DNA of 64,000 bases from Leifsonia sp. TF02-11 (lineage in GTDB: Bacteria; Actinomycetota; Actinomycetes; Actinomycetales; Microbacteriaceae), in the NCBI RefSeq assembly GCF_017565305.1, contig NZ_JAGEKP010000003.1:248001-312000 (forward strand), written 5' to 3'. The position numbers and the translations under genes were made by a program. A model generated the notes under the pieces. It made no database searches. It was not told the origin of the DNA and saw only the letters and a program-made list of their open reading frames with translations. Every line of letters begins with the position of its first letter. Position 1 is the stretch's first letter. Shown piece after piece: positions 1 through 64,000 of the stretch.

Positions 1-1
1 G

Positions 2-1258
2 GTCGTCCTTGTGCAGCTCGGGGCGCTCGGGCACGTCGACCTGACGCTGGTCTACCTCGGCGCCGGCCTGTCCGTCCTCGTCATCGGCATGCATATCGCT
101 CTCCGGTTCGTCGCGCCCCAGGCCGACCCGTTCCTGCTGCCGATCGCCACCGTGCTCACCGGCATCGGCATCGCGGAGATCTACCGGATCGACATCCACT
201 TCAAGGACTCGGGCTGGGACAGCGCCGGCGTCAAGCAGATCGTCTGGGCCGCTGTGGCGATCGCGTGCGCCATCGCCGTCGTGATGATCCTCCGGAATCA
301 CCGCGTGCTCCAGCGCTACACCTATCTCTTCGGACTGGCCGCGCTCGTGCTGCTGCTGCTTCCGATGCTCCCCGGCATCGGCCGCGAGATCTACGGTGCG
401 CGCGTGTGGATCGGCATCGGGCCGTTCAGCTTCCAACCCGGCGAGATCGCCAAGCTCTGCCTCGCGGTCTTCTTCGCCGGCTACCTCGTGCAGGCGCGGG
501 ACTCGCTCTCGATGGTGGGCAAGAAGTTCCTCGGCATCCGCTTCCCGCGGGCCCGCGACCTCGGGCCGCTGCTGATCGTCTGGCTGATGTCGATGGCCGT
601 CATCGTCTTCCAGCACGACCTGGGCACCGGCCTCCTCATCTTCGGGCTGTTCCTGGTCATGGTCTACGTCGCGACGGCGCGGATCAGCTGGGTCATCCTC
701 GGTCTCCTGCTGATCGTCGGAGGGGCCATCGTCGCCAGCCAGCTTCTCACCTACGTCAACGACCGCTTCGTGAACTGGCTCGACCCGTTCGCACAGAAGG
801 TCTACGACGAACAGGGCGGGAGCTTCCAACTGGTGCAGGGTCTCTTCGGGTTGGCGCACGGAGGGCTGATCGGAACCGGGCTCGGGCAGGGCCAGCCGTG
901 GGTCACCCCGGTCTCGCAGAGCGACTACATCATCGCCAGCCTCGGTGAAGAGCTCGGGCTGGCCGGCCTGTTCGCGATCTTCGCGCTGTACCTCATCTTC
1001 GTGGCGCGCGGTCTGCGGATCGGCTTCGCCGGACAGGACGACTTCGGAAAGCTGCTCGCGGTCGGCCTCTCCTTCACGCTCGCGCTCCAGTGTTTCATCG
1101 TCATCGGAGGCGTCACCCGCGTCATCCCGCTCACGGGGCTCACGACCCCGTTCCTCGCGGCCGGCGGTTCGTCGCTGGTGGCCAACTGGATCATCGTCGC
1201 GCTCCTCCTGCGCCTCTCCGACACCGTCCGCAATCAACCCCGTCTGGTGGTGAGCTGA
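2..1258 (+). CDS. rodA: RodA/FtsW-family peptidoglycan glycosyltransferase (5' end outside window)
   Basis: This is a SEDS-family membrane glycosyltransferase that polymerises lipid II, working with the class B PBP encoded directly downstream. About ten hydrophobic membrane segments span the protein. The family features seen are the loop residues around FSFQPGEIAKL, QHDLGTGLLIFG and the C-terminal GLTTPFLAAGGSSLVANW block. The frame stays open from base 2, and a GTG at 11 is only the first possible start inside the window. Actinobacterial RodA proteins are usually about 450 residues or more, so the 5' end is probably cut by the window. It is followed after 3 bases by pbpA, as expected for the rodA-pbpA-pknA-pknB operon. 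RodA rather than FtsW is chosen from this context. Confidence 0.93.
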   Translation, partial: VVLVQLGALGHVDLTLVYLGAGLSVLVIGMHIALRFVAPQADPFLLPIATVLTGIGIAEIYRIDIHFKDSGWDSAGVKQIVWAAVAIACAIAVVMILRNHRVLQRYTYLFGLAALVLLLLPMLPGIGREIYGARVWIGIGPFSFQPGEIAKLCLAVFFAGYLVQARDSLSMVGKKFLGIRFPRARDLGPLLIVWLMSMAVIVFQHDLGTGLLIFGLFLVMVYVATARISWVILGLLLIVGGAIVASQLLTYVNDRFVNWLDPFAQKVYDEQGGSFQLVQGLFGLAHGGLIGTGLGQGQPWVTPVSQSDYIIASLGEELGLAGLFAIFALYLIFVARGLRIGFAGQDDFGKLLAVGLSFTLALQCFIVIGGVTRVIPLTGLTTPFLAAGGSSLVANWIIVALLLRLSDTVRNQPRLVVS

Positions 1259-1261
1259 GCG

Positions 1262-2716
1262 ATGAACCGCGAGATCAAGAGGGTGAGCACGATCGTGCTC
1301 GCCATGTTCCTCGCCCTGCTGGTGTCGACGTCGATCCTGCAGGTCGTGCAGGCGGACAACCTGGCCGCGGACTCGCGCAACACCCGTGCCCGCAACGACG
1401 GGTACGCCGCCCAGCGGGGCGCGATCCTGGTGGGCGGACAGCCGATCGCCCAGTCCGTGCCATCGAGCGACGTCTACAAATGGCAGCGCGTGTACAGCAA
1501 CGGTCCGCTGTACTCCGCCGTCACCGGCTTCTATCCGATCAACGGCGAGGCGACGGGCCTGGAGGGCGCGCTCGACGACAAGCTCGCCGGAACGTCCAAC
1601 TCGCAGTTCTTCGACCGCATCAATTCGATCCTCACCGGCAAGAACCCTCAGGGCGCCAGCGTGGAGACGACGATCGATCAGAAAGCGCAGCAAGCGGCGT
1701 GGGATGCGCTCGGCAACTACCAGGGCGCGGTCGTGCTCCTCGAGCCCAAGACCGGCCGGATCCTCGCAATGGTATCCAAGCCCACGTACGACCCGAACGT
1801 TCTGGCGTCCCACGACACGGCGGCAGTCAACACGACATATCAGCAGCTGCTCGACACGGCGGGTGACCCCCTCATCAACCGCACCATCGGCGGCAATCTC
1901 AACCCGCCTGGATCGACCTTCAAGCCGGTGATGAGCGCTTCGGCCTTCGGAACCGGCGAGTACACGAAGGACAGCCAGCTCCCGAACCCGGCGTCGCTCC
2001 CGCTCCCCGGTTCGCCGACCATCGTGAAGAACGACTCGCTCACCACCTGCGGCCCCGGCGAGACGGTCTCGATCGCGACCGCTCAGATCCTCTCCTGCAA
2101 CATCCCGTTCGCCGAGCTCGGGATGCAGCTCAAGCCGCAGGTGATCAAAGACCAGGCGGACAAGTTCGGCTTCAACCAGTCGTTCAAGATCCCGATCCCC
2201 GTCGAGAAGAGCGTCTACCCGCTCTACACCGACGCCGCGGAACGGGCGCTGGGATCGTTCGGACAGAAGGACGACCGTGCGACACCCCTGCAGATGGCCA
2301 TGGTGTCGGCGGCCGTCGCCAACGGCGGCAAGCTCATGACGCCGAACCTGGTCGACGCGATCCGGTCGTCCGACCTGCAGACCATCGAGAGCTTCACACC
2401 CACGCAGTTCTCCCAGCCGATGAGCCAGGAGAACGCCGACACCATCAAGCAGATGATGGTCGACGGCGTCGATCACGGCGTGGCGAGCAATGCAAGAATA
2501 GACGGGGTTCAGGTCGGCGGTAAGACGGGGACGGCGCAGAACGGGGACAACGACCCGTACACGCTGTGGTTCACCGGGTTCGCGCCGGCCAACGATCCTC
2601 AGTTCGCTGTAGCGGTTGTCGTTGAAAATGGCGGTGGACGCGGTCAGAGCGGCACGGGTAACTCCATCGCCGCCCCGATTGCGAAAAAAGTACTAGAGGC
2701 GGTGCTGAATAAATGA
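1262..2716 (+). CDS. pbpA: Penicillin-binding protein A, class B transpeptidase
   Basis: This is a 484-residue class B PBP that crosslinks peptidoglycan and pairs with RodA. It has an N-terminal membrane anchor (about residues 8-28) and a dimerisation/pedestal region. The transpeptidase domain carries all three catalytic motifs: S218-T-F-K221, S278-C-N280 and K421-T-G-T424. The start lies 3 bases after the rodA stop. The stop overlaps the next start as ATGA, which implies translational coupling to the downstream kinase. In mycobacteria PbpA is a substrate of the neighbouring kinases; the same link is inferred here from position only. Confidence 0.95.
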   Translation: MNREIKRVSTIVLAMFLALLVSTSILQVVQADNLAADSRNTRARNDGYAAQRGAILVGGQPIAQSVPSSDVYKWQRVYSNGPLYSAVTGFYPINGEATGLEGALDDKLAGTSNSQFFDRINSILTGKNPQGASVETTIDQKAQQAAWDALGNYQGAVVLLEPKTGRILAMVSKPTYDPNVLASHDTAAVNTTYQQLLDTAGDPLINRTIGGNLNPPGSTFKPVMSASAFGTGEYTKDSQLPNPASLPLPGSPTIVKNDSLTTCGPGETVSIATAQILSCNIPFAELGMQLKPQVIKDQADKFGFNQSFKIPIPVEKSVYPLYTDAAERALGSFGQKDDRATPLQMAMVSAAVANGGKLMTPNLVDAIRSSDLQTIESFTPTQFSQPMSQENADTIKQMMVDGVDHGVASNARIDGVQVGGKTGTAQNGDNDPYTLWFTGFAPANDPQFAVAVVVENGGGRGQSGTGNSIAAPIAKKVLEAVLNK

Positions 2717-4422
2717 GACCCACAGCAGGGCTCACCTTCGGAGGACGTTACGAGCTGCAGTCGCGCATCGCGATCGGCGGCATGGGCGAGGTCTGGCAGG
2801 CGACGGATCTCGTCATCGGCCGTACCGTCGCGATCAAGATCCTCAAGGACGAGTACCTCGGCGATCCCGGATTCCTCGAGCGCTTCCGCGCGGAGGCCCG
2901 CCACGCCGCACTCGTCAACCACGAAGGCATCGCGAACGTCTACGACTACGGCGAGGAGGAGGGCAGCGCCTACCTCGTGATGGAGCTCGTGCCGGGGGAG
3001 GCGCTCTCCACCATCCTCGAGCGCGAGCACGTCCTCAGCACCGACCGCACCCTCGACATCGTCGCCCAGACCGCCGCCGCGCTGCACGCCGCCCACGCCG
3101 CCGGCCTGGTCCACCGCGACATCAAGCCGGGCAACCTGCTGATCACGCCCGACGGCCGCGTCAAGATCACCGACTTCGGAATCGCCCGCATCGCCGACCA
3201 GGTCCCGCTCACCGCCACGGGCCAGGTCATGGGCACCGTTCAGTACCTGTCGCCCGAGCAGGCGTCGGGACACCCCGCGTCCCCGACCACCGACATCTAC
3301 TCGCTCGGCATCGTCGCCTACGAGTGCCTGGCCGGCCGCCGACCCTTCACCGGCGAGTCGCAGGTCGCCATCGCGATGGCGCAGATCAACGAGGCTCCGC
3401 CGGAGCTGCCGGCGACCGTCGCGGAGCCCGTCCGCAACCTGGTCTTCGCGTGCATCGCGAAGAACCCGGCCGACCGACCGGCATCGGCAGCGCACCTGGC
3501 CCGTGCCGCGCAGGCACTGCGTCGCGGCGACATCCGCGCAGCGGCCGCCTCCGTCCCCGCCGTGCTCGGGGCCGCAGCGGCGACCGATGCGGCGACCGTG
3601 CTGATGACATCGCCGAATGCCGCGCCGACCCAGGCCACCACAGTGCTGCCGGCTGCGGCCGCGGGCCAGGCCGTCGAGGAGGAGACGACCGAGGAGCCCG
3701 TCGAGGAGAAGAAGCGCAGCCCGTGGACGTGGCCGTTGATCGCGCTCATCGCCCTCCTCGCGCTCGTGCTCATCGGCACGATCATCGCGCTGCTCGCTCA
3801 GCCCAAGTCGCCGGAGCCGACGACGACGGTCACGGCAGCGCACACACCGAATTCGCCGACGCCCACGCCGACGCCGACCGAGACCAGCACGACGGTCCAG
3901 ATCTCGGAGGGCGACTACCTCGGCCTCACGGCGGATCAGGCCCGTCAGAAGCTGCAGGCCGCGGGGATGGTGGCCGACGTGCAGACCGGCTCGGCCGCAT
4001 CGACCGCCGGCGAAGTCAACACCGTCTACTCGGTCAACCCGACCGGCCCGGTTCAGAAGGGCTCGACGGTCACCGTCAAGGTCTACGGACCGGTGACTCC
4101 GATCCCGACGCCCTCCGACACGGTGTCGGCCAACCCGGCTTCAGGCCATGGAGCAGCCAACTCCCAGATCACGGTGTCGTTCGGGTCCGCGACGTGCCCC
4201 GCTGGGCAGAACCTCACCGGTCGGGCCCTCCTGGTGAATGGTCAGCAGCAGACACCGATCAATGACACCAAGTTCACCTGGACACCGACGGCAGCCGGCT
4301 CGTACAGCCTGAGCTACCGGATCTTCTGCAACCAGGGCGACTCGGTCCCGTCTGACCCATCGCCGACGGTTCCGTACACGGTCGTGGCCGCCGGCGGGTC
4401 GACCTCCACGCCGAGCCCGTGA
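2713..4422 (+). CDS. pknA: PknA-type Ser/Thr protein kinase with one PASTA repeat and an extra C-terminal domain
   Basis: This is a 569-residue receptor-like Hanks kinase that controls wall growth and division. The N-terminal kinase domain (about 12-270) shows the glycine loop GGMGEV, VAIKIL with the ATP lysine, the catalytic HRDIKPGN and the DFG metal site. A linker follows, then one membrane segment (about 338-364), a Thr/Pro-rich stretch, and one PASTA repeat (about 400-458) outside the cell. A further ~100 residues contain two cysteines and beta-rich, Ig-like patterning, ending in a TSTPSP tail. The start overlaps the pbpA stop (ATGA). It is called pknA by operon position. PASTA repeats are normally a pknB feature in mycobacteria. 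Confidence 0.9.
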   Translation: MRPTAGLTFGGRYELQSRIAIGGMGEVWQATDLVIGRTVAIKILKDEYLGDPGFLERFRAEARHAALVNHEGIANVYDYGEEEGSAYLVMELVPGEALSTILEREHVLSTDRTLDIVAQTAAALHAAHAAGLVHRDIKPGNLLITPDGRVKITDFGIARIADQVPLTATGQVMGTVQYLSPEQASGHPASPTTDIYSLGIVAYECLAGRRPFTGESQVAIAMAQINEAPPELPATVAEPVRNLVFACIAKNPADRPASAAHLARAAQALRRGDIRAAAASVPAVLGAAAATDAATVLMTSPNAAPTQATTVLPAAAAGQAVEEETTEEPVEEKKRSPWTWPLIALIALLALVLIGTIIALLAQPKSPEPTTTVTAAHTPNSPTPTPTPTETSTTVQISEGDYLGLTADQARQKLQAAGMVADVQTGSAASTAGEVNTVYSVNPTGPVQKGSTVTVKVYGPVTPIPTPSDTVSANPASGHGAANSQITVSFGSATCPAGQNLTGRALLVNGQQQTPINDTKFTWTPTAAGSYSLSYRIFCNQGDSVPSDPSPTVPYTVVAAGGSTSTPSP

Positions 4423-4491
4423 GCAACGCCGCACGACGCGGCCGGTGAGTCCCCGTCCCCTGCACGGGGGAGACATCCAGAGTCGGCCCGC

Positions 4492-4523
4492 TACACTATC
4501 CGGAGCCCGTCACCCGAGAAGGA
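4492..4523 (+). promoter_or_regulatory. Candidate pknB promoter (-10) and ribosome binding site
   Basis: A TACACT -10-like hexamer (4492-4497) sits in the 107-bp gap after pknA. It is followed by a purine-rich GAGAAGGAG (4515-4523) six bases before a TTG codon. No convincing -35 was found. The strong SD is what decides the TTG start of pknB. A GC hairpin (tcccc/gggga arms near 4456-4472) just upstream could attenuate read-through. Confidence 0.4.
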
Positions 4524-4529
4524 GTCGTC

Positions 4530-6224
4530 TTGAGCCCAGATAGCCGCCTGCTCGCAGGTCGATATCAGGTGGGCGAACTCATTGGCCGCGGCGGCATGTC
4601 CGACGTGCATCGCGGTGTCGACACGAGGCTCGGGCGAACCGTCGCCATCAAGCTGCTCAAGCCGTCGCTCGCGACCGACCCCGCCTTCCGCACGCGCTTC
4701 CGCCAGGAGGCCCAGGCCGCCGCGCGGATGACGCACCCGACGATCGTGCGTGTCTTCGATGCCGGCGAGGAGACCGTCCGCGAGCCGAACGGTCACGAAG
4801 CGCAGCTGCCCTTCATCGTGATGGAGTATGTCGACGGCGTCCTCCTGAAGGACCTCATCAAGCGGGGACCGCTCGAGGTCCCCGAGGCCGTTCGCATCAC
4901 CGAGGGCATCCTCACTGCACTCGAGTACTCTCACCGTGCCGGTGTCGTGCACCGCGACATCAAGCCGGGCAACGTCATGATCACGACGACCGGCCAGGTC
5001 AAGGTGATGGATTTCGGCATCGCCCGCGCCATCAGCGACTCGTCGGCGACGGTCGCGCAGACCACGGCCGTGCTCGGCACCGCCAGCTACTTCTCGCCCG
5101 AGCAGGCCAAGGGTGAGACGGTCGACGCTCGCACCGACCTGTACTCGACGGGCGTCGTGCTGTTCGAGATGCTCACCGGCCGGCCGCCGTTCCGTGGCGA
5201 CACCCCGGTCGCGGTCGCGTACCAGCATGTGAGCGAGACCCCCGTCGCTCCGAGCACGATCAACCCCAAGGTCTCCCCGGCCCTGGACGTGGTCGTCGCT
5301 CACGCTCTCGCGAAGGACCGCTTCGAGCGTTACCAGACGGTCGCCGACTTCCGCCACGATCTCGATGAGGCTGCCGCGGGACGCGTCCCCGTCCACAAGA
5401 AGCAGGACGAGTTCGCCGAGACGCTCTTCGGTGCACCGCCGAGCTCCGTCTCCGGTCCCGAGGCCGCGTTCCGTCAGTTGGCGGAGGACCAGACCCTGGT
5501 CCGCACGCAGCGGCGCCCACCCGTCATCTGGATCTGGGCCGGAATCGCCGTGATGGCGGTGGTCATCGTCGCCGTGCTCGCGTGGGTCCTGCGGCTGTCG
5601 CCGAACACGACCATGCCCGAAACGTCGCGGGAGGTCCCCAACCTGTCCGGCCAGACGCTCGACAAGGCCACGAAGCAGTTGGAAGACCTCCACCTCAAGT
5701 GGACGCAGACGAGCGAGGAGAGCTCGACCTACCCCGCCGGCCAGGTGACACGCACCGACCCCGCCGCAGGAATCGTCGTCGCGACCGGCGACACGATCAA
5801 CATCTACGTCTCGACGGGCAAGAAGGCGGTCTCCGTCCCCGACGTCACCAATATGACGCAGGACGCCGCCAAACAGGCACTCCAGGCGGCCGGGCTGACA
5901 CTCGGGCCGGTGACCACGGAGAACTCTGCGACCGTTCCGGCCAATGTGGTCATCCAGACGAACCCGGCAGCGGGCGGTACCGCGCACGAGGGCGACGCGA
6001 TCGCGATCACCATCTCGAGCGGCAAGGTCACGCTGACCGACCTGACCGGCCAGTCGCTCACCGCCGCCACGGCGCTGCTCTCGCAACTCGGCCTCACGGC
6101 TGATCCCAAAGCGGACTCCACGTGCCCGCAGAATTCGGGCACACCGCTGGTGCACACCCAGTCGGTCGCGCCCGGGGACGTGCCCCAAGGCAGCACCGTC
6201 GGCCTCACCTACTGCTCCGGTTAG
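4530..6224 (+). CDS. pknB: PknB-type Ser/Thr protein kinase with three PASTA repeats
   Basis: This is a 564-residue transmembrane kinase whose extracellular PASTA repeats bind muropeptides or lipid II and which phosphorylates wall and division proteins. The kinase domain (about 10-275) has GRGGMSDV, the VAIKLLK lysine, HRDIKPGN and DFG motifs. One membrane helix lies at about 333-357. Three PASTA units follow (about 366-430, 431-500, 501-564). The third is divergent and holds two cysteines that could form a disulfide. The start is TTG, supported by an SD six bases upstream and by the family N terminus. It has its own probable promoter, so it may be transcribed apart from pknA. Confidence 0.94.
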   Translation: MSPDSRLLAGRYQVGELIGRGGMSDVHRGVDTRLGRTVAIKLLKPSLATDPAFRTRFRQEAQAAARMTHPTIVRVFDAGEETVREPNGHEAQLPFIVMEYVDGVLLKDLIKRGPLEVPEAVRITEGILTALEYSHRAGVVHRDIKPGNVMITTTGQVKVMDFGIARAISDSSATVAQTTAVLGTASYFSPEQAKGETVDARTDLYSTGVVLFEMLTGRPPFRGDTPVAVAYQHVSETPVAPSTINPKVSPALDVVVAHALAKDRFERYQTVADFRHDLDEAAAGRVPVHKKQDEFAETLFGAPPSSVSGPEAAFRQLAEDQTLVRTQRRPPVIWIWAGIAVMAVVIVAVLAWVLRLSPNTTMPETSREVPNLSGQTLDKATKQLEDLHLKWTQTSEESSTYPAGQVTRTDPAAGIVVATGDTINIYVSTGKKAVSVPDVTNMTQDAAKQALQAAGLTLGPVTTENSATVPANVVIQTNPAAGGTAHEGDAIAITISSGKVTLTDLTGQSLTAATALLSQLGLTADPKADSTCPQNSGTPLVHTQSVAPGDVPQGSTVGLTYCSG

Positions 6225-6242
6225 TACGGAGCGTCGCCCTGG

Positions 6243-6881
6243 TCAGCCCAGCTTGACGAGCGGATTCAGCGAACGGGAGGCCTCGGCCGCGCCCGCGAGC
6301 CCGGCGTCTTCGAGCCAGTTGCCCAGCATCCGGTAACCGCCCTCCGTCAGGACCGACTCGGGGTGGAACTGCACCCCGTAGATCGGTGCCTCGCGGTGCT
6401 GCAGCGCCATGATGACGCCGCCGGCCGTACGCGCGGTGACGATGAGTTCATCGGGCAGTGTTCCGTCCACCACGGCGAGCGAGTGGTACCGGGTGGCCGT
6501 GAACGGCTGAGGAACGCCGTCGAAGAGGATGCTGTCGTCGTGTTCGACCTGCGAGGTCTTGCCGTGCATCAGCTCCTCGGCGTTCGTGACGACGCCTCCG
6601 AACGCCTCGGCGATGGCCTGGTGACCGAGGCAGACGCCGAGGAGCGGGGTGCGCGTGGCGAGCGCCAGCTCCACCACCGGGACGGACACTCCCGCGTCCG
6701 CGGGCTTGCCCGGGCCAGGCGAGACCAGCACCGCGTCGAAGTCGGCGATCCGGTCGGCGAGGTCGTCGACCGCGATGTCGTCGTTGCGCACGACCTCCGT
6801 CTCGGCACCGAGCTCGCGGAGGTAGCCGTTGAGCGTGTAGACGAAGCTGTCGTAGTTGTCGATGACGAGTACGCGGGTCAC
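6243..6881 (-). CDS. trpG: Glutamine amidotransferase, anthranilate/aminodeoxychorismate synthase component II
   Basis: This is a 212-residue class I glutamine amidotransferase that supplies ammonia for anthranilate or 4-amino-4-deoxychorismate synthesis. It starts at a GTG giving the family N terminus MTRVLVIDNYDSFVY; longer in-frame extensions upstream are not supported. The catalytic cysteine is in GVCLGHQAIAEAFGG, and the His-Glu pair is in VQFHPESVLT. The GTG overlaps the stop of a small membrane-protein gene (GTGA), implying translational coupling. The same gene lies beside pknB in mycobacteria, where it is called trpG. Whether it serves tryptophan or folate synthesis cannot be told here. 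It converges with pknB. Confidence 0.88.
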   Translation of the reverse strand: MTRVLVIDNYDSFVYTLNGYLRELGAETEVVRNDDIAVDDLADRIADFDAVLVSPGPGKPADAGVSVPVVELALATRTPLLGVCLGHQAIAEAFGGVVTNAEELMHGKTSQVEHDDSILFDGVPQPFTATRYHSLAVVDGTLPDELIVTARTAGGVIMALQHREAPIYGVQFHPESVLTEGGYRMLGNWLEDAGLAGAAEASRSLNPLVKLG

Positions 6882-7036
6882 GGGCCCACGGTACCTTCCT
6901 GTGGACCCAAGAGCGAATCCACCCAGGGGAAGACCCACGTCACCAGAGCCCACAGCACGACGACGGCGAGCACGAGCAGGATCAGGATCCGCACCCACAC
7001 CGGCCCGGGGAGAATGCGCCACAGCGCTCCGTACAT
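6878..7036 (-). CDS. Small membrane protein between sortase and trpG (52 aa)
   Basis: A 52-residue reading frame begins at an ATG 4 bases after the sortase stop and ends at TGA overlapping the trpG GTG. It begins MYGALWRILPGPVWVRIL and has one long hydrophobic helix (about residues 16-38), then a short polar tail. Tight packing between srtE and trpG, with stop/start overlap, is strong evidence that it is translated. Similar short proteins with an LPGPxWVR motif are, from memory, common beside actinobacterial sortase E genes; I know of no assigned function. Coupling to both neighbours suggests a role at the membrane or as a translational relay for trpG. Confidence 0.72.
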   Translation of the reverse strand: MYGALWRILPGPVWVRILILLVLAVVVLWALVTWVFPWVDSLLGPQEGTVGP

Positions 7037-7040
7037 GTCG

Positions 7041-7847
7041 TCAGCCTCCCGTCACCGCGGCGCGGATCTCGTCGGGGACGTCTTGCGTCGGCGAGAACCC
7101 TTGGAACACGTTGTATGCGATCAGCCGCTCACCGGCATGGAAGGGCGGATTGCACGTGGTGATGGTCATCAGCCGGTCGATCGGCTGCACATCGGGATGT
7201 CGTGGCACCGCTGCGATCACCTGAACCTGCGTGGGCTGCACGTACTCGAAGTTGCGGAACACATAGGTGTACCAGCCGTCCTTCGTCTGCACGTAGATGC
7301 GGTCGCCCACCCGCAGCTTGGACAGATCGATGAAGGTGTTGCCCCAACCGGAGTCATGGCCGGCGACGGCGAAGTTGCCCACCTCGCCCGGCATCTGGGT
7401 GTCGGGATAGTGACCGACGCCCGCGGTGTAGCTGTTGAGAACCTTCGCGACGTCAACAGTCTGGCGGATCGTGCGCTTCCAGTCCGGGCCGAGGCGCGGG
7501 ATGTAGAGAACCGCGAACGGTTCGTAGTCGGCCGGCTGCGCCATCACCGGCGGGTCGACTTCGACGGGTTTCGTGGAGTCGGTCGGCGTGGGCCTCGGCG
7601 TCGTCGTGGCCTCGTCGATCCACTTCTTGCTCTGCTCCTGAGCTGCCGACGTCTGTTGACCGGACAGCACGAGGTTGTTCCACCAGACCTGCCAACCGAG
7701 GAACAGTCCGACGAGGATGCCGGCCGTGATCAGAAGCTCCCCGATGACGCCGATCGTCGTCTCGACGGGCCCCCGCTTGCGTTGCGGTCTGCGGGCCGCC
7801 CCCCGACCGGAGCGGCGATGGCGCTCGGGTTCGGCGGGTGCGGTCAT
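7041..7847 (-). CDS. srtE: Class E sortase
   Basis: This 268-residue membrane-anchored transpeptidase attaches secreted proteins to peptidoglycan. A basic N-terminal tail (about 1-30) precedes one membrane segment (about 33-52), a linker, and the catalytic beta-barrel. The catalytic residues visible are His164 in AGHDSG, Cys232 in ITTCNPPF and Arg241 in GERLIAY. TC-N/D-PxF is the class E style. Class E enzymes usually act on LAxTG-like sorting signals, and I found no clear substrate in this window. It heads the - strand set srtE / 52-aa protein / trpG and probably has a leaderless transcript from TAGAAT at 7860-7855. Confidence 0.92.
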   Translation of the reverse strand: MTAPAEPERHRRSGRGAARRPQRKRGPVETTIGVIGELLITAGILVGLFLGWQVWWNNLVLSGQQTSAAQEQSKKWIDEATTTPRPTPTDSTKPVEVDPPVMAQPADYEPFAVLYIPRLGPDWKRTIRQTVDVAKVLNSYTAGVGHYPDTQMPGEVGNFAVAGHDSGWGNTFIDLSKLRVGDRIYVQTKDGWYTYVFRNFEYVQPTQVQVIAAVPRHPDVQPIDRLMTITTCNPPFHAGERLIAYNVFQGFSPTQDVPDEIRAAVTGG

Positions 7848-7854
7848 ATGACAG

Positions 7855-7860
7855 ATTCTA
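7855..7860 (-). promoter_or_regulatory. Probable leaderless promoter (-10) of srtE
   Basis: The - strand reads TAGAAT, a near-consensus -10 box, ending 7 bases before the srtE ATG at 7847. This spacing puts transcription start at or next to the start codon. No SD lies between, which fits a leaderless mRNA, common in actinobacteria. Confidence 0.55.
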
Positions 7861-7941
7861 ACGGTCCCGGCACCCGCAGAACCCGGGTGTTTCCCGGGAA
7901 CCGCATGCCTCCGTCGCCACGAACGTTCAGATCCCTCCCGC

Positions 7942-7947
7942 TACACT
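7942..7947 (+). promoter_or_regulatory. Probable leaderless promoter (-10) of crgA
   Basis: TACACT ends 8 bases before the crgA ATG at 7956, and no SD is present in between, so a leaderless transcript is likely. The divergent srtE promoter is ~85 bp away. A palindrome with CCCGGG arms (7882-7887 and 7893-7898) lies between the two and could be a shared operator. Confidence 0.5.
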
Positions 7948-7955
7948 TGTGTGCT

Positions 7956-8216
7956 ATGGCACGCACCAAGTCCAAGACCAAGCTCGAGCGCTCCGCCCGC
8001 ACCGAGCGCAGCTCGGCCGCAACAGGCGAGGACACCCCGAACCCCGTCTGGTTCAAGCCCGTGATGTTCGGCTTCATGCTGCTCGGGCTCATCTGGATCA
8101 TCGTCTTCTACGTCAGCCAGAACCAGTACCCGATTCCCGCGCTCGGCGCGTGGAACATCCTGGTCGGGTTCGGGATCGCCTTCATCGGCTTCCTGATGAC
8201 CACGCGCTGGCGCTGA
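7956..8216 (+). CDS. crgA: Cell division protein CrgA
   Basis: This is an 86-residue actinobacterial divisome factor that helps assemble the septal synthesis machinery and coordinates FtsZ, FtsI and wall synthases. The N terminus is basic and polar (MARTKSKTKLERS). The core has the family signature NPVWFKPVMFGFMLLGLIWI followed by a second hydrophobic helix ending MTTRWR, giving two membrane segments (about 33-52 and 62-82). The ATG at 7956 was chosen because it gives the normal family length and sits just after a -10 box. A much longer upstream extension of the frame runs antisense to trpG and srtE and is rejected. Confidence 0.95.
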   Translation: MARTKSKTKLERSARTERSSAATGEDTPNPVWFKPVMFGFMLLGLIWIIVFYVSQNQYPIPALGAWNILVGFGIAFIGFLMTTRWR

Positions 8217-8242
8217 CCCCCGCACCCTCCCCGACAATCCAC

Positions 8243-8373
8243 TTATCCACAGTGGTTGTCCCCACTGCCTGGACCTCGACAGTCGGCTTCTCCCCAGTGT
8301 TAATAAGCCTGTGGAGAGTTACACCGGTGTAATTATCCCCACTGTTAATAAGGCTGTGGATAACTTATCCACG
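8243..8373. other. oriC-like array of DnaA boxes outside oriC
   Basis: The 178-bp gap between crgA and the rhomboid gene holds perfect or near-perfect DnaA 9-mers: TTATCCACA (8243-8251), TGTGGATAA (8355-8363, reverse) and TTATCCACG (8365-8373). One-base variants are TTGTCCCCA (8256-8264) and TTATCCCCA (8333-8341). They are mixed with AT-rich GTTAATAAG blocks in an otherwise GC-rich region. The arrangement TTATCCCCA - TGTTAATAA - CTGTGGATAAC also occurs, more widely spaced, in the dnaA-dnaN origin (22630-22687). It could titrate DnaA, regulate flanking genes, or act as an accessory initiation or reactivation site. Function is inferred. Confidence 0.7.
8292..8360. repeat. 24-bp direct repeat pair around a 14-bp palindrome
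   Basis: Two 24-bp copies (8292-8315 and 8337-8360) differ at only two positions and share the core TGTTAATAAG and an end CTGTGGA. They are offset by 45 bp. Between them lies the perfect palindrome TTACACCGGTGTAA (8319-8332). This order (repeat, palindrome, repeat) looks like a regulatory nucleoprotein site rather than chance. It lies inside the DnaA-box array. Confidence 0.75.
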
Positions 8374-8394
8374 CACTGTGGGAAGTGGCCAGCG

Positions 8395-9252
8395 TCAGAC
8401 GAAGTGCAGCAGGCTGGCGCCGACGAGCACAATGCACAGCAACACGATGAGCGGTGTCTGCCAGCGACGGCGCGACGGCCTGCGCGTCTCGACGTAGATG
8501 AGACCGGCCAGGGCGCCGCCGACGAGACCGCCGACGTGCGCCTGCCAGGCGATGTTCATGCCGGGCAAGAAGCCGATCGCGAGGTTCAGGGCCACCAGCA
8601 CGAGAATCTGCATGCCGTTGCCGCCGAGCCGGCGCTGGATGATGAAGAACGCTCCCAGCATGCCGAAGATGGCACCGGAAGCACCGATCACCGGCTGGCC
8701 TGCGGGAGAGAGCAGCAGCACGCCGAGCGAGCCGGCGAATCCGCTGATCAGGAACAGCGTCAGGAAGCGCGCGCGCCCGAGCACAGGCTCGAGAGCCATG
8801 CCGAAGATCCACAGCGTGTACATGTTGAGCGCGATGTGGATGAGATTCGCGTGGAGGAAGACCGACGTGAGCATGCGCCACGGCTCGAACGCGAACTGCG
8901 GCGACAGTGAGTGGCTCGGGTAGGAGTAGATCCCCGCGTACAACAGCGAGTTCGTCACCTGCGAACCGATGATCGGCAGGTTCTGCAGGATGAACACGAC
9001 GACGCAGATCCCGATGATCGCGTACGTGACGACCGGCGCGCCAGGGCCGGTCAGCCGGGAGACCCAGGGAGATCGGGTACGTGGCGCTGTCGCCCGCTGC
9101 TGGGCCATGCACTCCGGGCAGATCACTCCCACGGCTGCGGGAGTCTGGCAGTCACCGCAGATCGCCCTTCCGCAGCGCTGACAGCGCACAAAGGTCGTGC
9201 GATCGGGATGCCGGTAGCAGACGCTCGCCGGCGCGTCGACGGGCTGAGACAT
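8395..9252 (-). CDS. Rhomboid-family intramembrane serine protease with N-terminal zinc finger
   Basis: This is a 285-residue membrane protease that cleaves transmembrane substrates. Residues about 12-50 form a B-box-like zinc finger, with CYRH, CQRC, CGDC and CPEC pairs. Six or more membrane helices follow. The rhomboid signatures are the HANLIHIALNMYTLW loop, the nucleophile serine in GASGAIFGMLGA, and the catalytic histidine in AHVGGLVGG. The zinc-finger fusion is common in actinobacterial rhomboids; its ligand is unknown. The ATG start at 9252 gives the complete finger. Its 3' end abuts the DnaA-box array. Confidence 0.92.
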   Translation of the reverse strand: MSQPVDAPASVCYRHPDRTTFVRCQRCGRAICGDCQTPAAVGVICPECMAQQRATAPRTRSPWVSRLTGPGAPVVTYAIIGICVVVFILQNLPIIGSQVTNSLLYAGIYSYPSHSLSPQFAFEPWRMLTSVFLHANLIHIALNMYTLWIFGMALEPVLGRARFLTLFLISGFAGSLGVLLLSPAGQPVIGASGAIFGMLGAFFIIQRRLGGNGMQILVLVALNLAIGFLPGMNIAWQAHVGGLVGGALAGLIYVETRRPSRRRWQTPLIVLLCIVLVGASLLHFV

Positions 9253-9300
9253 CCGTACTCGCTCTCCGCCCGTTCCCCCGGTGTCCGGCCGCCGGCCGGC

Positions 9301-9840
9301 TCAGGCCTGTTCGATGTCGACCGACTCGATGACCACGTCGTCGAGAGGACGGTCACGGGCGTCGGTCGGAAGGTCGGCCAGCTTGTCGACGATCTTGCGC
9401 GAAGCGTCGTCGGCCACCTCGCCGAAGATGGTGTGCTTGCCCTGCAGCCACGTGGTCGGGGCGACGGTGATGAAGAACTGCGAGCCGTTCGTGCCGCGGC
9501 CTCCCTGGATGCCCGCATTGGCCATCGCGAGGATGTACGGCTGGGTGAAGTCGAGCTCGGGGTTGATCTCGTCGTCGAACTGGTAGCCGGGGCCGCCGAT
9601 GCCCTGCCCGAGCGGGTCGCCTCCCTGGATCATGAAACCGGGGATGATGCGGTGGAACACGACACCGTCGTACAGCGGGGTGTTGGTCTTCTCACCGGTG
9701 GCCGGGTGCGTCCACTCGATCTCACCGGTCGCGAGGCCCACGAAGTTACGGACCGTCTTGGGCGCGTGGTTGCCGAAGAGGTTGACCTTGATGTCTCCGT
9801 AGTTAGTGTGGAGCGTGGCGACAGCGGTGTGCTTAGACAT
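9301..9840 (-). CDS. ppiA: Cyclophilin-type peptidyl-prolyl cis-trans isomerase
   Basis: This is a 179-residue single-domain cyclophilin, predicted cytoplasmic because there is no signal peptide. Family blocks visible are VVFHRIIPGFMIQGGDP, ANAGIQGGRGTNGSQFFIT and the conserved TWLQGKHTIFGEV containing the active-site tryptophan. An ORF of this type next to the oriC-proximal rhomboid/crgA block is standard in actinobacteria (mycobacterial ppiA). It ends 48 bases before the rhomboid gene start on the same strand, so the two could be co-transcribed. It is divergent from the next + strand gene. Confidence 0.93.
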   Translation of the reverse strand: MSKHTAVATLHTNYGDIKVNLFGNHAPKTVRNFVGLATGEIEWTHPATGEKTNTPLYDGVVFHRIIPGFMIQGGDPLGQGIGGPGYQFDDEINPELDFTQPYILAMANAGIQGGRGTNGSQFFITVAPTTWLQGKHTIFGEVADDASRKIVDKLADLPTDARDRPLDDVVIESVDIEQA

Positions 9841-9964
9841 GGCACCAATTCTTGCACAGCGCCATACCGGGTTTCGGGAAGGCCCCGATGCTCTCGGGCC
9901 ATCCTCAGGCCTTTCGGTGGCAAGATGGAGTCAGTTCGCCCAGCCGACGCAATGGAGGTCCAGA

Positions 9965-10519
9965 ATGAGCCTGACGAAGAAGCGCAAGAAGGAACTCGAC
10001 CGTCTGCGGAGTGACGCGCAGGACCTGTGGGGGCAGCAGCAGGAGGTGCTCGCGAACGCGAACGCTCTGGCCGCAGCGGCCCGTAAGCAGGCCGCGTACT
10101 ACTCCCGCGAAGAGATCGCGCCGCGGGTACGCGACGGATTTGAGTCCTATGTCCGCCCTGCAGCGCAGTCGGCGAAGGAGTCGGCCGGGCACTACGCGGG
10201 CGTCGCGCGCGATCGTCTCGTCGGCGACGTCATCCCCGCAGTCGGCACCGCGGTGGGTACCGCGCTCTCGGTGGTCGACCACGCGCGTGCCGCGCGGAGC
10301 GCGGCGTTCAACGGCGAGTTCACCAAGGCGCGCAAGGAGATCACCAAGCGCGCGTCGGCCGCGACCGAGAAGTCGGGTCCGGGCGCCGGCACGGTCATCG
10401 CTGTGGGCCTCGGGATCGTCGCGGCAGCCGGCCTGCTGTATGCGGTCTGGCAGACCTTCCGCGCTGACGACGAGCTCTGGGTCGCCGACGAAGAGCCGAC
10501 CACGCCGCCTGCGGAGTAG
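9965..10519 (+). CDS. Hypothetical protein with one C-terminal membrane segment
   Basis: This encodes 184 residues. The start is chosen at 9965 because GGAGG lies about eight bases upstream and the protein begins MSLTKKRKKELDRLR. The N-terminal ~100 residues are highly charged and alanine-rich and probably form helices or a coiled coil. A glycine/alanine-rich membrane helix (about 142-160: GTVIAVGLGIVAAAGLL) precedes an acidic tail. I recognise no catalytic motif. Proteins like this near ppiA in Microbacteriaceae are, from memory, sometimes labelled as helicases, but nothing in the sequence supports that. A palindromic terminator-like element follows the stop. Confidence 0.75.
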   Translation: MSLTKKRKKELDRLRSDAQDLWGQQQEVLANANALAAAARKQAAYYSREEIAPRVRDGFESYVRPAAQSAKESAGHYAGVARDRLVGDVIPAVGTAVGTALSVVDHARAARSAAFNGEFTKARKEITKRASAATEKSGPGAGTVIAVGLGIVAAAGLLYAVWQTFRADDELWVADEEPTTPPAE

Positions 10520-10530
10520 TCCGCTGCGCT

Positions 10531-10550
10531 CCCGGAGGCCTGCCTCCGGG
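10531..10550. terminator. Perfect GC-rich hairpin after the 184-aa gene
   Basis: Arms CCCGGAGGC (10531-10539) and GCCTCCGGG (10542-10550) pair perfectly around a 2-base centre. A second hairpin with ATCGGGG/CCCCGAT arms (10555-10572) follows at once. There is no T-run, so this is a hairpin-only terminator or mRNA-end structure before the PspC gene. Confidence 0.5.
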
Positions 10551-10606
10551 ACGAATCGGGGGTTTCCCCGATAGCGCGGCGACGACGGGCCCGCGAGGCT
10601 GGAAGC

Positions 10607-10810
10607 ATGAACAACCTCGAACGACCGATCGACGGCCGAATCATCGCCGGTGTGTGCGCCGGTCTCGCCCACCGCTTCGGCATCAAGCCCTGGACCGTCC
10701 GTGTGCTCTTCCTGCTCTCGTGCCTGCTCCCTGGCCCGCAGTTCATCGCCTACATCGCGATGTGGATCATCATCCCCGCCCAGAAGCCGGGAGTCGTGCG
10801 CGTAGCCTGA
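10607..10810 (+). CDS. PspC-domain small membrane protein
   Basis: This 67-residue protein is a single PspC domain: MNNLERPIDGRIIAGVCAGLAH at the N terminus, the amphipathic GIKPWTVRVLFLL stretch, then a hydrophobic helix ending WIIIPAQKP. PspC domains sense or stabilise stressed membranes; in actinobacteria they also occur fused to two-component kinases. Here the domain stands alone. The ATG at 10607 gives the canonical N terminus. It converges with the Nudix gene. Confidence 0.88.
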   Translation: MNNLERPIDGRIIAGVCAGLAHRFGIKPWTVRVLFLLSCLLPGPQFIAYIAMWIIIPAQKPGVVRVA

Positions 10811-10832
10811 CGCTTCGCCCGTCCGGTGGGCA

Positions 10833-11273
10833 TCAGGTCCGCTCCGGGCGGGCCAGCTCTCCGAGCCCCGCCATCCTCAGGGCGACATCGACCAGATCGA
10901 CGCGCCGGTTCGGGATAGCCGCAAGCGAGAACCAGGATGCCTCGTCGGTGGAGCCGTCGAGTTCGTTGCGCAGGCTTCCCCCGGTCACGGTCGCGCGGTA
11001 GACGATGCGGAGCGCGTGGAGCGGTCCGGCGTCGGCGATGAAACGGGCCTCCGCGGGAACGATCTTCGAGTCGATACCGAGCAACTCGCCTACGCGTGCT
11101 TGGTAACCGGTCTCCTCCGCGATTTCACGCACCACGGCGTCGAGGGGGTCCTCGCCGGCCTCGATTCCTCCGCCCGGTAGTGTCCAGCCGGAGCGGCCGC
11201 TCTCGTTCCAGTGGGCGAGCAGGATCCGCGGCCCGTCCACGATGACGCCGTACGCGGCGACCCTGATGTCCAT
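10833..11273 (-). CDS. Nudix hydrolase
   Basis: This is a 146-residue Nudix hydrolase of the MutT fold, cleaving a nucleoside diphosphate linked to another moiety. The Nudix box is complete: GGGIEAGEDPLDAVVREIAE followed by ETGY, with the metal-binding REIAEE glutamates. The N-terminal strand MDIRVAAYGVIVDGPRILL is typical. The substrate cannot be assigned. It is divergent from mutM, with a 10-bp inverted repeat in the short shared promoter region. MutT-like and MutM enzymes both counter oxidised guanine, so a common role is plausible but inferred. Confidence 0.9.
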   Translation of the reverse strand: MDIRVAAYGVIVDGPRILLAHWNESGRSGWTLPGGGIEAGEDPLDAVVREIAEETGYQARVGELLGIDSKIVPAEARFIADAGPLHALRIVYRATVTGGSLRNELDGSTDEASWFSLAAIPNRRVDLVDVALRMAGLGELARPERT

Positions 11274-11283
11274 TCCGACACCC

Positions 11284-11314
11284 TACTGCCGCTTGTCGGC
11301 GGAGAGCGGCAGTA
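11284..11314. promoter_or_regulatory. 10-bp inverted repeat between divergent Nudix and mutM genes
   Basis: Arms TACTGCCGCT (11284-11293) and AGCGGCAGTA (11305-11314) are perfect inverse copies separated by 11 bp. They fill most of the 48-bp gap between the divergent start codons. The spacing fits a dimeric repressor operator, though a hairpin is also possible. The mutM side contains CAGTAT (11310-11315), 6 bases before the GTG, so mutM may be leaderless and the repeat would overlap its promoter. Confidence 0.55.
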
Positions 11315-11321
11315 TGGGGTG

Positions 11322-12185
11322 GTGCCCGAACTGCCGGAAGTCACAGCCCTCGCCGCCGATCTCGGCGAGCGATTGCGCGGCCGCGTCATCGACCGACTCA
11401 GCATCGTCGCATTCTCCGCCTTGAAGACGTTCGATCCTCCGCCCGAGGCACTCAGGGGCGCGACGATCTCCGGCGTGACGCGCCACGGCAAGTTCCTTGA
11501 CATCGCCGCCGGCGACCTCCACATCGTCATCCATCTGGCCAGGGCCGGCTGGATCCGCTGGCGCGACACCGCGCCGCCACCGCCGTCCGGAAGGCCGACC
11601 AAAGGTCCGCTCGCCGCCCGACTCGTCCTCGACGACGGCAGCGGCCTGGACATCACGGAGGCGGGCACGAAGAAGAGCCTCGCGATCTCCATCGTGCGCG
11701 AGCCGGCGGAGGTCCCCGGAATCGCCCGACTCGGACCCGACCCGCTCGACCCGGGTTTCACTCGCGATGCCTTCGCGGCGATCCTGGCGGGCCAGGGCCG
11801 TGCTCAGATCAAAGGCGTGCTGCGCAATCAGGCCCTCATCGCCGGCATCGGCAACGCCTACTCGGACGAGATCCTGCACGTCGCGAAGATGTCGCCCTTC
11901 AAACCGGCCGCGATGAGCGATGAGGAGATCGACCGGCTCTACGAAGCACTCGAGTGGACGCTTCACGAGGCACTGGCCCGTTCGGAAGGCCTCGCGGCAT
12001 CCGAACTGAAGAGCGAGAAGAAGTCCGGGATGCGCGTCCACGGACGTACAGGTCAGCCGTGCCCGGTGTGCGGCGACACGATCAGGCAGGTCATCTTCGC
12101 CGACTCCACCCTGCAGTATTGCCCGACCTGCCAGACGGGCGGCAAGCCGCTCGCGGACCGTGTGTTGTCGCGGTTGTTGAAGTAG
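11322..12185 (+). CDS. mutM: Formamidopyrimidine-DNA glycosylase (Fpg/Nei family)
   Basis: This is a 287-residue bifunctional DNA glycosylase/AP lyase that removes oxidised purines such as 8-oxoguanine. The GTG at 11322 is the only start that puts the catalytic proline second (M-PELPEVTALA), which becomes residue 1 after Met removal. The DNA-phosphate lysine is in RHGKFLDI, the helix-two-turn-helix in the middle (NQALIAGIGNAYSDEIL), and a zinc finger CPVC...CPTC closes the protein. Length is normal for the family. Whether it acts as Fpg or Nei cannot be decided from sequence alone. It converges with the rhodanese gene with no gap. Confidence 0.9.
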   Translation: MPELPEVTALAADLGERLRGRVIDRLSIVAFSALKTFDPPPEALRGATISGVTRHGKFLDIAAGDLHIVIHLARAGWIRWRDTAPPPPSGRPTKGPLAARLVLDDGSGLDITEAGTKKSLAISIVREPAEVPGIARLGPDPLDPGFTRDAFAAILAGQGRAQIKGVLRNQALIAGIGNAYSDEILHVAKMSPFKPAAMSDEEIDRLYEALEWTLHEALARSEGLAASELKSEKKSGMRVHGRTGQPCPVCGDTIRQVIFADSTLQYCPTCQTGGKPLADRVLSRLLK

Positions 12186-12620
12186 TCAACACGCGCAACT
12201 CGCCCCGTCAGCCGGCGCCGTGAGCGGATCCGCCGCGCGCGCCACCTCCCCGTGGTCGTCCTCGACGGGCAAGCCCTCTCGCGCCCAGTACTCGAAGCCG
12301 CCGATCATCTCGCGCACCTCGTACCCGAGCAGGCTGAAGGCGAGTGCTGCCCGGGTGGACCCGTTGCAGCCGGGCCCCCAGCAGTAGGTGACCACCGGAA
12401 CGTCCAGCGGGATCGTCGCGAGAGCGCGCTCGGCGATCTCGGCCGTGGGGAGGTGCACGGCGCCCGCGATGCGTCCCTGGCGCCAGGCCGCTTCCCCTCG
12501 ACTGTCGATGAGGACGAAGCGCTCGCCGGCTTCCTGGGCCGCCCTCACGTCGGACGGGTCGGTCTCGAACCGGAGCTTGGCGGCGAAGTGGCGGGCGGCC
12601 TCGGAAGTCGTCGTGGTCAT
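12186..12620 (-). CDS. Rhodanese-like sulfurtransferase domain protein
   Basis: This is a 144-residue single rhodanese domain. The family motifs are VLIDSRGEAAWRQGRIAGAVHLP and the active-site loop YCWGPGCNGST with two candidate cysteines. The N-terminal ~30 residues are helical. The C terminus ends in GASCAC, adding two cysteines. The natural sulfur donor and acceptor are unknown. It is divergently transcribed from the Lrp/AsnC gene at 12714, so regulation by that protein is plausible, as often seen for Lrp-type regulators with divergent targets. Confidence 0.87.
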   Translation of the reverse strand: MTTTTSEAARHFAAKLRFETDPSDVRAAQEAGERFVLIDSRGEAAWRQGRIAGAVHLPTAEIAERALATIPLDVPVVTYCWGPGCNGSTRAALAFSLLGYEVREMIGGFEYWAREGLPVEDDHGEVARAADPLTAPADGASCAC

Positions 12621-12713
12621 GTGACCAACAGTAGGGAGGTGGATTCTCGATCTGAACAGCTGATTCGCGGTACTTTCACCGGTTGTCCGCGATTATCGTG
12701 CCAGAATCACGCC

Positions 12714-13175
12714 ATGCCCGCGAATGTTCCATTCACCGCCGATTCCGTCGATCGTGCCCTCCTCGGTGAGCTCCAGCGCGACGGCAGACAGTCGATCGCG
12801 GAGCTCGCTCGAACCGTGCACATGTCGAACAGCGCAGTCGCCGAACGTATTCGACGACTGGAAGAAGCGGGGGTGATCTCCGGCTACCGCGCGGTGATCG
12901 ATCCGGAGCGCCTCGGCTACGGCATCCTCGCGTTCCTGCGGCTGCGGTATCCCAGCAGTCGGTACGAGCCGCTGCACGAACTGCTGGCACAGACGCCCGA
13001 GGTCATCGAAGCTCATCACGTGACCGGCGACGACTGCTTCATCCTGAAGGTCGTCGCGACCTCGATGCGCCACCTGGAGCAGGTGAGCGGGACGATCGGA
13101 GCTCTCGGCAGCGTGACGACCAGCATCGCGTACTCGAGCACCGTACCGACGAGGGCGGTCGAGCCGCCGGCCTAG
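12714..13175 (+). CDS. Lrp/AsnC-family transcriptional regulator
   Basis: This is a 153-residue feast/famine regulator. An N-terminal winged helix-turn-helix (about 8-60: LLGELQRDGRQSIAELARTV, then SNSAVAERIRRLEEAGVI) is followed by a RAM/AsnC ligand-binding domain (about 65-145) with the family turn HHVTGDDCFILKV. The ATG at 12714 gives the canonical length; upstream extension runs antisense to the rhodanese gene. It shares a ~93-bp intergenic region with the rhodanese gene, its likely target. The effector is unknown. Confidence 0.9.
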   Translation: MPANVPFTADSVDRALLGELQRDGRQSIAELARTVHMSNSAVAERIRRLEEAGVISGYRAVIDPERLGYGILAFLRLRYPSSRYEPLHELLAQTPEVIEAHHVTGDDCFILKVVATSMRHLEQVSGTIGALGSVTTSIAYSSTVPTRAVEPPA

Positions 13176-13208
13176 ACGGGTCGGCTGCGCCGGCCGCTCA
13201 GATTACTG

Positions 13209-13281
13209 TGGAGCCTAGGAGATTCGAACTCCTGACATCCTGCTTGCAAAGCAGGCGCTCTACCAACTGAGCTAAGGCCCC
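13209..13281 (-). tRNA. alaT: tRNA-Ala (anticodon TGC)
   Basis: The reverse strand folds as a full cloverleaf. The acceptor GGGGCCT pairs with AGGCTCC and includes the G3-U70 pair that identifies alanine tRNA. The D arm is AGCTCAGTTGGTAGAGC, the anticodon loop CTTTGCAAG reads TGC, and the T arm is TTCGAAT. The 3' CCA is not encoded. It lies ~28 bp behind tRNA-Ile on the same strand. Confidence 0.95.
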
Positions 13282-13309
13282 CTGTGGAGGAAGCCTCCAG
13301 TCAAAGGAA

Positions 13310-13386
13310 TGGTGGGGATACGAGGACTTGAACCTCGGACCTCTTCGTTATCAGCGAAGCGCTCTAACCGCCTGAGCTATATCCCC
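13310..13386 (-). tRNA. ileT: tRNA-Ile (anticodon GAT)
   Basis: The reverse strand folds as tRNA-Ile. The acceptor GGGGATA pairs with TATCCCC, the anticodon loop CTGATAACG reads GAT, and the T loop is TTCAAGT. Here the 3' CCA is encoded (13310-13312), unlike in the neighbouring tRNA-Ala. The pair behind gyrA-DUF3566 is conserved in actinobacteria. A small TGGAGG/CCTCCA hairpin lies between the two tRNAs. Confidence 0.95.
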
Positions 13387-13452
13387 GAACGGGCAACAGA
13401 TACGAGGGTACCTGATCTGGCCCGGAGTGTGAAATCGAGTGCGCGCCGCCGA

Positions 13453-13855
13453 TCAGTTGTTCGTGAAGCCGACGAGCAGGCCGCCGGTGATCTTCACCGA
13501 GAGGTTGTAGAGCAGCGCGAAGACCGCGCCGAGGGCGGTCACCACGACGATGTCGAGGATGCCGACGACGAGCGAGAAGCCCATCACCTGGCCGAGCCCG
13601 AGAACCGAACGGAGGTCACCGCCGCCGGCTCCGGAGATGTCTTTCACGAGCCCGTTCAGCTGGTCGAAGATGCCCGTCCGGTCGAGGACCGTCCAGATCA
13701 GGAACGAACCCACGATCGCGATGATCGCCAGGCAGATACCCGCGAGGAACGAGAGCTTCACAGTCGACCAGAAGTCGATGTACACGAGCTTCAGGCGCAC
13801 CTGCTTGGCGGACGCGGGTCGTCGGGTCGACTTCTTCGCGAGTTTCTCGGCGACG

Positions 13856-13866
<11 letters not shown>
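13453..13866 (-). CDS. DUF3566 membrane protein
   Basis: This 137-residue actinobacterial membrane protein is conserved immediately downstream of gyrA. The N-terminal ~25 residues are basic ([17 protein letters not shown]), then two membrane helices (about 35-58 and 95-120) enclose a periplasm-facing loop. Its start overlaps the end of gyrA by 11 bp, so it is co-translated with gyrase. No function is established in general. The fixed position between gyrA and the tRNAs matches the mycobacterial Rv0007 locus. Confidence 0.88.
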
Positions 13867-16414
<2,548 letters not shown>

Positions 16415-16457
16415 AGTGCTCTCTTCTCGTAACCGAGGTGTGTTCTCGTCGCGGTCC

Positions 16458-18473
<2,016 letters not shown>

Positions 18474-18507
18474 TTAGGCTCCTGACCGCACTCAATAGTG
18501 ACTCTCC

Positions 18508-18513
18508 ATTCTA
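18508..18513 (-). promoter_or_regulatory. Candidate gyrB promoter (-10)
   Basis: The - strand reads TAGAAT at 18513-18508, 40 bases upstream of the gyrB start. No matching TTGACA -35 was found at 16-18 bp. The 123-bp gap back to the DUF721 gene has no coding sign. Confidence 0.4.
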
Positions 18514-18590
18514 CCAAGTGCAGGGAGTCGAATTGCCCGGAATCGCCCCTCTGACGCGTTTTCTTTGCTCAGGCGACCTCTTTTGTGCAG

Positions 18591-19067
18591 TCAGCCGTAA
18601 GTATCGCGCGGACCGCGCCCTGGAATCGACCTGGGACCGCGTTTCCAGGAGGGGGCGTCCGGCCCTTGAAAACGGATCGACTCGATGTCCGCTCCCGGGA
18701 ACCGCTCCCCGATGCGCACGAGGAGTTCCGAACGCATCATCCGCAGCTGCGTCGCCCACGCCGTCGACTCGCAGCGGACCACCAGCACACCATCGACGAT
18801 CTGGTCGGGGATCGCGTGCCTGGCGGTCTCCGCTCCGGCCAGCTCCTCCCAGCCTTCGAGGAGGTCGGACTTGGCGAGCGCGCCGGTCCAGCCGAGTTGC
18901 ATGGCGAGGGCGTCGACCACATCGCCGAGCCCGCGCGGGTCGCGGCCGGCGCCGAACGGCTTCGATGCGGTCGGATCGTCGGCGGCTCTTCTGTCTCTGC
19001 GTCGACGGGACGGAGTTCCGGTGAAGAGCTCCTTCATCCGCAGGTACACCGTCGCTGCCTCGCTCAC
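18591..19067 (-). CDS. DUF721 / DciA-like protein
   Basis: This 158-residue protein is the conserved actinobacterial gene between recF and gyrB. A basic N-terminal linker (about 1-40) precedes the DUF721 core (about 45-140), with WEELAG and VVRCESTAWATQLRMM. DUF721 proteins are related to DciA, the ancestral loader of the DnaB helicase in bacteria lacking DnaC/DnaI. A role in loading DnaB (encoded at 42071) is therefore a good inference. Its start overlaps the recF stop by 4 bp (ATGA type). Confidence 0.85.
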   Translation of the reverse strand: MSEAATVYLRMKELFTGTPSRRRRDRRAADDPTASKPFGAGRDPRGLGDVVDALAMQLGWTGALAKSDLLEGWEELAGAETARHAIPDQIVDGVLVVRCESTAWATQLRMMRSELLVRIGERFPGADIESIRFQGPDAPSWKRGPRSIPGRGPRDTYG

Positions 19068-20218
19068 GATCCCACGATAGTCCCGGCCTCGATTCGCACG
19101 GTGTGGGCCGTGAGCGTCTCGGGGACGTCGTCCAACACGGCGGCGGTGATCAGGACCTGCTCGTAACCGGCTACAGCGGTTGCAAGCATGCGCCTCCGCG
19201 CCTGGTCCAGTTCGGCGAAGACATCGTCGAGCACCAGCACGGGGTCTCCGGTCGACGACTCGCGTCGCAGCAACTCGGCCGACGCCAGCTTGAGCGCCAG
19301 AGCGAACGACCAGGACTCGCCGTGGCTCGCGTACCCCTTCGCCGGGAGTCCGTTGAGCTCGAACAGCACATCGTCGCGATGGGGACCGACAAGAGTCAGT
19401 CCGCGTTCCAGCTCCTTCGGACGCACCGCGGCCAGCGCACCGCGGAACACCTCAGCGGTGTCACCGGATGAGATGGTTACGTCCGAGTCCGCGTCGTCCT
19501 CATCATCGTCGACGTGAGCCCCACGGATGGTGAGCTGTGGAAGCAGTCGCGGATGATGGTCGTCGCCGGCCACCGATCGATAGGCCGCGACCAGTGGATC
19601 GCTCAGCCGGGCGACGAGGTCGAGCCTGGCATCCAGCAACTCGGTTCCGAGCGCCACCAGACGTTCGTCCCAGATGTCGAGCGTTCCCAGCTGGTCCGGC
19701 TTGACCCGGGATGCACGAGCGGATTTCAGCAGGGTGTTGCGCTGCTTGAGCACCCGCTCGTAGTCGGCGATGACGGCCGAGAACCGCGGGTTGCGCTGGA
19801 TGAGCAACTGATCGAGGAAGCGTCGGCGGATCCCGGGCTCACCCCGGACCAGAGCAAGATCCTCGGGAGCGAAGAGGACGCTCGAGAAGTACCTCGGCAG
19901 TTCGCGGGGCTTGATCGCGCCACGGTTGACCTGAGCGCGGTTCGGCGACGACCGGTTGAGCTGCACCTCCACGAGCAGCTCGCGGCCGTCGTGCTCGATG
20001 CGCGCCCGGACGATCGCGGAGTCGGCATCCTTGCGGATCATCGCCTGGTCGCTCGACACCCGATGCGATCCCAAGGAACTCAGGTAGCCGAGCGACTCGA
20101 CGAGGTTGGTCTTGCCCTGACCGTTGCGGCCGACGAAGAGATTGGCGCCGGCCGCGAACGGGACCTCCGCGGTGCGATAGTTGCGGAAATCAGTCAGGGA
20201 AAGATGTGTAACTCTCAA
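19064..20218 (-). CDS. recF: DNA replication and repair protein RecF
   Basis: This 384-residue SMC-like ATPase helps load RecA onto gapped DNA and restart forks. The N terminus MRVTHLSLTDFRNYR is diagnostic. Walker A is GRNGQGKTN, the signature segment is LFAPEDLALVRGEPGIRRRF, and the C-terminal Walker B is DPVLVLDDVFAELDQARR. Length is normal; residues ~238-255 hold an acidic DDDEDDADSD insertion. It is translationally coupled to the DUF721 gene downstream and follows gnd by 6 bp. Confidence 0.97.
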   Translation of the reverse strand: MRVTHLSLTDFRNYRTAEVPFAAGANLFVGRNGQGKTNLVESLGYLSSLGSHRVSSDQAMIRKDADSAIVRARIEHDGRELLVEVQLNRSSPNRAQVNRGAIKPRELPRYFSSVLFAPEDLALVRGEPGIRRRFLDQLLIQRNPRFSAVIADYERVLKQRNTLLKSARASRVKPDQLGTLDIWDERLVALGTELLDARLDLVARLSDPLVAAYRSVAGDDHHPRLLPQLTIRGAHVDDDEDDADSDVTISSGDTAEVFRGALAAVRPKELERGLTLVGPHRDDVLFELNGLPAKGYASHGESWSFALALKLASAELLRRESSTGDPVLVLDDVFAELDQARRRMLATAVAGYEQVLITAAVLDDVPETLTAHTVRIEAGTIVGS

Positions 20219-20224
20219 TGAGGG

Positions 20225-21112
20225 TTAGTCCACGGCCTTCACGGCGTGGCCACCGAACTGGTTGCGGAGGGCCGCGACGGCCTTCATCGCCGGCGAGTCC
20301 TCCTGGCGCGACACGAAGCGGGCGAAGATCGACGCGCTGATCGTCGGAACGGGAACGGCGTTGTTCAACGCCTCCTCCACCGTCCACCGGCCCTCGCCCG
20401 AGTCCTGCACGAAGCCCTCGATGTGCTCGAACTCCGGATCCTGCTCGAGGGCGCGGACGAGGAGGTCGAGAAGCCACGACCGCACGACCGTGCCGCGCTG
20501 CCATGCCTTGAACGTGCCGGTGACGTCTTTGATGATGTCTTTGCGGGTGTCGAGCAGCTCGTAGCCCTCGGCGTATGCCTGCATCAGCGCGTACTCGATG
20601 CCGTTGTGCACCATCTTGGCGTAATGCCCGGCGCCGACCTCGCCGACGTGCACGAAGCCTTCATCGCGCGGGCCCTCGGGACGCAGAGCGTCGAAGACCG
20701 GCATGACCCGCTCGACCTGCTCCTTGGAGCCGCCGACCATCAGGCCGTAACCGTTCTCGAGTCCCCAGATGCCGCCAGAGACGCCGGCATCCATGAAGTC
20801 GATGCCCTTGGGCGCGAGCAGCTCGGCGTGCTTGAAGTCCTCGGTGAACTTGGAGTTGCCGCCGTCGATGACCAGGTCGCCCTTCTCGAGCAGCGGCTCG
20901 AGGTCGGCGATCACGCCGTCGGTGATCTCGCCGGCCGGCACCATCACCCAGACGGTGCGCGGGGCGGGGAGCGCCGCGACGAGATCGGCCAGGGTCGCGA
21001 CGTCGGACACCTCTGCGTTGGTGTCGTAGCCGGTGACCTCGATGCCCTTCTTCTCCAGGCGGGCACGCATGTTGTTGCCCATGCGTCCGAGACCGATGAG
21101 GCCGATGTGCAT
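20225..21112 (-). CDS. gnd: 6-phosphogluconate dehydrogenase, decarboxylating (short type)
   Basis: This is a 295-residue enzyme of the pentose phosphate pathway, converting 6-phosphogluconate to ribulose 5-phosphate. The Rossmann motif GLIGLGRMGNNM at the N terminus, the substrate-loop DAGVSGGIWG and the catalytic KMVHNGIEYALMQAYAEG block are all present. At ~300 residues it is the short GntZ/YqeC-type. Placement between dnaN and recF is typical of many actinobacteria. It is separated from dnaN by 36 bp and from recF by 6 bp, so one operon dnaN-gnd-recF-DUF721 is likely. Confidence 0.95.
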   Translation of the reverse strand: MHIGLIGLGRMGNNMRARLEKKGIEVTGYDTNAEVSDVATLADLVAALPAPRTVWVMVPAGEITDGVIADLEPLLEKGDLVIDGGNSKFTEDFKHAELLAPKGIDFMDAGVSGGIWGLENGYGLMVGGSKEQVERVMPVFDALRPEGPRDEGFVHVGEVGAGHYAKMVHNGIEYALMQAYAEGYELLDTRKDIIKDVTGTFKAWQRGTVVRSWLLDLLVRALEQDPEFEHIEGFVQDSGEGRWTVEEALNNAVPVPTISASIFARFVSRQEDSPAMKAVAALRNQFGGHAVKAVD

Positions 21113-21148
21113 GATTGTCCTTCTTCTCTCGTGGAGCGGGACCGGGTC

Positions 21149-22294
21149 TCAGCGCAGCAGCAGGTTGGGCTGCAGCAGGTACTTGTACGAGTCCGAACCG
21201 GACTGGTCCTTCGACGTCTGGCTCGTGATGAGCACCGGACCCGGCTTGTTGGGGTTCTCGGTCTTGGTGAAGGAGATGCGCACGAATTCCGAGTGCACGG
21301 CACCGAGACCATCGAGCAGGAACTGCGGCTTCAACGAAACCACCGTCTCCTGGCCAGTGAGGAGAGCGTCGATGCTCTCGGATGCTTGAGCCTGCTCCGA
21401 GCCGATCGCTTCCAGCGTCAGCCCGTCTGCAGTGAAGGTGTAGCGGAGCGCGGCCTCCCGCTCGAGCACGAGGGCGACTCGGCGCGTCGCTTCGATCAGC
21501 TCGGCGGTGTTGACGACCGCGTAGTTGTCGACCTGCTCGGGGAAGAGCCGGCGCACGGGCGGGAAGTTGCCCTTGATCAGCAGGGAGGTCACGGTCTTCT
21601 TGTCGGCCGTGAACGCGATGAGCTCACGGTCGTCGCGGTTCGTGATCGCGATGGACACGGTGCCGGAGTGACCGAAGGTCTTGCCGATCTCGGTGAGAGT
21701 GCGTGCAGGAACGAGGGCGGTCTGCGCTTCGCCGGACGTCGTCCCGTTGTCCCAGTCGATCTCCCGGACGGCGACGCGGTAGCGATCGGTCGCGACGAGT
21801 CCGAGTGTGTTGTCGCCGACCTCCAGCTGCACACCGGTGATCACCGGTGTCACGTCGTCACGGGATGCGGCGACGCCGACCTGGGCGACGGCTTCGGCGA
21901 ACTCCTCCGCGGGAACGAGCCCCGCCTCGCCGGAGACCTGCGGAATGCTGGGGTATTCCTCGACGGGCATGGAGAGCAGTGTGAAGTTCGCCGATCCCGC
22001 GCGCACGACGATCTTGGATTCCTCCGTCGAGAACTGCACGGGTGCGTTCGGAAGCTTGGCGGCGATCTCGGCCAGGAGGCGACCCGAGACGAGGACACGG
22101 CCGGGCTCCTCGACCTCTGCCGCGATCTCCGTCTGCGCGGAGACCTCGTAATCGAAGGATGAGAGCTGGAGTCCGCTGTCGGTGGTCTCGATCAGCACAC
22201 CGCTCAGGATGGGGAGGGTCGTGCGCTGTGGAAGAAGCTTCACGGCGAAGGACACGGCCTCACTGAAGACATCCCGATTGGCTTGGAACTTCAC
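21149..22294 (-). CDS. dnaN: DNA polymerase III beta sliding clamp
   Basis: This 381-residue ring clamp tethers the replicative polymerase. The GTG at 22294 gives MKFQANRDVFSEAVSFAVKLL, the family N terminus, and is preceded by an AGGGGAGA SD. An earlier in-frame start at 22336 would add 14 unlikely residues. Three clamp domains of ~125 residues are recognisable, ending GPVLITSQTSKDQ...YKYLLQPNLLLR. It is separated from dnaA by the oriC region. Confidence 0.98.
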   Translation of the reverse strand: MKFQANRDVFSEAVSFAVKLLPQRTTLPILSGVLIETTDSGLQLSSFDYEVSAQTEIAAEVEEPGRVLVSGRLLAEIAAKLPNAPVQFSTEESKIVVRAGSANFTLLSMPVEEYPSIPQVSGEAGLVPAEEFAEAVAQVGVAASRDDVTPVITGVQLEVGDNTLGLVATDRYRVAVREIDWDNGTTSGEAQTALVPARTLTEIGKTFGHSGTVSIAITNRDDRELIAFTADKKTVTSLLIKGNFPPVRRLFPEQVDNYAVVNTAELIEATRRVALVLEREAALRYTFTADGLTLEAIGSEQAQASESIDALLTGQETVVSLKPQFLLDGLGAVHSEFVRISFTKTENPNKPGPVLITSQTSKDQSGSDSYKYLLQPNLLLR

Positions 22295-22720
22295 GAAGTC
22301 TCCCCTGGCTCTGCGCTCGGATACGGAACGACACAAATCCTAGCGCTTGGCCTTTGGCGGCGAAGTTGTCATTCGGTCGAGCGCTTGAGGTTGTCGGCCG
22401 GCCTTAACTCAGAAGAGTTAATCATTAATGGTGTTAACCGCTGTGGAAAATGTGGATAACTCGGTGGATACCAGGAAATCAGCGGGAACTACAGCCTCGT
22501 GAGTTGTTGATGACCCGTGGAATCCGGGTGTTGACAGCTCGGGCGGCGGCAACCGCCTCGGGCGGCTTTTCACAGCGACGGGCCGTCCGTCCCCATTAAT
22601 CGATCGACTTTCCGGAACTTCTCCACAAGTTATCCCCAGGTGTTAATAACGAACTCTCCCCACTCTGGGGATCAATCTGTGGATAACTCTCCGAGGCGCG
22701 ACGGCGTGGCGCGCTGCGGG
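22295..22720. other. oriC: Chromosomal replication origin (dnaA-dnaN intergenic region)
   Basis: This 426-bp gene-free, comparatively AT-rich region carries clustered DnaA boxes: TGTGGAAAA (22442-22450), TGTGGATAA (22451-22459), a weaker GGTGGATAC (22463-22471), TTATCCCCA (22630-22638) and TGTGGATAA (22678-22686). Two AT-rich unwinding candidates flank them: the run around GAGTTAATCATTAATGGTGT (22416-22435) and GTGTTAATAACG (22640-22651). The gap also holds the dnaN promoter and 5' region. Position between dnaA and dnaN matches the oriC of other actinobacteria. It is not experimentally shown here. Confidence 0.9.
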
Positions 22721-24145
22721 CTACTTTCCGTAGCGGTGGTTCTGCTTGATCCGGCTGGTGAGCTCCGTCACCTGGTTGTAGATCGAGCGACGCTCCTTCA
22801 TGAGCTCGCTGATCTTCTTGTTCGCGTACATGACCGTCGTGTGGTCGCGACCGCCGAACAACTGTCCGATCTTCGGAAGCGAGAGGTTGGTCAGCTCTCG
22901 GCAGAGGTACATCGCGATCTGCCGCGCGGTGGCGACGGCCTGTGAGCGACTGGAGCCGTAGAGGTCGTCGACGCTGAGTTTGAAGTACTCGGCTGTGTTG
23001 GTGATGATGTCGGTCGGCGCGATCACATTGTCGTCGTCGAGCGTGATGAGGTCTTTCAGCACCGTCTGCACGAGCGGCATGTCGACCGGCGTGCGGTTGA
23101 GGCTGGCGAAGGCGGTGACGCGGATCAGGGTGCCCTCGAGCTCGCGGATGTTGCTGGAGACCTTGGAGGCCATGAACTCCAGGATGTCGTCCGGAACCAG
23201 GATCTTCTCGCTCTGCGCTTTCTTGCGCAGGATCGCGATGCGGGTCTCCAGGTCGGGGACCTGGACGTCGGTGATGAGGCCCCATTCGAACCGCGAGCGC
23301 ATCCGGTCCTCGAAGCCCGTGAGGTGCTTCGGGGGCAGATCGCTCGTGATCACGACCTGCTTGTTGTGGTCGTGGAGGGTGTTGAACGTGTGGAAGAAGG
23401 CCTCCTGCGTCTCGACCGCCCGCTGGAGGAACTGGATGTCGTCGATCAGGAGGATGTCGATGTTGCGGTAGCGGGCCTGGAAGGAGGAACCGCGGTTGTT
23501 GGCGATCGAGTTGATGAAGTCGTTCGTGAACTCCTCGCTCGACACGTACCTGACGCGGATTCCGGGGTAGAGGCTCATCGCATAGTGGCCGATGGCGTGC
23601 AGGAGGTGAGTCTTGCCCAGACCGGAGTCGCCGTAGATGAAGAGCGGGTTGTATGCCTTCGCCGGCGCCTCCGCGACGGCGACGGCGGCCGCGTGTGCGA
23701 ATCGGTTGGACTGGCCGATGACGAAATTGTCGAAGCTGTACTTGGAGTTGAGCCGGGTGTCCCCGTTGCGGGGAGGGGCGGTGATCTCGGTGGGGGGCGC
23801 AACCATCGGCGCGACGGCGTCGAGATATGGGGCCGGCTCCGGCTCGGCCGGGCCGGCCATCGACTCCTGCTGGATCTCCGGGTTGACGACGATGGCGAAC
23901 GTGTTCACCTCGAGCGTCTGGTCGAGGGCGCCGATCGCGTTGAGGAGCGGGACCCGGCTGCGCTGCTCGATCATGCCCCGGGTGAACTCGTTGGGCACCT
24001 CGAGGTAGAACGTGCCGGCCATGATGCCCTTGGGCTCGACCAGGCTGAGGAAACCGTGAAGCTGAGGGGTGATGCGGTCGTCCGTCTCGAGCTTGTCGAG
24101 CACGTTCTGCCATGCCGCAGAAATGGACTCTTCGCCGCCTGCCAT
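22721..24145 (-). CDS. dnaA: Chromosomal replication initiator DnaA
   Basis: This is a 474-residue AAA+ initiator. Domain I (about 1-85) is followed by a short Pro/Ala-rich domain II (about 90-130). Domain III holds Walker A GDSGLGKTH (172-180) and Walker B ILLIDDIQF (231-239). The C-terminal DNA-binding domain IV carries the signature GGRDHTTVMYANKKI. The actinobacterial domain II is usually longer, so this protein is on the compact side. The ATG at 24145 gives the family N terminus (AAWQNVLDKLETD). The upstream region contains more DnaA boxes, implying autoregulation. Confidence 0.98.
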   Translation of the reverse strand: MAGGEESISAAWQNVLDKLETDDRITPQLHGFLSLVEPKGIMAGTFYLEVPNEFTRGMIEQRSRVPLLNAIGALDQTLEVNTFAIVVNPEIQQESMAGPAEPEPAPYLDAVAPMVAPPTEITAPPRNGDTRLNSKYSFDNFVIGQSNRFAHAAAVAVAEAPAKAYNPLFIYGDSGLGKTHLLHAIGHYAMSLYPGIRVRYVSSEEFTNDFINSIANNRGSSFQARYRNIDILLIDDIQFLQRAVETQEAFFHTFNTLHDHNKQVVITSDLPPKHLTGFEDRMRSRFEWGLITDVQVPDLETRIAILRKKAQSEKILVPDDILEFMASKVSSNIRELEGTLIRVTAFASLNRTPVDMPLVQTVLKDLITLDDDNVIAPTDIITNTAEYFKLSVDDLYGSSRSQAVATARQIAMYLCRELTNLSLPKIGQLFGGRDHTTVMYANKKISELMKERRSIYNQVTELTSRIKQNHRYGK

Positions 24146-24258
24146 CGTTCCCCGTCTTCAAATCGTGGATGCCGTCGGCCCGGCGTGAGACGAGTCGTCC
24201 CCCGTGTGACTCACGTCGGGCTGGCGGCAAGGGATGCCGCCGTGGGGTATTCACAGAG

Positions 24259-24352
24259 TTATCCACCGCTGTGTGTGCAATACCGTAGCGATCTCCGGCC
24301 GCTTTTGGGACGGGCTGGGGATAACTTTCGACCTCACGGTAACTTGTCCACA
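24259..24352. promoter_or_regulatory. DnaA boxes upstream of dnaA
   Basis: The 440-bp gap between dnaA and rpmH holds TTATCCACC (24259-24267), TGGGGATAA (24316-24324, reverse) and TTGTCCACA (24344-24352). These sit 110-210 bp upstream of the dnaA start, where DnaA could repress its own gene or extend the origin. Apart from these and the rpmH promoter, the gap has no coding sign. Confidence 0.7.
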
Positions 24353-24448
24353 GGTGGGGATCAAATTCGATTGGCGGAATACTCCGGCGCGTCGCCGGCG
24401 TGCTTCCTGCTAATCCCGTGCATAATCAAGGGTTTCGGGACGTTCGGT

Positions 24449-24477
24449 TTGACCTCGGTCGGCCCAGGACGTAGTTT
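24449..24477 (+). promoter_or_regulatory. rpmH promoter (-35/-10)
   Basis: TTGACC (24449-24454) and TAGTTT (24472-24477) are separated by exactly 17 bp, a good vegetative promoter reading toward rpmH. A CAGCCG/CGGCTG hairpin (24492-24506) lies in the 5' leader. The leader to the rpmH ATG is about 100 bases. Confidence 0.6.
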
Positions 24478-24585
24478 TAATCAGTTGACTTCAGCCGTTT
24501 CGGCTGCCCAGAAACTTTCCTGGCCTCCCCGTGCTGGCCTTATTCATCAGCACCGGCCTGTGAAGAGACCACCACGGAGATTGAT

Positions 24586-24723
24586 ATGAGCAAGAGAACG
24601 TTCCAGCCGAACAACCGCAAGCGCGCCAAGACCCACGGCTTCCGCCTCCGCATGCGCACGCGTGCCGGTCGCGCCATCCTGTCGGCTCGTCGCGCCAAGG
24701 GCCGCGAGAAGCTCTCGGCCTGA
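24586..24723 (+). CDS. rpmH: 50S ribosomal protein L34
   Basis: A 45-residue highly basic protein, [20 protein letters not shown] onward, ending GREKLSA; it matches L34 along its full length. It is a component of the large ribosomal subunit near the 23S rRNA 5' domain. The ATG at 24586 is preceded by a CACGGAGA SD. It is the first gene of the classical rpmH-rnpA-yidD-yidC-jag-rsmG set. Confidence 0.97.
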
Positions 24724-24746
24724 TCCTTCCCGGATAGGCGCGGCGC

Positions 24747-25163
24747 GTGCTCGCGAAACCTCATCGCATCACGCGGGGCGCGGACTATCGGGCGACCGTG
24801 CGACGGGGTGCGCGCTTCACTGGAGCGAACACCGTCGCCTACGTTCGTCTGAACCGCGACTCCGACGTGGTGCGATTCGGCTTCATCGTGAGCAAGTCCG
24901 TGGGGAACGCGGTGGTTCGCAACCGAGTGCGGCGGCGGCTCAAGGCAGCTGCCTACGAGGTGCTGCCACGCTTCCAGTCCACTGCGTCGGCGGGGCCCGG
25001 TATCGACATCGTCATCCGGGCATTGCCAGCATCCGCCCAAGTCAGGTGGGCTACCCTGCACGAAGAGGTATCGGGTGCCGCAGACCGGTTCCTCCGCCGT
25101 CACACCACCAGTTCACGCGAAACCCGTCGAAGCGTCACCACCGAAGGCAACGTCCGTCCATGA
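24747..25163 (+). CDS. rnpA: Ribonuclease P protein component
   Basis: This is the 138-residue protein subunit of RNase P, which assists the catalytic RNA in trimming tRNA 5' leaders. The RNR motif block is clear: GFIVSKSVGNAVVRNRVRRR (about 48-67). The start is GTG (MLAKPHRITRGADY). The C-terminal ~25 residues (RRHTTSSRETRRSVTTEG) are a basic extension. Its stop overlaps the yidD start (ATGA), so the two are translationally coupled. Confidence 0.95.
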   Translation: MLAKPHRITRGADYRATVRRGARFTGANTVAYVRLNRDSDVVRFGFIVSKSVGNAVVRNRVRRRLKAAAYEVLPRFQSTASAGPGIDIVIRALPASAQVRWATLHEEVSGAADRFLRRHTTSSRETRRSVTTEGNVRP

Positions 25164-25471
25164 ACACCGCGATCGCAGCTGTGCTCCTCCTTCCGAGGAA
25201 CGCCGCCGTGCTCGTGCTCCGGGCGTATCGAGCGGTGATCTCCCCGCTTTACGGTGACGTGTGCCGGTACTACCCGTCGTGCTCCGCTTATGCGCTCCAG
25301 GCCATCCAGGAGCACGGTGTGATAGTCGGAAGTGTTCTCGGCATTCGCAGGATCATCCGCTGCCACCCGTGGGCGGCGGGCGGGGTCGATGACGTCCCCC
25401 TCAAGAAGAAGCGCCGTTACCGGGTCACCCCGTTCGGATTCGTCGTCGCGACAAGCCAGGGAAAGGCCTAG
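25160..25471 (+). CDS. yidD: Membrane protein insertion efficiency factor YidD
   Basis: This 103-residue membrane-associated protein helps YidC-dependent insertion. The family core is complete: RAYRAVISPLYGDVCRYYPS followed by CSAYALQAIQEHG and RIIRCHPWAAGGVDDVP, with the conserved cysteines. The ATG at 25160 overlaps the rnpA stop. A C-terminal basic tail (KKKRRYRVTPFGFVVATSQ) extends past the core. It lies 9 bp upstream of yidC. Confidence 0.95.
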   Translation: MNTAIAAVLLLPRNAAVLVLRAYRAVISPLYGDVCRYYPSCSAYALQAIQEHGVIVGSVLGIRRIIRCHPWAAGGVDDVPLKKKRRYRVTPFGFVVATSQGKA

Positions 25472-25480
25472 CAACCAGAC

Positions 25481-26449
25481 ATGGACATCATCGGTACGAT
25501 CCTCTGGCCCATCAAGTGGGTCGTGGAGCTCATCCTCGTGGCGTGGCACTGGCTGCTCACGGCGATCGGCATGGACCCCGCGGCCGGTATCACCTGGGTG
25601 CTGGCGATCGTCGGTCTGACCGTCGTCGTGCGTGCTGCGCTCATCCCGATCTTCGTGCGGCAGATCAAGAACCAGCGACGGATGCTGGAGATCGCACCAC
25701 AGCTCAAGAAGATCCAGGACAAGTACAAGGGCAAGAAGGATCAGTTCTCTCGCGAGGCGATGTCGCGCGAGACGATGGAGCTCTACAAGAAGACGGGCAC
25801 GAACCCGCTGAGCTCGTGCCTCCCGCTGCTGCTGCAGATGCCGGTGTTCTTCTCGCTGTTCCAGGTGCTGAACGGTGCCCAGAGCGGTAAGGCCGGCGTC
25901 GGCCCGCTCAACGCCACGCTCGCTCAGCAGTTCGGCAATGCGACGCTCTTCGGCGTCGCCCCGCTGCACCAGAGCTTCCAGGGCGCGATGAACCACAACC
26001 CGCCGCAGGTGGCGGTCATGGTGATCGCCGCGGTGATGGTCGTCCTGATGACCGGATCGCAGTTCCTCACGCAGCTGCAGATCGTCTCGAAGAACATGTC
26101 GCCGGAGACCAAGGCGAGCCCGCAGTTCAAGCAGCAGCGGATCCTCCTGTACCTCCTCCCCTTCGTGTTCCTGTTCTCCGGCTTCGCCTTCCCGCTCGGT
26201 GTCATGTTCTACTGGCTCACCTCGAACATCTGGACGATGGGCCAGCAGTTCCTGGTCATCCGCAACATGCCGACGCCGGGCTCTGACGCCGCGAAGGCTC
26301 GCGAGGCTCGCCTCGCCCGCAAGGGCAAGCTGGTGCAGGATGGCGCCGTTGTTCTGACGGTGGAAGAGGCGCCCCAACAGAAGACCACGACGCAGCGCGT
26401 TCAGCCGGTGAACAAGAACCGTGCGAAGAAGCAGGCCGGAAAGAAGTAG
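25481..26449 (+). CDS. yidC: Membrane protein insertase YidC/Oxa1
   Basis: This 322-residue insertase places membrane proteins with or without Sec. It has five predicted membrane helices. The first ends at the conserved ITWVLAIVGLTVVVRAALIP, whose arginine lies in the hydrophilic groove. The cytoplasmic coiled loop QLKKIQDKYKGKKDQFSREA and the helix SCLPLLLQMPVFFSLFQVL are typical. The C terminus is basic (KTTTQRVQPVNKNRAKKQAG), as needed for ribosome binding. There is no large periplasmic P1 domain, as in Gram-positives. Confidence 0.97.
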   Translation: MDIIGTILWPIKWVVELILVAWHWLLTAIGMDPAAGITWVLAIVGLTVVVRAALIPIFVRQIKNQRRMLEIAPQLKKIQDKYKGKKDQFSREAMSRETMELYKKTGTNPLSSCLPLLLQMPVFFSLFQVLNGAQSGKAGVGPLNATLAQQFGNATLFGVAPLHQSFQGAMNHNPPQVAVMVIAAVMVVLMTGSQFLTQLQIVSKNMSPETKASPQFKQQRILLYLLPFVFLFSGFAFPLGVMFYWLTSNIWTMGQQFLVIRNMPTPGSDAAKAREARLARKGKLVQDGAVVLTVEEAPQQKTTTQRVQPVNKNRAKKQAGKK

Positions 26450-26454
26450 GGACC

Positions 26455-27012
26455 ATGACCGACGTGCAGACCGATCTCACCCCCTCGGACGAGGAAGCCG
26501 TCCACTCCCCCGCTGAAGACGCGGACGCCGCGGAGGCCCACACGCCCGCATCGGGCGGCGATCTCGACCGCGAAGGCGACATCGCCGCAGACTATATCGA
26601 GGAGCTCCTCGACATCGCCGACATCGACGGTGACATCGACATCGACACCCGCAACGGTCGCGCCTACATCTCGGTGAACGCAGATGAGGGTACTAACCTG
26701 CGTCTGCTCTCCAAGCCGGACACGGTCACGGCCCTCCAGGAGCTGACGCGTCTTGCTGTTCAGAACCAGACGGGTGAGTTCTCACGGTTGATCCTGGACA
26801 TTGCCGGCTCGCGTGATGCGCGACAGGCCGAGCTGGCGACGCTCGTCGACCGCGCGATCGCACGCATCGAGGAGGGCGCTGCTGAGGCGGCGCTTCCGCC
26901 GATGTCGTCGTATGAGCGCAAGCTGGTCCACGACATCGTGTCCGAGCGCGGCTACGTTTCCAACTCGCGCGGCGAGGGACGTGACCGTCACACGGTCATC
27001 ACCGCCGCGTAG
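26455..27012 (+). CDS. jag: Jag/KhpB-type RNA-binding protein (KH-R3H)
   Basis: This 185-residue cytoplasmic RNA-binding protein is the KhpB/Jag homologue conserved after yidC. The N-terminal ~45 residues are acidic and low in complexity. A KH-like domain follows (about 46-125), then an R3H domain (about 130-180) with SSYERKLVHDIVSERGYVSN and the RxxxH spacing. The Jag-N domain of firmicutes is absent, as usual in actinobacteria. Five bases separate it from yidC. The last base of its stop codon is the first base of a parS site. Confidence 0.93.
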   Translation: MTDVQTDLTPSDEEAVHSPAEDADAAEAHTPASGGDLDREGDIAADYIEELLDIADIDGDIDIDTRNGRAYISVNADEGTNLRLLSKPDTVTALQELTRLAVQNQTGEFSRLILDIAGSRDARQAELATLVDRAIARIEEGAAEAALPPMSSYERKLVHDIVSERGYVSNSRGEGRDRHTVITAA

Positions 27013-27025
27013 TTTCACGTGAAAC
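27012..27025. promoter_or_regulatory. parS: parS site 1
   Basis: GTTTCACGTGAAAC is the perfect palindromic ParB binding core. It exactly fills the jag-rsmG gap: its first base is the last base of the jag stop, and rsmG starts one base after it. Confidence 0.95.
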
Positions 27026-27026
27026 G

Positions 27027-27653
27027 GTGACTGAATCCGTCGAGGCCGAGCCGTCGGTCGCATCCGTTCTGTTCGGCGAGCGACTCGATGTCGCCCGCGC
27101 GTTCACAGCAAATCTCGTCGACCAGGGCGAAGAGCGTGGATTGATCGGCCCTCTCGAGCTTCCACGTATCTGGACGCGACACATTCTGTGCGCCATCGTC
27201 GCTCCACTGCTGCGGCCGGGAGTCGTCGGAGATGTCGGCAGCGGCGCCGGACTCCCTGGGCTGGTCCTCGCGATCGCTCGCCCGGACGTTGAATTCGTTC
27301 TGATCGAGCCGATGGAGCGACGCGTAGCGTGGCTCAACGAGCAGGTCGCGGAGCTAGGACTCTCGAACACCACCGTTCTGCGTGACCGTGCGGAAGACGT
27401 GCGTCTGAGCGACCGTCTGGATCAGGTCACCGCTCGAGCGGTCAGCGCATTCCGGAAGCTGATTCCCTTAACCGCTCCCCTGCTGCGTGACGGCGGCGAG
27501 CTGGTTTTGATGAAGGGTGCCGGCGCCGCGGCGGAGGTCGACGCAGCGACGAAGGAGCTGCGCAAGTTCTCCGTGCACGATGTCGAGGTCCTGACGCTCG
27601 GCGAGGGAGTGTTGGACGACGTCACTCGAGTGATTCGTGCGACGGTCCGCTGA
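27027..27653 (+). CDS. rsmG: 16S rRNA (guanine-527 N7) methyltransferase
   Basis: This is a 208-residue SAM-dependent methyltransferase that modifies 16S rRNA; loss gives low-level streptomycin resistance in other bacteria. The SAM motif is GDVGSGAGLPGLVLAIARPD, followed by LIEPMERRVAWL and the later VTARAVSAFRKL block. The start is a GTG one base after parS site 1, with no usual SD, so translation may depend on coupling with jag. It is the last gene of the rpmH cluster before the parAB operon. Confidence 0.94.
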   Translation: MTESVEAEPSVASVLFGERLDVARAFTANLVDQGEERGLIGPLELPRIWTRHILCAIVAPLLRPGVVGDVGSGAGLPGLVLAIARPDVEFVLIEPMERRVAWLNEQVAELGLSNTTVLRDRAEDVRLSDRLDQVTARAVSAFRKLIPLTAPLLRDGGELVLMKGAGAAAEVDAATKELRKFSVHDVEVLTLGEGVLDDVTRVIRATVR

Positions 27654-27788
27654 GTAATCGAGGGGTTTTCCACAGCTCCGCGATGCTGGACGGGTCGGTC
27701 AGACATGCAAGCTAGAGTTGATGAATGGTGCTTGAAGCGCCCTTGTTCTAGTACCGCGGCCAGGCCGTGCACCGAATCAAGCGACGAG

Positions 27789-27802
27789 GTTTCACGTGAA
27801 AC
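27789..27802. promoter_or_regulatory. parS: parS site 2 (contains the parA start codon)
   Basis: Perfect GTTTCACGTGAAAC. The proposed parA start codon GTG (27796-27798) lies inside this palindrome, so ParB bound here would sit on the parA translation start region of the DNA. Confidence 0.95.
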
Positions 27803-28713
27803 AACCTGATCAGGACGCTCCCTCCGAGGTGGGTGAAGCATCCTTCGATGGGTCGACTCCCCTGGCCCGGGAGATCCAGGATCTGGCAAGGAGGAGACAA
27901 GCCATCGCTTCGACCACTCTTCCGCTCCCGTCTAGAACGCGGATCTTCACTATCTCCAATCAGAAGGGTGGGGTCGGCAAGACGACGACCGTCGTCAACC
28001 TCGCCGCCGCCCTGGCGAAGTCCGGTGCACGCGTGCTCGCGATCGACCTCGATCCGCAAGGGAACGCGTCGACGGCGTTGAGTGTCGAGCATCGTGAGGG
28101 CACTCCGAGCGTCTATGACGTGATCGTCAACGACAAGGAGCTCGAGGAGGTCATCCAGAAGAGCCCCGAGTTCGATGGGCTGTTCGTCATCCCCGCGACC
28201 ATCGACCTTGCCGGCGCGGAAATCGAGCTGGTCTCGATGGTGGCACGAGAGCAGCGGCTTTCTCGGGCGCTCGGACGATTCCTGGACGAGTTCGACATCG
28301 ACTACGTGCTCATCGACTGTCCGCCATCGCTCGGATTGCTCACCATCAACGCCTTTGTCGCGGCAACCGAGGTCCTCATTCCGATCCAGTGCGAGTACTA
28401 CGCACTTGAGGGCCTGAGCCAGCTTCTCAAGAACATCCAGCTCATTGAGCGCCACCTCAATCCCAAGCTAACGGTGTCGACCATCCTGCTCACCATGTAC
28501 GACTCGCGGACGAATCTCGCCCACCAGGTGGCGGAGGACGTTCGGGCACACTTCCCGGATGAGGTGCTGGACACCATCATTCCGCGCTCCGTTCGGATCT
28601 CCGAAGCGCCGAGCTACGGTCAGAGCGTCATCAGCTATGACGCCAACTCGTCAGGGTCGCTCTCATACCTCGAAGCGGCCGCAGAAATCGCACGAAGAGG
28701 AGTACCCCGCTAA
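27796..28713 (+). CDS. parA: Chromosome-partitioning ATPase ParA
   Basis: This 305-residue Walker-type ATPase drives origin segregation with ParB. The deviant Walker A is ISNQKGGVGKTTTVVNLAAA (about 54-73). Walker A' follows at LAIDLDPQGNAST and the switch at YVLIDCPPSLG. An N-terminal ~50-residue variable region precedes it. The GTG at 27796 has no good SD; an in-frame GTG near 27829 is the alternative. The last base of its stop codon is the A of the parB ATG (taATG). The 142-bp gap upstream contains one weak DnaA-like TTTTCCACA near 27665. Confidence 0.95.
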   Translation: MKQPDQDAPSEVGEASFDGSTPLAREIQDLARRRQAIASTTLPLPSRTRIFTISNQKGGVGKTTTVVNLAAALAKSGARVLAIDLDPQGNASTALSVEHREGTPSVYDVIVNDKELEEVIQKSPEFDGLFVIPATIDLAGAEIELVSMVAREQRLSRALGRFLDEFDIDYVLIDCPPSLGLLTINAFVAATEVLIPIQCEYYALEGLSQLLKNIQLIERHLNPKLTVSTILLTMYDSRTNLAHQVAEDVRAHFPDEVLDTIIPRSVRISEAPSYGQSVISYDANSSGSLSYLEAAAEIARRGVPR

Positions 28714-29666
28714 TGGCAGCGAAGCGTACGGGTTTGGGACGGGGAATCGGAGCGCTCATCCCGACGAGTGATCAGTCGGCGCGCCCGGTGGATGTGTTCT
28801 TTCCGGAGGCGTCTGCCACTGTGACCGACACGCTGGTCGCGGTGCCGGGTGCTCGGCTGGCGAACCTCTCCCCCGCAGACATCGTGCCGAACGCCGTGCA
28901 GCCGCGCGTTGAGTTCGACCGTGAGGCGCTCGATGAGCTCGTTGCGAGCATTCGCGAGGTCGGTGTGCTGCAGCCGGTGGTTGTCCGCCCGCTCAGTGGA
29001 CAGGCGGACAAGTACGAGTTGATCATGGGCGAGCGCCGGCTCCGGGCGACGAAGGAGCTCGGCCTCGACAGCATCCCGGCTGTCATCAAGGAGACAGCGG
29101 ACGAGGACATGCTCCGCGACGCGCTCCTCGAGAACCTGCACCGCTCTCAGCTGAACCCCCTCGAAGAGGCCTCGGCCTACCAGCAGCTGCTGGCCGACTT
29201 CGGAATCACGCAGGAGCAGCTGGCTACTCGCATTGGCCGGTCGCGCCCGCAGATCACCAACACGATTCGTTTGCTCAAGCTGCCAGCGCCGGTACAGTCC
29301 CGGGTCGCCGCTGGCGTGCTCAGCGCGGGCCATGCCCGCGCAATTCTCTCGGTCGGTGACGACGAGGAGTCGATGCTTCGCCTCGCCGACAAGATCGTGA
29401 ATGAAGATCTGTCGGTGCGCGCGGCAGAAGCTGCGGCGAGCAAGACGCCGAAACCGACACGTCCGAAGGCCTCCCCCGGTAAGCATCGCGGTCACCTCGA
29501 TGAGGTGGCCGAGCGACTGGGTGACCGACTCAACACGCGGGTGAAGATCACTCTCGGAGCCCGAAAGGGACAGATCGTTGTCGACTTCGCGACGATTCAG
29601 GACCTGAATCGCATTCTGGACGAGATCGGCCAGCCGACCTATAGTTCTCCCGTCCGTTTCACGTGA
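28713..29666 (+). CDS. parB: Chromosome-partitioning protein ParB
   Basis: This 317-residue CTP-dependent clamp binds parS and spreads. The N-terminal box is KRTGLGRGIGALIP. The CTPase/ParB-N domain shows NAVQPRVEFD, the GERRLRATKELGL motif, and LLENLHRSQLNPLEEA. The central helix-turn-helix (ITQEQLATRIGRSRPQITNT) reads parS. A C-terminal dimerisation domain ends QPTYSSPVRFT. Its stop codon lies inside parS site 3. Confidence 0.97.
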   Translation: MAAKRTGLGRGIGALIPTSDQSARPVDVFFPEASATVTDTLVAVPGARLANLSPADIVPNAVQPRVEFDREALDELVASIREVGVLQPVVVRPLSGQADKYELIMGERRLRATKELGLDSIPAVIKETADEDMLRDALLENLHRSQLNPLEEASAYQQLLADFGITQEQLATRIGRSRPQITNTIRLLKLPAPVQSRVAAGVLSAGHARAILSVGDDEESMLRLADKIVNEDLSVRAAEAAASKTPKPTRPKASPGKHRGHLDEVAERLGDRLNTRVKITLGARKGQIVVDFATIQDLNRILDEIGQPTYSSPVRFT

Positions 29667-29670
29667 AACC
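29657..29670. promoter_or_regulatory. parS: parS site 3 (overlaps the parB stop)
   Basis: Perfect GTTTCACGTGAAAC. The parB codons for its last residues (RFT) and the TGA stop form the left and centre of the site. Confidence 0.95.
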
Positions 29671-29731
29671 CTGACCCGCTAGGCTGGTGCGATCGCGCTG
29701 GCCCAGCGGGCGCGCTGCAAGGGGGATTCTT

Positions 29732-30238
29732 GTGAGACGTGTATTGGTGTGGCTCTGCGTCGTGAGTCTTGGTGTCGGAGTTGCCGGTTGTTCGGCTCAG
29801 GGCTCCCCCGCACCGAAGGCTGCCGTGTCGCGGTCAGCGAGCCCAACCCCGACCTCAGCAACGCAGCCCCTCGCCTTCGGAACGTTCACGCCCGCCACCG
29901 GAATCTCCGGGGATGTGTTCGTCGAAGCGGCAGGGCCGGACATCGTGGTGCGACTCTCGTCGTTCAACTCCGGCGGGCAAGCGCTGCGGTTCGTCCTGAC
30001 CGATAATGCTCAGCTCGAGCTGGCGTCGTGTGTTCCTCGGGAGGCTGCGACGGCAAGCGTCGGCGGGACGACTGCGGGCCCGACGTCGTCTTTCAAGGTG
30101 GCGACGCGAGCGGACTACGACCGCGGAGCCGTTCCGCGCTTCACGTCGGGAGTGGTGCTGCGGCAACGCACGGACGCGGACACCGGCGACTGCGACGAGC
30201 CGATCGCGGCGATCGCACCACTCAGCTGGTCAGAGTAA
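29732..30238 (+). CDS. Putative lipoprotein between parB and ddl
   Basis: This encodes 168 residues. The GTG at 29732 is chosen because AAGGGGGA lies just upstream and the product starts with a lipoprotein signal: VRRVLVWLCVVSLGVGVAGC, with the lipobox cysteine at residue 20. A Ser/Pro/Thr-rich linker follows, then a beta-rich domain with two cysteines (ELASCVP and TGDCDEP) that may pair. No catalytic motif is visible. It sits between parS sites 3 and 4, so it is part of the ParB-bound domain. I cannot assign a function. Confidence 0.75.
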   Translation: MRRVLVWLCVVSLGVGVAGCSAQGSPAPKAAVSRSASPTPTSATQPLAFGTFTPATGISGDVFVEAAGPDIVVRLSSFNSGGQALRFVLTDNAQLELASCVPREAATASVGGTTAGPTSSFKVATRADYDRGAVPRFTSGVVLRQRTDADTGDCDEPIAAIAPLSWSE

Positions 30239-30241
30239 CCC

Positions 30242-30255
30242 GTTTCACGTGAAAC
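30242..30255. promoter_or_regulatory. parS: parS site 4
   Basis: Perfect GTTTCACGTGAAAC, three bases after the lipoprotein stop and seven before the 3' end of the convergent ddl gene. Confidence 0.95.
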
Positions 30256-30262
30256 CCTCGAC

Positions 30263-31219
30263 TCACGCGTCGGCGATAGCCGCCGCCGCGAGCGTCGCAT
30301 ACACATCGCCGAGGTCACGGCCGGACGCGGCGATCGCTTGAGGCATGATCGACGTCTCCGTCAGCCCCGGGAGGACATTCGCCTCGAGGAACCACGGAAC
30401 ACCGTCCGCGTCGACGATCAGATCGACGCGCGACAGGTGCCGCAGGCCGAGCGCACTGTGGGCTGCCGTCGCGGCCGCGCACACCGCATCGAGGACATCC
30501 GGCTCAAGCCTGGCCGGCACATAGAAGCGGGTCTCTCCCGCGTTGTAGCGCGCGTCGAAGGTGTACGCGCCCTCGAGCGGCTCGATCTCGACCGGGGGCA
30601 GCGCGAGCGGCCCGTCTCCCGTGTCGAGAACAGCGACCGAGACCTCCACACCCTCGATCTTGCGCTCGATCAACGCGACATCCGCGTACGTGTAGGCGTC
30701 GACCATTGCCCGCGGCAACTCCCCCGCGACCGTCACGACCGTGACGCCCTGCGCAGAACCGCCGTGCGCCGGCTTGACCACCAACGGCACCTCGAAGGCG
30801 GACAGCACAGTCTCGAGCACGCTGTTCGCGCCGAGCTCGCGGAACGTCTCCTTGGGCAAGGTCACCGACTCCGGCGTCGCCACGCCTGCTCGAGCGACGA
30901 CAGTCTTCGCCGCGGGCTTCGACCAGGCGAGGCGAGCTGCGTCCGTGGTCGACCCGACGAACGGGACGCCGGCCAGCTCGAGCAGTGCGCGGAGCGCCCC
31001 GTCCTCTCCGCTTGAACCGTGCAGGGCCGGCCAGACGACGTCGGGACGACTCTCGCGCAGGTAGCCGAGAAGGGCGGCGTCGGGTTCGAGCACCGTCACG
31101 CGGTGACCGAGAGACTGCAATCCGTCGGCGACACGGCGTCCCGTGCGGAGCGAGACGTCGCGCTCGTGCGAGATCCCGCCAGCGAGGACGACGATGTCGA
31201 GTGCTTCGTTTTCTGCCAT
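30263..31219 (-). CDS. ddl: D-alanine--D-alanine ligase family protein
   Basis: This 318-residue ATP-grasp ligase forms D-Ala-D-Ala for the peptidoglycan stem. The N-terminal IVVLAGGISHERDVSLRTGR is diagnostic. Later blocks are WPALHGSSGEDG, VVKPAHGGSAQGVTVV and the C-terminal metal and substrate site WFLEANVLPGLTETSIMPQA. The ATG at 31219 is preceded by a GAAAGAG SD; the longer in-frame extension to 31390 is rejected. At 318 residues it is the shorter DdlB-like length. A ligase here, where mycobacteria carry cwlM, agrees with a wall-synthesis theme. Confidence 0.9.
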   Translation of the reverse strand: MAENEALDIVVLAGGISHERDVSLRTGRRVADGLQSLGHRVTVLEPDAALLGYLRESRPDVVWPALHGSSGEDGALRALLELAGVPFVGSTTDAARLAWSKPAAKTVVARAGVATPESVTLPKETFRELGANSVLETVLSAFEVPLVVKPAHGGSAQGVTVVTVAGELPRAMVDAYTYADVALIERKIEGVEVSVAVLDTGDGPLALPPVEIEPLEGAYTFDARYNAGETRFYVPARLEPDVLDAVCAAATAAHSALGLRHLSRVDLIVDADGVPWFLEANVLPGLTETSIMPQAIAASGRDLGDVYATLAAAAIADA

Positions 31220-31280
31220 GATCAGCTCTTTCTCTGGCGAGGATCCGATTGTGAGCGGCGCGCTCCTGCGCTGCGGCGCG

Positions 31281-32603
31281 TCAGCGGAGGTCGGTGGGCG
31301 GATTGGGGCTGGTCCGGCTGCTGCGCGGTGCGCTGAGCGGTCCCGTGCCCGCGAAGGTGTCGAGGAGGTCTTGCTCGCCGTTGATGACATTGGCCAGTCG
31401 ACGCACGCCCACCTTGATGTTCTCCGGTGTCGGGTAGCAGAACGACAGCCGGATGTTCTGCGCCCCGGATCCGTCGCCGTAGAAGGCAGTCCCAGGCGTG
31501 TAGGCGACCAGTTCGGTGACAGCGCGCGGAAGCATGGCCTTGGAATCCAGGTGCGGCGGAAGCGTCAGCCAGACATAGAACCCGCCGTTCGGGTTGGTCC
31601 ACGAGAGCTCCGGCAGGTGCTCCTGAAGCGCGGAGATCATGGCCTCCTTGCGCTCACGGTACACGCCGCGGAACGTGTCGATCTGACCGCGCCAGTCGGC
31701 GTCGCGGAGATACTCCGAGATGACGAGCTGACTGAACGAGCTGGGACTCAACACCGCGGCCTCGTTGGCGAGGATCAGCTTCTCTCGGATGGCATGCGGG
31801 GCGAGCGCCCAGCCGACGCGGAATCCGGGCGCGAGGGTCTTCGAGAAGGTGCCGAGGTAGACGACTCCGTCGCGCTCGACCGACCGCATCGCAGCCGGCG
31901 GCTTCTCCCCGAAGTAGAGGAGGCCGTACGGGTTGTCCTCGAGCACCAGGATGTCGTTCTGCCGGGCGATCTCCAGGACCTCCAGCCGGCGCTCCCACGA
32001 CAGCGTCACGCCGGCCGGGTTGTGGAACGTGGGCACGGTGTAAAGGAACTTGACCCGACGCCCCGCAGCCTTGAGACGGGCGATGTGCTCGCGCAGCGCC
32101 TCGGGAATCAGCCCGTGCTCGTCCATCGGGATGTGGTCGACCTCCGCCTGATAGGAGCGGAAGATCACCATGGCCGTCACGTAGCTCGGCCCCTCGGCGA
32201 GCACGACATCACCCGGATCGATGAAGAGCTTGCTGAAGAGCTCGAGTGCGTGCTGCGAACCGGTCGTCACGATCACGTCGTCCGCGCTGCCGCTGATTCC
32301 CTCGAGCGCCATGACGTCGAGGATCTGCTCACGCAGCGCGGGAACGCCCTGACCCGATCCGTACTGCAGGGCGACAGGTCCCTGCTCGCGCATCACCCGG
32401 TCCATCGCCCCGACGACGAGATCTTCGGGAAGTGCCGCAACGTACGGCATGCCGCCGGCCAGCGAAACCACCTCGGGGCGGCTGGCGACGGCGAACAGGG
32501 CTCGGACCTCACTGGCGGCGAGGCCGCTCGTGCGCTGTGCGTAGTGGTGATACCACGGGTCCAGATTGTTGCCCTGCTGACGCGGGCTGCCCTGTTCTGT
32601 CAC
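31281..32603 (-). CDS. PLP-dependent aminotransferase (MocR-like class I/II fold)
   Basis: This 440-residue aminotransferase resembles 2-aminoadipate and LysN-type enzymes. The PLP lysine is in the GTFSKTLAPGFRVGW motif; TGSQHALELFSKLF, TVPTFHNPAGVTLS and EDNPYGLLYF are the fold markers, and RLSFCYP carries the substrate arginine. There is no N-terminal DNA-binding domain, so it is an enzyme and not a MocR regulator. The substrate is unknown; a D-amino-acid link through the neighbouring ddl is possible but unsupported. The last ~25 residues are a Ser/Pro-rich tail. Confidence 0.87.
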   Translation of the reverse strand: MTEQGSPRQQGNNLDPWYHHYAQRTSGLAASEVRALFAVASRPEVVSLAGGMPYVAALPEDLVVGAMDRVMREQGPVALQYGSGQGVPALREQILDVMALEGISGSADDVIVTTGSQHALELFSKLFIDPGDVVLAEGPSYVTAMVIFRSYQAEVDHIPMDEHGLIPEALREHIARLKAAGRRVKFLYTVPTFHNPAGVTLSWERRLEVLEIARQNDILVLEDNPYGLLYFGEKPPAAMRSVERDGVVYLGTFSKTLAPGFRVGWALAPHAIREKLILANEAAVLSPSSFSQLVISEYLRDADWRGQIDTFRGVYRERKEAMISALQEHLPELSWTNPNGGFYVWLTLPPHLDSKAMLPRAVTELVAYTPGTAFYGDGSGAQNIRLSFCYPTPENIKVGVRRLANVINGEQDLLDTFAGTGPLSAPRSSRTSPNPPTDLR

Positions 32604-32686
32604 GAATCGGTCCGTTTCTCGTGTCGTTCATTCATGCTAGGGGCGCCATGCATCCCTCTGGAAATCGAGGGGCTGCGAAACGCAGA

Positions 32687-32721
32687 AGACCCGCCCGGCG
32701 CGGTGTGCGCCGGACGGGTCT
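32687..32721 (-). terminator. Hairpin terminator after trxA
   Basis: Arms 32687-32701 and 32707-32721 pair over 15 bases with a single mismatch (AGACCCG against CGGGTCT at the base) around a 5-base loop. It lies 31 bases past the trxA stop. Confidence 0.75.
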
Positions 32722-32751
32722 GACAGTGAGTGAAGCTGCCTGGCGTTCGCG

Positions 32752-33078
32752 CTACGCGAGGTAGGCGGCCAGGTCCTGCTCGAGGGCGGGCTTCGGCTTG
32801 GCGCCGATGACGGTCTTGACGACCTCGCCACCCTGGTACACCTTCATCGCCGGGATGGAGGTGATCTGGTACTTCGCAGCGGTCTGCGGGTTCTCGTCGA
32901 CGTTGAGCTTGACGATCTCGATCTTGTCCGCGTGCTCAGCGGCGATCTGGTCGAGGATCGGGCCGACGGCGCGACACGGACCGCACCACTCCGCCCAGAA
33001 GTCGACGAGGACGGTCTTTCCGCTGTTGAGGACGTCCTGCTCGAAAGTGGCGTCCGTCACGGAACGTGCTGCTGACAT
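32752..33078 (-). CDS. trxA: Thioredoxin
   Basis: This 108-residue cytoplasmic thioredoxin carries the redox motif W-C32-G-P-C35 in DFWAEWCGPCRAVGP. The cis-proline loop is YQITSIPAMKVYQGG. Length and all conserved positions are normal. It is reduced by TrxB, encoded 14 bp upstream on the same strand, forming a trxB-trxA operon. A hairpin terminator follows. Confidence 0.97.
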   Translation of the reverse strand: MSAARSVTDATFEQDVLNSGKTVLVDFWAEWCGPCRAVGPILDQIAAEHADKIEIVKLNVDENPQTAAKYQITSIPAMKVYQGGEVVKTVIGAKPKPALEQDLAAYLA

Positions 33079-33091
33079 TGCTTGATTCTCC

Positions 33092-34075
33092 TTATGCGGT
33101 TGTCGTGAGTTCGAGATCGCCGGACGCGCCCTCGGCGCGCTCCAGCAGGTCTGCGGGAAGAGTCGTCAGGTAGTGCTCCGCGTCGAGCGCCGCGACCGTA
33201 CCCGACGCCGCGGCGGTGACCGCCTGACGGTAGCTGGGGTCGATCACGTCGCCGGCGGCGAACACACCCGCGACCTTCGTCTTGGAGGTCCGGCCGGCGA
33301 CCGCGATGGTGCCCTCCGGAGTCAGGTCGAGCTGCCCGTGCACCAGGTGCACGCGCGGGTCGTTGCCGATCGCGATGAAGAGGCCCTGGAGCTCCAGTTC
33401 GCTCTGCTCGCCCGTCTGCAGGTCGCGCAGGGTGACGCTCCGAACCTGCTCGTCGCCGTTGATGCCGACGACCTCGGAGTTCCAGATGAACTCGATCTTC
33501 TCGTTGGCGAACGCGCGGTCCTGCATGATCTTGGACGCGCGCAGCGAGTCGCGACGGTGGATGACGTAGACCTTGTCGGCGAAACGGGTGAGGAAGTTCG
33601 CCTCCTCCATGGCCGAGTCGCCGCCGCCGACCACGGCGATCGTGCGCTCGCGGAAGAAGAAGCCATCGCAGGTGGCGCACCAGGACACCCCGTGCCCGGA
33701 CAGCCGGTCCTCGTCCTCGAGGCCGAGCTTGCGGTACGCCGAACCGGTCGCGAAGATGACAGCCAACGCCTCGTGCACGGCGCCCGAACCGAGCGTCACC
33801 GTCTTGACATCACCGGAGAGGTCGACCGACACGACGTCGTCCAGGACCACCTCGGTGCCGAACTTCTCGGCCTGAGCCTGCATCTTGAACATGAGGTCGG
33901 GACCCATGATGCCGTCGGGAAAGCCGGGGAAGTTCTCGACCTCCGTGGTGTTCATCAGTTCACCGCCGGCCTCGACGGAGGAGGCGATCAGCAGCGGCTT
34001 GAGGTTGGCGCGAGCCGCATACACGGCCGCGGTGTAACCGGCAGGGCCGGAACCGATGATGATGATCTGCCGCAC
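33092..34075 (-). CDS. trxB: Thioredoxin reductase
   Basis: This is a 327-residue NADPH-dependent flavoenzyme. The GTG at 34075 gives VRQIIIIGSGPAGYTAAVYA, the FAD-binding start, with AAGGAG eight bases upstream; the long frame upstream lies antisense or out of frame in murJ and is rejected. The redox pair is C133-A-T-C136 in VSWCATCDGFF. The NADPH site is VVGGGDSAMEEA, and the second FAD motif is KVAGVFAAGDVIDPSYRQA. It lies upstream of trxA in one operon. Confidence 0.97.
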   Translation of the reverse strand: MRQIIIIGSGPAGYTAAVYAARANLKPLLIASSVEAGGELMNTTEVENFPGFPDGIMGPDLMFKMQAQAEKFGTEVVLDDVVSVDLSGDVKTVTLGSGAVHEALAVIFATGSAYRKLGLEDEDRLSGHGVSWCATCDGFFFRERTIAVVGGGDSAMEEANFLTRFADKVYVIHRRDSLRASKIMQDRAFANEKIEFIWNSEVVGINGDEQVRSVTLRDLQTGEQSELELQGLFIAIGNDPRVHLVHGQLDLTPEGTIAVAGRTSKTKVAGVFAAGDVIDPSYRQAVTAAASGTVAALDAEHYLTTLPADLLERAEGASGDLELTTTA

Positions 34076-34158
34076 GGCGGAACTCCTTGATGGTCTGCGG
34101 TGCTCCCGACCGGAGGCACCGACCTGTAGAACACATCCTAGGCGGATGCTATTCCGTG

Positions 34159-35766
34159 TCACCTGCGAGTGGAGGAACGGGAGGCGGCGCGGTCCAGAAC
34201 CGGTGCCAGACCGGCATCCAGATCGCGCGAACGCAGGATTCCGAGGGCTCCGACGTACACGATCAGCATGACGACGCCGATGACCGCGGAGGAGACGATC
34301 GCCGTGATCGGGTTCCGGACGGGGAAGGCGCCGGCCGAGACGCCGCCGAGGATGACGAGGAACCCGGAGCCGGCGATCATCGCGGCCACACCGGCGAGGA
34401 GGAAGCGCCAGAGCGAACCGAAGATCCGGGTGCCGTCCACTCCCCCGGTGCGTCGGCGCAGCAGCCAGAACGCGAGGACGGCTTGCAGGAGGCTCGCCAG
34501 CGAGACGACGAGCGCGACGGACGCTGCTCGCACCGACGGAGGGACGGCGAAGCACGTGAGCACTCCCGCAATGATCACGACCACCTGGGCGAGGGTGAAG
34601 AAGAAGGGAGTGCGGGTGTCGCCGAGGGAGTAGAACGCCCGCTGGGCCATGAACACCAGCGAGAACGGGACCAGTCCGATCAGGTAGGCGATGAGGACCA
34701 GGCCCATCGCCTGGTAGTCGGACGTGAACACACGGGCGATCGGAAACGCCGCCACGATGAGTACGGCGGACGCCAACACGATGAAGAGCATGATGGAGCG
34801 CGCGGCCGAGGAGAAGTCCTGGCGGAACGAGTCCACCGCGCCGCTGTGCGCGTGCTCGGCCATCCGCGTGTAGAACGCCGTCACGATCGAGACCGCGATG
34901 ATCCCGTGGGGGAGCATGAAGATGAGCCACGCGTTCTGCATGACGAACGATCCGGCATAGGCGGGGCCGCCGGAGTTCGAGACGTTGAGCTCGATCACTC
35001 CGGCGATCTGCGTCGCGATCAGCATCGCGAACGTCCATCCTGCGGCCCGGCCCGCAGTCCCCAGGTTGACACCGCGCCAGCCGAAGTCGAAGCGGAAACG
35101 CAGCCCGACGCGACGCCAGAAAACGAACAGGATGAGCGCCTGGACGGCGATTCCGAGGGTCGCTCCTCCCGCCAGCAGTGCGATCATCCAGAACGACCAG
35201 TCGCTGCCGTGACCCGCGCGCGACGACGTGCCGAAGGCGACGATGAACGCGACAAGGAGGACGATCGCGACGATGTTGTTGACGACGGGTGCCCACGTGA
35301 ACGGACCGAACGACTTGCGCGCGTTCAGCACCTCGCCGAGGAGGGTGTACAGCCCCAGGAAGAAGATCTGCGGCAGCGACCAGTATGCGAACGCCGTGGC
35401 GAGAGCGCGCTGCTCCGGAGGTACACCGAACAGGACGACGAGGGCGGGAGCGAGCACCGTCGCCACCACCGCGATCGCCGCGAACACGACCATGCCGAGC
35501 GTGACGAGCTTGTTGATGTAGGCACGCCCGCCGTCCGGGTTGACGGAAGCACGGACGATCTGCGGCACCAGCACGGCGTTCAGGATGCCTTGGGCGATGA
35601 TCGCGTACAGGCTGTTCGGGATGGCGGTGGCTGTACCGTACGCATTGGCGGCGAACGACAAGGCGCCGATCGCCTGGACGAGCAGCCAGGCCTTGGCGAA
35701 CCCGAGGAGCCTCGACACGAGCGTGCCGGAGGCGAGCATGGCGCTGGCGCGGCCGACGCTAGCCAT
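34159..35766 (-). CDS. murJ: Lipid II flippase MurJ (MviN family)
   Basis: This 535-residue MOP-fold flippase moves lipid II across the membrane. The ATG at 35766 is chosen because GGGAGGAG lies just upstream and MASVGRASAMLASGTLVSRL is the family N terminus. Around 14 membrane helices are visible, with PNSLYAIIAQGILNAVLVPQ in the second. Unlike mycobacterial MurJ there is no C-terminal pseudokinase; the protein ends in a short basic tail. Its start overlaps the DUF6049 stop by 8 bp, so the two are coupled. Confidence 0.93.
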   Translation of the reverse strand: MASVGRASAMLASGTLVSRLLGFAKAWLLVQAIGALSFAANAYGTATAIPNSLYAIIAQGILNAVLVPQIVRASVNPDGGRAYINKLVTLGMVVFAAIAVVATVLAPALVVLFGVPPEQRALATAFAYWSLPQIFFLGLYTLLGEVLNARKSFGPFTWAPVVNNIVAIVLLVAFIVAFGTSSRAGHGSDWSFWMIALLAGGATLGIAVQALILFVFWRRVGLRFRFDFGWRGVNLGTAGRAAGWTFAMLIATQIAGVIELNVSNSGGPAYAGSFVMQNAWLIFMLPHGIIAVSIVTAFYTRMAEHAHSGAVDSFRQDFSSAARSIMLFIVLASAVLIVAAFPIARVFTSDYQAMGLVLIAYLIGLVPFSLVFMAQRAFYSLGDTRTPFFFTLAQVVVIIAGVLTCFAVPPSVRAASVALVVSLASLLQAVLAFWLLRRRTGGVDGTRIFGSLWRFLLAGVAAMIAGSGFLVILGGVSAGAFPVRNPITAIVSSAVIGVVMLIVYVGALGILRSRDLDAGLAPVLDRAASRSSTRR

Positions 35767-38056
35767 GTGCTCCTCCCGGGCCGGACGGCGAACGTGGTTC
35801 GTCGTCGGGTTCGCGGCCGTCCGCGTCGACGGAGGCGTCGCCGTCGGTCGACTCGTCGTCCGCGTCGTTCTCGTCGTCACCTTTCCGTCGGTGAGCGCGT
35901 CGACGGAGGATGTTGCGCACGATCCCGAAGCCGAAGAGCAGCACGACGAGGATTCCGAAGATCAGCGCTCCGATGCCCTCCCAGTCCGCGTGGACCTCCA
36001 CCGTCACCGAGCTGGGGTCGCCGATGGGGACGCCCGTGGGGCTGTACAGCTGCAGGGAGAGGACGACCTGGCCGTTCCCGACCTTGGCCTTCACCGGGAC
36101 GAGCATCGTCGCCCGCGAGTCCTGCGGGATGGTCTTCGTCGTCGGCTGGTCGATCTCGAGACGGCTGTTGGACGGCGAGGCGCTGAGCACGACGGTGACC
36201 GCCTCGTCCGGCAGCTCGTTGCTCACCGTGAACGGGATGGATCCCTGCGCACTCACGAGGTTGACGTTCTCGGTGGGCAGGATGTGGACGGCGTGCAGGG
36301 TCTTCACCGTCGCTCCCCTGCTCTGTGCGACCGCGGCCGTCCAGTCGGATCGCGGGTTCTGCCACGAGACCGCGAGCAGCGTGAGGAGCTGAGCGCGAGT
36401 GCGTCCCGCGAGGGTCGTGGGGTCGGCGAGGATGGTCGCGAACTCGTCGAGGGCCTTCTCATCCTGCAGGAGGGCGTGGATCGCGCCGATGCGCGCCTGC
36501 GACTCGGGAGAATCCGTGAGAGCTACCTCCGCCGACTGTGTGGATGCGACGACGGCGGAGAACGTCGCGGGCGTCGACCACGGGTTCGAGAACAGCGAGT
36601 CGAGCGTGCGCTGAAGCTGGGTGCCACTCGACGGCCATGACCGATCGAGCGCGATGAGGAGATGAAGCGGTGTGGAGCTCTCGGCTCCGATCAGCTGCAG
36701 CTGGGCGTTCAGCTTGGACATCGCGGCGTTCCACGCGAGGTCGCTGGGCGCGGACACCGCCTGACGCAGCGCGTCGGACAGGCGTTGGTCCGAGACCGCG
36801 AGGGTGGAGGATCCCGATCGTGTCGGGGCGTTCGGCGTCGCGTCGAGCTTGGCGGCGTTCGTGTTGCTGCCGGAGACGATGACCGTGCTGAGGCCGGCGG
36901 CCGTCAGGGGCGGCAGATCGGCGGCGCGGACAGTCCCGTCGCCGGGCCACGCGATGCCGGCGAGACTGTAGTCCCACGCCAGCAGGCGGTCGAGCGACGG
37001 CAGGGTCGGGCCTGTGCCGGAGGTCGGCGAGGGACTGGGTGTCGCCGCGGGGGTCGAAGTCGGTGTCTGCGGCTCGCCGATGGCGGTGGGCGTCGGGGTG
37101 AAGTTCTTCGGGTCGAGCGCGTAACCGAGCGCGGTCGGCTGCAGGGGCGCGGGCAGGCCGGCCTGGATCTGTCCGGTGACATCGGCGTCACCGTAACCGA
37201 GTGAGAAGGTGTCGTTGGGGAGGGCGCTCAGACGATCGAGCCAGGCCGTCGCGCTGGCCGGCGCGGCGTTTCCGAGCGCCCGGATCGAGGCGATGATCAT
37301 CGGGTCGATACCGACGGCCACCGTGCTGTGGTTCTGCAGGCCGTCGAGGTCGCGCGTGAGGACTCCGGTCGCGCCGGTGTACGTGGCGAGGTCCTGCGCG
37401 GAGATCAGGCCGGCGCCCGTGGACGGGCTGACGATGGGCATGACGACGGCGATATCCGAGCGGGTCGTCTCGCCCCCGGGGTACCAGGCCACGGAACCGC
37501 GCGCCTCGGCAGCGTGGTCGCTCACGGCGACGGTGGCACCGATCCCGAAGACGGCCGGCGTCGGACGCGACCCGAATGGCACGGCCGCCGCGGGAACCGT
37601 CACCGGGACGACCACGCTCGAGCCCGGCTCGAGCGTGGGGACGGCGGCCTGTCCGAAATCCACCCGGTCGGTTTCCGCTGTGGTGGAGGTCAGCCACGAG
37701 GACAGGTCGTTGCGGGACGAGCGGGGCTCGGTGTCGTACCAGAGCGTCACCGAGCCGGAGGCATAGGCCTTCGCCGTGGGATTGCTCACCGTCACGGAGA
37801 CCACCAGATCTTGCCCCGGAGACAGGATCCCCGCGTTAGAGGCCGAGATCGAGGCGGTGATCGACGGATTCGTCGCCGTCTGGACGCTCGTCACGGACCC
37901 GGCCGCTGCCGGGGTGGCGGCGGGTGCGGCAGCCGGGGCTCCCGCGGCGCCCGCGGCCGAGAGAAGAGTCGCCGCCGTCACCGCGGCGCCGACCAGCGCA
38001 GCGCGGATTCGCGTGCCCCGAAGGGAGAGGCCGGGTACTCTCATGCGCCCGCGCAC
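35759..38056 (-). CDS. DUF6049 family large envelope protein
   Basis: This encodes 765 residues with an N-terminal Ala-rich signal segment (about 15-47). A large extracytoplasmic part has beta-sandwich patterning (about 65-180) and a middle alpha/beta domain with a Pro/Thr/Ser-rich linker (about 330-360, SPSPTSGTGPTLP). One C-terminal membrane helix (about 685-710: ALIFGILVVLLFGFGIV) precedes a highly acidic and basic cytoplasmic tail. Genes of this type stand directly before murJ in many actinobacteria; the mycobacterial counterpart is a large membrane protein of unknown role. Overlap with murJ suggests a partner role in lipid II transport; this is inference. The start could instead be the Met at 38044. 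Confidence 0.82.
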   Translation of the reverse strand: MRGRMRVPGLSLRGTRIRAALVGAAVTAATLLSAAGAAGAPAAAPAATPAAAGSVTSVQTATNPSITASISASNAGILSPGQDLVVSVTVSNPTAKAYASGSVTLWYDTEPRSSRNDLSSWLTSTTAETDRVDFGQAAVPTLEPGSSVVVPVTVPAAAVPFGSRPTPAVFGIGATVAVSDHAAEARGSVAWYPGGETTRSDIAVVMPIVSPSTGAGLISAQDLATYTGATGVLTRDLDGLQNHSTVAVGIDPMIIASIRALGNAAPASATAWLDRLSALPNDTFSLGYGDADVTGQIQAGLPAPLQPTALGYALDPKNFTPTPTAIGEPQTPTSTPAATPSPSPTSGTGPTLPSLDRLLAWDYSLAGIAWPGDGTVRAADLPPLTAAGLSTVIVSGSNTNAAKLDATPNAPTRSGSSTLAVSDQRLSDALRQAVSAPSDLAWNAAMSKLNAQLQLIGAESSTPLHLLIALDRSWPSSGTQLQRTLDSLFSNPWSTPATFSAVVASTQSAEVALTDSPESQARIGAIHALLQDEKALDEFATILADPTTLAGRTRAQLLTLLAVSWQNPRSDWTAAVAQSRGATVKTLHAVHILPTENVNLVSAQGSIPFTVSNELPDEAVTVVLSASPSNSRLEIDQPTTKTIPQDSRATMLVPVKAKVGNGQVVLSLQLYSPTGVPIGDPSSVTVEVHADWEGIGALIFGILVVLLFGFGIVRNILRRRAHRRKGDDENDADDESTDGDASVDADGREPDDEPRSPSGPGGAHG

Positions 38057-38158
38057 GATCCCGGTTCCGCCTCCATGTCGACGATTCTAGGGGCCGACCC
38101 CTGTGAGCCCGGCGAGGACCGCGGGCCGACCGAGCGGGCGAGCAAACCAGCGTCCCCT

Positions 38159-38164
38159 TAAAAT
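38159..38164 (+). promoter_or_regulatory. Probable leaderless promoter (-10) of pcnA
   Basis: TAAAAT, a near-consensus -10, ends 8 bases before the pcnA ATG at 38173. No SD fits in between, so the transcript is probably leaderless. Confidence 0.55.
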
Positions 38165-38172
38165 GAGGCACT

Positions 38173-39612
38173 ATGCAGTCCGTCGCCGAATCCCTCGAAC
38201 GTCTCGGAGCCCTGGCGACGACACCGACCGTCGAGCGCCTCGCGCAGGCGTTCGCGGCGGCCGGCCACGAACTCTCCCTCGTCGGCGGCCCGGTGCGCGA
38301 CGCCCTCCTCGGCAGGGAGGTGCACGATCTCGACTTCACCACCGACGCCCGCCCCGATGCCATCGTCGCGGTGGTCGCTCCGCTCGCCGACGCGATCTGG
38401 GACATCGGCCGCGCTTTCGGCACCATCGGCGCGCGCTTCGGGGACGACACCGTCGAGATCACGACCTACCGCAGCGACAGCTACGACGGCGTGACCCGCA
38501 AGCCCGAGGTGCAGTTCGGCGAGACTCTCGACGGCGACCTCCTGCGCCGCGATTTCACCGTCAATGCGCTCGCGCTCCGCGTGCCGGAGGTCCGGCTGGT
38601 GGATCCCTCGGGCGGGGTCGAAGATCTGATCGCCCGACGCATCACCACTCCATCGACGCCGCAGATCTCCTTCGGCGACGACCCGCTGCGGATGATGCGC
38701 GCCGCCCGCTTCGCCGCGCAGCTCGGCTTCGCGGTGGACGATGAGACGCGCGAGGCGATGGCGGGAATGGCGGAGCGCATCGGCATCGTGAGCGCGGAGC
38801 GCGTGCGCGATGAGCTCAGCAAGCTGCTGCAGGCCGACGAACCGAGGCCGGGCATCGAACTGCTCGTCGAGAGCGGCCTGGCCGACCATGTGCTCCCCGA
38901 GGTGCCCGCGCTGCGGCTGGAGGTCGACGAGCACCACCACCACAAGGACGTCTATCAGCACAGCCTCACCGTGCTCGACCAGGCGATCGGCTATGAGAAG
39001 GAGCGCCACCCGGGAGCAGAGCCCGACCTCGTGCTGCGCTTGGCGGCCCTCCTGCACGACATCGGCAAGCCGGCGACGCGGCGCTTCGAGCCGGGAGGAG
39101 CGGTCAGCTTCTACCACCATGACCTGGTCGGCGCGAAGCTGGCGAAGAAGCGCCTGACCGCGCTGCGGTTCGACAAGTCGACGGTTGACGCGGTCGCGCG
39201 GCTGATCGAGCTGCACCTCCGCTTCTTCGGCTACTCGGACGCGCACTGGACCGACTCCGCCGTCCGCCGTTACGTGCGCGATGCGGGACCGGAGCTGGAG
39301 CGGCTGCACATGCTCACCCGAGCCGACGTGACGACGCGCAACCGGCGGAAGGCCGATCGACTCGGCTTCGCCTACGACGATCTGGAACGACGGATCGCCG
39401 AACTGCAGGCGCAAGAGGAGCTCGACGCGGTGCGGCCGGACCTGGACGGCGAGCAGGTCATGCGGCTTCTCGACCTCCGCCCGGGGAGGGAGGTCGGCCA
39501 AGCGCTCCGGTTCCTCCTCGAACTGCGCCTCGACGAGGGGCCGCTCGGCGAGGAGGAGGCCACGCGCCGCCTTGTGGAGTGGTGGGCTGCGCGCCAAACT
39601 CCTCAACAATGA
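38173..39612 (+). CDS. pcnA: CCA tRNA nucleotidyltransferase / poly(A) polymerase family
   Basis: This 479-residue class II nucleotidyltransferase adds or repairs the tRNA 3' CCA. It is needed here because at least tRNA-Ala at 13209 lacks an encoded CCA. The N-terminal domain shows LVGGPVRDALLGREVHDLDF with the metal DxD. RRDFTVNALALRV and the DPLRMMRAARFAAQLGF helix follow. The C-terminal HD domain has LLHDIGKPATRRF. Position upstream of rpsF and divergent from the DUF6049-murJ operon is standard in actinobacteria. Confidence 0.95.
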   Translation: MQSVAESLERLGALATTPTVERLAQAFAAAGHELSLVGGPVRDALLGREVHDLDFTTDARPDAIVAVVAPLADAIWDIGRAFGTIGARFGDDTVEITTYRSDSYDGVTRKPEVQFGETLDGDLLRRDFTVNALALRVPEVRLVDPSGGVEDLIARRITTPSTPQISFGDDPLRMMRAARFAAQLGFAVDDETREAMAGMAERIGIVSAERVRDELSKLLQADEPRPGIELLVESGLADHVLPEVPALRLEVDEHHHHKDVYQHSLTVLDQAIGYEKERHPGAEPDLVLRLAALLHDIGKPATRRFEPGGAVSFYHHDLVGAKLAKKRLTALRFDKSTVDAVARLIELHLRFFGYSDAHWTDSAVRRYVRDAGPELERLHMLTRADVTTRNRRKADRLGFAYDDLERRIAELQAQEELDAVRPDLDGEQVMRLLDLRPGREVGQALRFLLELRLDEGPLGEEEATRRLVEWWAARQTPQQ

Positions 39613-39851
39613 GGCAGCTTCTGGAGTTGTCCACGAGTTCGTGAGCGGACCGATTCTCGCGGTGAGCGCACCGCGATGCTGGATGCATGAGCATGACAGA
39701 CACCCTCACGCAGCGCCCCGGCTGGCGCGGAACACCGGCATCCGTTACCCTTGATAAGTTGCCCGGGCGGAGTTCTGCCCACGCAACCGATGTCAAACCC
39801 TCCTGCTGCAGAACGTCTGCAGCCGCTGAGACCAGAGGAGGTGGGTTAGTC

Positions 39852-40226
39852 ATGCATCAGTACGAGTTGATGGTCATCCTCGATCCCGAGATCGATGAGC
39901 GCACCGTAGCTCCCAGCCTTGACAAGTTCCTCAACGTCGTTCGCAACGACGGTGGAACGATCGACAATGTCGACATCTGGGGCCGTCGCCGCCTGGCGTA
40001 CGAGATCAACAAGAAGTCCGAGGGCATCTACGCCGTCGTGCAGCTCACCGCGACCGGTGACACCACGAAGGAGCTCGACCGCCAGCTGAAGCTCAGCGAG
40101 GCCGTCATGCGCACCAAGGTGCTCCGTGCCGAGGAGGCCATCGCCCAGGTCGCTGCCGCTCAGCAGCGTGCCGACGAGAAGGCCGCCCGCAAGGCCGCGT
40201 CCTCCTCCGAGAAGGCAGGCGCCTAG
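39852..40226 (+). CDS. rpsF: 30S ribosomal protein S6
   Basis: This 124-residue small-subunit protein pairs with S18. The ATG at 39852 gives [19 protein letters not shown], the family start, with AGAGGAGGTG upstream; the longer frame from 39687 is rejected. The conserved [18 protein letters not shown] block is present, and a C-terminal Ala/Lys-rich tail is added. The 239-bp gap after pcnA contains a candidate leader in which S6-S18 feedback may act; I see no clear -35/-10 pair. It is the first gene of rpsF-ssb-rpsR-rplI. Confidence 0.96.
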
Positions 40227-40230
40227 TCCG

Positions 40231-40734
40231 ATGGCCGGCGAGACCGTCATCACCGTGGTGGGCAACCTCACGGCCGATCCCGAGCTGCGCTACACGCAGA
40301 ACGGGCTGGCCGTCGCCAACTTCACCATCGCATCCACGCCCCGCACGTTCGACCGTCAGGCGAACGAGTGGAAGGACGGTGAGGCACTGTTCCTGCGCGC
40401 GAGCGTCTGGCGTGAATTCGCCGAGCACGTCGCAGGCTCGCTGACCAAGGGGTCCCGTGTCATCGCTCAGGGTCGCCTCAAGCAGCGCTCCTACGAGACG
40501 AAAGAGGGCGAGAAGCGCACCTCGATCGAGCTCGAGATCGATGAGATCGGTCCGTCGCTGCGTTACGCCACCGCCCAGGTGACGCGCACGCAGTCGTCCC
40601 GTGGCCCTGGTGGCTTCGGCGGCGGTGCTCCCGCCGTCGAGGAGCCGTGGGCCGCTTCGGCGCCGGCCGACCCGTCCGCGGGTGCCGACGTCTGGAACAC
40701 TCCGGGCTCCTACAACGACGAGACCCCGTTCTAA
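40231..40734 (+). CDS. ssb: Single-stranded DNA-binding protein
   Basis: This 167-residue SSB protects single-stranded DNA and recruits repair and replication proteins. The OB fold (about 1-112) shows [20 protein letters not shown] and [19 protein letters not shown] Gly/Pro-rich linker precedes the acidic tip DETPF, the protein-interaction tail. It starts 4 bases after the rpsF stop. Length is typical of actinobacterial SSB. Confidence 0.97.
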
Positions 40735-40799
40735 CGGGTCCCCACAACTGAGTTTGCCTGACAGGCCGCGGCCACGTCAGGCGGAAAGCAAAGGAAATC

Positions 40800-41063
40800 A
40801 TGGCTGGAAAGTCGAGCGGCGACCGCCGCAAGCCGATCCGCAAGGGCAAGGACGGGAAGAACGCCGCACCGGCGAAGTCCGTCCGCGTCGGCGTCATTGA
40901 CTACAAGGACGTCGCGACCCTGCGGAAGTTCATCTCGGAGCGTGGAAAGATCCGCGCCCGCCGTATCACCGGTGTCTCCGTCCAGGAGCAGCGCCTGATC
41001 GCCCGCGCCGTCAAGAACGCGCGCGAGATGGCACTCCTCCCCTACGCCGGCTCTGGCCGTTAA
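40800..41063 (+). CDS. rpsR: 30S ribosomal protein S18
   Basis: This 87-residue protein partners with S6 in the 30S platform. A basic N-terminal tail ([17 protein letters not shown]) precedes the conserved core [20 protein letters not shown] and [20 protein letters not shown]. There is no cysteine zinc motif, so it is the zinc-independent form. An AAAGGAAATC RBS region precedes it, 65 bp after ssb. Confidence 0.97.
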
Positions 41064-41074
41064 GGAGAGACAGA

Positions 41075-41527
41075 ATGTCGAAGGTTATTCTCACGCACGA
41101 GGTCACCGGCCTCGGTTCGGCCGGTGACGTCGTCGACGTCAAGAACGGCTACGCGCGCAACTACCTCGTCCCGCAGGGCTTCGCCATCGCGTGGAGCCGT
41201 GGCGGCGAGAAGCAGGTCGAGCAGATCAAGGCGGCTCGCGCCGCTCGCGAGCTGCACACCATCGAGGCCGCTCAGGACCTCAAGGCGAAGCTCGAGGCCA
41301 CCCGCGTCAAGCTGGTCGTCAAGGCTGGCCGCGAGGGTCGTCTGTTCGGTTCGGTCAAGACGGGCGACGTCGCCGACGCGGTCAAGGCCGCCGGCATCGG
41401 CGAGCTCGACAAGCGCAAGATCGAGCTTCCCAACCCCATCAAGGTGACCGGTGACCACGAGGCCACCGTGCGCCTGCACGACGACCTCTCGGCCGTCATC
41501 TCGCTGCAGGTGGTCGCCGCCAAGTAG
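41075..41527 (+). CDS. rplI: 50S ribosomal protein L9
   Basis: This 150-residue two-domain protein of the large subunit has an N-terminal fold with [20 protein letters not shown] and LVPQGFAI. A long central helix follows, then a C-terminal domain with [16 protein letters not shown]. It has a strong AAGGAGAGAC RBS. It ends the ribosomal cluster and is followed by a strong hairpin terminator. Confidence 0.97.
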
Positions 41528-41545
41528 CGGTCGCGGAACAGCGCA

Positions 41546-41577
41546 GTGTAGCGGCGGGCTTCGGCCCGCCGCTACAC
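41546..41577 (+). terminator. Terminator with UUCG tetraloop after rplI
   Basis: Perfect 14-bp arms GTGTAGCGGCGGGC (41546-41559) and GCCCGCCGCTACAC (41564-41577) close a TTCG loop, an unusually stable hairpin, 19 bases after the rplI stop. There is no long T-run, only a short CTCGTT. Confidence 0.85.
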
Positions 41578-41586
41578 CTCGTTAAG

Positions 41587-42070
41587 GAGTTTTCCCCGGC
41601 TCCATCCACAGTCGTCATGGGCTGTCGCGGAGGTTCGACCACAGGTCGAGAGGAGATTTTTACACACAGGCTGGGGAAAAGAAATAACCCGATCAGAGCG
41701 TATTTATCGAAAAGAATTCCTAAGTTCTCCACACCGATTCCCACATCTTCTGCACAGCGCCGACGGCGTTTCTCGCAGATTTTCCCCATAGTTATCCACA
41801 GGGCGAGTTGTGGTGGGAGGCGGCCGGTTCATAGGGTGGAGCGACGTCGACGGAAGACCGCCGAGGATCGGCCCGAACCACCTTCAGCTGTGGTGCGGGA
41901 CGTTGTCGGTGGCCGTCCGTAGTCTGCGATCGGACGCCCTTGTGTGCGGTCTCTCCGGCCTCCCGGAGTGGCCGTCGTCGGCGCGCCCACACACCGCCGA
42001 GCCCGTGGCGGCGCAGGCTGGAGACGGCGGCACCAGACGGTGCACTGAGCAGCAGCAGTGAGGAGAGAAC
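41587..42070. promoter_or_regulatory. AT-rich dnaB upstream region with DnaA box
   Basis: The 543-bp rplI-dnaB gap is partly much more AT-rich than its flanks, especially 41655-41800. It holds a perfect DnaA box TTATCCACA (41792-41800), TTTTCCCCG near 41590, an ATCCACAG remnant near 41605 and a reverse CTGGGGAAAAG (41671-41681). The last ~250 bases before dnaB return to GC-rich sequence without a clear gene. DnaA control of dnaB is plausible. Confidence 0.6.
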
Positions 42071-43444
42071 GTGTCGATCGCCCATATCGGTCTCGCCGAC
42101 AGTCGCGAACCGGGCGAGGCCCGCTCCCCCGAGCGCACCCCTCCGCACGACCTCCTGGCGGAGCAGAGCGCCCTCGGCGGCATGCTGCTGAGCAAGGACG
42201 CCGTCGCAGACGTCGTCGAAGTCGTTCGCGGAACCGACTTCTACATCCCCAAGCACGAGATCATCTACGACGCGATCCTCTCGCTGTATTCGCACGGCGA
42301 GCCGACCGACGTCATCACCGTCACCGACGAGCTCACCAAGCTCGGCGAGCTCTCGCGGGCGGGTGGCGCCGAGTACCTGCACACGCTCACCAGCCTCGTG
42401 CCCACGGCCGCCAACGCCGGGTACTACGCCAACATCGTCACCGAGAAGGCTCTGCTGCGCCGCCTGGTCGAGGCCGGGACGCGGATCACGCAGATGGGCT
42501 ACAAGGCCGAAGGAGAGGTCCTCGACCTCGTCAACAACGCGCAGGCCGAGATCTACTCCGTCACGGGCCACCAAGAGGTCGAAGACTACGTCCCGCTGAC
42601 CGAGGCGGTGACCGTCGCCATCGACGAGATCGAGGCGGCCAAGCACAAAGACGGTTCGATGACCGGCGTCCCCACCGGGTTCGCGGAGCTCGACGAGCTG
42701 ACCAATGGACTCCACCCGGGTCAGATGATCATCGTGGCCGCGCGCCCGGCGCTGGGAAAGTCCACGCTCGCGCTCGATTTCGCTCGCGCGGCCGCCATCA
42801 AGCACGACATGCCGACCATCTTCTTCTCGCTCGAGATGGGGCGCAGCGAGATCGCGATGCGCCTGCTCTCCGCTGAGGCGACAGTCCCCCTGCAGCACAT
42901 GCGCAAGGGAACCGTGGACAACCGCGACTGGACGACCATCGCGTCCACCCGCGGACGCATCAACGACGCTCCGCTGTACATCGACGACAGCCCCAACATG
43001 ACGCTCGTGGAGATCCGAGCCAAGTGCCGACGCCTCAAGCAGCGCGTCGGCCTCAAGATGGTCGTCATCGACTACCTCCAGCTGATGACCAGCGGTAAGC
43101 GCGTCGAAAGCCGTCAGCAGGAGGTCAGCGAGTTCTCGCGTGCACTCAAGCTGCTCGCCAAGGAGCTCCAGGTGCCCGTCATCGCCCTGTCCCAGCTGAA
43201 CCGTGGACCGGAGCAGCGCGCCGACAAGCTTCCGGCACTGAGCGACCTGCGCGAGTCCGGCTCGATCGAGCAGGACGCCGACATGGTCATCCTGCTGCAC
43301 CGCGAGTCGGCCTACGAGAAGGACAACCCGCGAGCAGGCGAGGCCGACCTGATCGTCGCCAAGCACCGCAACGGCCCCACGCGCACCGTGACCGTCGCCT
43401 TCCAGGGCATGTACTCGCGCTTCACGGATATGGCGCCGATCTGA
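42071..43444 (+). CDS. dnaB: Replicative DNA helicase DnaB
   Basis: This is the 457-residue hexameric fork helicase. The N-terminal domain holds RTPPHDLLAEQSALGGMLLS. The RecA-like motor has Walker A variant AARPALGKST, then FFSLEMGRSEIAMRLLSAEA, Walker B MVVIDYLQLM and the C-terminal DLRESGSIEQDADMV. No intein is present, although dnaB is a frequent intein host. The GTG at 42071 gives MSIAHIGLAD, with GAGGAGAGAA just upstream. It probably depends on the DUF721/DciA-like protein at 18591 for loading. Confidence 0.97.
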   Translation: MSIAHIGLADSREPGEARSPERTPPHDLLAEQSALGGMLLSKDAVADVVEVVRGTDFYIPKHEIIYDAILSLYSHGEPTDVITVTDELTKLGELSRAGGAEYLHTLTSLVPTAANAGYYANIVTEKALLRRLVEAGTRITQMGYKAEGEVLDLVNNAQAEIYSVTGHQEVEDYVPLTEAVTVAIDEIEAAKHKDGSMTGVPTGFAELDELTNGLHPGQMIIVAARPALGKSTLALDFARAAAIKHDMPTIFFSLEMGRSEIAMRLLSAEATVPLQHMRKGTVDNRDWTTIASTRGRINDAPLYIDDSPNMTLVEIRAKCRRLKQRVGLKMVVIDYLQLMTSGKRVESRQQEVSEFSRALKLLAKELQVPVIALSQLNRGPEQRADKLPALSDLRESGSIEQDADMVILLHRESAYEKDNPRAGEADLIVAKHRNGPTRTVTVAFQGMYSRFTDMAPI

Positions 43445-43711
43445 TCGGGTGTGAACTTGCCACGCAACGTGTCGTTTGACCGAGCAAAGTGTCGTCGCGT
43501 GATCGGAGCGAGTTGATCGACGAGGATGCTGCGGCCGCGGGCCGTGACCGGTTACTGCTTGCCCAGTCTCCAGGCCGAGCCGCTTGGCGACCTGTCCGGC
43601 ATGAATCGTCATGCTCTGTCCGCGATCGCGGCAGCGCCCGCAGGCGGATAAATGTAACCTCACACGTCGAGGCTTTCAGCCCCTCGAGACATCAGAGACC
43701 GTGGCGCGGTC
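43445..43711. other. Gene-free junction between dnaB and the accessory block
   Basis: No supported reading frame lies here. The first 60 bp carry two GTGTCG words in the phrases AACGTGTCGTTTGACC and CAAAGTGTCGTCGCG, which resembles a worn end of an insertion element, but no transposase is present. GATAAATGTAACC (43649-43661) is an AT-rich patch that could hold a promoter for the operon at 43790. Base composition begins to drop here. Confidence 0.4.
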
Positions 43712-43766
43712 GCTAATAGCGAAGACTTCGTCTTCGACTACCGGTTAGGAACGCTGAGGAGCGCGG
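43712..43766 (+). repeat. Imperfect ~55-bp repeat, left copy (before the sigma/HTH/protease operon)
   Basis: Begins GCTAATA, then after a 13-base dissimilar spacer has CTTCGACTACCGGTT, GGAACGC and ends AGCGCGG. The copy at 45896-45951 has the same blocks in the same order with the same 13-base spacer (11 of 11 identical in CTTCGACTACC). It ends 23 bases before the operon's ATG. It may be a promoter/leader shared with the small gene at 45984, or an att-type duplication. Confidence 0.65.
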
Positions 43767-43789
43767 GTGAAGCCGATGCAGGGCTGTGA

Positions 43790-44320
43790 ATGGTGATCGG
43801 ATACAAGTCGGAGTTGGCGGCCGCGTACAGCCAGCACCGCGAGGTCTTGTACCGCGTAGCATTCGCGCGGCTCAGAGGTGCTGGCCTAGAAGACGAGGTT
43901 GAGGACGTAATCTCAACGGTCATCGTCGAACTGCTTGAAAGGCCGCCCAAAGAGGAGATCCGTAATTGGGAGGCCTACCTCATTACACTCGTGACTCGGC
44001 GGGCGATCGATCGGATCCGCGCGAATTCCAAGCATCGTTCCGACGCGGAATTGGAGTTGCAGGAGGTACGGGACGAGCGCGATGGCTTCATCGAACTTGA
44101 AGAGGGATTGGACACGCTGTCTGCGCTGGAGTCGGTGGAAGCGATTCTCAAAAATCTTGATGAAGTACAGCGGCGTGTGGCCCACGAGTATTTCTGGCTC
44201 AATCGAAAACAGGCCGATATCGCGAACGATCTGAACCTGACGCAGGGCCGCGTCAGCCAGATCATTCAAGAGGTTAGGCGCATTATTCAGCAGCGAATGA
44301 AGGAGGAGGTGAACCGATGA
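43790..44320 (+). CDS. ECF-like sigma-70 family sigma factor
   Basis: This encodes 176 residues with the two-domain layout of ECF sigma factors. Region 2 is about 12-85 (LYRVAFARLRGAGLEDEVED, then NWEAYLITLVTRRAIDRIRA). Region 4 is about 118-172, with a helix-turn-helix RKQADIANDLNLTQGRVSQI. There is no zinc anti-sigma gene beside it; a helix-turn-helix protein and an ImmA-type protease follow with ATGA overlaps, which suggests they control its activity. Third-codon bases are less GC-biased than in the flanking core genes, pointing to horizontal origin. A remote phage-type HTH regulator is the alternative. Confidence 0.8.
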   Translation: MVIGYKSELAAAYSQHREVLYRVAFARLRGAGLEDEVEDVISTVIVELLERPPKEEIRNWEAYLITLVTRRAIDRIRANSKHRSDAELELQEVRDERDGFIELEEGLDTLSALESVEAILKNLDEVQRRVAHEYFWLNRKQADIANDLNLTQGRVSQIIQEVRRIIQQRMKEEVNR

Positions 44321-44886
44321 CCGACAAAGAGGACGACGCATTCTCCCTGGGAAAGCTGCCGCTGGACGCCCTCATCGCCGCAGCGTTGTACCAACCGCCC
44401 GCGCTGGAGGCAGACCCGGGCGCTCACCTTCTCGGATTGGTGAGAGATCCAGCACGGCGGCTCAACACCGCGGAGCTATCGCGGCTACGAAAGAACTCGA
44501 ATCTGACGGTGAGCCAACTGGCGACACGGCTGCAGAGACAAGGGTGGGACGTCTCATCGGGGCAAATCCTGCGCTGGGAAATGAAAGGATCATCCGACGC
44601 GGTCCCGGCCCTAGTTGAGGCTATTGCCTCTGTGTTGGATGTCGACAAGGAGCGCCTGCTCACGCATGGCGACGATAACCAACTCGCCGAATTGAGATCG
44701 TCGGCGAAATTTGGCGAGCTGGTGCAGCGGCTTGCAGCACTCCGCGATGTGTCAATGTCCGCGGCAGCTGCCATGCTGGAGTCACGGTTAGGCGCTGCGG
44801 TATACCGGGGCAACGCCCCCGATCTCGATCAGACATTGCAGTCATTGGAGCAACTCGTGAACGCATTGGAGCAGCGAGACCGATGA
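44317..44886 (+). CDS. XRE-like helix-turn-helix protein in sigma/protease operon
   Basis: This encodes 189 residues. The N-terminal ~50 residues (SLGKLPLDALIAAALYQPPA) are helical and could bind the sigma factor. An XRE-like domain spans about 50-115, with ELSRLRKNSNLTVSQLATRL and GQILRWEMKG. The C-terminal part is helical and leucine-rich, ending in a possible coiled coil (DLDQTLQSLEQLVNALEQ). Translation is supported by a very strong AAGGAGGTGA SD within the preceding gene and the ATGA overlap. ImmA-type proteases classically cut XRE repressors, so this protein is the likely substrate; it may act as an anti-sigma or repressor. That role is inferred. Confidence 0.78.
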   Translation: MTDKEDDAFSLGKLPLDALIAAALYQPPALEADPGAHLLGLVRDPARRLNTAELSRLRKNSNLTVSQLATRLQRQGWDVSSGQILRWEMKGSSDAVPALVEAIASVLDVDKERLLTHGDDNQLAELRSSAKFGELVQRLAALRDVSMSAAAAMLESRLGAAVYRGNAPDLDQTLQSLEQLVNALEQRDR

Positions 44887-45893
44887 TGCTTGAGCGCTGG
44901 GTTCAGAGGGCACTTAGGAAGCTCACTGCTGCCCAGCGTGAACATTTTGCCCTGGACCCACTTCGCTCACTTGGCGATGACCACCGGTTCACCGTCCGAG
45001 CTGTCGAGCACCTGGCTAGCCGGCGAGATCACGGCGGAGGTTGCGACGGAACCTCGTTTCTCGAAGACAACGTCATTCTTTATGCGCCGTCACCCAACAG
45101 CAAACGGCAGAACTTTACCCTCGCTCACGAGCTAGGCCATTGGCTGGTGGAGCAAGATTCTGCCACGCTCGACTGGCTGGCCGACCAGGACGAGCCGCAG
45201 GCTGCGATCGAGTCGCTTTGCGATGCGATCGCGCAACGACTCCTCCTTCCGGAGGACCTAATCGACTACGTCGTCGGCCGACCGATTCGCGCCCAGGACG
45301 TGGTAGCCCTCTTCGAGCAATCGGCCGCGAGCCTGCCTGTGTGCGCTATTGCCGCTGCCGCTCGCCTCCCCCAGCTGGGTGCGGTAATCATCATCGACCG
45401 CCGCACCATGAAGGTGACCTCTTCGAGCGTTCACCCGCACCCAGAGCGCGGTTGGCCGTCGATCTATCCTTGGCCGGGAGAGGAACTGCCGGAAGGCCAC
45501 AGCCTCCGGACCATCGGCTCCGGCGAGACGATCACGCGCCGTTCGTTCTGGCGAAACCGCTGGGGCAAGCGAGCGGATTACTACGTCGACGCAATCGCGT
45601 CCGACCGAGCTATTTGTGCGGTAATTTCTGACACGGATCTGTGGGGCGTGGACACCATGCCGGTACTCATGGATCACGATTACGTTCAACGGCCCGAGAA
45701 CGCCTTTCAATGTTGTGGCGAGTGGCGCACGGTCCGCGGTTTTCCCTGTCCTAAGTGCGGCCGCGGTTATTGCCCCGTTTGCGGGAACTGCCGTTGCACC
45801 ACCGTGTCCAGGAGCGAAGGGCAGTGCCGTAACTGCAACACCATCACTCCGGTCCACCTTCTGGCCGATGGACTGTGTGAAATCTGCGCATGA
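44883..45893 (+). CDS. ImmA/IrrE-type metalloprotease with cysteine-rich C-terminal domain
   Basis: This encodes 336 residues. The zinc protease motif is H82-E-L-G-H86 within QNFTLAHELGHWLVEQ, followed by the usual third-ligand helix (about 108-123, ESLCDAIAQRLLLP). This is the IrrE/ImmA family, whose members cleave HTH repressors to switch on mobile elements or stress genes. The last 60 residues hold 12 cysteines in CxxC-like pairs (277/278, 289/292, 297/300, 303/305, 315/318, 332/335). This suggests two or three zinc ribbons, or a metal or redox sensor. It overlaps the HTH gene by ATGA and ends two bases before the right copy of the 55-bp repeat. Confidence 0.85.
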   Translation: MMLERWVQRALRKLTAAQREHFALDPLRSLGDDHRFTVRAVEHLASRRDHGGGCDGTSFLEDNVILYAPSPNSKRQNFTLAHELGHWLVEQDSATLDWLADQDEPQAAIESLCDAIAQRLLLPEDLIDYVVGRPIRAQDVVALFEQSAASLPVCAIAAAARLPQLGAVIIIDRRTMKVTSSSVHPHPERGWPSIYPWPGEELPEGHSLRTIGSGETITRRSFWRNRWGKRADYYVDAIASDRAICAVISDTDLWGVDTMPVLMDHDYVQRPENAFQCCGEWRTVRGFPCPKCGRGYCPVCGNCRCTTVSRSEGQCRNCNTITPVHLLADGLCEICA

Positions 45894-45895
45894 GA

Positions 45896-45951
45896 GCTAA
45901 TACTTCCTTCGCCCGCTTCGACTACCAGTTGGAAGCGCCGTAGCAGCGCGG
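45896..45951 (+). repeat. Imperfect ~55-bp repeat, right copy (before the 51-aa gene)
   Basis: Shares GCTAATA, CTTCGACTACC, GTT-GGAA, CGC and AGCGCGG blocks with 43712-43766. It starts two bases after the protease stop and ends 32 bases before the ATG of the 51-residue gene, almost the same distance as the left copy to its own gene. Confidence 0.65.
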
Positions 45952-45983
45952 AACACCGCTTCCAGGCAGGAGGTGAAGGACAC

Positions 45984-46139
45984 ATGGCAAAGAACACTGG
46001 ACGCGGATACCGCGTTGGCGCCGTCAAGGGCCGAAGCGAGTTCAAGTCGGGCAACACCTGGTTCAAGCGCAACACTGCCAACGGCCAGATCATGAACGGT
46101 AGCTCCCAGCAGCACAAGGGCGTTCGCAACGAGAAGTAG
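45984..46139 (+). CDS. Small basic conserved protein (51 aa)
   Basis: A 51-residue frame starts at 45984 with a near-perfect AGGAGGTGA SD and ends just before a strong terminator, so it is very likely translated. The product begins MAKNTGRGYRVGAVKGRSEF and ends QHKGVRNEK. From memory, this GxGxRxGAVxGRSQ...KGVRxEK pattern marks a widespread family of short uncharacterised bacterial proteins. It is rich in Lys, Arg, Gly and Asn and lacks hydrophobic segments, suggesting RNA or ribosome binding. It stands behind the right copy of the repeat and may be a target of the sigma factor encoded upstream. Confidence 0.82.
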   Translation: MAKNTGRGYRVGAVKGRSEFKSGNTWFKRNTANGQIMNGSSQQHKGVRNEK

Positions 46140-46144
46140 CCCGA

Positions 46145-46172
46145 GGGGGCCGGCACTCGGCCGCCGGCCCCC
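46145..46172 (+). terminator. Strong hairpin terminator after the 51-aa gene
   Basis: Perfect 10-bp arms GGGGGCCGGC (46145-46154) and GCCGGCCCCC (46163-46172) close an 8-base loop, five bases after the stop codon. Confidence 0.8.
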
Positions 46173-46208
46173 ACTTCGCGAAGCCCAAAGACACCTAGCG
46201 AAAGAAGC

Positions 46209-46862
46209 ATGCATAACATGGACACCGAACACCACACCCCTTCACTCACACACCTCAGGGCATTCACCAATTCCCGCACCAAGGGCCGACCCACGCACGT
46301 CGCCCAGGACCGACGCCAGGTAACCGCACCTTCAAACGACCGGATCTTCGCCTTCGCTTACGAACGGTTCTTGACTGGCGTTGTTGAAGACATCAACAAC
46401 GACTTCACTAGCCGCGCAATGGAGCGCGCAGTCGCTGCCGCACCCGATCGAATGCGGCAGAGCTACCGCGCCGCCGCTGAGGGGATGGCAAGGCTGCTCA
46501 GCGAACTGGAAACGCAGGCAGCGCGGCGCAGACAGCGAAACGTCGTCGTCGTCGACGCCGACGGGCTGGAGCTCGTTAGCTTGCGAATCCATCTGATCGT
46601 CAGCATGCGCGATGGAAGTCGTATCGGAGCGCTTCTCTACTTTTCAGAGAAGGCTCTCACCCCTACCGAGCTCATGCTCATGGATACCGCAGTCGCCTTG
46701 GCTGTCAGGCAGATCGACGCGGAGACAATCCCGGCCATCATCATGGTTCGCACCGGCACTATCCACCTTATCGAAGTGGGCGCCGCCACCGAGCCCGACC
46801 GCGTTCGATTCCTTCGCGCGGAATCCCTGGCTTACCGATCAGAATGGGCTGCAAGCGCCTGA
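46209..46862 (+). CDS. Hypothetical protein in accessory block (217 aa)
   Basis: I do not recognise this 217-residue protein. The first ~45 residues are polar and probably disordered. Residues 50-105 are helical and Arg/Ala-rich (RAMERAVAAAPDRMRQSYRA). From ~112 a compact alpha/beta part begins with VVVVDADGLELVSLRIHLIV, then a second strand pair (IPAIIMVRTGTIHLIEV). There is no signal peptide or membrane segment. A GAAAGAAG RBS precedes the ATG; the Met at 46218 is an alternative start. It follows the terminator of the 51-aa gene, so it has its own promoter. Composition is like the adjacent cassette. Confidence 0.6.
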   Translation: MHNMDTEHHTPSLTHLRAFTNSRTKGRPTHVAQDRRQVTAPSNDRIFAFAYERFLTGVVEDINNDFTSRAMERAVAAAPDRMRQSYRAAAEGMARLLSELETQAARRRQRNVVVVDADGLELVSLRIHLIVSMRDGSRIGALLYFSEKALTPTELMLMDTAVALAVRQIDAETIPAIIMVRTGTIHLIEVGAATEPDRVRFLRAESLAYRSEWAASA

Positions 46863-47116
46863 GGGTCCATTCGACCGGCTCGCGGCAGACTGAGAGCAAC
46901 CACAACGATCGTTTGGTCCGGGCAGAGCGGTCGTGCCATAAGGGGCAGATTGCGGAGGTGTCCGTTGCCGTTGCGGCAGATACCGTCGTGGTGTCCGGCA
47001 ATGACCCCACGAGCTGACCCATTTGCGGAGGTTTCGCCGTTTGTCGCGTGACGACTCATCTAACGAAAGAGCGTGGACATCTTCGTTTCGACTTTCGCCG
47101 TCAGCTCTTGCCGAAG
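46863..47116. other. Gene-free stretch between convergent accessory genes with short direct repeats
   Basis: No coding sign. TTGCGGAGGTGTCCG (46950-46964) and TTGCGGAGGTTTCG (47023-47036) are near-identical direct copies 73 bp apart, with a TGCCG/CGGCA hairpin between them (46966-46978). The pattern recalls recombination or resolvase half-sites of decayed mobile DNA; this is a weak inference. Confidence 0.35.
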
Positions 47117-47860
47117 TTAACTGGATCCGGATGGTGCGTCGGTCGAGCCAGACTGCTCGGCATCCACGTGCATGAGTGATCGCAGCTTCATGTAGCTGGC
47201 GCGTATCTCGCTGAACAGACCGAGATAATTTCCATAGCTCTTCTGCAGTGCCTCCTGCTCCGCAGCGGCCTTTGCCTTCGCTGCTATGTCAGCGCTCTTC
47301 TCCTCCGTGAGGAAGCCCAGCGCCTGCATCATCGTGTTGGCGAACCCCTCGGACTCCACACCATCTCGTAGGCGCCTCAGGACCTCGTCCTGATAATCGG
47401 CTCGGTCCGGAGACATCAAGCGACCCCAATCGTCGCGCATGAGGGCTACATTCACGTCGGAGAGCAGCTTTCTGCCCGCTGCATGCAGCAGAGGAAGCTT
47501 GGTAGCGATCTCGCTGGCGAGCCTGAGTTCTTCAAGATCTGGCGCGGCAGCCTGCCACTGGGCAACAGGGAGGCCATCGAGAGCAGCCCATAACTCCGCA
47601 AATGGGTCGTCCATCGTATGGCTCAGCCAGGGCGGAGTCATAACCTCCTTGGCAACGGCGACGACTACTCTGCTTCGCGCGACTGACCACGATGCCTTGG
47701 CGAAGCTCCTAGCCTGACGTTGCTCAGCAGTCCTCTGCCACAAGTACAGAAAGATGCCGATGGCGAGACCAATAATGGCGGACGAGAGAAGGTCCGGAAC
47801 GAACTGGCTCCAGTCCGCGGGCCATGCGGGGCTACCAGTTGGGGCGGCGATCAGCGTCAC
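47117..47860 (-). CDS. Membrane-anchored hypothetical protein (247 aa)
   Basis: A 247-residue protein with one N-terminal membrane helix (about 25-45: LLSSAIIGLAIGIFLYLW) and a long cytoplasm-facing helical domain. The region ~175-225 is Ala/Glu/Lys-rich with heptad patterning (KSADIAAKAKAAAEQEALQK), a probable coiled coil. No enzyme motif is visible. It lies alone on the - strand within the accessory block, and I cannot assign a function. Confidence 0.6.
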   Translation of the reverse strand: MTLIAAPTGSPAWPADWSQFVPDLLSSAIIGLAIGIFLYLWQRTAEQRQARSFAKASWSVARSRVVVAVAKEVMTPPWLSHTMDDPFAELWAALDGLPVAQWQAAAPDLEELRLASEIATKLPLLHAAGRKLLSDVNVALMRDDWGRLMSPDRADYQDEVLRRLRDGVESEGFANTMMQALGFLTEEKSADIAAKAKAAAEQEALQKSYGNYLGLFSEIRASYMKLRSLMHVDAEQSGSTDAPSGSS

Positions 47861-48323
47861 GCGGAGACACTATCGTGTCGCGTTTCGTCGCGTCGGAGCG
47901 ACAAAGTACTTGGACAACGGCAACGACACATTGCTTGGCAACCTAAGCGATACACCGCTCACAACGACAAGATGCGTGGCCGTTCACATCGGTTGTGCTG
48001 TCGGTCCTCGCGGGGCGCGCAGGGCAACGGGATTACCCCAATTCGCGGGCAATCGCGCATATCTGTGAACGCTCTCGCTTCGTGCACACCTCGGTCAGGG
48101 AGCCCCGGCGTCCGGCGCCTCCGACCACCGAACAGTTGCCCCCGATGCGCCGGCCCTGGTCTGTCGGCGCCGTGGCGAGACTCGCGCTTCCACTCCCATT
48201 CGACCAGGCAGCGCCACCTCCGCTGGGCCAGCGGGATGCGGGAAGCACTTGTCCCCCGATAGAGTGTCACCGTCGCGCCCTTCTGGCGACCAACACCCGC
48301 CCCGATAACCCGAGGAACCCGCC
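47861..48323. other. 463-bp gene-free stretch
   Basis: No frame with convincing start, codon use or RBS is seen. GACACTATCGTGTC (47867-47880), a GACAC/GTGTC palindrome just upstream of the 47860 start, may be an operator for that gene. TTGTCC near 48250 and TAGAGT near 48263 suggest, weakly, a promoter toward 48324. Confidence 0.4.
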
Positions 48324-48707
48324 ATGGCGTCCGCCCACGACTTCTTCCTGCTCGGCGACCACGAGGCCGCCAAGCAACTCGTCACCTCCGCGCTCCAGGC
48401 CGAGGGCTTCACCGTCACTATGACCCCGTCCGGTGGTCTGCTCGCCAAGCGCGGGAGCGCTGCCAGAACCTTCTGGCTGGGTGCCATGGCGGGCAAGAAC
48501 TTCCAGGTGTCCTTCCTCGTCGACTTCATGGTCGATCAGCAGGGCCGCCTGGTCGCGCGCCTGAACCGCAACATGGTGTCAGGGGCGTTGAAGGGCGGAG
48601 CGATCGGCGCCGCCAAAACCGACACGGCGTTCCAGGAGACTGCCAACGCCATCGCTGCCGCCGCCCACCCCGCCGGCATCCTCGGCGACAGCATCTCTCA
48701 GAACTAG
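48324..48707 (+). CDS. Hypothetical protein (127 aa)
   Basis: This 127-residue protein begins MASAHDFFLLGDHEAAKQLV. A short helix-strand opening is followed by a beta hairpin (TVTMTPSGGLLAKRG), a central hydrophobic stretch (ARTFWLGAMAGKNFQVSFLV) and an Ala/Gly-rich end. It contains no signal peptide or catalytic motif. A GAGGAAC RBS lies upstream. It is separated by 42 bp from the DUF4190 gene and may be co-transcribed with it. Function unknown. Confidence 0.65.
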   Translation: MASAHDFFLLGDHEAAKQLVTSALQAEGFTVTMTPSGGLLAKRGSAARTFWLGAMAGKNFQVSFLVDFMVDQQGRLVARLNRNMVSGALKGGAIGAAKTDTAFQETANAIAAAAHPAGILGDSISQN

Positions 48708-48749
48708 CCACCTCACCCACCCCGCATCGCAGATCGGAGTCACCTCGCC

Positions 48750-49055
48750 ATGACCGACCAGAACCCGAATGCTTACCCGCCGGCCGCGCCCGCCTATGCC
48801 CCGTACCCGGCACAGAAGAGCGGCACCAACGTGTTGGCGATCATCGCCCTCGTCGGCGCGTTCGTCTTCCCGCTCGCCGGTGTGATCTGTGGGCACATCG
48901 CCCTCGGTCAGATCAAGCGCACCGGCGAAAGCGGCCGAGGCCTCGCGATCGCTGGCCTCGTCATCGGCTATGTCTACATCGCCTTCATCGTGCTCTTCAC
49001 CGTCCTGGCGATCGTGTTCGCCGCTTCAGCCGGGTACTCCAGCTCCTCCTACTGA
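48750..49055 (+). CDS. DUF4190 small membrane protein
   Basis: This 101-residue protein has a Pro/Ala/Tyr-rich N-terminal cytoplasmic tail (NPNAYPPAAPAYAPYPAQ). Two membrane helices (about 28-50 and 66-92) flank GHIALGQIKRTGESGRGLAI, the conserved DUF4190 loop. Members are common in actinobacteria, often with no known role. It follows the 127-aa gene closely. After it, 288 bp to the next gene contain no supported feature. Confidence 0.82.
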   Translation: MTDQNPNAYPPAAPAYAPYPAQKSGTNVLAIIALVGAFVFPLAGVICGHIALGQIKRTGESGRGLAIAGLVIGYVYIAFIVLFTVLAIVFAASAGYSSSSY

Positions 49056-49343
49056 CCGGCGTCCTCGAAGCCTCCGGCGCCCGCGCCGCCGCTATTACCC
49101 TCGCGCGGACGCCGGGGCTTTCCAACGAGAGCCGACGACCTGGGCCTCGTCTGCACCAACCCGCCGCACTCACCTTCCCCGCCTCCGACGCCCGAAATGT
49201 TGCTCACGGTGCGCCGTTCCCAGCAGTGTGGGCGCAGAAGGCGGGGGAGATGCCCACTACGATTACGTCGCGAATGATCCGACAACAGCGAGTGATCCGG
49301 CAGTGATGAGGCAGGGCGACAGCGTGGCAGGCGAGGAGGCCAG

Positions 49344-49946
49344 ATGACGCAGACTCCGACCGAACTGCTATCCGATCTGCACCATGTCGGGGTCGATGTC
49401 GACGATCTCTGGCAACTTGTGAATACGCGGGAGCGTTACGACGACGCTGTTCCAGTCCTGGTCGATTGGTTGGCTCACCTGGACGAGCGGGTGCCGTATG
49501 AATATCGCGCGCGCATAGAAGAGCCTCTGGTCCGCGCGTTGATCGTGCCGGCGGCGCGGAAGACCGCGCCTCCTGTGCTGATCGAGCGATTCAAGCTTCC
49601 GGAGACCGAACCGCGCAGGAGCGTGCGTTGGGTAATCGGTCATGCTCTGGGGACCCTCGCCGGGGATGAATACTTCTCCGAGCTTGAGGCGCTGGCCCGC
49701 AACTGGACGTATGGTCGAGACCGAGAAGCGATGCTGCGTGCGTTTGGTCGTTCGAAAAACCCTCGTGCCGTTCCGCTTCTCCTCGACCTGCTTGATGATG
49801 AGGATGTCGTCGCACATGCAGTTGAGGCGTTAGGTCCCCACAAAGACCCGCGATCGCGCATCCCGTTGGAACGACTCCTGACACATGAGCGTCCACTCGT
49901 CAGACGGGAAGCCACGAAGGCCCTGAAGAAGCTCCCTGCTGAGTGA
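49344..49946 (+). CDS. HEAT-repeat protein
   Basis: A 200-residue helical-repeat protein. The N-terminal half is charged. The C-terminal half shows HEAT-like units: RSVRWVIGHALGTLAGDEYF, REAMLRAFGRSKNPRAVPLL and VVAHAVEALGPHKDPRSRIP, ending RPLVRREATKALKKL. Such repeats act as protein-binding scaffolds; no enzyme domain is attached. A GAGGAGG SD lies six bases before the ATG. Lower GC and neighbours without core functions place it in the accessory block. Partner unknown. Confidence 0.75.
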   Translation: MTQTPTELLSDLHHVGVDVDDLWQLVNTRERYDDAVPVLVDWLAHLDERVPYEYRARIEEPLVRALIVPAARKTAPPVLIERFKLPETEPRRSVRWVIGHALGTLAGDEYFSELEALARNWTYGRDREAMLRAFGRSKNPRAVPLLLDLLDDEDVVAHAVEALGPHKDPRSRIPLERLLTHERPLVRREATKALKKLPAE

Positions 49947-50122
49947 TGTGTTTGTCTGTGCCCAGGCGCGGCGGGATGAACTGCAGGCCGCTCCCGGTCG
50001 CGTACGGATTCGGCCGGCGCGATTCGCTCGACGCGACCTGGGTCCATCCCGGTGCCGCCATGACGCGCGTGAGGATGGACTGTGCGGCAGCTGCGGCACG
50101 GTGAACCACGCAAGGAGTGTCG

Positions 50123-50269
50123 ATGTCCAACGATCGGAATGAGTCAGCGCCGGAGTCGGGAGGGGACGACGAGGAGCAGACGACGGACGGCTCGGAAGCA
50201 GGGCATCCTGCGGAGAGCATCAGCGACAAGGTGAAGTCGCTTCTTCCCGACGGTTGGTTGGACAGGTAG
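50123..50269 (+). CDS. Small acidic protein (48 aa)
   Basis: A 48-residue frame with AAGGAG five bases before its ATG and a strong terminator 15 bases after its stop. The product starts MSNDRNESAPESGGDDEEQ and ends DKVKSLLPDGWLDR; the first 30 residues are acidic and disordered and the end is a short amphipathic helix. The RBS and terminator support translation. Function unknown. Confidence 0.6.
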   Translation: MSNDRNESAPESGGDDEEQTTDGSEAGHPAESISDKVKSLLPDGWLDR

Positions 50270-50283
50270 GGCGCTCACCGACA

Positions 50284-50316
50284 AGAAGGCCCGGGCTCGG
50301 AGAGCTCGGGCCTTCT
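50284..50316. terminator. Bidirectional terminator between convergent genes
   Basis: Arms AGAAGGCCCGGGCTC (50284-50298) and GAGCTCGGGCCTTCT (50302-50316) pair over 15 bases with one G-U pair and a 3-base loop. It serves the 48-aa gene and the convergent secreted-protein gene. Confidence 0.85.
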
Positions 50317-50336
50317 CGCGTGCGGTGCGACTACGC

Positions 50337-51902
50337 CTACTTGCCCGCCGGGGTCGGCGTCGGCGTCGGCGTCGCGCTCGGCGAGGGCGCCGTCTTCGTC
50401 GTGTTGTCGGGATTCAGCACCTCGGTGTCGGGCGACAGATGGGGGAAGTTCGCGAGCTTGTCGCTCTTGATCGCCCACTGCACATTCTTGCGGTCGTCGG
50501 GGAGTTCGACGTGCACGTTGGGCAGTCTGTAGGTGACGTTCTTGGCGCGGTCGAAGATCAGGACGTCCCCGTCCGCGACGATCAACGGCATCGACACCTG
50601 GACCCAACTCACTTCGCCCGGCTCCACATCCACCGGCATCTTCGCCTCGAAGGTCTTCTCCTCTTTCCACTGGAACTCGTACTTGTTCTTCACCGCGACT
50701 CCGAACTTCTGGCCGAGGATCTTGGCGTCCGTCCGCACGGTGATCTCCAGACCGTACTTGTGCGACATCACGATCTTCTCCTCGATGATGACGTCCGGTT
50801 TCCACACGTGCTTGGTGTAGTTCGCGAAGGAGTACTTCAGCTTGTCGTCCAGCGGTTTGGTCGTCTGCTTCGCATTGGTGAGGTTCACGGTGCAGTCCTG
50901 GCTGTCGATGGAGGTGCAGAAGCGGCTCACGAGGTCGGCCGCGCTCGCTGCGTTCGTCACCACGGTCATGTTCCGGTCGCCGACGACGAGTTCGGCGTCG
51001 TACGTGCCTCGATCGCCGTTGACGGTGTCTTCTCGTGCGACCTTGCAGTCATAGGGAGTGACCTCGTCGCGGCGCAGTTCATCCAGCGGGACGCTGCCCT
51101 TGCCCGGCTGCTGGCTCGTGACGAAGCACGCGGCGTGGTGGTGGAAGATCGCGCCCCGCTCCGTCTGCGACCAGCCGACGACCCAGTAGTTCGTCGGCTT
51201 TCCGCCATCGAAGATGCGATAGCTGAAGCGCGCTCGCGCGAGCGCGCCGTGGCTGATGGTGGTGTCGCCTTCGCGCATCACGACGGCGAACTTCGTGTTC
51301 GCGTTCTCGCCGAGCTTCGGGGATCCGGGTTGGGCGTAGGGAAGGTTGTTGAAGTCGTACTCGCCGTCTGTGAGCGACACGGCGCCGGTGGTGCGCAGGG
51401 TTCCGGATGCCTCGGCGAAGCGGTTCTGCGAGATGGTGAAGACGGCCCGGTTCTTGGCGTCGTGACTGCTGCGGGGCGCCTGGCAGTTCCACTGAGTCGC
51501 GGCCTCCGCCCCGGCGGTACCGGGGCGTCCCTTGTAGATCGAGCAGGAGCTGTCCCACACGCCTCGGGTGTAGTACTGGATCGATGCCTTGACCCAGTAG
51601 CCCGTCGTGTGTCCCACCATGCCGAGCTGGTAGATCAGGGTGCGGGACATGGACTCCGATTTGGGGGCGCTGAGGGTGAAGGCGGTCGCGCCCGACGCCG
51701 GCGCGGCGACGAGAGTGGAGGACGTGCCTCCCGCCGACCCGACGAGCTGTCCATCCGACAGTGTCGTGCGGGAGAGGTTGAAGACCACCTGCGCTGAGAC
51801 GCTGTCGTCGGCGACGGCGGGGCTGGCGGTTCCGGCGAAGCCGGTGAGGATCACGGCCGCGAGGGCCGCGGCGGCTGCGGCGATTTTGGCTGGCGTGGAC
51901 AT
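50337..51902 (-). CDS. Secreted protein of unknown function (521 aa)
   Basis: This encodes a 521-residue exported protein: signal peptide about 1-31 (ALAAVILTGFAGTASPAVAD). A long beta-rich region (about 35-400) with six or so cysteines follows. A segment about 405-450 has alternating polar and hydrophobic residues (KNKYEFQWKEEKTFEAKMPV), and the tail is low complexity (TPTPTPTPAGK). The alternating segment is reminiscent of aerolysin/ETX-type pore formers, but the match is only impressionistic. No catalytic motif or sorting signal is seen. It is followed upstream (51948) by another exported protein on the same strand. Confidence 0.75.
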   Translation of the reverse strand: MSTPAKIAAAAAALAAVILTGFAGTASPAVADDSVSAQVVFNLSRTTLSDGQLVGSAGGTSSTLVAAPASGATAFTLSAPKSESMSRTLIYQLGMVGHTTGYWVKASIQYYTRGVWDSSCSIYKGRPGTAGAEAATQWNCQAPRSSHDAKNRAVFTISQNRFAEASGTLRTTGAVSLTDGEYDFNNLPYAQPGSPKLGENANTKFAVVMREGDTTISHGALARARFSYRIFDGGKPTNYWVVGWSQTERGAIFHHHAACFVTSQQPGKGSVPLDELRRDEVTPYDCKVAREDTVNGDRGTYDAELVVGDRNMTVVTNAASAADLVSRFCTSIDSQDCTVNLTNAKQTTKPLDDKLKYSFANYTKHVWKPDVIIEEKIVMSHKYGLEITVRTDAKILGQKFGVAVKNKYEFQWKEEKTFEAKMPVDVEPGEVSWVQVSMPLIVADGDVLIFDRAKNVTYRLPNVHVELPDDRKNVQWAIKSDKLANFPHLSPDTEVLNPDNTTKTAPSPSATPTPTPTPAGK

Positions 51903-51947
51903 TATCGTGCTTTCTCTTCGATGAACCCGCGGGTGTGTGCGGGTGGC

Positions 51948-52667
51948 TCAGGAGCAGTGGGGGTCCACTGCGGTAAAGGTGACGGTCCAGTCGCGGGGGT
52001 GGTACCCGCCGAGCTTCTGGCCGTCATCCGTTGACGGCGTGACGACCGCGGTCACCGAATTCGTCTCGACGATCACGGTGTAGGGCGTTCCTGGGTCGAC
52101 CACGACCGGGGTCCCGCCGCCGGCGCTGACGGCGTACCGCACGTCGGGGCTGCCGCCGGTGATGAGGAGGGTGCCGTCGTGGCCCGGATCGCTGGAGGTG
52201 CACGACGGCTGGGTCGCGGTCAGCGTGCCGACGGCCACCGACGGGCGGCAGTCGACGCCTGTCGCCGTCGCGCGCGTCGTCTGCTGGGCGTCGCTGCCAC
52301 TCCAGGAGGTCGTGATCGCGATCGCCGCCGATGCCGTGCCGGTCACGGACTGCGTGAAGGTGGTCGTACCCGGCTTCCCTGCTTTCGCTGCGGGGATCTC
52401 CTGGCCGATCGGCGAGGTCAGCAGGTCGAGGGAGCCCGGGCCGGCGAGGCCGTCGATGGCGGCCGGCGTCTCGCGGGAGTTCTCCAGCGTCCACGTCACC
52501 GTGGACGTCGTCCGGTCGGTGGCTGAGCAGTCGACCTTCGACGTGAGGGAGATCCCGTCGTCGGCGGCAGCGCTGGTGGCCACGACGGCCACGACGGCCA
52601 CGCCGGCGCCGAGGGCGGCGACCGCGACACCGACACCGATGCCGATCCAGAGCTTCTTGGCGACCAT
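51948..52667 (-). CDS. Membrane-anchored secreted protein of unknown function (239 aa)
   Basis: The ATG at 52667 is chosen because GAGGTAG lies seven bases upstream and an N-terminal hydrophobic helix follows (KKLWIGIGVGVAVAALGAGV). The rest (about 38-239) is extracytoplasmic, Thr/Ser/Gly-rich and beta-rich, with five cysteines, two of them in DCSATD and DCRPS. Two Ig- or fibronectin-like units are plausible. It lies 45 bp upstream of the 521-aa secreted protein on the same strand, so the two are likely co-expressed. Function unknown. Confidence 0.7.
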   Translation of the reverse strand: MVAKKLWIGIGVGVAVAALGAGVAVVAVVATSAAADDGISLTSKVDCSATDRTTSTVTWTLENSRETPAAIDGLAGPGSLDLLTSPIGQEIPAAKAGKPGTTTFTQSVTGTASAAIAITTSWSGSDAQQTTRATATGVDCRPSVAVGTLTATQPSCTSSDPGHDGTLLITGGSPDVRYAVSAGGGTPVVVDPGTPYTVIVETNSVTAVVTPSTDDGQKLGGYHPRDWTVTFTAVDPHCS

Positions 52668-52794
52668 GTGAGCTACCTCGCTGAAATGGAGAACGGGAAG
52701 GGACGCGGAATCTCGCGTCATCTCCACTCTGGGGTGGCGCCACAGTCGGCGACCATGGACTCAGGTCGCCACCGCGCTGACCTGGGTCGCGTCG

Positions 52795-54099
52795 CTACTT
52801 CTTCTGCGGCGCGAACGGGATGTCGAGGGCGGCAGCGATCGAGGTGAAGACCCGCGTCGCGGGCGAGCTGCACTCCACATCGGTGGGGTTGTCGGTGAGC
52901 GTGCGGGCCTCGCAGGCTCCGGACGGGATGTCGCTGTTGGTCATGGTGATGACGCTGACGTCGCCCGAGGTGCTGTAGAACATCGAGGTGTTGTAGCCGG
53001 GGAGTTCGCCCGCGTGCCCGACCCACCCGTTCTCGCAGCCCCAGCCGAGGCCGTAGCCGCCGTTGCCCGGTCCGTTGAACTCGCGGAACGACCTGAGGCG
53101 CTCGATCTGCTGCGCCGCAGGGAGCAGACCGGCGCCTGTCGCCTCGGCGCGGGCGAAGCGGAGCAGGTCGGGCGCGGATGAGATCAGCTCGCCCGCCGTC
53201 CCGCCCCACGACGGGTTCCAGTCGGTGGTGTTCGCCGGGTGTTCGGGGGTGCCGTGGCCGCCCTGCAGGGTGAAGCCCTGCGGATGGGGCTCAGGATAGG
53301 CCGCGGAGTCCGCCGGGTAGCTGGTCTGCGACATCGCCAGCGGGGTGAGGATGCGCTCGCCGAGGACGCGTTGATAGCTTTCGCCCGTGACGTCCTCGAT
53401 GATCTTGCCGAGCATGATCGTGTTGGTGTTGGAATAGTCGAACGCTGTGCCGGGGGCGAAGTCCTGCGGCTTCAGCGCGAGCCCGATCTTCATCAGCTCA
53501 TCCAGGCTCCACACACGGTACGACTCGGTGAAGTAGACGTTCTGCCAGGCGTCGTCGCGGGTGTAGCTCGAGATCCCGCTGGTCATATCCGCCAGCATCC
53601 GGATCGTGACCTCATCGCCGTTCGTGACCCCGGGGATGTACTTCGACACCGGATCGTCGAGGCTGAGCTCGCCGTCGGCGGCGAGCTGAAGGATCAGCGT
53701 GGCGGTGAAGGTCTTCGTGACCGACCCCACGCGCTGGTACATGTCCGGGGTCATCGGGGCGCCGGTCGCGGGATCCGCGACACCGTACGCCTTGAGGAAG
53801 AGGCCGGCGGGCGATTGCACCGCGACGATCGCTCCCGGCGCCGCGGCCTGGGCGAATCCGGCCTGGGCGGCTGTGTCGATCGTGGCGGTCAGGTCCGCGG
53901 ACATCGCCGTGGTCGGCAGGTCCGAGGTCCGCGCGACCACGGCGGCCGGATCGCTGACGCAGGTGGACGCGATCACGGTCGCGTGGGTCTTCGGGGTGCT
54001 CGTCGCCGATTGCGGTTGCGCGGTGCAGCCGGCGAGGCCCGCGAGGGCGGCGAGGGCGACGGAGAGCGCGAGCGCCTTCGCGAAACGGGGCGGAACCAC
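52795..54099 (-). CDS. R61-type DD-peptidase/beta-lactamase-fold lipoprotein (paralogue 1)
   Basis: A 434-residue serine hydrolase anchored as a lipoprotein (lipobox GLAGC, Cys25). Active-site motifs are S126-V-T-K129, Y222-S-N224 and a GHAGELPG triad in place of HTG. SxxK/YSN/HxG is typical of R61 DD-carboxypeptidases and related esterases. Four further cysteines (in STCVSD, GCENGW, GACEAR, VECSSP) could make two disulfides. The GTG at 54099 has AAGGAG upstream. It is divergent from paralogue 2. Peptidase versus esterase or beta-lactamase activity cannot be told. Confidence 0.88.
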   Translation of the reverse strand: MVPPRFAKALALSVALAALAGLAGCTAQPQSATSTPKTHATVIASTCVSDPAAVVARTSDLPTTAMSADLTATIDTAAQAGFAQAAAPGAIVAVQSPAGLFLKAYGVADPATGAPMTPDMYQRVGSVTKTFTATLILQLAADGELSLDDPVSKYIPGVTNGDEVTIRMLADMTSGISSYTRDDAWQNVYFTESYRVWSLDELMKIGLALKPQDFAPGTAFDYSNTNTIMLGKIIEDVTGESYQRVLGERILTPLAMSQTSYPADSAAYPEPHPQGFTLQGGHGTPEHPANTTDWNPSWGGTAGELISSAPDLLRFARAEATGAGLLPAAQQIERLRSFREFNGPGNGGYGLGWGCENGWVGHAGELPGYNTSMFYSTSGDVSVITMTNSDIPSGACEARTLTDNPTDVECSSPATRVFTSIAAALDIPFAPQKK

Positions 54100-54264
54100 G
54101 ACGGTCTCCTTCGGACGGGTACACGGGATGCACCACACTCTCGCGTCGGTGGATCCCGCTCCGGAATGGACCTAGGCCTATGTCGGCGCAGCGACGCGGC
54201 CGGAACACTGGGGGGACCCGTGGAGTTTCGAACCGCCGCGGCACGCCGCAAAGGGGAAATCGAA

Positions 54265-55488
54265 GTGTTGGCAACGACCCGTAGTCGTCGAGCCCGCCGG
54301 TCGGTGTCGGCGGCAGGCGTCCTCGTCGCGCTCGCCGTGGTGTTGGCCGGCTGTGCGGCGAGCGGACCTGTTCGCGGCACGTCTGCGAGCCCGGTAACGG
54401 TCGATGCGACCACTCTGAACGCGGAGTTCGCCCGGCTGGCCAAGAGCCTGCAGGTGCCGGGAGCCGCGATGCTCGTACGCGGCCCGGGCGGCGAGGTCAC
54501 CGCGACATACGGCGTGACCGAGCTCGGAGGGTCGACTCCGGTGTCGCTCGCCGACCACTTCCGCGTCGGCTCGAACACCAAGACCATGACGGGCACCGTC
54601 ATCCTGCAGCTCGTGCAGGAGGGGAGGATCGCCCTCCACGATCCCGTCTCGACCTACCTGACGAACGTGCCGAACGGCGACCGCATCACGATCGAGCAGC
54701 TTCTCGACATGCGCAGCGGCCTCGCCAACTACACGGCGACTCTCGCGCTGAACACCGCGCTCGACGAGGAGCCGCAGCGTGTGTGGACGCCGGAGGAACT
54801 GGCAGCGATGGGCCTCGCCGAGAAGCCGAACTTCGCGCCGGGCGACGACTGGTCGTACTCCAACACGAACACCGTCCTCCTCGGCCTGATCGCGCAGAAG
54901 CTGGAGGGCGAACCGCTGAGCGCCATCTTCGAGAAGCGGCTGTTCGAACCGCTGGGTCTGCACCAGACCTCCCTCCCCGCGGCGGCGGACGCCGCGCTGC
55001 CGGAGCCGTACACGCACGGCTACATGTATTCGAACAACGTCGACACGATGGAGTCGGCGAAGCTGCCGGCTGACGAACTGGCCCGTGCGAAGGCGGCCAC
55101 GCTACTGCCGAGCGACCAGACGAACCTCAATCCGTCCTGGGCGTGGGCGGCCGGAGGGGTGATCTCGACCATCGACGATCTGGCGAAATGGGTCGAGGCG
55201 CTCGGTGGAGGTCGGCTGCTCGACGCGAAGCTCCAGAAGGAGCGACTGGCCAGTGTCCGCACGGTACCGGTCGACCTCCCCGACCCCCGGTACGGCTGGG
55301 GCATCGCCAAGATCGGGCAGCTCTACGGTCACACGGGCGAGCTGCCCGGGTTCAACTCGTTCATGGGCTACGACCCGGCGCACCGCGTCACGATCGTCGT
55401 CTGGACCAACCTCGCCCCGGCCGCCGACGGCAGACCGCCCGCGGCCACGATCGCCACCCGCCTCATGACGAGCATCTACGGAGGATGA
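54265..55488 (+). CDS. R61-type DD-peptidase/beta-lactamase-fold lipoprotein (paralogue 2)
   Basis: A 407-residue lipoprotein (lipobox VLAGC, Cys30) with S103-N-T-K106, Y198-S-N200 and the GHTGELPG triad, all intact. It lacks the four extra cysteines shared by paralogues 1 and 3, so it belongs to another subgroup. The GTG at 54265 is supported by AAGGGG eight bases upstream; a TTG follows directly and is possible. It ends one base before the ATG of paralogue 3, forming an operon. It probably trims peptidoglycan stem peptides outside the membrane. Confidence 0.88.
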   Translation: MLATTRSRRARRSVSAAGVLVALAVVLAGCAASGPVRGTSASPVTVDATTLNAEFARLAKSLQVPGAAMLVRGPGGEVTATYGVTELGGSTPVSLADHFRVGSNTKTMTGTVILQLVQEGRIALHDPVSTYLTNVPNGDRITIEQLLDMRSGLANYTATLALNTALDEEPQRVWTPEELAAMGLAEKPNFAPGDDWSYSNTNTVLLGLIAQKLEGEPLSAIFEKRLFEPLGLHQTSLPAAADAALPEPYTHGYMYSNNVDTMESAKLPADELARAKAATLLPSDQTNLNPSWAWAAGGVISTIDDLAKWVEALGGGRLLDAKLQKERLASVRTVPVDLPDPRYGWGIAKIGQLYGHTGELPGFNSFMGYDPAHRVTIVVWTNLAPAADGRPPAATIATRLMTSIYGG

Positions 55489-55489
55489 C

Positions 55490-56770
55490 ATGACCTCGAC
55501 GCCCCTGTTCCGCGTGGCGGCCGCCACCGCGATCGTCGGCGTTCTCGCGCTCGCCGGATGCACTGCACAGTCCGACCCCGTCCCCTCGGCGTCCACGACC
55601 CCTGCCGCGGCCGGGTGCGTGGCGAACCCGTCGGCGGCCGCCTCCGCCAAACCCGGTGATCACGCGAAGTCCGCGCTGCCCGCCAAGACGGTCGCCGCCC
55701 TCGACGCAGCCGCGACGAAGGCGTTCGAGCTCGGCGCGTCCCCCGGTGCGATCGTGGGGGTGCGCACGCCGCACGGCACCTGGACCAAGGCCTACGGCTC
55801 GGCGAACCCCGCCACCGGCACGCCCATGGTCGTAGGAATGCACACCCGCATCGCGTCACTGACGAAGATGTACACCGCGACGATCGTCCTCCAGCTCGCC
55901 GAGGAGAGGAAGCTCTCCCTCGACGACACGATCGGCAAATACATCCCCGGCATCCCGAACGGCGATCGGATCACCCTCACGCAGCTCGCCGACATGACGA
56001 GCGGCATCGCCAGCTACACGATGAACGAGGCGCTCCTCGACAAGTACTTCGCCGACCCCTCTGCCGTGTTCACACCGGAGGAGGTCGTGAAAGCGGGCGT
56101 CGAGCTCTCGCCGCTGTACGAACCGGGAACGAGCTTCAACTACTCGAACACGAACACCGCGTTGCTCGGTCTCGTGATCGAGAAGGTCACAGGCCACTCG
56201 ATCGCCGAGGAGCTGCAACAGCGCATCTTCGACCCGCTGCACCTGGGCAACACCTCGTGGCCCGGCACGTCGGCCGCGATCCCCGAGCCATACGCCCACG
56301 GGTTCACGCTCAACGGCAACCATGCGACGCCCGACGCCCCGACGGACTCCACGGACTGGAACCCGTCGTGGACGTTCACCTCCGGTGAGATCATCTCCGA
56401 CATCGACGACCTGCTGACGATGGGTCGCGCGCTGGGCACCGGACAGGGCCTGGTCGACGCGAAGACCCAGAAGGCGCGACTCACCTCGTTCTCCGAGATC
56501 GGCTACGGATTCGGGATGAGCTGCTCGAACGGGTGGGTGGGGCACACCGGCGACGTGTCGGGCTACAACACCTCCCTGTTCTACGACACCAGCACCGACA
56601 CGACGGTGGCGGTGCAGACCAACAGCGATATCGCCTCGGGCGGCTGCACGCAGTCGCCGACGCTGACGGACGACCCCGGCGACGCCGTCTGCCAGACGCC
56701 CGCCGTGCGGCTCCTGGTCGCTCTCAGCGGTCAGCTGGGCACGGCCTACGCGCCGCCGCCGCGGTCGTAG
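55490..56770 (+). CDS. R61-type DD-peptidase/beta-lactamase-fold lipoprotein (paralogue 3)
   Basis: A 426-residue lipoprotein (lipobox ALAGC, Cys23) with S122-L-T-K125, Y217-S-N219 and GHTGDVSG. Like paralogue 1 it has four extra cysteines (AGCVAN, MSCSNG, GGCTQS, AVCQTP) at equivalent places. It shares the NTNT sequence after YSN and the GFTL-G-H block, so paralogues 1 and 3 are the closest pair. It starts one base after the paralogue 2 stop and converges with the response regulator gene. Confidence 0.9.
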   Translation: MTSTPLFRVAAATAIVGVLALAGCTAQSDPVPSASTTPAAAGCVANPSAAASAKPGDHAKSALPAKTVAALDAAATKAFELGASPGAIVGVRTPHGTWTKAYGSANPATGTPMVVGMHTRIASLTKMYTATIVLQLAEERKLSLDDTIGKYIPGIPNGDRITLTQLADMTSGIASYTMNEALLDKYFADPSAVFTPEEVVKAGVELSPLYEPGTSFNYSNTNTALLGLVIEKVTGHSIAEELQQRIFDPLHLGNTSWPGTSAAIPEPYAHGFTLNGNHATPDAPTDSTDWNPSWTFTSGEIISDIDDLLTMGRALGTGQGLVDAKTQKARLTSFSEIGYGFGMSCSNGWVGHTGDVSGYNTSLFYDTSTDTTVAVQTNSDIASGGCTQSPTLTDDPGDAVCQTPAVRLLVALSGQLGTAYAPPPRS

Positions 56771-56797
56771 CCGGCGTCGGTCCCGGCGACGGTCCCG

Positions 56798-57463
56798 TCA
56801 GCGGTCTTCGTCCGCCACCGACGCGAGGAACCGGATGACGGCGAGCACGCGTCGGTGGTCGTCGGCATCCGGGGGCAGACCGAGCGCCGTGTAGATGTTC
56901 GACGTGTGCTGAACGACCGCCTTCTCGGTCAGGAACAGCTGACTCGCGATCCGCGCGTTGCTGCGTCCCTGCGCCATGAGCGAGAGGACTTCGAGCTGGC
57001 GGGGCGTGAGCGACCCCACTGCTCCACTGGCACGGCTCGCTCGCGCCACGAGCACCGACACCACCTCGGGGTCGAGCGCCGTCCCACCCGCGGCGACCCG
57101 GCGCAGGTCGGCGGTGAAGGTGGTCACGTCGGCGATGCGCTGCTTGAGGAGGTAGCCGAAGCCGCCGATGTTCTGATCGAAGAGCTCGGTCGCATACCGC
57201 CGCTGCACGTACTGCGAGAGCACGACGACCGGGATGGCGGGAGCCGACTCGCGGATGCGGAGGGCAGCGAGCAGCCCCTCGTCGGTGTGGGTCGGAGGCA
57301 TCCGGATGTCGGTGATGACGAGGTCGGGATGGAGCAGGGCGACCTCGCGCAGGAGGGATTCGGCATCGCCGGCGACGGCCGCGACCTCGAAGCCTTCGTC
57401 GGTGAGCAGGTGTCGCAGGCCTTCGCGCAGCAGCACTTCGTCTTCGCCGATGATCACGCGCAT
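56798..57463 (-). CDS. LuxR/NarL-family response regulator
   Basis: A 221-residue regulator. The receiver domain (about 1-120) has the phospho-acceptor D52 in DLVITDIRMPP and a conserved lysine in GYLLKQRI. The C-terminal NarL helix-turn-helix is LTPRQLEVLSLMAQGRSNAR with LTEKAVVQHTSNIYTALGL. Its start overlaps the end of the sensor kinase gene by 10 bp, defining the cognate pair. Targets are unknown; the adjacent lipoprotein genes are candidates by position. Confidence 0.93.
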   Translation of the reverse strand: MRVIIGEDEVLLREGLRHLLTDEGFEVAAVAGDAESLLREVALLHPDLVITDIRMPPTHTDEGLLAALRIRESAPAIPVVVLSQYVQRRYATELFDQNIGGFGYLLKQRIADVTTFTADLRRVAAGGTALDPEVVSVLVARASRASGAVGSLTPRQLEVLSLMAQGRSNARIASQLFLTEKAVVQHTSNIYTALGLPPDADDHRRVLAVIRFLASVADEDR

Positions 57464-59256
57464 GGCAGCTCGACCTTCACTCGGGTGCCGTGGCCGGGTG
57501 GCGACTGGACGTCGAGCCTGCCTCCCAGCACGTCGGCGCGGTCCTGGAGGCTGCGCAGTCCCGCGCCCCGGTTGATGCTCGCTCCGCCGACCCCGTTGTC
57601 GCGGACCTCGATGCGCAGCCGCGGTCCCTCCGCACGCAGAGAAACCCGGACCGCTGACGCGTGCGAGTGCTTGACCGCATTGGTCAGCGTCTCGGCGATG
57701 ATCAGATACGCGGTGTGGACCGTCGTGGCGGGGATCTTCTCGTCGTCGACGTCGGCCACGAGGGTCGCCGGGATGGACAGGCGGTCGACCAGGTCCTCCA
57801 CCGCGGCGGTCAGACCCTGCTCCGTGAGCGTCACGGGGAGCACGTTGTGCACGACGCGCCGGAGGTCGGCGGCGGCTTCGTCCAGTCCGCGCCGGAGCCG
57901 AGCCGAGGCCTCGCTCAACGCGGGGGTCGCGTCAGGAGAGTTGGCGATGGTCTGGGCGGCGAGCGCGAGCAGCACGAGCTGCACCTGGATGCCGTCGTGG
58001 AGATCCTGCGCGATGCGTGCACGTTCGCGGTCGGCGGTCTGGACGAGCCGGATGCGAGACTGCACGAGGGCGTCGTTGGTCGCGAGCAGCTGCGCGGTGA
58101 GGCGCTCCCGATCGACGGCGATGGCGAGCACGTCGCCCGCCCGGCGCACGGGCTCCGGGTCGGCCGTCATCCGCGTGTCGTAGACGATCGCGCCGACGAG
58201 CCGGGACTCGACCCGGATCTCGCACCATCCTCTGTCCGGTCCGCGTTGCTCCTCCCCCACCGGCGTGCCGAACTCGTCGAGGAACGCCTCCTGGTCGTCC
58301 GACCAGTAGACGACGCGCAGCGAGTCGTCGCCGAGCGTGCTCGCCAGCGCCTGCGCGACGGCCGGCCTGCCTGCCCCCGTGATCCCCAGCCACGCACTGA
58401 GCGGCTCGAGCTCGCCGGTGCGCTGGAATCCGCCGAGCAGCACGCCGATCAGAAAGGCGATCGGGATCGCAGCGAAGAGGATGAGCTGGATGACTCCGCC
58501 CAGTTTCGGGTCGAGCCCCAGCGACAGCACGACCGGATTCGCGAACGACAGCAGCAGCACGGCGACGATGCCGTAGCTGAACAGTGGAAGGAGCACACGT
58601 CGATGCCGGGCGTCCGCGGCGATGAGCCGCCGGGTCAGCACGATCGCCGTCAGGACCATCACCACGATGCCCAACCACATCTGAATGGTGGAGACCGTGG
58701 CGTACACGGACGGGTTCGTCGGCGCCAGGAACGGCACCAGCTGCAGCACGGGCGAGGCCACCCAGCCCAGCACGACGGTCGTGATCGACAACCGCCCGTG
58801 CAGCCGGCCGGACGGGAACGCGTGCAACAGCTGAACCGTCAGGGCGAGCGGGCTCGTCGCGAAGATGACGCTCACGACGGTGAGGGCCGGGATGCCGAGA
58901 TTGGCGAGCCCGGACAGGAAGAAGCCGATGCCACCGATCACCAGGAGGAGCCCGGTGGCGTTGTGCGGGCGTCGCCACCAGGCCACGAGCCCCGCAGCGA
59001 CCCAGATCCAGAACTCCGCCGTGAAGAGGTCGACCGCCCAGGCCAGCTCGGGATTCTCGAGCCCCAGCGCGATCTGCACGCCCCCGAGCAGGAACGCGAA
59101 GACCGCGACAATGATCAGCGCGGCCGACCGTGAACGACCGCGGGCGGACCGCAGTCCCGCGTCGATCGACCGGGTGGACGTGCCCGACGCGAGCCAGGCC
59201 GCCGTGGACGCCGCCGACGGCGTTTCGATCGCAACCGCATCCGCTGTGTCCGTCAT
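57454..59256 (-). CDS. Sensor histidine kinase (HisKA_3 type)
   Basis: A 600-residue sensor. About nine hydrophobic helices occupy residues ~58-330. A GAF-like linker follows (about 350-420), then the dimerisation and phospho-acceptor region RERARIAQDLHDGIQVQL, with its histidine. An HATPase_c domain completes it (AETLTNAVKHSHAS N box and RDNGVGG). This class pairs with NarL regulators. The ATG at 59256 (MTDTADAVAIE) is used; the AGGAGG upstream is 15 bases away, so a start at 59304 is possible. The many membrane helices suggest sensing of the membrane or of a lipophilic signal. Confidence 0.9.
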   Translation of the reverse strand: MTDTADAVAIETPSAASTAAWLASGTSTRSIDAGLRSARGRSRSAALIIVAVFAFLLGGVQIALGLENPELAWAVDLFTAEFWIWVAAGLVAWWRRPHNATGLLLVIGGIGFFLSGLANLGIPALTVVSVIFATSPLALTVQLLHAFPSGRLHGRLSITTVVLGWVASPVLQLVPFLAPTNPSVYATVSTIQMWLGIVVMVLTAIVLTRRLIAADARHRRVLLPLFSYGIVAVLLLSFANPVVLSLGLDPKLGGVIQLILFAAIPIAFLIGVLLGGFQRTGELEPLSAWLGITGAGRPAVAQALASTLGDDSLRVVYWSDDQEAFLDEFGTPVGEEQRGPDRGWCEIRVESRLVGAIVYDTRMTADPEPVRRAGDVLAIAVDRERLTAQLLATNDALVQSRIRLVQTADRERARIAQDLHDGIQVQLVLLALAAQTIANSPDATPALSEASARLRRGLDEAAADLRRVVHNVLPVTLTEQGLTAAVEDLVDRLSIPATLVADVDDEKIPATTVHTAYLIIAETLTNAVKHSHASAVRVSLRAEGPRLRIEVRDNGVGGASINRGAGLRSLQDRADVLGGRLDVQSPPGHGTRVKVELPCA

Positions 59257-59414
59257 GGGTCGGGGCCGCGTCCTCCTGGAGGGGAATGAGGGTTCTACCC
59301 ACATGATCGTGGTCCGGTGGTGGGCGCGGCAATGGATCTGGGTCGGGTGTGCCGACGGTCGTCGCCGAGAGTGCCGAGCTACCGCGTCGCGCGTTCACGG
59401 CGTAGCTTCGCACC

Positions 59415-59597
59415 GTGAGCACTCTTCGCGAACGGATCGCGCGCTGGTTCAAGCGCGAGCGCAGCTACCAGCCGCCGGACGGCCGACTGACCGAGGACAC
59501 GATCCAGCGCCTCCCGAGCGGCGGCGTCATCCAGCGCATGCCGGGGGACCCCGACGATCGAACGGGCTTCCCCACCGGGCAGGGCCCTGGCGCCTAA
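59415..59597 (+). CDS. Small hypothetical protein (60 aa)
   Basis: A 60-residue frame starting at GTG: MSTLRERIARWFKRERSYQP, then IQRLPSGGVIQRMPGDPDDR and a Gly/Pro tail. The N-terminal 16 residues form a basic amphipathic helix. It overlaps the end of the opposite-strand kinase gene by 4 bp. No RBS is clear and the function is unknown, so this gene call is moderate. Confidence 0.5.
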   Translation: MSTLRERIARWFKRERSYQPPDGRLTEDTIQRLPSGGVIQRMPGDPDDRTGFPTGQGPGA

Positions 59598-60658
59598 CTC
59601 GTCGCCAACCAGCCGGCGGCGCGGAGCACCTCGCCGGCGACGACCTGCACGGAGCGGTCGTCCGTCGGGATCCGGTACGCGCCAACGGCGGAGTCGAGCA
59701 GGGCCGCAGCGGCGCTGCTGCGCGCGATGTGCTCCTCGAGGCCCGTGCCGATCTCGCGGCGCGCGAGCCGGTGGGCCGCCGTCTCGTCCGACGCCGTCAA
59801 CAGCACGCCGAAGGAACGGACGTTCGGACCGAGGGCGCCCGTCAGCGCTGGCAGCTGCAACACGCTGACGGTGTTGGTGAAGATCAGGCGCGTGTAGCCG
59901 ACCGCCTGATAGTTGCGCCACATGGCAGCCAGGTTGCGCTCCGCGAGGTCGATGCCGTCGCGCCACGGTTCCGGGAACGCCTGGTCGAGGTTGTCGCCCT
60001 CGATGACCGCGTGACGGATGCCGGCCTCCGCCAGAATGCGGGATGCTTCGGCGGCCACGCTCGTCTTGCCGCTCCCCGAGCGGCCACCGATGACGATGGC
60101 GTCGGTCGTGATCGGGCCGATCTGCGCTTCGATCGCCCGCAGCACGTTCTCCCCCGTCACGCCGGCGCCGGATTCGACGGCGATCGCAGCCTCCTCCGCC
60201 TCCGGCTCCTCGAACTGGGCGAGATGCTCGGCCATGACCTCGTCTGCGACGTCGTGCCTGCCGGCGGATCGGCGGTTGTCCTCCAGGCGCTGCCGGATGA
60301 GCTCGTCAGGAGCGTGTACGTACACCAGGGCGAACGCTGCGCTCGCATCGTCGGCGAGGCGCCGCCACCCGTCCCGCAGGAATCGCAGTGAGTTGGTGTC
60401 GTCAACGACCACCGAGCGGCCGGTACGCAGGATCGCGGCGGCCCGCTCGGCGGCGAGCTCGTTGGCGCGCACCCACTCGGCAACCGGGATGCCGTCGCCA
60501 CCATGGAGGCCTCGCTCTTCGTTGATCGCGTCCAGGCCGACCAACTCCGCGGACAGCGTGCCCACGATCTCTCGAGCGAGCGTCGACTTGCCGGAGAAGG
60601 AGCGCCCGCACAGCGCGATGAGGATCCGGGGCAGAGTGCGAGGCTCGACGTCGTCCAT
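59594..60658 (-). CDS. Double P-loop kinase-like ATPase (two fused domains)
   Basis: A 354-residue cytoplasmic protein with two P-loop NTPase domains. The first (about 10-155) has GRSFSGKST with Lys24 and a DDTN metal site; it resembles small-molecule or zeta-toxin-like kinases. The second (about 185-350) has GGRSGSGKTS with Lys198 and AVIEGDNLDQ. Both lysines are intact, so both may bind ATP. The linker (about 150-183) is acidic. Substrates are unknown; a sugar, nucleotide or antibiotic kinase role is possible. There is no partner antitoxin gene, which argues against a free toxin. Confidence 0.75.
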   Translation of the reverse strand: MDDVEPRTLPRILIALCGRSFSGKSTLAREIVGTLSAELVGLDAINEERGLHGGDGIPVAEWVRANELAAERAAAILRTGRSVVVDDTNSLRFLRDGWRRLADDASAAFALVYVHAPDELIRQRLEDNRRSAGRHDVADEVMAEHLAQFEEPEAEEAAIAVESGAGVTGENVLRAIEAQIGPITTDAIVIGGRSGSGKTSVAAEASRILAEAGIRHAVIEGDNLDQAFPEPWRDGIDLAERNLAAMWRNYQAVGYTRLIFTNTVSVLQLPALTGALGPNVRSFGVLLTASDETAAHRLARREIGTGLEEHIARSSAAAALLDSAVGAYRIPTDDRSVQVVAGEVLRAAGWLATS

Positions 60659-60690
60659 CCGGTCAGACTAGGGCGCGCCGAGCCGAGCTC

Positions 60691-61086
60691 TCACCTCCGC
60701 CGCACGGCGTACACGATCGTGCCGCCCGCGTCGGTCAGCCGCACGTCGTACCCGGGGCCGGAGAAGTTCGCCGGGGCGGGCCGAAGCGACCGGGTCAGGT
60801 AGCCCGCCGCGGCGAGGCGGCTCGTCGCCTCCGCCAGTCCCTGATCGCGCGCCGGGGCGATGGCCACGATCCAGCCGTGTGCGGCGTCGCCGATCGCGGC
60901 GACCACCCTGCCGGCGACCAGCGGCACCTGGACGCGAGGGAAGTCGGCGGGGAGTGAGGTCGAATTCGTGGCCTGCACCGGGAATCCGTCGACGGATCCC
61001 GTCGTGCCCGTCGTACAGCCGGCGAGCAGCGCTGCCAGCAGGAGGGCGACGCCGGCCGCTGCCGCGCGTCGTGATGTCGTGTTCAT
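60691..61086 (-). CDS. Small lipoprotein (131 aa)
   Basis: A 131-residue lipoprotein: signal segment RRAAAAGVALLLAALLAGC with lipobox cysteine 24, then a Gly/Thr/Ser linker. A compact ~90-residue alpha/beta domain follows (VQVPLVAGRVVAAIGDAAHG, DVRLTDAGGTIVYAVRRR). No family is recognised. It lies 32 bp upstream of the double kinase on the same strand. Confidence 0.72.
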   Translation of the reverse strand: MNTTSRRAAAAGVALLLAALLAGCTTGTTGSVDGFPVQATNSTSLPADFPRVQVPLVAGRVVAAIGDAAHGWIVAIAPARDQGLAEATSRLAAAGYLTRSLRPAPANFSGPGYDVRLTDAGGTIVYAVRRR

Positions 61087-61181
61087 GGATGCTCTCCGTT
61101 CGTCGGTCCTCGTCAGAACGTCGAACGAGAGCGGGCGTCAACGACACATCGGACGAAACGACGCCGGGATAGGATCGCGGC

Positions 61182-61439
61182 ATGTCCGAGCATCGCGTCC
61201 TCGCCCCGACCATCGCACCGGGCGACAAGGTCACGGGGCCTGCGTCCTACTTCCCGAGCATCGAGAGGAACTACGGGCGTCCCGTGCAGGACTGGCTGGA
61301 CCTGGTCGTCGGGCGGCTCGACGGCGGTGCCTCCCACATGGAGGTCGTCGACTGGCTCAAGTCGGAGTACGGGATGGGCCACGGCCACGCCAACGCCGTC
61401 GTCGGCTACGCGCGGGCCGAGCTCGCGAAGGGCGCCTGA
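61182..61439 (+). CDS. DUF4287-domain small protein
   Basis: An 85-residue protein with GPASYFPSIERNYGRPVQDW and MEVVDWLKSEYGMGHGHANA, the DUF4287 pattern. It appears cytoplasmic, mostly helical, with no membrane segment. This family occurs alone or fused to DUF5655 domains in actinobacteria; the function is not known. It starts at an ATG with weak purines upstream. Confidence 0.85.
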   Translation: MSEHRVLAPTIAPGDKVTGPASYFPSIERNYGRPVQDWLDLVVGRLDGGASHMEVVDWLKSEYGMGHGHANAVVGYARAELAKGA

Positions 61440-61529
61440 CCGAGGGGCGACGGCGAGAGTCGCCGGGCCGGCGGCGGAATCATCCTGCGGACTGACGCGG
61501 ACGGCTCGCTCTTCGCGTGGAATGGGAGG

Positions 61530-62036
61530 GTGAACACCATCCTCATCCCGTTGCTGCAGGGCGCAGGCCCTGTCGCGCTCGCGGTGGTGTCGTTCGCGCT
61601 CGCGTTCACCTGGCCCAGCCTGATCGAACCCGTCGGTCGGCTCAGCGGCGAACGCGCGCGCCTGACGGCCTTCGCCGCGGTCGGTGCTGCGCTCCTGCTC
61701 GCCTGTTCCGTCGTGTACGTCGTTCCCGGCCTGCTCCTCACGGACGACTTCGGCGCCATCGTCGCCCTTCCGATCGTCGCCACCTGGGCGATCGTGGCCG
61801 CCGCGCTCGGCCTGCGGGCCGCACTCCTGACCGGCGTCGCGCGCGTGGTCTCCGCCGCTTTCGCGATCGTCGCCGCCTTCGGAGCGGTCGCGGGTGTCCT
61901 CGTCACCCTGAGCGCGCACCACGCGATCGCCGCGACCATCCTCCCCACCGGAGCCTTCGTGCTCGTGGTCAGCGCGATCGCCGCCCTCATCGGCTGGGCG
62001 CGCGTCGAGCCGGCCGCCGAAAGCGCCCCCGCATAG
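61530..62036 (+). CDS. Hypothetical integral membrane protein (168 aa)
   Basis: A 168-residue protein with five hydrophobic helices (starting GAGPVALAVVSFALAFTWPS; others near 48-66, 75-100, 105-127 and 130-150). The start is a GTG with a GGGAGG SD-like stretch. No charged or catalytic motif is conserved to my knowledge. It precedes another membrane-protein pair on the same strand. Function unknown. Confidence 0.68.
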   Translation: MNTILIPLLQGAGPVALAVVSFALAFTWPSLIEPVGRLSGERARLTAFAAVGAALLLACSVVYVVPGLLLTDDFGAIVALPIVATWAIVAAALGLRAALLTGVARVVSAAFAIVAAFGAVAGVLVTLSAHHAIAATILPTGAFVLVVSAIAALIGWARVEPAAESAPA

Positions 62037-62154
62037 GGAGAGGATCGCCAGGAGGATTCGGGAAGGGACGCGGCGAACGCCTCCGTGCGCGGCAAACGCG
62101 CAGGTAGCCCCCGGCTAGACTGGGGAGCGAATCCTGATTGAGAGAGGTCGCCGA

Positions 62155-62754
62155 GTGGCACCCGCCGTTCCCCAGAATCAGGGCGATCCGAACCCGAGCC
62201 GTTATTGGGTCGTCCCCGCTGTGCGCGCGCTCATCGCGCTTGCGATCGCCGCTGTCGTCACCTTCACCCGTGATGCGCACACCGCCCAGTTCGGCCTCAT
62301 CGTCTTCGGGTTCTTCGCCGTCGCGGACGGCCTGGCGACCAGCGTCCTCACCTTCCTGTTCAGCTCCCGCGGCCTCACCAGGACCCTCTTCGCCGTTCAG
62401 GGCGGGATCGGCGTCGTCGCCGGCGTCGTCGCCCTCGCGCTCAACGGCGGCGGACTCGGCCTGTACCTCTACCTCGTGACGGTCTGGGCCGCGCTCACGG
62501 GAGTCCTCGAGCTCTACAGCTGGGTGCGCGAGCGCCGACGTGACGCCGCCGCCCGCGACTGGCTCATCACCGGGGCGCTGACGGCGATCCTGGCCCTCGT
62601 GCTCCTCCTCGTTCCGGCCGACGCCGTGCTCGCCATCGGACTCTTCGGAGCGTGGGCCGTCATCGTCGGCGTCTTCCAGGGCATCGGCGCGGCATCGCTG
62701 CGCACGGCCGCGCGCACCGCAGCTGCCGCCCGCCGGATAGAGAGCGGATCGTGA
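62155..62754 (+). CDS. HdeD/DUF308-like membrane protein
   Basis: A 199-residue protein with six membrane helices in three pairs (AVRALIALAIAAVVTFT, GLIVFGFFAVADGLATSVL, LTRTLFAVQGGIGVVAGVVA, and three more). The arrangement, with repeated GxxxxxxG-type hairpins, matches DUF308/HdeD. E. coli HdeD is linked to acid resistance; a role here is inferred only. The GTG start (AGAGAGG SD) is chosen for the complete first helix. Its stop overlaps the next start (GTGA). Confidence 0.78.
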   Translation: MAPAVPQNQGDPNPSRYWVVPAVRALIALAIAAVVTFTRDAHTAQFGLIVFGFFAVADGLATSVLTFLFSSRGLTRTLFAVQGGIGVVAGVVALALNGGGLGLYLYLVTVWAALTGVLELYSWVRERRRDAAARDWLITGALTAILALVLLLVPADAVLAIGLFGAWAVIVGVFQGIGAASLRTAARTAAAARRIESGS

Positions 62755-63140
62755 CCAAGCGCGACAAGAAAGACCCCAGCGTGACCAACAGCCTCCAGCC
62801 GACCCGACGCGACCGCTTCCTTCCCGCCGAGCTCCTCGGCATCTCCGCGGGCCTCGGCGTGTTCGTGGGGCTCATCGTCCTGATCGCGACGCGCGAGTTC
62901 ATCCTCGCCGGGGTCGCGCTCGGTGTCGCCTTCATCCTGTCGCTGGTGCTGATGGCGCTCTTCGCGCTCGCGTTCAAGCCGAATGCGGCCGAGGTGGAGG
63001 ACATCCACGAGCAGGACGTCGAGGCGCAGGAGAAGGCCGCGGAGAGGTCCGGGGACGCCGCTCGGCCGACGTCCGGGCCCGGCGTGACCGACGCCGCACA
63101 GGGCGAAGCGCCCGACGAGGGCCGGCCGACCGGCCACTGA
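62751..63140 (+). CDS. Small two-helix membrane protein (129 aa)
   Basis: A 129-residue protein beginning at a GTG that overlaps the stop of the previous gene. A polar N terminus (TKRDKKDPSVTNSLQPTRRD) precedes two membrane helices (about 32-48 and 52-75) and an acidic, disordered cytoplasmic tail. The overlap implies co-translation with the DUF308-like protein. I recognise no named family; similar proteins accompany HdeD-like genes in Microbacteriaceae, from memory. It converges with purB; the 48-bp gap holds an 8-bp CGCGGCTG/CAGCCGCG hairpin. Confidence 0.68.
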   Translation: MTKRDKKDPSVTNSLQPTRRDRFLPAELLGISAGLGVFVGLIVLIATREFILAGVALGVAFILSLVLMALFALAFKPNAAEVEDIHEQDVEAQEKAAERSGDAARPTSGPGVTDAAQGEAPDEGRPTGH

Positions 63141-63188
63141 ATCGCGGCTGAGCGGCGCTGGCCGACGACAGCCGCGGCCCGACCGCCG

Positions 63189-64000
63189 TCAGAGGCGGTC
63201 GACCAGCTCCGAGGCCAGGCCGGTGTACGCGCCCGGAGTGAGCGCCAGCAGGCGGTTCTTGGCCGCCTGGCCGATGTCGAGGCCGTCGACGAACGCGGTG
63301 AGCGCTGCGTGGTCCACGCGCTTGCCGCGGGTGAGTTCCTTCAGCAGCGCATAGGGGTCGGAGATCGTGGAACGGCCGGCGGTGACCTCCGCCCGGATCA
63401 CGGTCTGGATGGCCTCCGCCAGCACCTCCCAGTTGAGGTCGAGGTCGACGGCGAGAGCGTCGCGGTCGAGCGAGATCTGGGCGAGGCCGCGCTGGATGTT
63501 GTCCAGGGCGAGCAGCGAGTGCCCGAGGCCCACGCCGATGTTGCGCTGGGTCGTCGAGTCGGTGAGGTCGCGCTGCAGCCGGCTCGTCACCAGCGTCGAC
63601 GCGAGCGAGTCGAGCACGGCGCTCGACAGCTCGAGGTTGGCTTCCGCGTTCTCGAAGCGGATCGGGTTGACCTTGTGCGGCATCGTCGACGAGCCGGTCG
63701 CCCCGGGCTCCGGGGTCTGCCGGAAGTAGCCGAGGGAGATGTACGTCCAGATGTCGGTGCACAGGTTGTGGAGCACCCGGTTGGCGTGCGAGATGCGGGA
63801 GTAGAGCTCGGCTTGCCAGTCGTGTGACTCGATCTGGGTCGTCAGCGGGTTCCAGTCGAGGCCGAGGCTTTCGACGAACTCGCGCGACACCCGCGGCCAG
63901 TCGGCCTCGGGGTCGGCGACCAGGTGTGCGGCGAAGGTGCCGGTCGCGCCGCTGAACTTGCCGAGGTACTCGGTCTTCTCGATCTGGCCGCGCAGGCGCT
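63189..64000 (-). CDS. purB: Adenylosuccinate lyase (C-terminal part; start outside window)
   Basis: The frame stays open to the right edge, so only the C-terminal ~270 residues are seen. The fumarase/ASL superfamily signature SSTMPHKVNPIRFENAEANL is present, with the active-site serine loop GATGSSTM. Upstream, GKFSGATGTFAAH and the helical core are typical. The enzyme removes fumarate from SAICAR and adenylosuccinate in purine synthesis. The C-terminal PGAYTGLASELVDRL fits the E. coli-type PurB. Confidence 0.95.
   Translation of the reverse strand, partial: RLRGQIEKTEYLGKFSGATGTFAAHLVADPEADWPRVSREFVESLGLDWNPLTTQIESHDWQAELYSRISHANRVLHNLCTDIWTYISLGYFRQTPEPGATGSSTMPHKVNPIRFENAEANLELSSAVLDSLASTLVTSRLQRDLTDSTTQRNIGVGLGHSLLALDNIQRGLAQISLDRDALAVDLDLNWEVLAEAIQTVIRAEVTAGRSTISDPYALLKELTRGKRVDHAALTAFVDGLDIGQAAKNRLLALTPGAYTGLASELVDRL

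Follow-up and report, generated by a model that had tools for sequence, protein, structure and literature searches.

A candidate sigma-based relative of the CapH+CapP immune controllers in Leifsonia sp. TF02-11

Known pairs made of an M78 protease and a helix-turn-helix (HTH) protein act through the removal of a repressor. DdrO directly represses a damage regulon, and ImmR/ImmA of ICEBs1 is an HTH and M78 protease pair found on mobile DNA, with no known sigma factor. Among ECF sigma/anti-sigma pairs there is also regulated proteolysis of the anti-sigma factor, performed by a membrane site-1/site-2 pair. Activation of the protease PprI by single-stranded DNA has been described (PMC10904395). 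The controllers of CBASS and Bub operons, CapW, CapH+CapP and CapK+CapS ("Controller of associated/adjacent pathways"), are repressor-based in the passages that describe them, and CapW or CapH+CapP is present in 219 of 544 Bub operons (PMC13373217). ECF sigma genes, for their part, are mentioned near the EACC2/caspase and TRADD-N conflict systems in passages of a further paper (PMC8195603).

The window analysed here is the whole stretch of 64,000 nucleotides from Leifsonia sp. TF02-11 (contig NZ_JAGEKP010000003.1, positions 248,001 to 312,000), and all coordinates refer to it. It contains a cassette of sigma factor, HTH protein and protease genes that is best read as a portable, sigma-based relative of the CapH+CapP immune controllers. 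The first-pass annotation knew of no described system with such a layout; the literature search agrees, the nearest kind being the CapH+CapP controllers, which that annotation had left unnamed.

The trio genes and their family

On the forward strand, the sigma, HTH and protease ORFs (43790–44320, 44317–44886 and 44883–45893) are joined by two ATGA overlaps and followed by a small gene (S38, see below), an arrangement already proposed and now borne out by ORF coordinates and domain matches. The base composition is indeed unlike that of the core genes, as had been remarked: the cassette has 60.3% GC vs 66.5% for the window, and third-position GC is 68–69% in the trio vs 90–91% in dnaB and rplI. 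The cassette lies within a 17.2-kb stretch (43449–60690) that adjoins dnaB and is absent from the same-genus genome G851, in which the two flanks are only 17 nt apart (L157); in the stretches examined from G855, G844 and G852, genomes of the same comparison, no match to 43449–61537 was found. A phage or provirus origin was considered and rejected, there being no phage matches for ImmA or S38 and 12 weak, partial ImmA matches in viral contigs.

The first gene encodes an ECF-type sigma factor of 176 aa that is full length and has regions 2 and 4 only, going by its Pfam and NCBIfam domains (TIGR02937 E 1.4e-16, with Sigma70_r2 and Sigma70_r4 both passing the Pfam cut-off) and by the alignment of the family profile with SigL (6dv9_F, positions 9–175). 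It shares 19–34% identity with the other 30 aligned sigmas. The third gene encodes an ImmA/IrrE-type M78 metalloprotease of 336 aa, with a HELGH motif, a GAF-like part and a Cys-rich C-terminus. It matched Peptidase_M78 (E 4.9e-8) and the PADLOC capP model (E 1.6e-16 over 49–216), residues H82, E83, H86 and E110 are invariant in 31 rows, and the profile aligned with both the M78 and the GAF-like parts of PprI/IrrE (8slm over 55–250, E 6e-13; 3dte over 52–249, E 3.4e-9).

Between them is encoded an HTH protein of 189 aa, the candidate sigma inhibitor, made of a shortened N-terminal region, an XRE-type HTH and a C-terminal helical bundle. The window protein matched HTH_31 with E 3e-4, under Pfam's cut-off, and no anti-sigma family in Pfam or NCBIfam; likewise no anti-sigma family in Pfam matched at L066, L137 or L138. 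The predicted model is that of an XRE-type HTH which resembles the HTH of CapH among many XRE domains. PADLOC, a library that may lack a CapH model, gave no CapH-named match. Since the HTH core is conserved across the family, the protein may bind DNA itself, and we have to weigh an unlikely alternative: the HTH protein could be a classical DNA-binding repressor like CapH that blocks both promoters of the cassette, with the sigma factor constitutively active and the protease only removing the repressor. The conserved XRE-type HTH fits this, as does the match of the model to the CapH HTH domain (7t5u, 64 columns, rmsd 1.2 A, prob 1.00), but the Foldseek E-values all exceed 0.09 and other XRE domains match equally; PprI/DdrO and CapP/CapH also act by repressor removal, in the passages that treat them (PMC10904395). 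Against it, too, stands the N-terminal region, which also opens a 307-aa protein, without the HTH, whose gene immediately follows that of another ECF sigma factor (L138, E 2.3e-6). Compared with the family, the window protein is about 30 residues short at the N-terminus, and it matched the N-terminal model at positions 44–76 only (E 1.2e-4), keeping the PPALEADP-A--LGL motif. Similar proteins after sigma-like genes at L143 and L144 matched the first half of that model only (4–47 and 3–58), so that the window protein is linked to them via L138 and the family, and not directly.

The three genes do stay together elsewhere, a point on which the first-pass annotation had staked its proposal: the trio is adjacent in 43 of the 44 family loci examined (about 39 distinct; L004/L068, L005/L047 and L006/L046 are each a single locus under two handles). 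The exception, L066, has the sigma gene and no HTH relative by tblastn. The carriers are chromosomes and plasmids of many actinobacterial families, in a patchy distribution, and the window locus forms a long branch (0.93) in a tree of 39 of the 44 rows (all but L005, L006, L063, L066 and L069). Around 80 other ImmA loci nothing related to the sigma, HTH or S38 genes turned up in the flanks searched, often 1.5 kb or less per side. One search for relatives was limited to the best 80 of 101.

Two promoter-like elements

The cassette had been described as flanked by repeats of about 55 bp. These are actually a 23-bp block of 83% identity, and what the family conserves is a promoter-like element of ECF type, 29 bp long, bipartite (CTAAY-N17-CGACTAC) and present in two copies, both on the forward strand. 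Element U precedes the sigma gene (43713–43741; -35 CTAAT at 43713–43717, 17-nt spacer, -10 CGACTAC at 43735–43741) and element D the output genes (45897–45925; -35 CTAAT at 45897–45901, 17-nt spacer, -10 CGACTAC at 45919–45925). The pattern CTAATN17CGACTAC has only these two matches in the whole 5.09-Mb genome vs none for the backwards control, and 100 shuffled versions of the window gave none. A further 12 genomes with the trio gave 18 exact matches, every one at the cassette (backwards control, 3). Across the family, the element was found before the sigma gene in 42 of 43 loci and before the output in 39, with a background of 0.007 per 200 nt, and beside a relocated S38 in two more. The spacing is 17 in 62 cases, 16 in four and 10 in one (spacers of 10–25 were tried). 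L066 and L137, two distant relatives, showed no shared U/D element, and a larger regulon was discarded, none being seen in 13 genomes with exact patterns. Structured RNA in the repeats was discarded too: folding gave z of -0.4 and -1.7, and Rfam one sub-threshold match, on the hairpin after S38.

The two copies vary in concert. The 5-nt -35 is identical at U and D in 27 of 31 non-redundant loci vs 17.4 under shuffling (none of 20000 shuffles reached 27), and the -10 in 26 of 31 vs 23.0 (p 0.025), the 31 being collapsed from 35 of the 43 loci (all but L040, L041, L044, L060, L063, L064, L065 and L069). Shared descent or gene conversion could partly cause this, and 4 of the 31 loci differ. The earlier proposal of a sigma-based switch gains support from these two matching promoters, one before the sigma gene and one before the output. 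The same sites bear on a repressor role of the HTH protein, since no covarying dyad was found among 35 D and 36 U sites (identical sites collapsed; L004, L005, L006 and L063 left out), which argues against such a role while being compatible with an invariant or degenerate operator.

Bases beyond the -35 and -10 are also conserved, mainly at D, where TGAGAG follows the -10. These could be an activator contact. Along with the fact that the sigma and HTH genes are so tightly coupled, they are what speaks for an HTH protein that assists the sigma factor, as its co-activator or by guiding it on DNA, with the protease switching the system off. We consider this reading very improbable, given that known M78/HTH pairs act by repressor removal and that the extra bases may also be initial transcribed sequence.

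S38 and the variable output genes

Immediately downstream, the small gene (45984–46139, forward strand) encodes a basic protein of 51 aa that matches the PADLOC candidate PDC-S38 (residues 1–51 over model positions 1–57, E 1.7e-12) and phrog_12550 (E 2.2e-9). It had been suggested to be the output of the cassette, and this stands in part: S38 heads the output genes at 31 of 43 loci, but it is on the other strand in two and was not found in eight, in which the element directly precedes the cargo genes; two loci are truncated there. Right after its stop codon folding predicts a GC-rich hairpin without a T-run (46145–46172, forward strand; mean z -3.2 vs base shuffles over 31 loci, duplicates included), possibly an attenuator or mRNA end. 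S38 occurs beyond the cassette as well. Only three of 22 plasmid records with S38 are trio plasmids, six others that were examined have no sigma cassette annotated, the hairpin is also found 3' of S38 in the sigma-less L129–L132, and sigma-less S38 loci have, by eye, palindromic or repeated elements, in contrast to U and D with no covarying dyad.

What follows varies: ubiquitin-like/E1 operons in 15 loci (one called by eye and one reached twice), CBASS in six, and otherwise Cas2-like, DUF3892, HNH or unassigned genes, with cargo swaps seen between close controllers. Calls were made with Pfam and PADLOC on representatives and extended to other loci via blastp clusters of mechanically called ORFs. 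In the window, the candidate cargo gene downstream of S38 (46209–46862, forward strand) encodes 217 aa of no recognised family, with no domain-family, PADLOC, plasmid or PDB match and, besides itself, one weak match in 197 genomes (L135, E 9.6e-4). The proposed defence role is supported for the relatives with CBASS or ubiquitin-like cargo, but not at this locus, where the cargo matches no known family.

Such cargo, together with the patchy distribution, the plasmids and the variable stretch, would also suit a cassette for plasmid or island maintenance or transfer, like ImmR/ImmA, in which immune genes were merely frequent neighbours. We give this little credence, as a promoter is directed into the cargo, which at 21 of 43 loci (including one that was reached twice) is a CBASS or ubiquitin-like operon.

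Proposed mechanism and comparison with known controllers

The sequence data support the promoter logic well, with a conserved trio, two near-exclusive elements varying in concert and a variable, often immune cargo. On this basis we consider it probable that the cassette acts as a transcription switch, portable and self-amplifying, in which the HTH protein keeps the sigma factor in check until it is removed by the protease, inducing cassette and cargo. Weighing against this are the incomplete N-terminal region of the window's HTH protein, the long branch and low sigma identity of this locus, the lack of a shared element in L066 and L137, and the presence of S38 outside the cassette. We infer that this sigma factor reads these promoters, that the HTH protein inhibits it, that the protease cleaves the HTH protein, and what the signal is. 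The sigma factor would guide RNA polymerase to both of the matching promoters: the one in front of its own gene and the one in front of the output (S38 and the variable cargo). In a resting cell the co-translated HTH protein would restrain it, probably by direct binding via the N-terminal region. The protease, by analogy to PprI and CapP, would be activated by single-stranded DNA or another infection signal, perhaps DNA damage, with its GAF-like and Cys-rich parts as putative sensors. Once active it would cut or otherwise remove the HTH protein, freeing the sigma factor so that cassette and cargo are induced together.

More tentatively, at somewhat under an even chance, the family may represent an immune controller class in which an ECF sigma factor is held by an HTH-containing anti-sigma protein; destruction of the latter by a soluble CapP/PprI-like protease, on infection or DNA damage, would induce interchangeable CBASS, ubiquitin-like and other effector operons by positive feedback via one dedicated promoter. 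A second sigma-coupled system, one with a RecF/SMC-like ATPase, would then employ the sigma-binding region as a module too, and S38 would be a general accessory of protease-controlled immune loci. A sigma-based controller, if true, would give bacteria a new route to turning on immunity, sharp and self-amplifying. The promoter would also work as a bar code: CTAAY-N17-CGACTAC next to the trio would point to the controlled genes, here the 217-aa gene and elsewhere Cas2-like and DUF3892 genes and S38, turning candidate defence genes into testable predictions and offering reporters for what the protease senses.

Compared with known systems, the cassette shares elements with several. EACC2/caspase and TRADD-N loci, which are predicted to counter invaders, likewise contain an ECF sigma gene, but the passages describing them include no ImmA protease or this HTH family, and their cargo differs (PMC8195603). 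Like ECF sigma/anti-sigma pairs, the cassette has a two-domain ECF sigma, matching promoters before the sigma gene and its targets and a translationally coupled downstream partner; this partner, however, has no anti-sigma family match and carries an HTH, and the protease is a soluble M78 enzyme instead of a membrane site-1/site-2 pair. With ICEBs1 ImmR/ImmA it has in common the pairing of an HTH protein and an M78 protease on mobile DNA, to which it adds the sigma factor. The PprI (IrrE)/DdrO system of Deinococcus also has a protease with an M78 followed by a GAF-like domain and an HTH partner, but the cassette has a sigma factor and its two sites lie in one locus. Closest is CapH+CapP, an HTH and M78 protease gene pair ahead of exchangeable immune operons, such as follow our family in 21 of 43 loci; its capP model matches our protease, and its CapH resembles our HTH core, as do other XRE domains. 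Unlike CapH+CapP, the cassette adds an ECF sigma gene, its output has an ECF-type promoter element in loci where a covarying operator dyad was not seen, and the N-terminal region of its HTH protein recurs downstream of another sigma gene.

Conservation of the sigma, HTH and protease genes

The cassette is a conserved trio with twin promoter elements nearly confined to the locus and with variable, often immune, cargo (output genes) downstream. In the window its four genes (43790-46139) come in the order ECF sigma factor (176 aa), HTH protein (189 aa), M78 (ImmA/IrrE) protease (336 aa) and small basic protein (51 aa), the last matching the PADLOC candidate PDC-S38 (E 1.7e-12; hereafter S38) and also phrog_12550. 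In family scans the sigma factor and the protease exceed the curated cut-offs; the HTH protein falls short of them. ATGA overlaps join the first three genes, and the base composition is atypical. The cassette is contained in a 17.2-kb stretch adjoining dnaB that is absent from the same-genus genome G851, where its two flanks are only 17 nt apart; the same-family genome G193 and Agromyces subbeticus share one and the same locus. At 52795-59304 the 17.2-kb stretch also holds three neighbouring CubicO/beta-lactamase-like serine hydrolase ORFs, followed by a response regulator ORF and a histidine kinase ORF (labels by eye).

A protein search gave an ImmA match of some kind in 27 of 297 genomes of the order and a full-length relative at ≥50% identity in only five, own genome counted. 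The HTH family is uncommon and scattered: of 396 genomes in the phylum four have it, namely G000 and G825 in trios, G659 in a different sigma-coupled arrangement, and G430. Trio plus S38, in the same gene order, was found on plasmids of Prescottella, Pseudarthrobacter and Nocardioides. On the Nocardioides plasmid pCHL (L033), transposase genes lie upstream of the four genes and their ubiquitin-like/E1 cargo, and erm and aminoglycoside phosphotransferase genes are annotated nearby.

One scan of a species-genome collection provided further ImmA relatives (the best 80 of 101). Among the first 36 (L034-L069), sigma and HTH genes both adjoin ImmA in 35 by tblastn. The exception, L066 (ImmA 33% identical), has a sigma gene labelled by blastp and a gene whose N-terminal region resembles, by eye, that of the HTH family. 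Adding the window, four order-level loci and three plasmids gives 44 family loci, and the trio is present in 43 of them (~39 distinct), with gene junctions from -49 to +14 nt for the starts that we chose. No sigma, HTH or S38 relative was detected at E 1e-3 in the covered flanks of 80 other ImmA loci (24 weak actinobacterial, 44 remote and 12 from viral contigs).

The protease profile aligns with PprI/IrrE across the M78 and GAF-like parts. The predicted structure (pLDDT 87, pTM 0.74) is helical to about residue 160, then strand-rich, and ends in a Cys-rich part; H82, E83, H86, E110, C54-D55-G56 and eleven C-terminal cysteines are invariant in 31 aligned rows. According to PMC10904395, ssDNA activates PprI, and its authors remark on a likeness to CapP/CapH.

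Twin promoter elements

Judged by their sequence, the two window repeats, 5' of the sigma gene (U, 43713-43741) and 5' of the output (D, 45897-45925), appear to be promoters: each contains CTAAT-N17-CGACTAC, and their geometry and letters fit ECF promoters. Both matches to CTAAY-N16-18-CGACTAC in the 5.09-Mb genome are these sites (backwards control, 0). Across 12 further trio genomes, CTAAC-N16-18-CGACTAC gave 18 matches, every one at the cassette (control, 3); one of the 12, that of L055, had none, both of its sites reading CGTCTAC.

Allowing at most one mismatch per half and a spacer of 16-17, the element precedes the sigma gene in 42 of 43 loci (absent in L044) and, in 39, sits after ImmA and before the output. 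Of the four lacking D, L063 and L069 have the protease gene or contig cut short there; in L040 and L041, S38 sits beside the sigma gene on the opposite strand (5281-5433 and 5152-5304, minus strand) with its own copy of the element, as if promoter plus S38 were one unit. Background amounts to 36 matches in 1.009 Mb (0.007 per 200 nt), two of them these relocated S38 promoters. The pattern was found once in 487 kb near remote ImmA loci, and not at all in 80 kb near weak actinobacterial ones or in 59 kb at six S38 plasmid loci outside trios.

Spacing is nearly constant (17 in 62, 16 in 4, 10 in 1). Departures of the -35 from CTAAC tend to occur at both sites of a locus: CTAAT in the window, CTAAA in L056, L057 and L067, CTTAC in L061 and L062. 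The -35 is identical at U and D in 27 of 31 non-redundant loci, against 17.4 expected by shuffling; L006, L034, L038 and L049 disagree. We infer with fair confidence that the encoded sigma factor reads both promoters, so that the system would feed back on itself.

Output genes

In 31 of 43 loci, promoter D is followed first by S38. In most of these a GC-rich hairpin lacking a T-run (46145-46172 in the window) comes next (31 loci including duplicates; mean z -3.2 versus base shuffles), a clear one being missing in L033, L049 and L052. A strong hairpin also lies 3' of S38 in four of the six non-trio plasmid loci (L129-L132); present with or without the sigma cassette, it may keep S38 high relative to the cargo. 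S38 itself seems dispensable, since in eight loci (L035, L050, L053, L055, L056, L057, L060, L067) none was found and the element stands directly 5' of the cargo.

Cargo, assigned by clusters across loci with Pfam and PADLOC run on representatives, varies between loci. Ubiquitin-like/E1 operons occur in 14 loci by E1 cluster (L004 and L068 being a single locus), plus L067 by eye. ThiF was recognised in L033 (E 2.7e-23) and Multi_ubiq in L057 (E 1.2e-12; 0.0058, below cut-off, in L033); L067 has a JAB-like match below cut-off (E 0.0016), and its E1-like gene no Pfam match. Six loci carry CBASS: patatin, CD-NTase and E1-E2 in L039, L042, L047 and L048 (scanned in L047), HNH-SAVED and CD-NTase in L062, and Cap15 and CD-NTase in L043. 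Other cargo includes a Cas2-like gene (E 0.0018, below cut-off), DUF3892, HNH, a PDC-M36A-like protein and unknown genes. Family scans and plasmid and PDB searches recognised no family for the window candidate, a 217-aa protein. The controller tree reveals cargo swaps: L061 (ubiquitin-like) and L062 (CBASS) group as sisters at 100/100, and L004/L068 (ubiquitin-like) is nested among DUF3892 loci at 100/98.

S38 occurs in 22 plasmid records, three being the trio plasmids; in six others inspected, no sigma gene is annotated beside it. An HTH and ImmA pair faces S38 and its following gene on an Acinetobacter plasmid, with a direct repeat 5' of S38 (by eye). On three Rhodococcus plasmids (L129-L131), S38 comes after an ImmA gene and a small gene on the opposite strand, and GTTTCG..CGAAAC palindromes upstream of S38 at 6001 (by eye) are possible repressor operators. 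Neither HTH nor ImmA genes stand beside S38 in the annotated stretches of Clavibacter michiganensis pCM2 (L128) and a Nostoc plasmid; on the Nostoc plasmid a CBASS cyclase is close by. In pCM2 a DUF2188 gene follows S38 (5001-5168), and AbiE-like genes lie a few kb away. These loci seem to offer a natural comparison, in which a repressor may control the same output.

The HTH protein and known controllers

In the AlphaFold2 model of the HTH protein (mean pLDDT 81, pTM 0.52), the N-terminal part is weak, residues ~51-117 form an XRE HTH, and the C-terminal part is a helical bundle. Foldseek with this model returned nothing below E 0.09; the core superposes on the CapH HTH domain 7t5u over 64 columns at 1.2 Å rmsd, other XRE domains being comparable.

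The family's N-terminal region (~75 residues, motif PPLExDPVAxxLGL) also opens a 307-aa protein in G659 (L138; positions 4-74, E 2.3e-6, HTH alignment search) that has no HTH match. An N-terminal model already including that protein matched two similar ones, a 304-aa protein in G835 (L144) only at positions 3-58 (E 3.2e-4) and a 311-aa protein in G515 (L143) only at 4-47 (E 1.8e-4), the first half of the region. Each of the three genes is preceded and overlapped by a sigma gene, recognised by Pfam region 4 above cut-off in G659 and by eye in the other two, and is followed by a gene labelled by eye as a RecF/SMC-like ATPase. This is a second sigma-coupled arrangement, possibly an undescribed conflict system. 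We read it as the strongest pointer to sigma factor binding by the region; against it, the window protein is ~30 residues shorter in this region and matches only positions 44-76. With less confidence than for promoter reading, the HTH protein would inhibit the sigma factor, the protease would remove the HTH protein, and the signal would be DNA damage or infection. The main rival is a model of repression alone; a covarying dyad was not seen at the promoters, which makes this rival less likely, though still plausible.

The arrangement was not recognisable in the literature searched, which was thin on subscription papers. The closest kind is the CapH+CapP controller, which PMC13373217 counts among several 'controllers of associated/adjacent pathways'. 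The window cassette appears to work like one but includes a sigma factor and probably an anti-sigma function, and we file it as an apparent sigma-bearing variant of a CapH+CapP-type controller.
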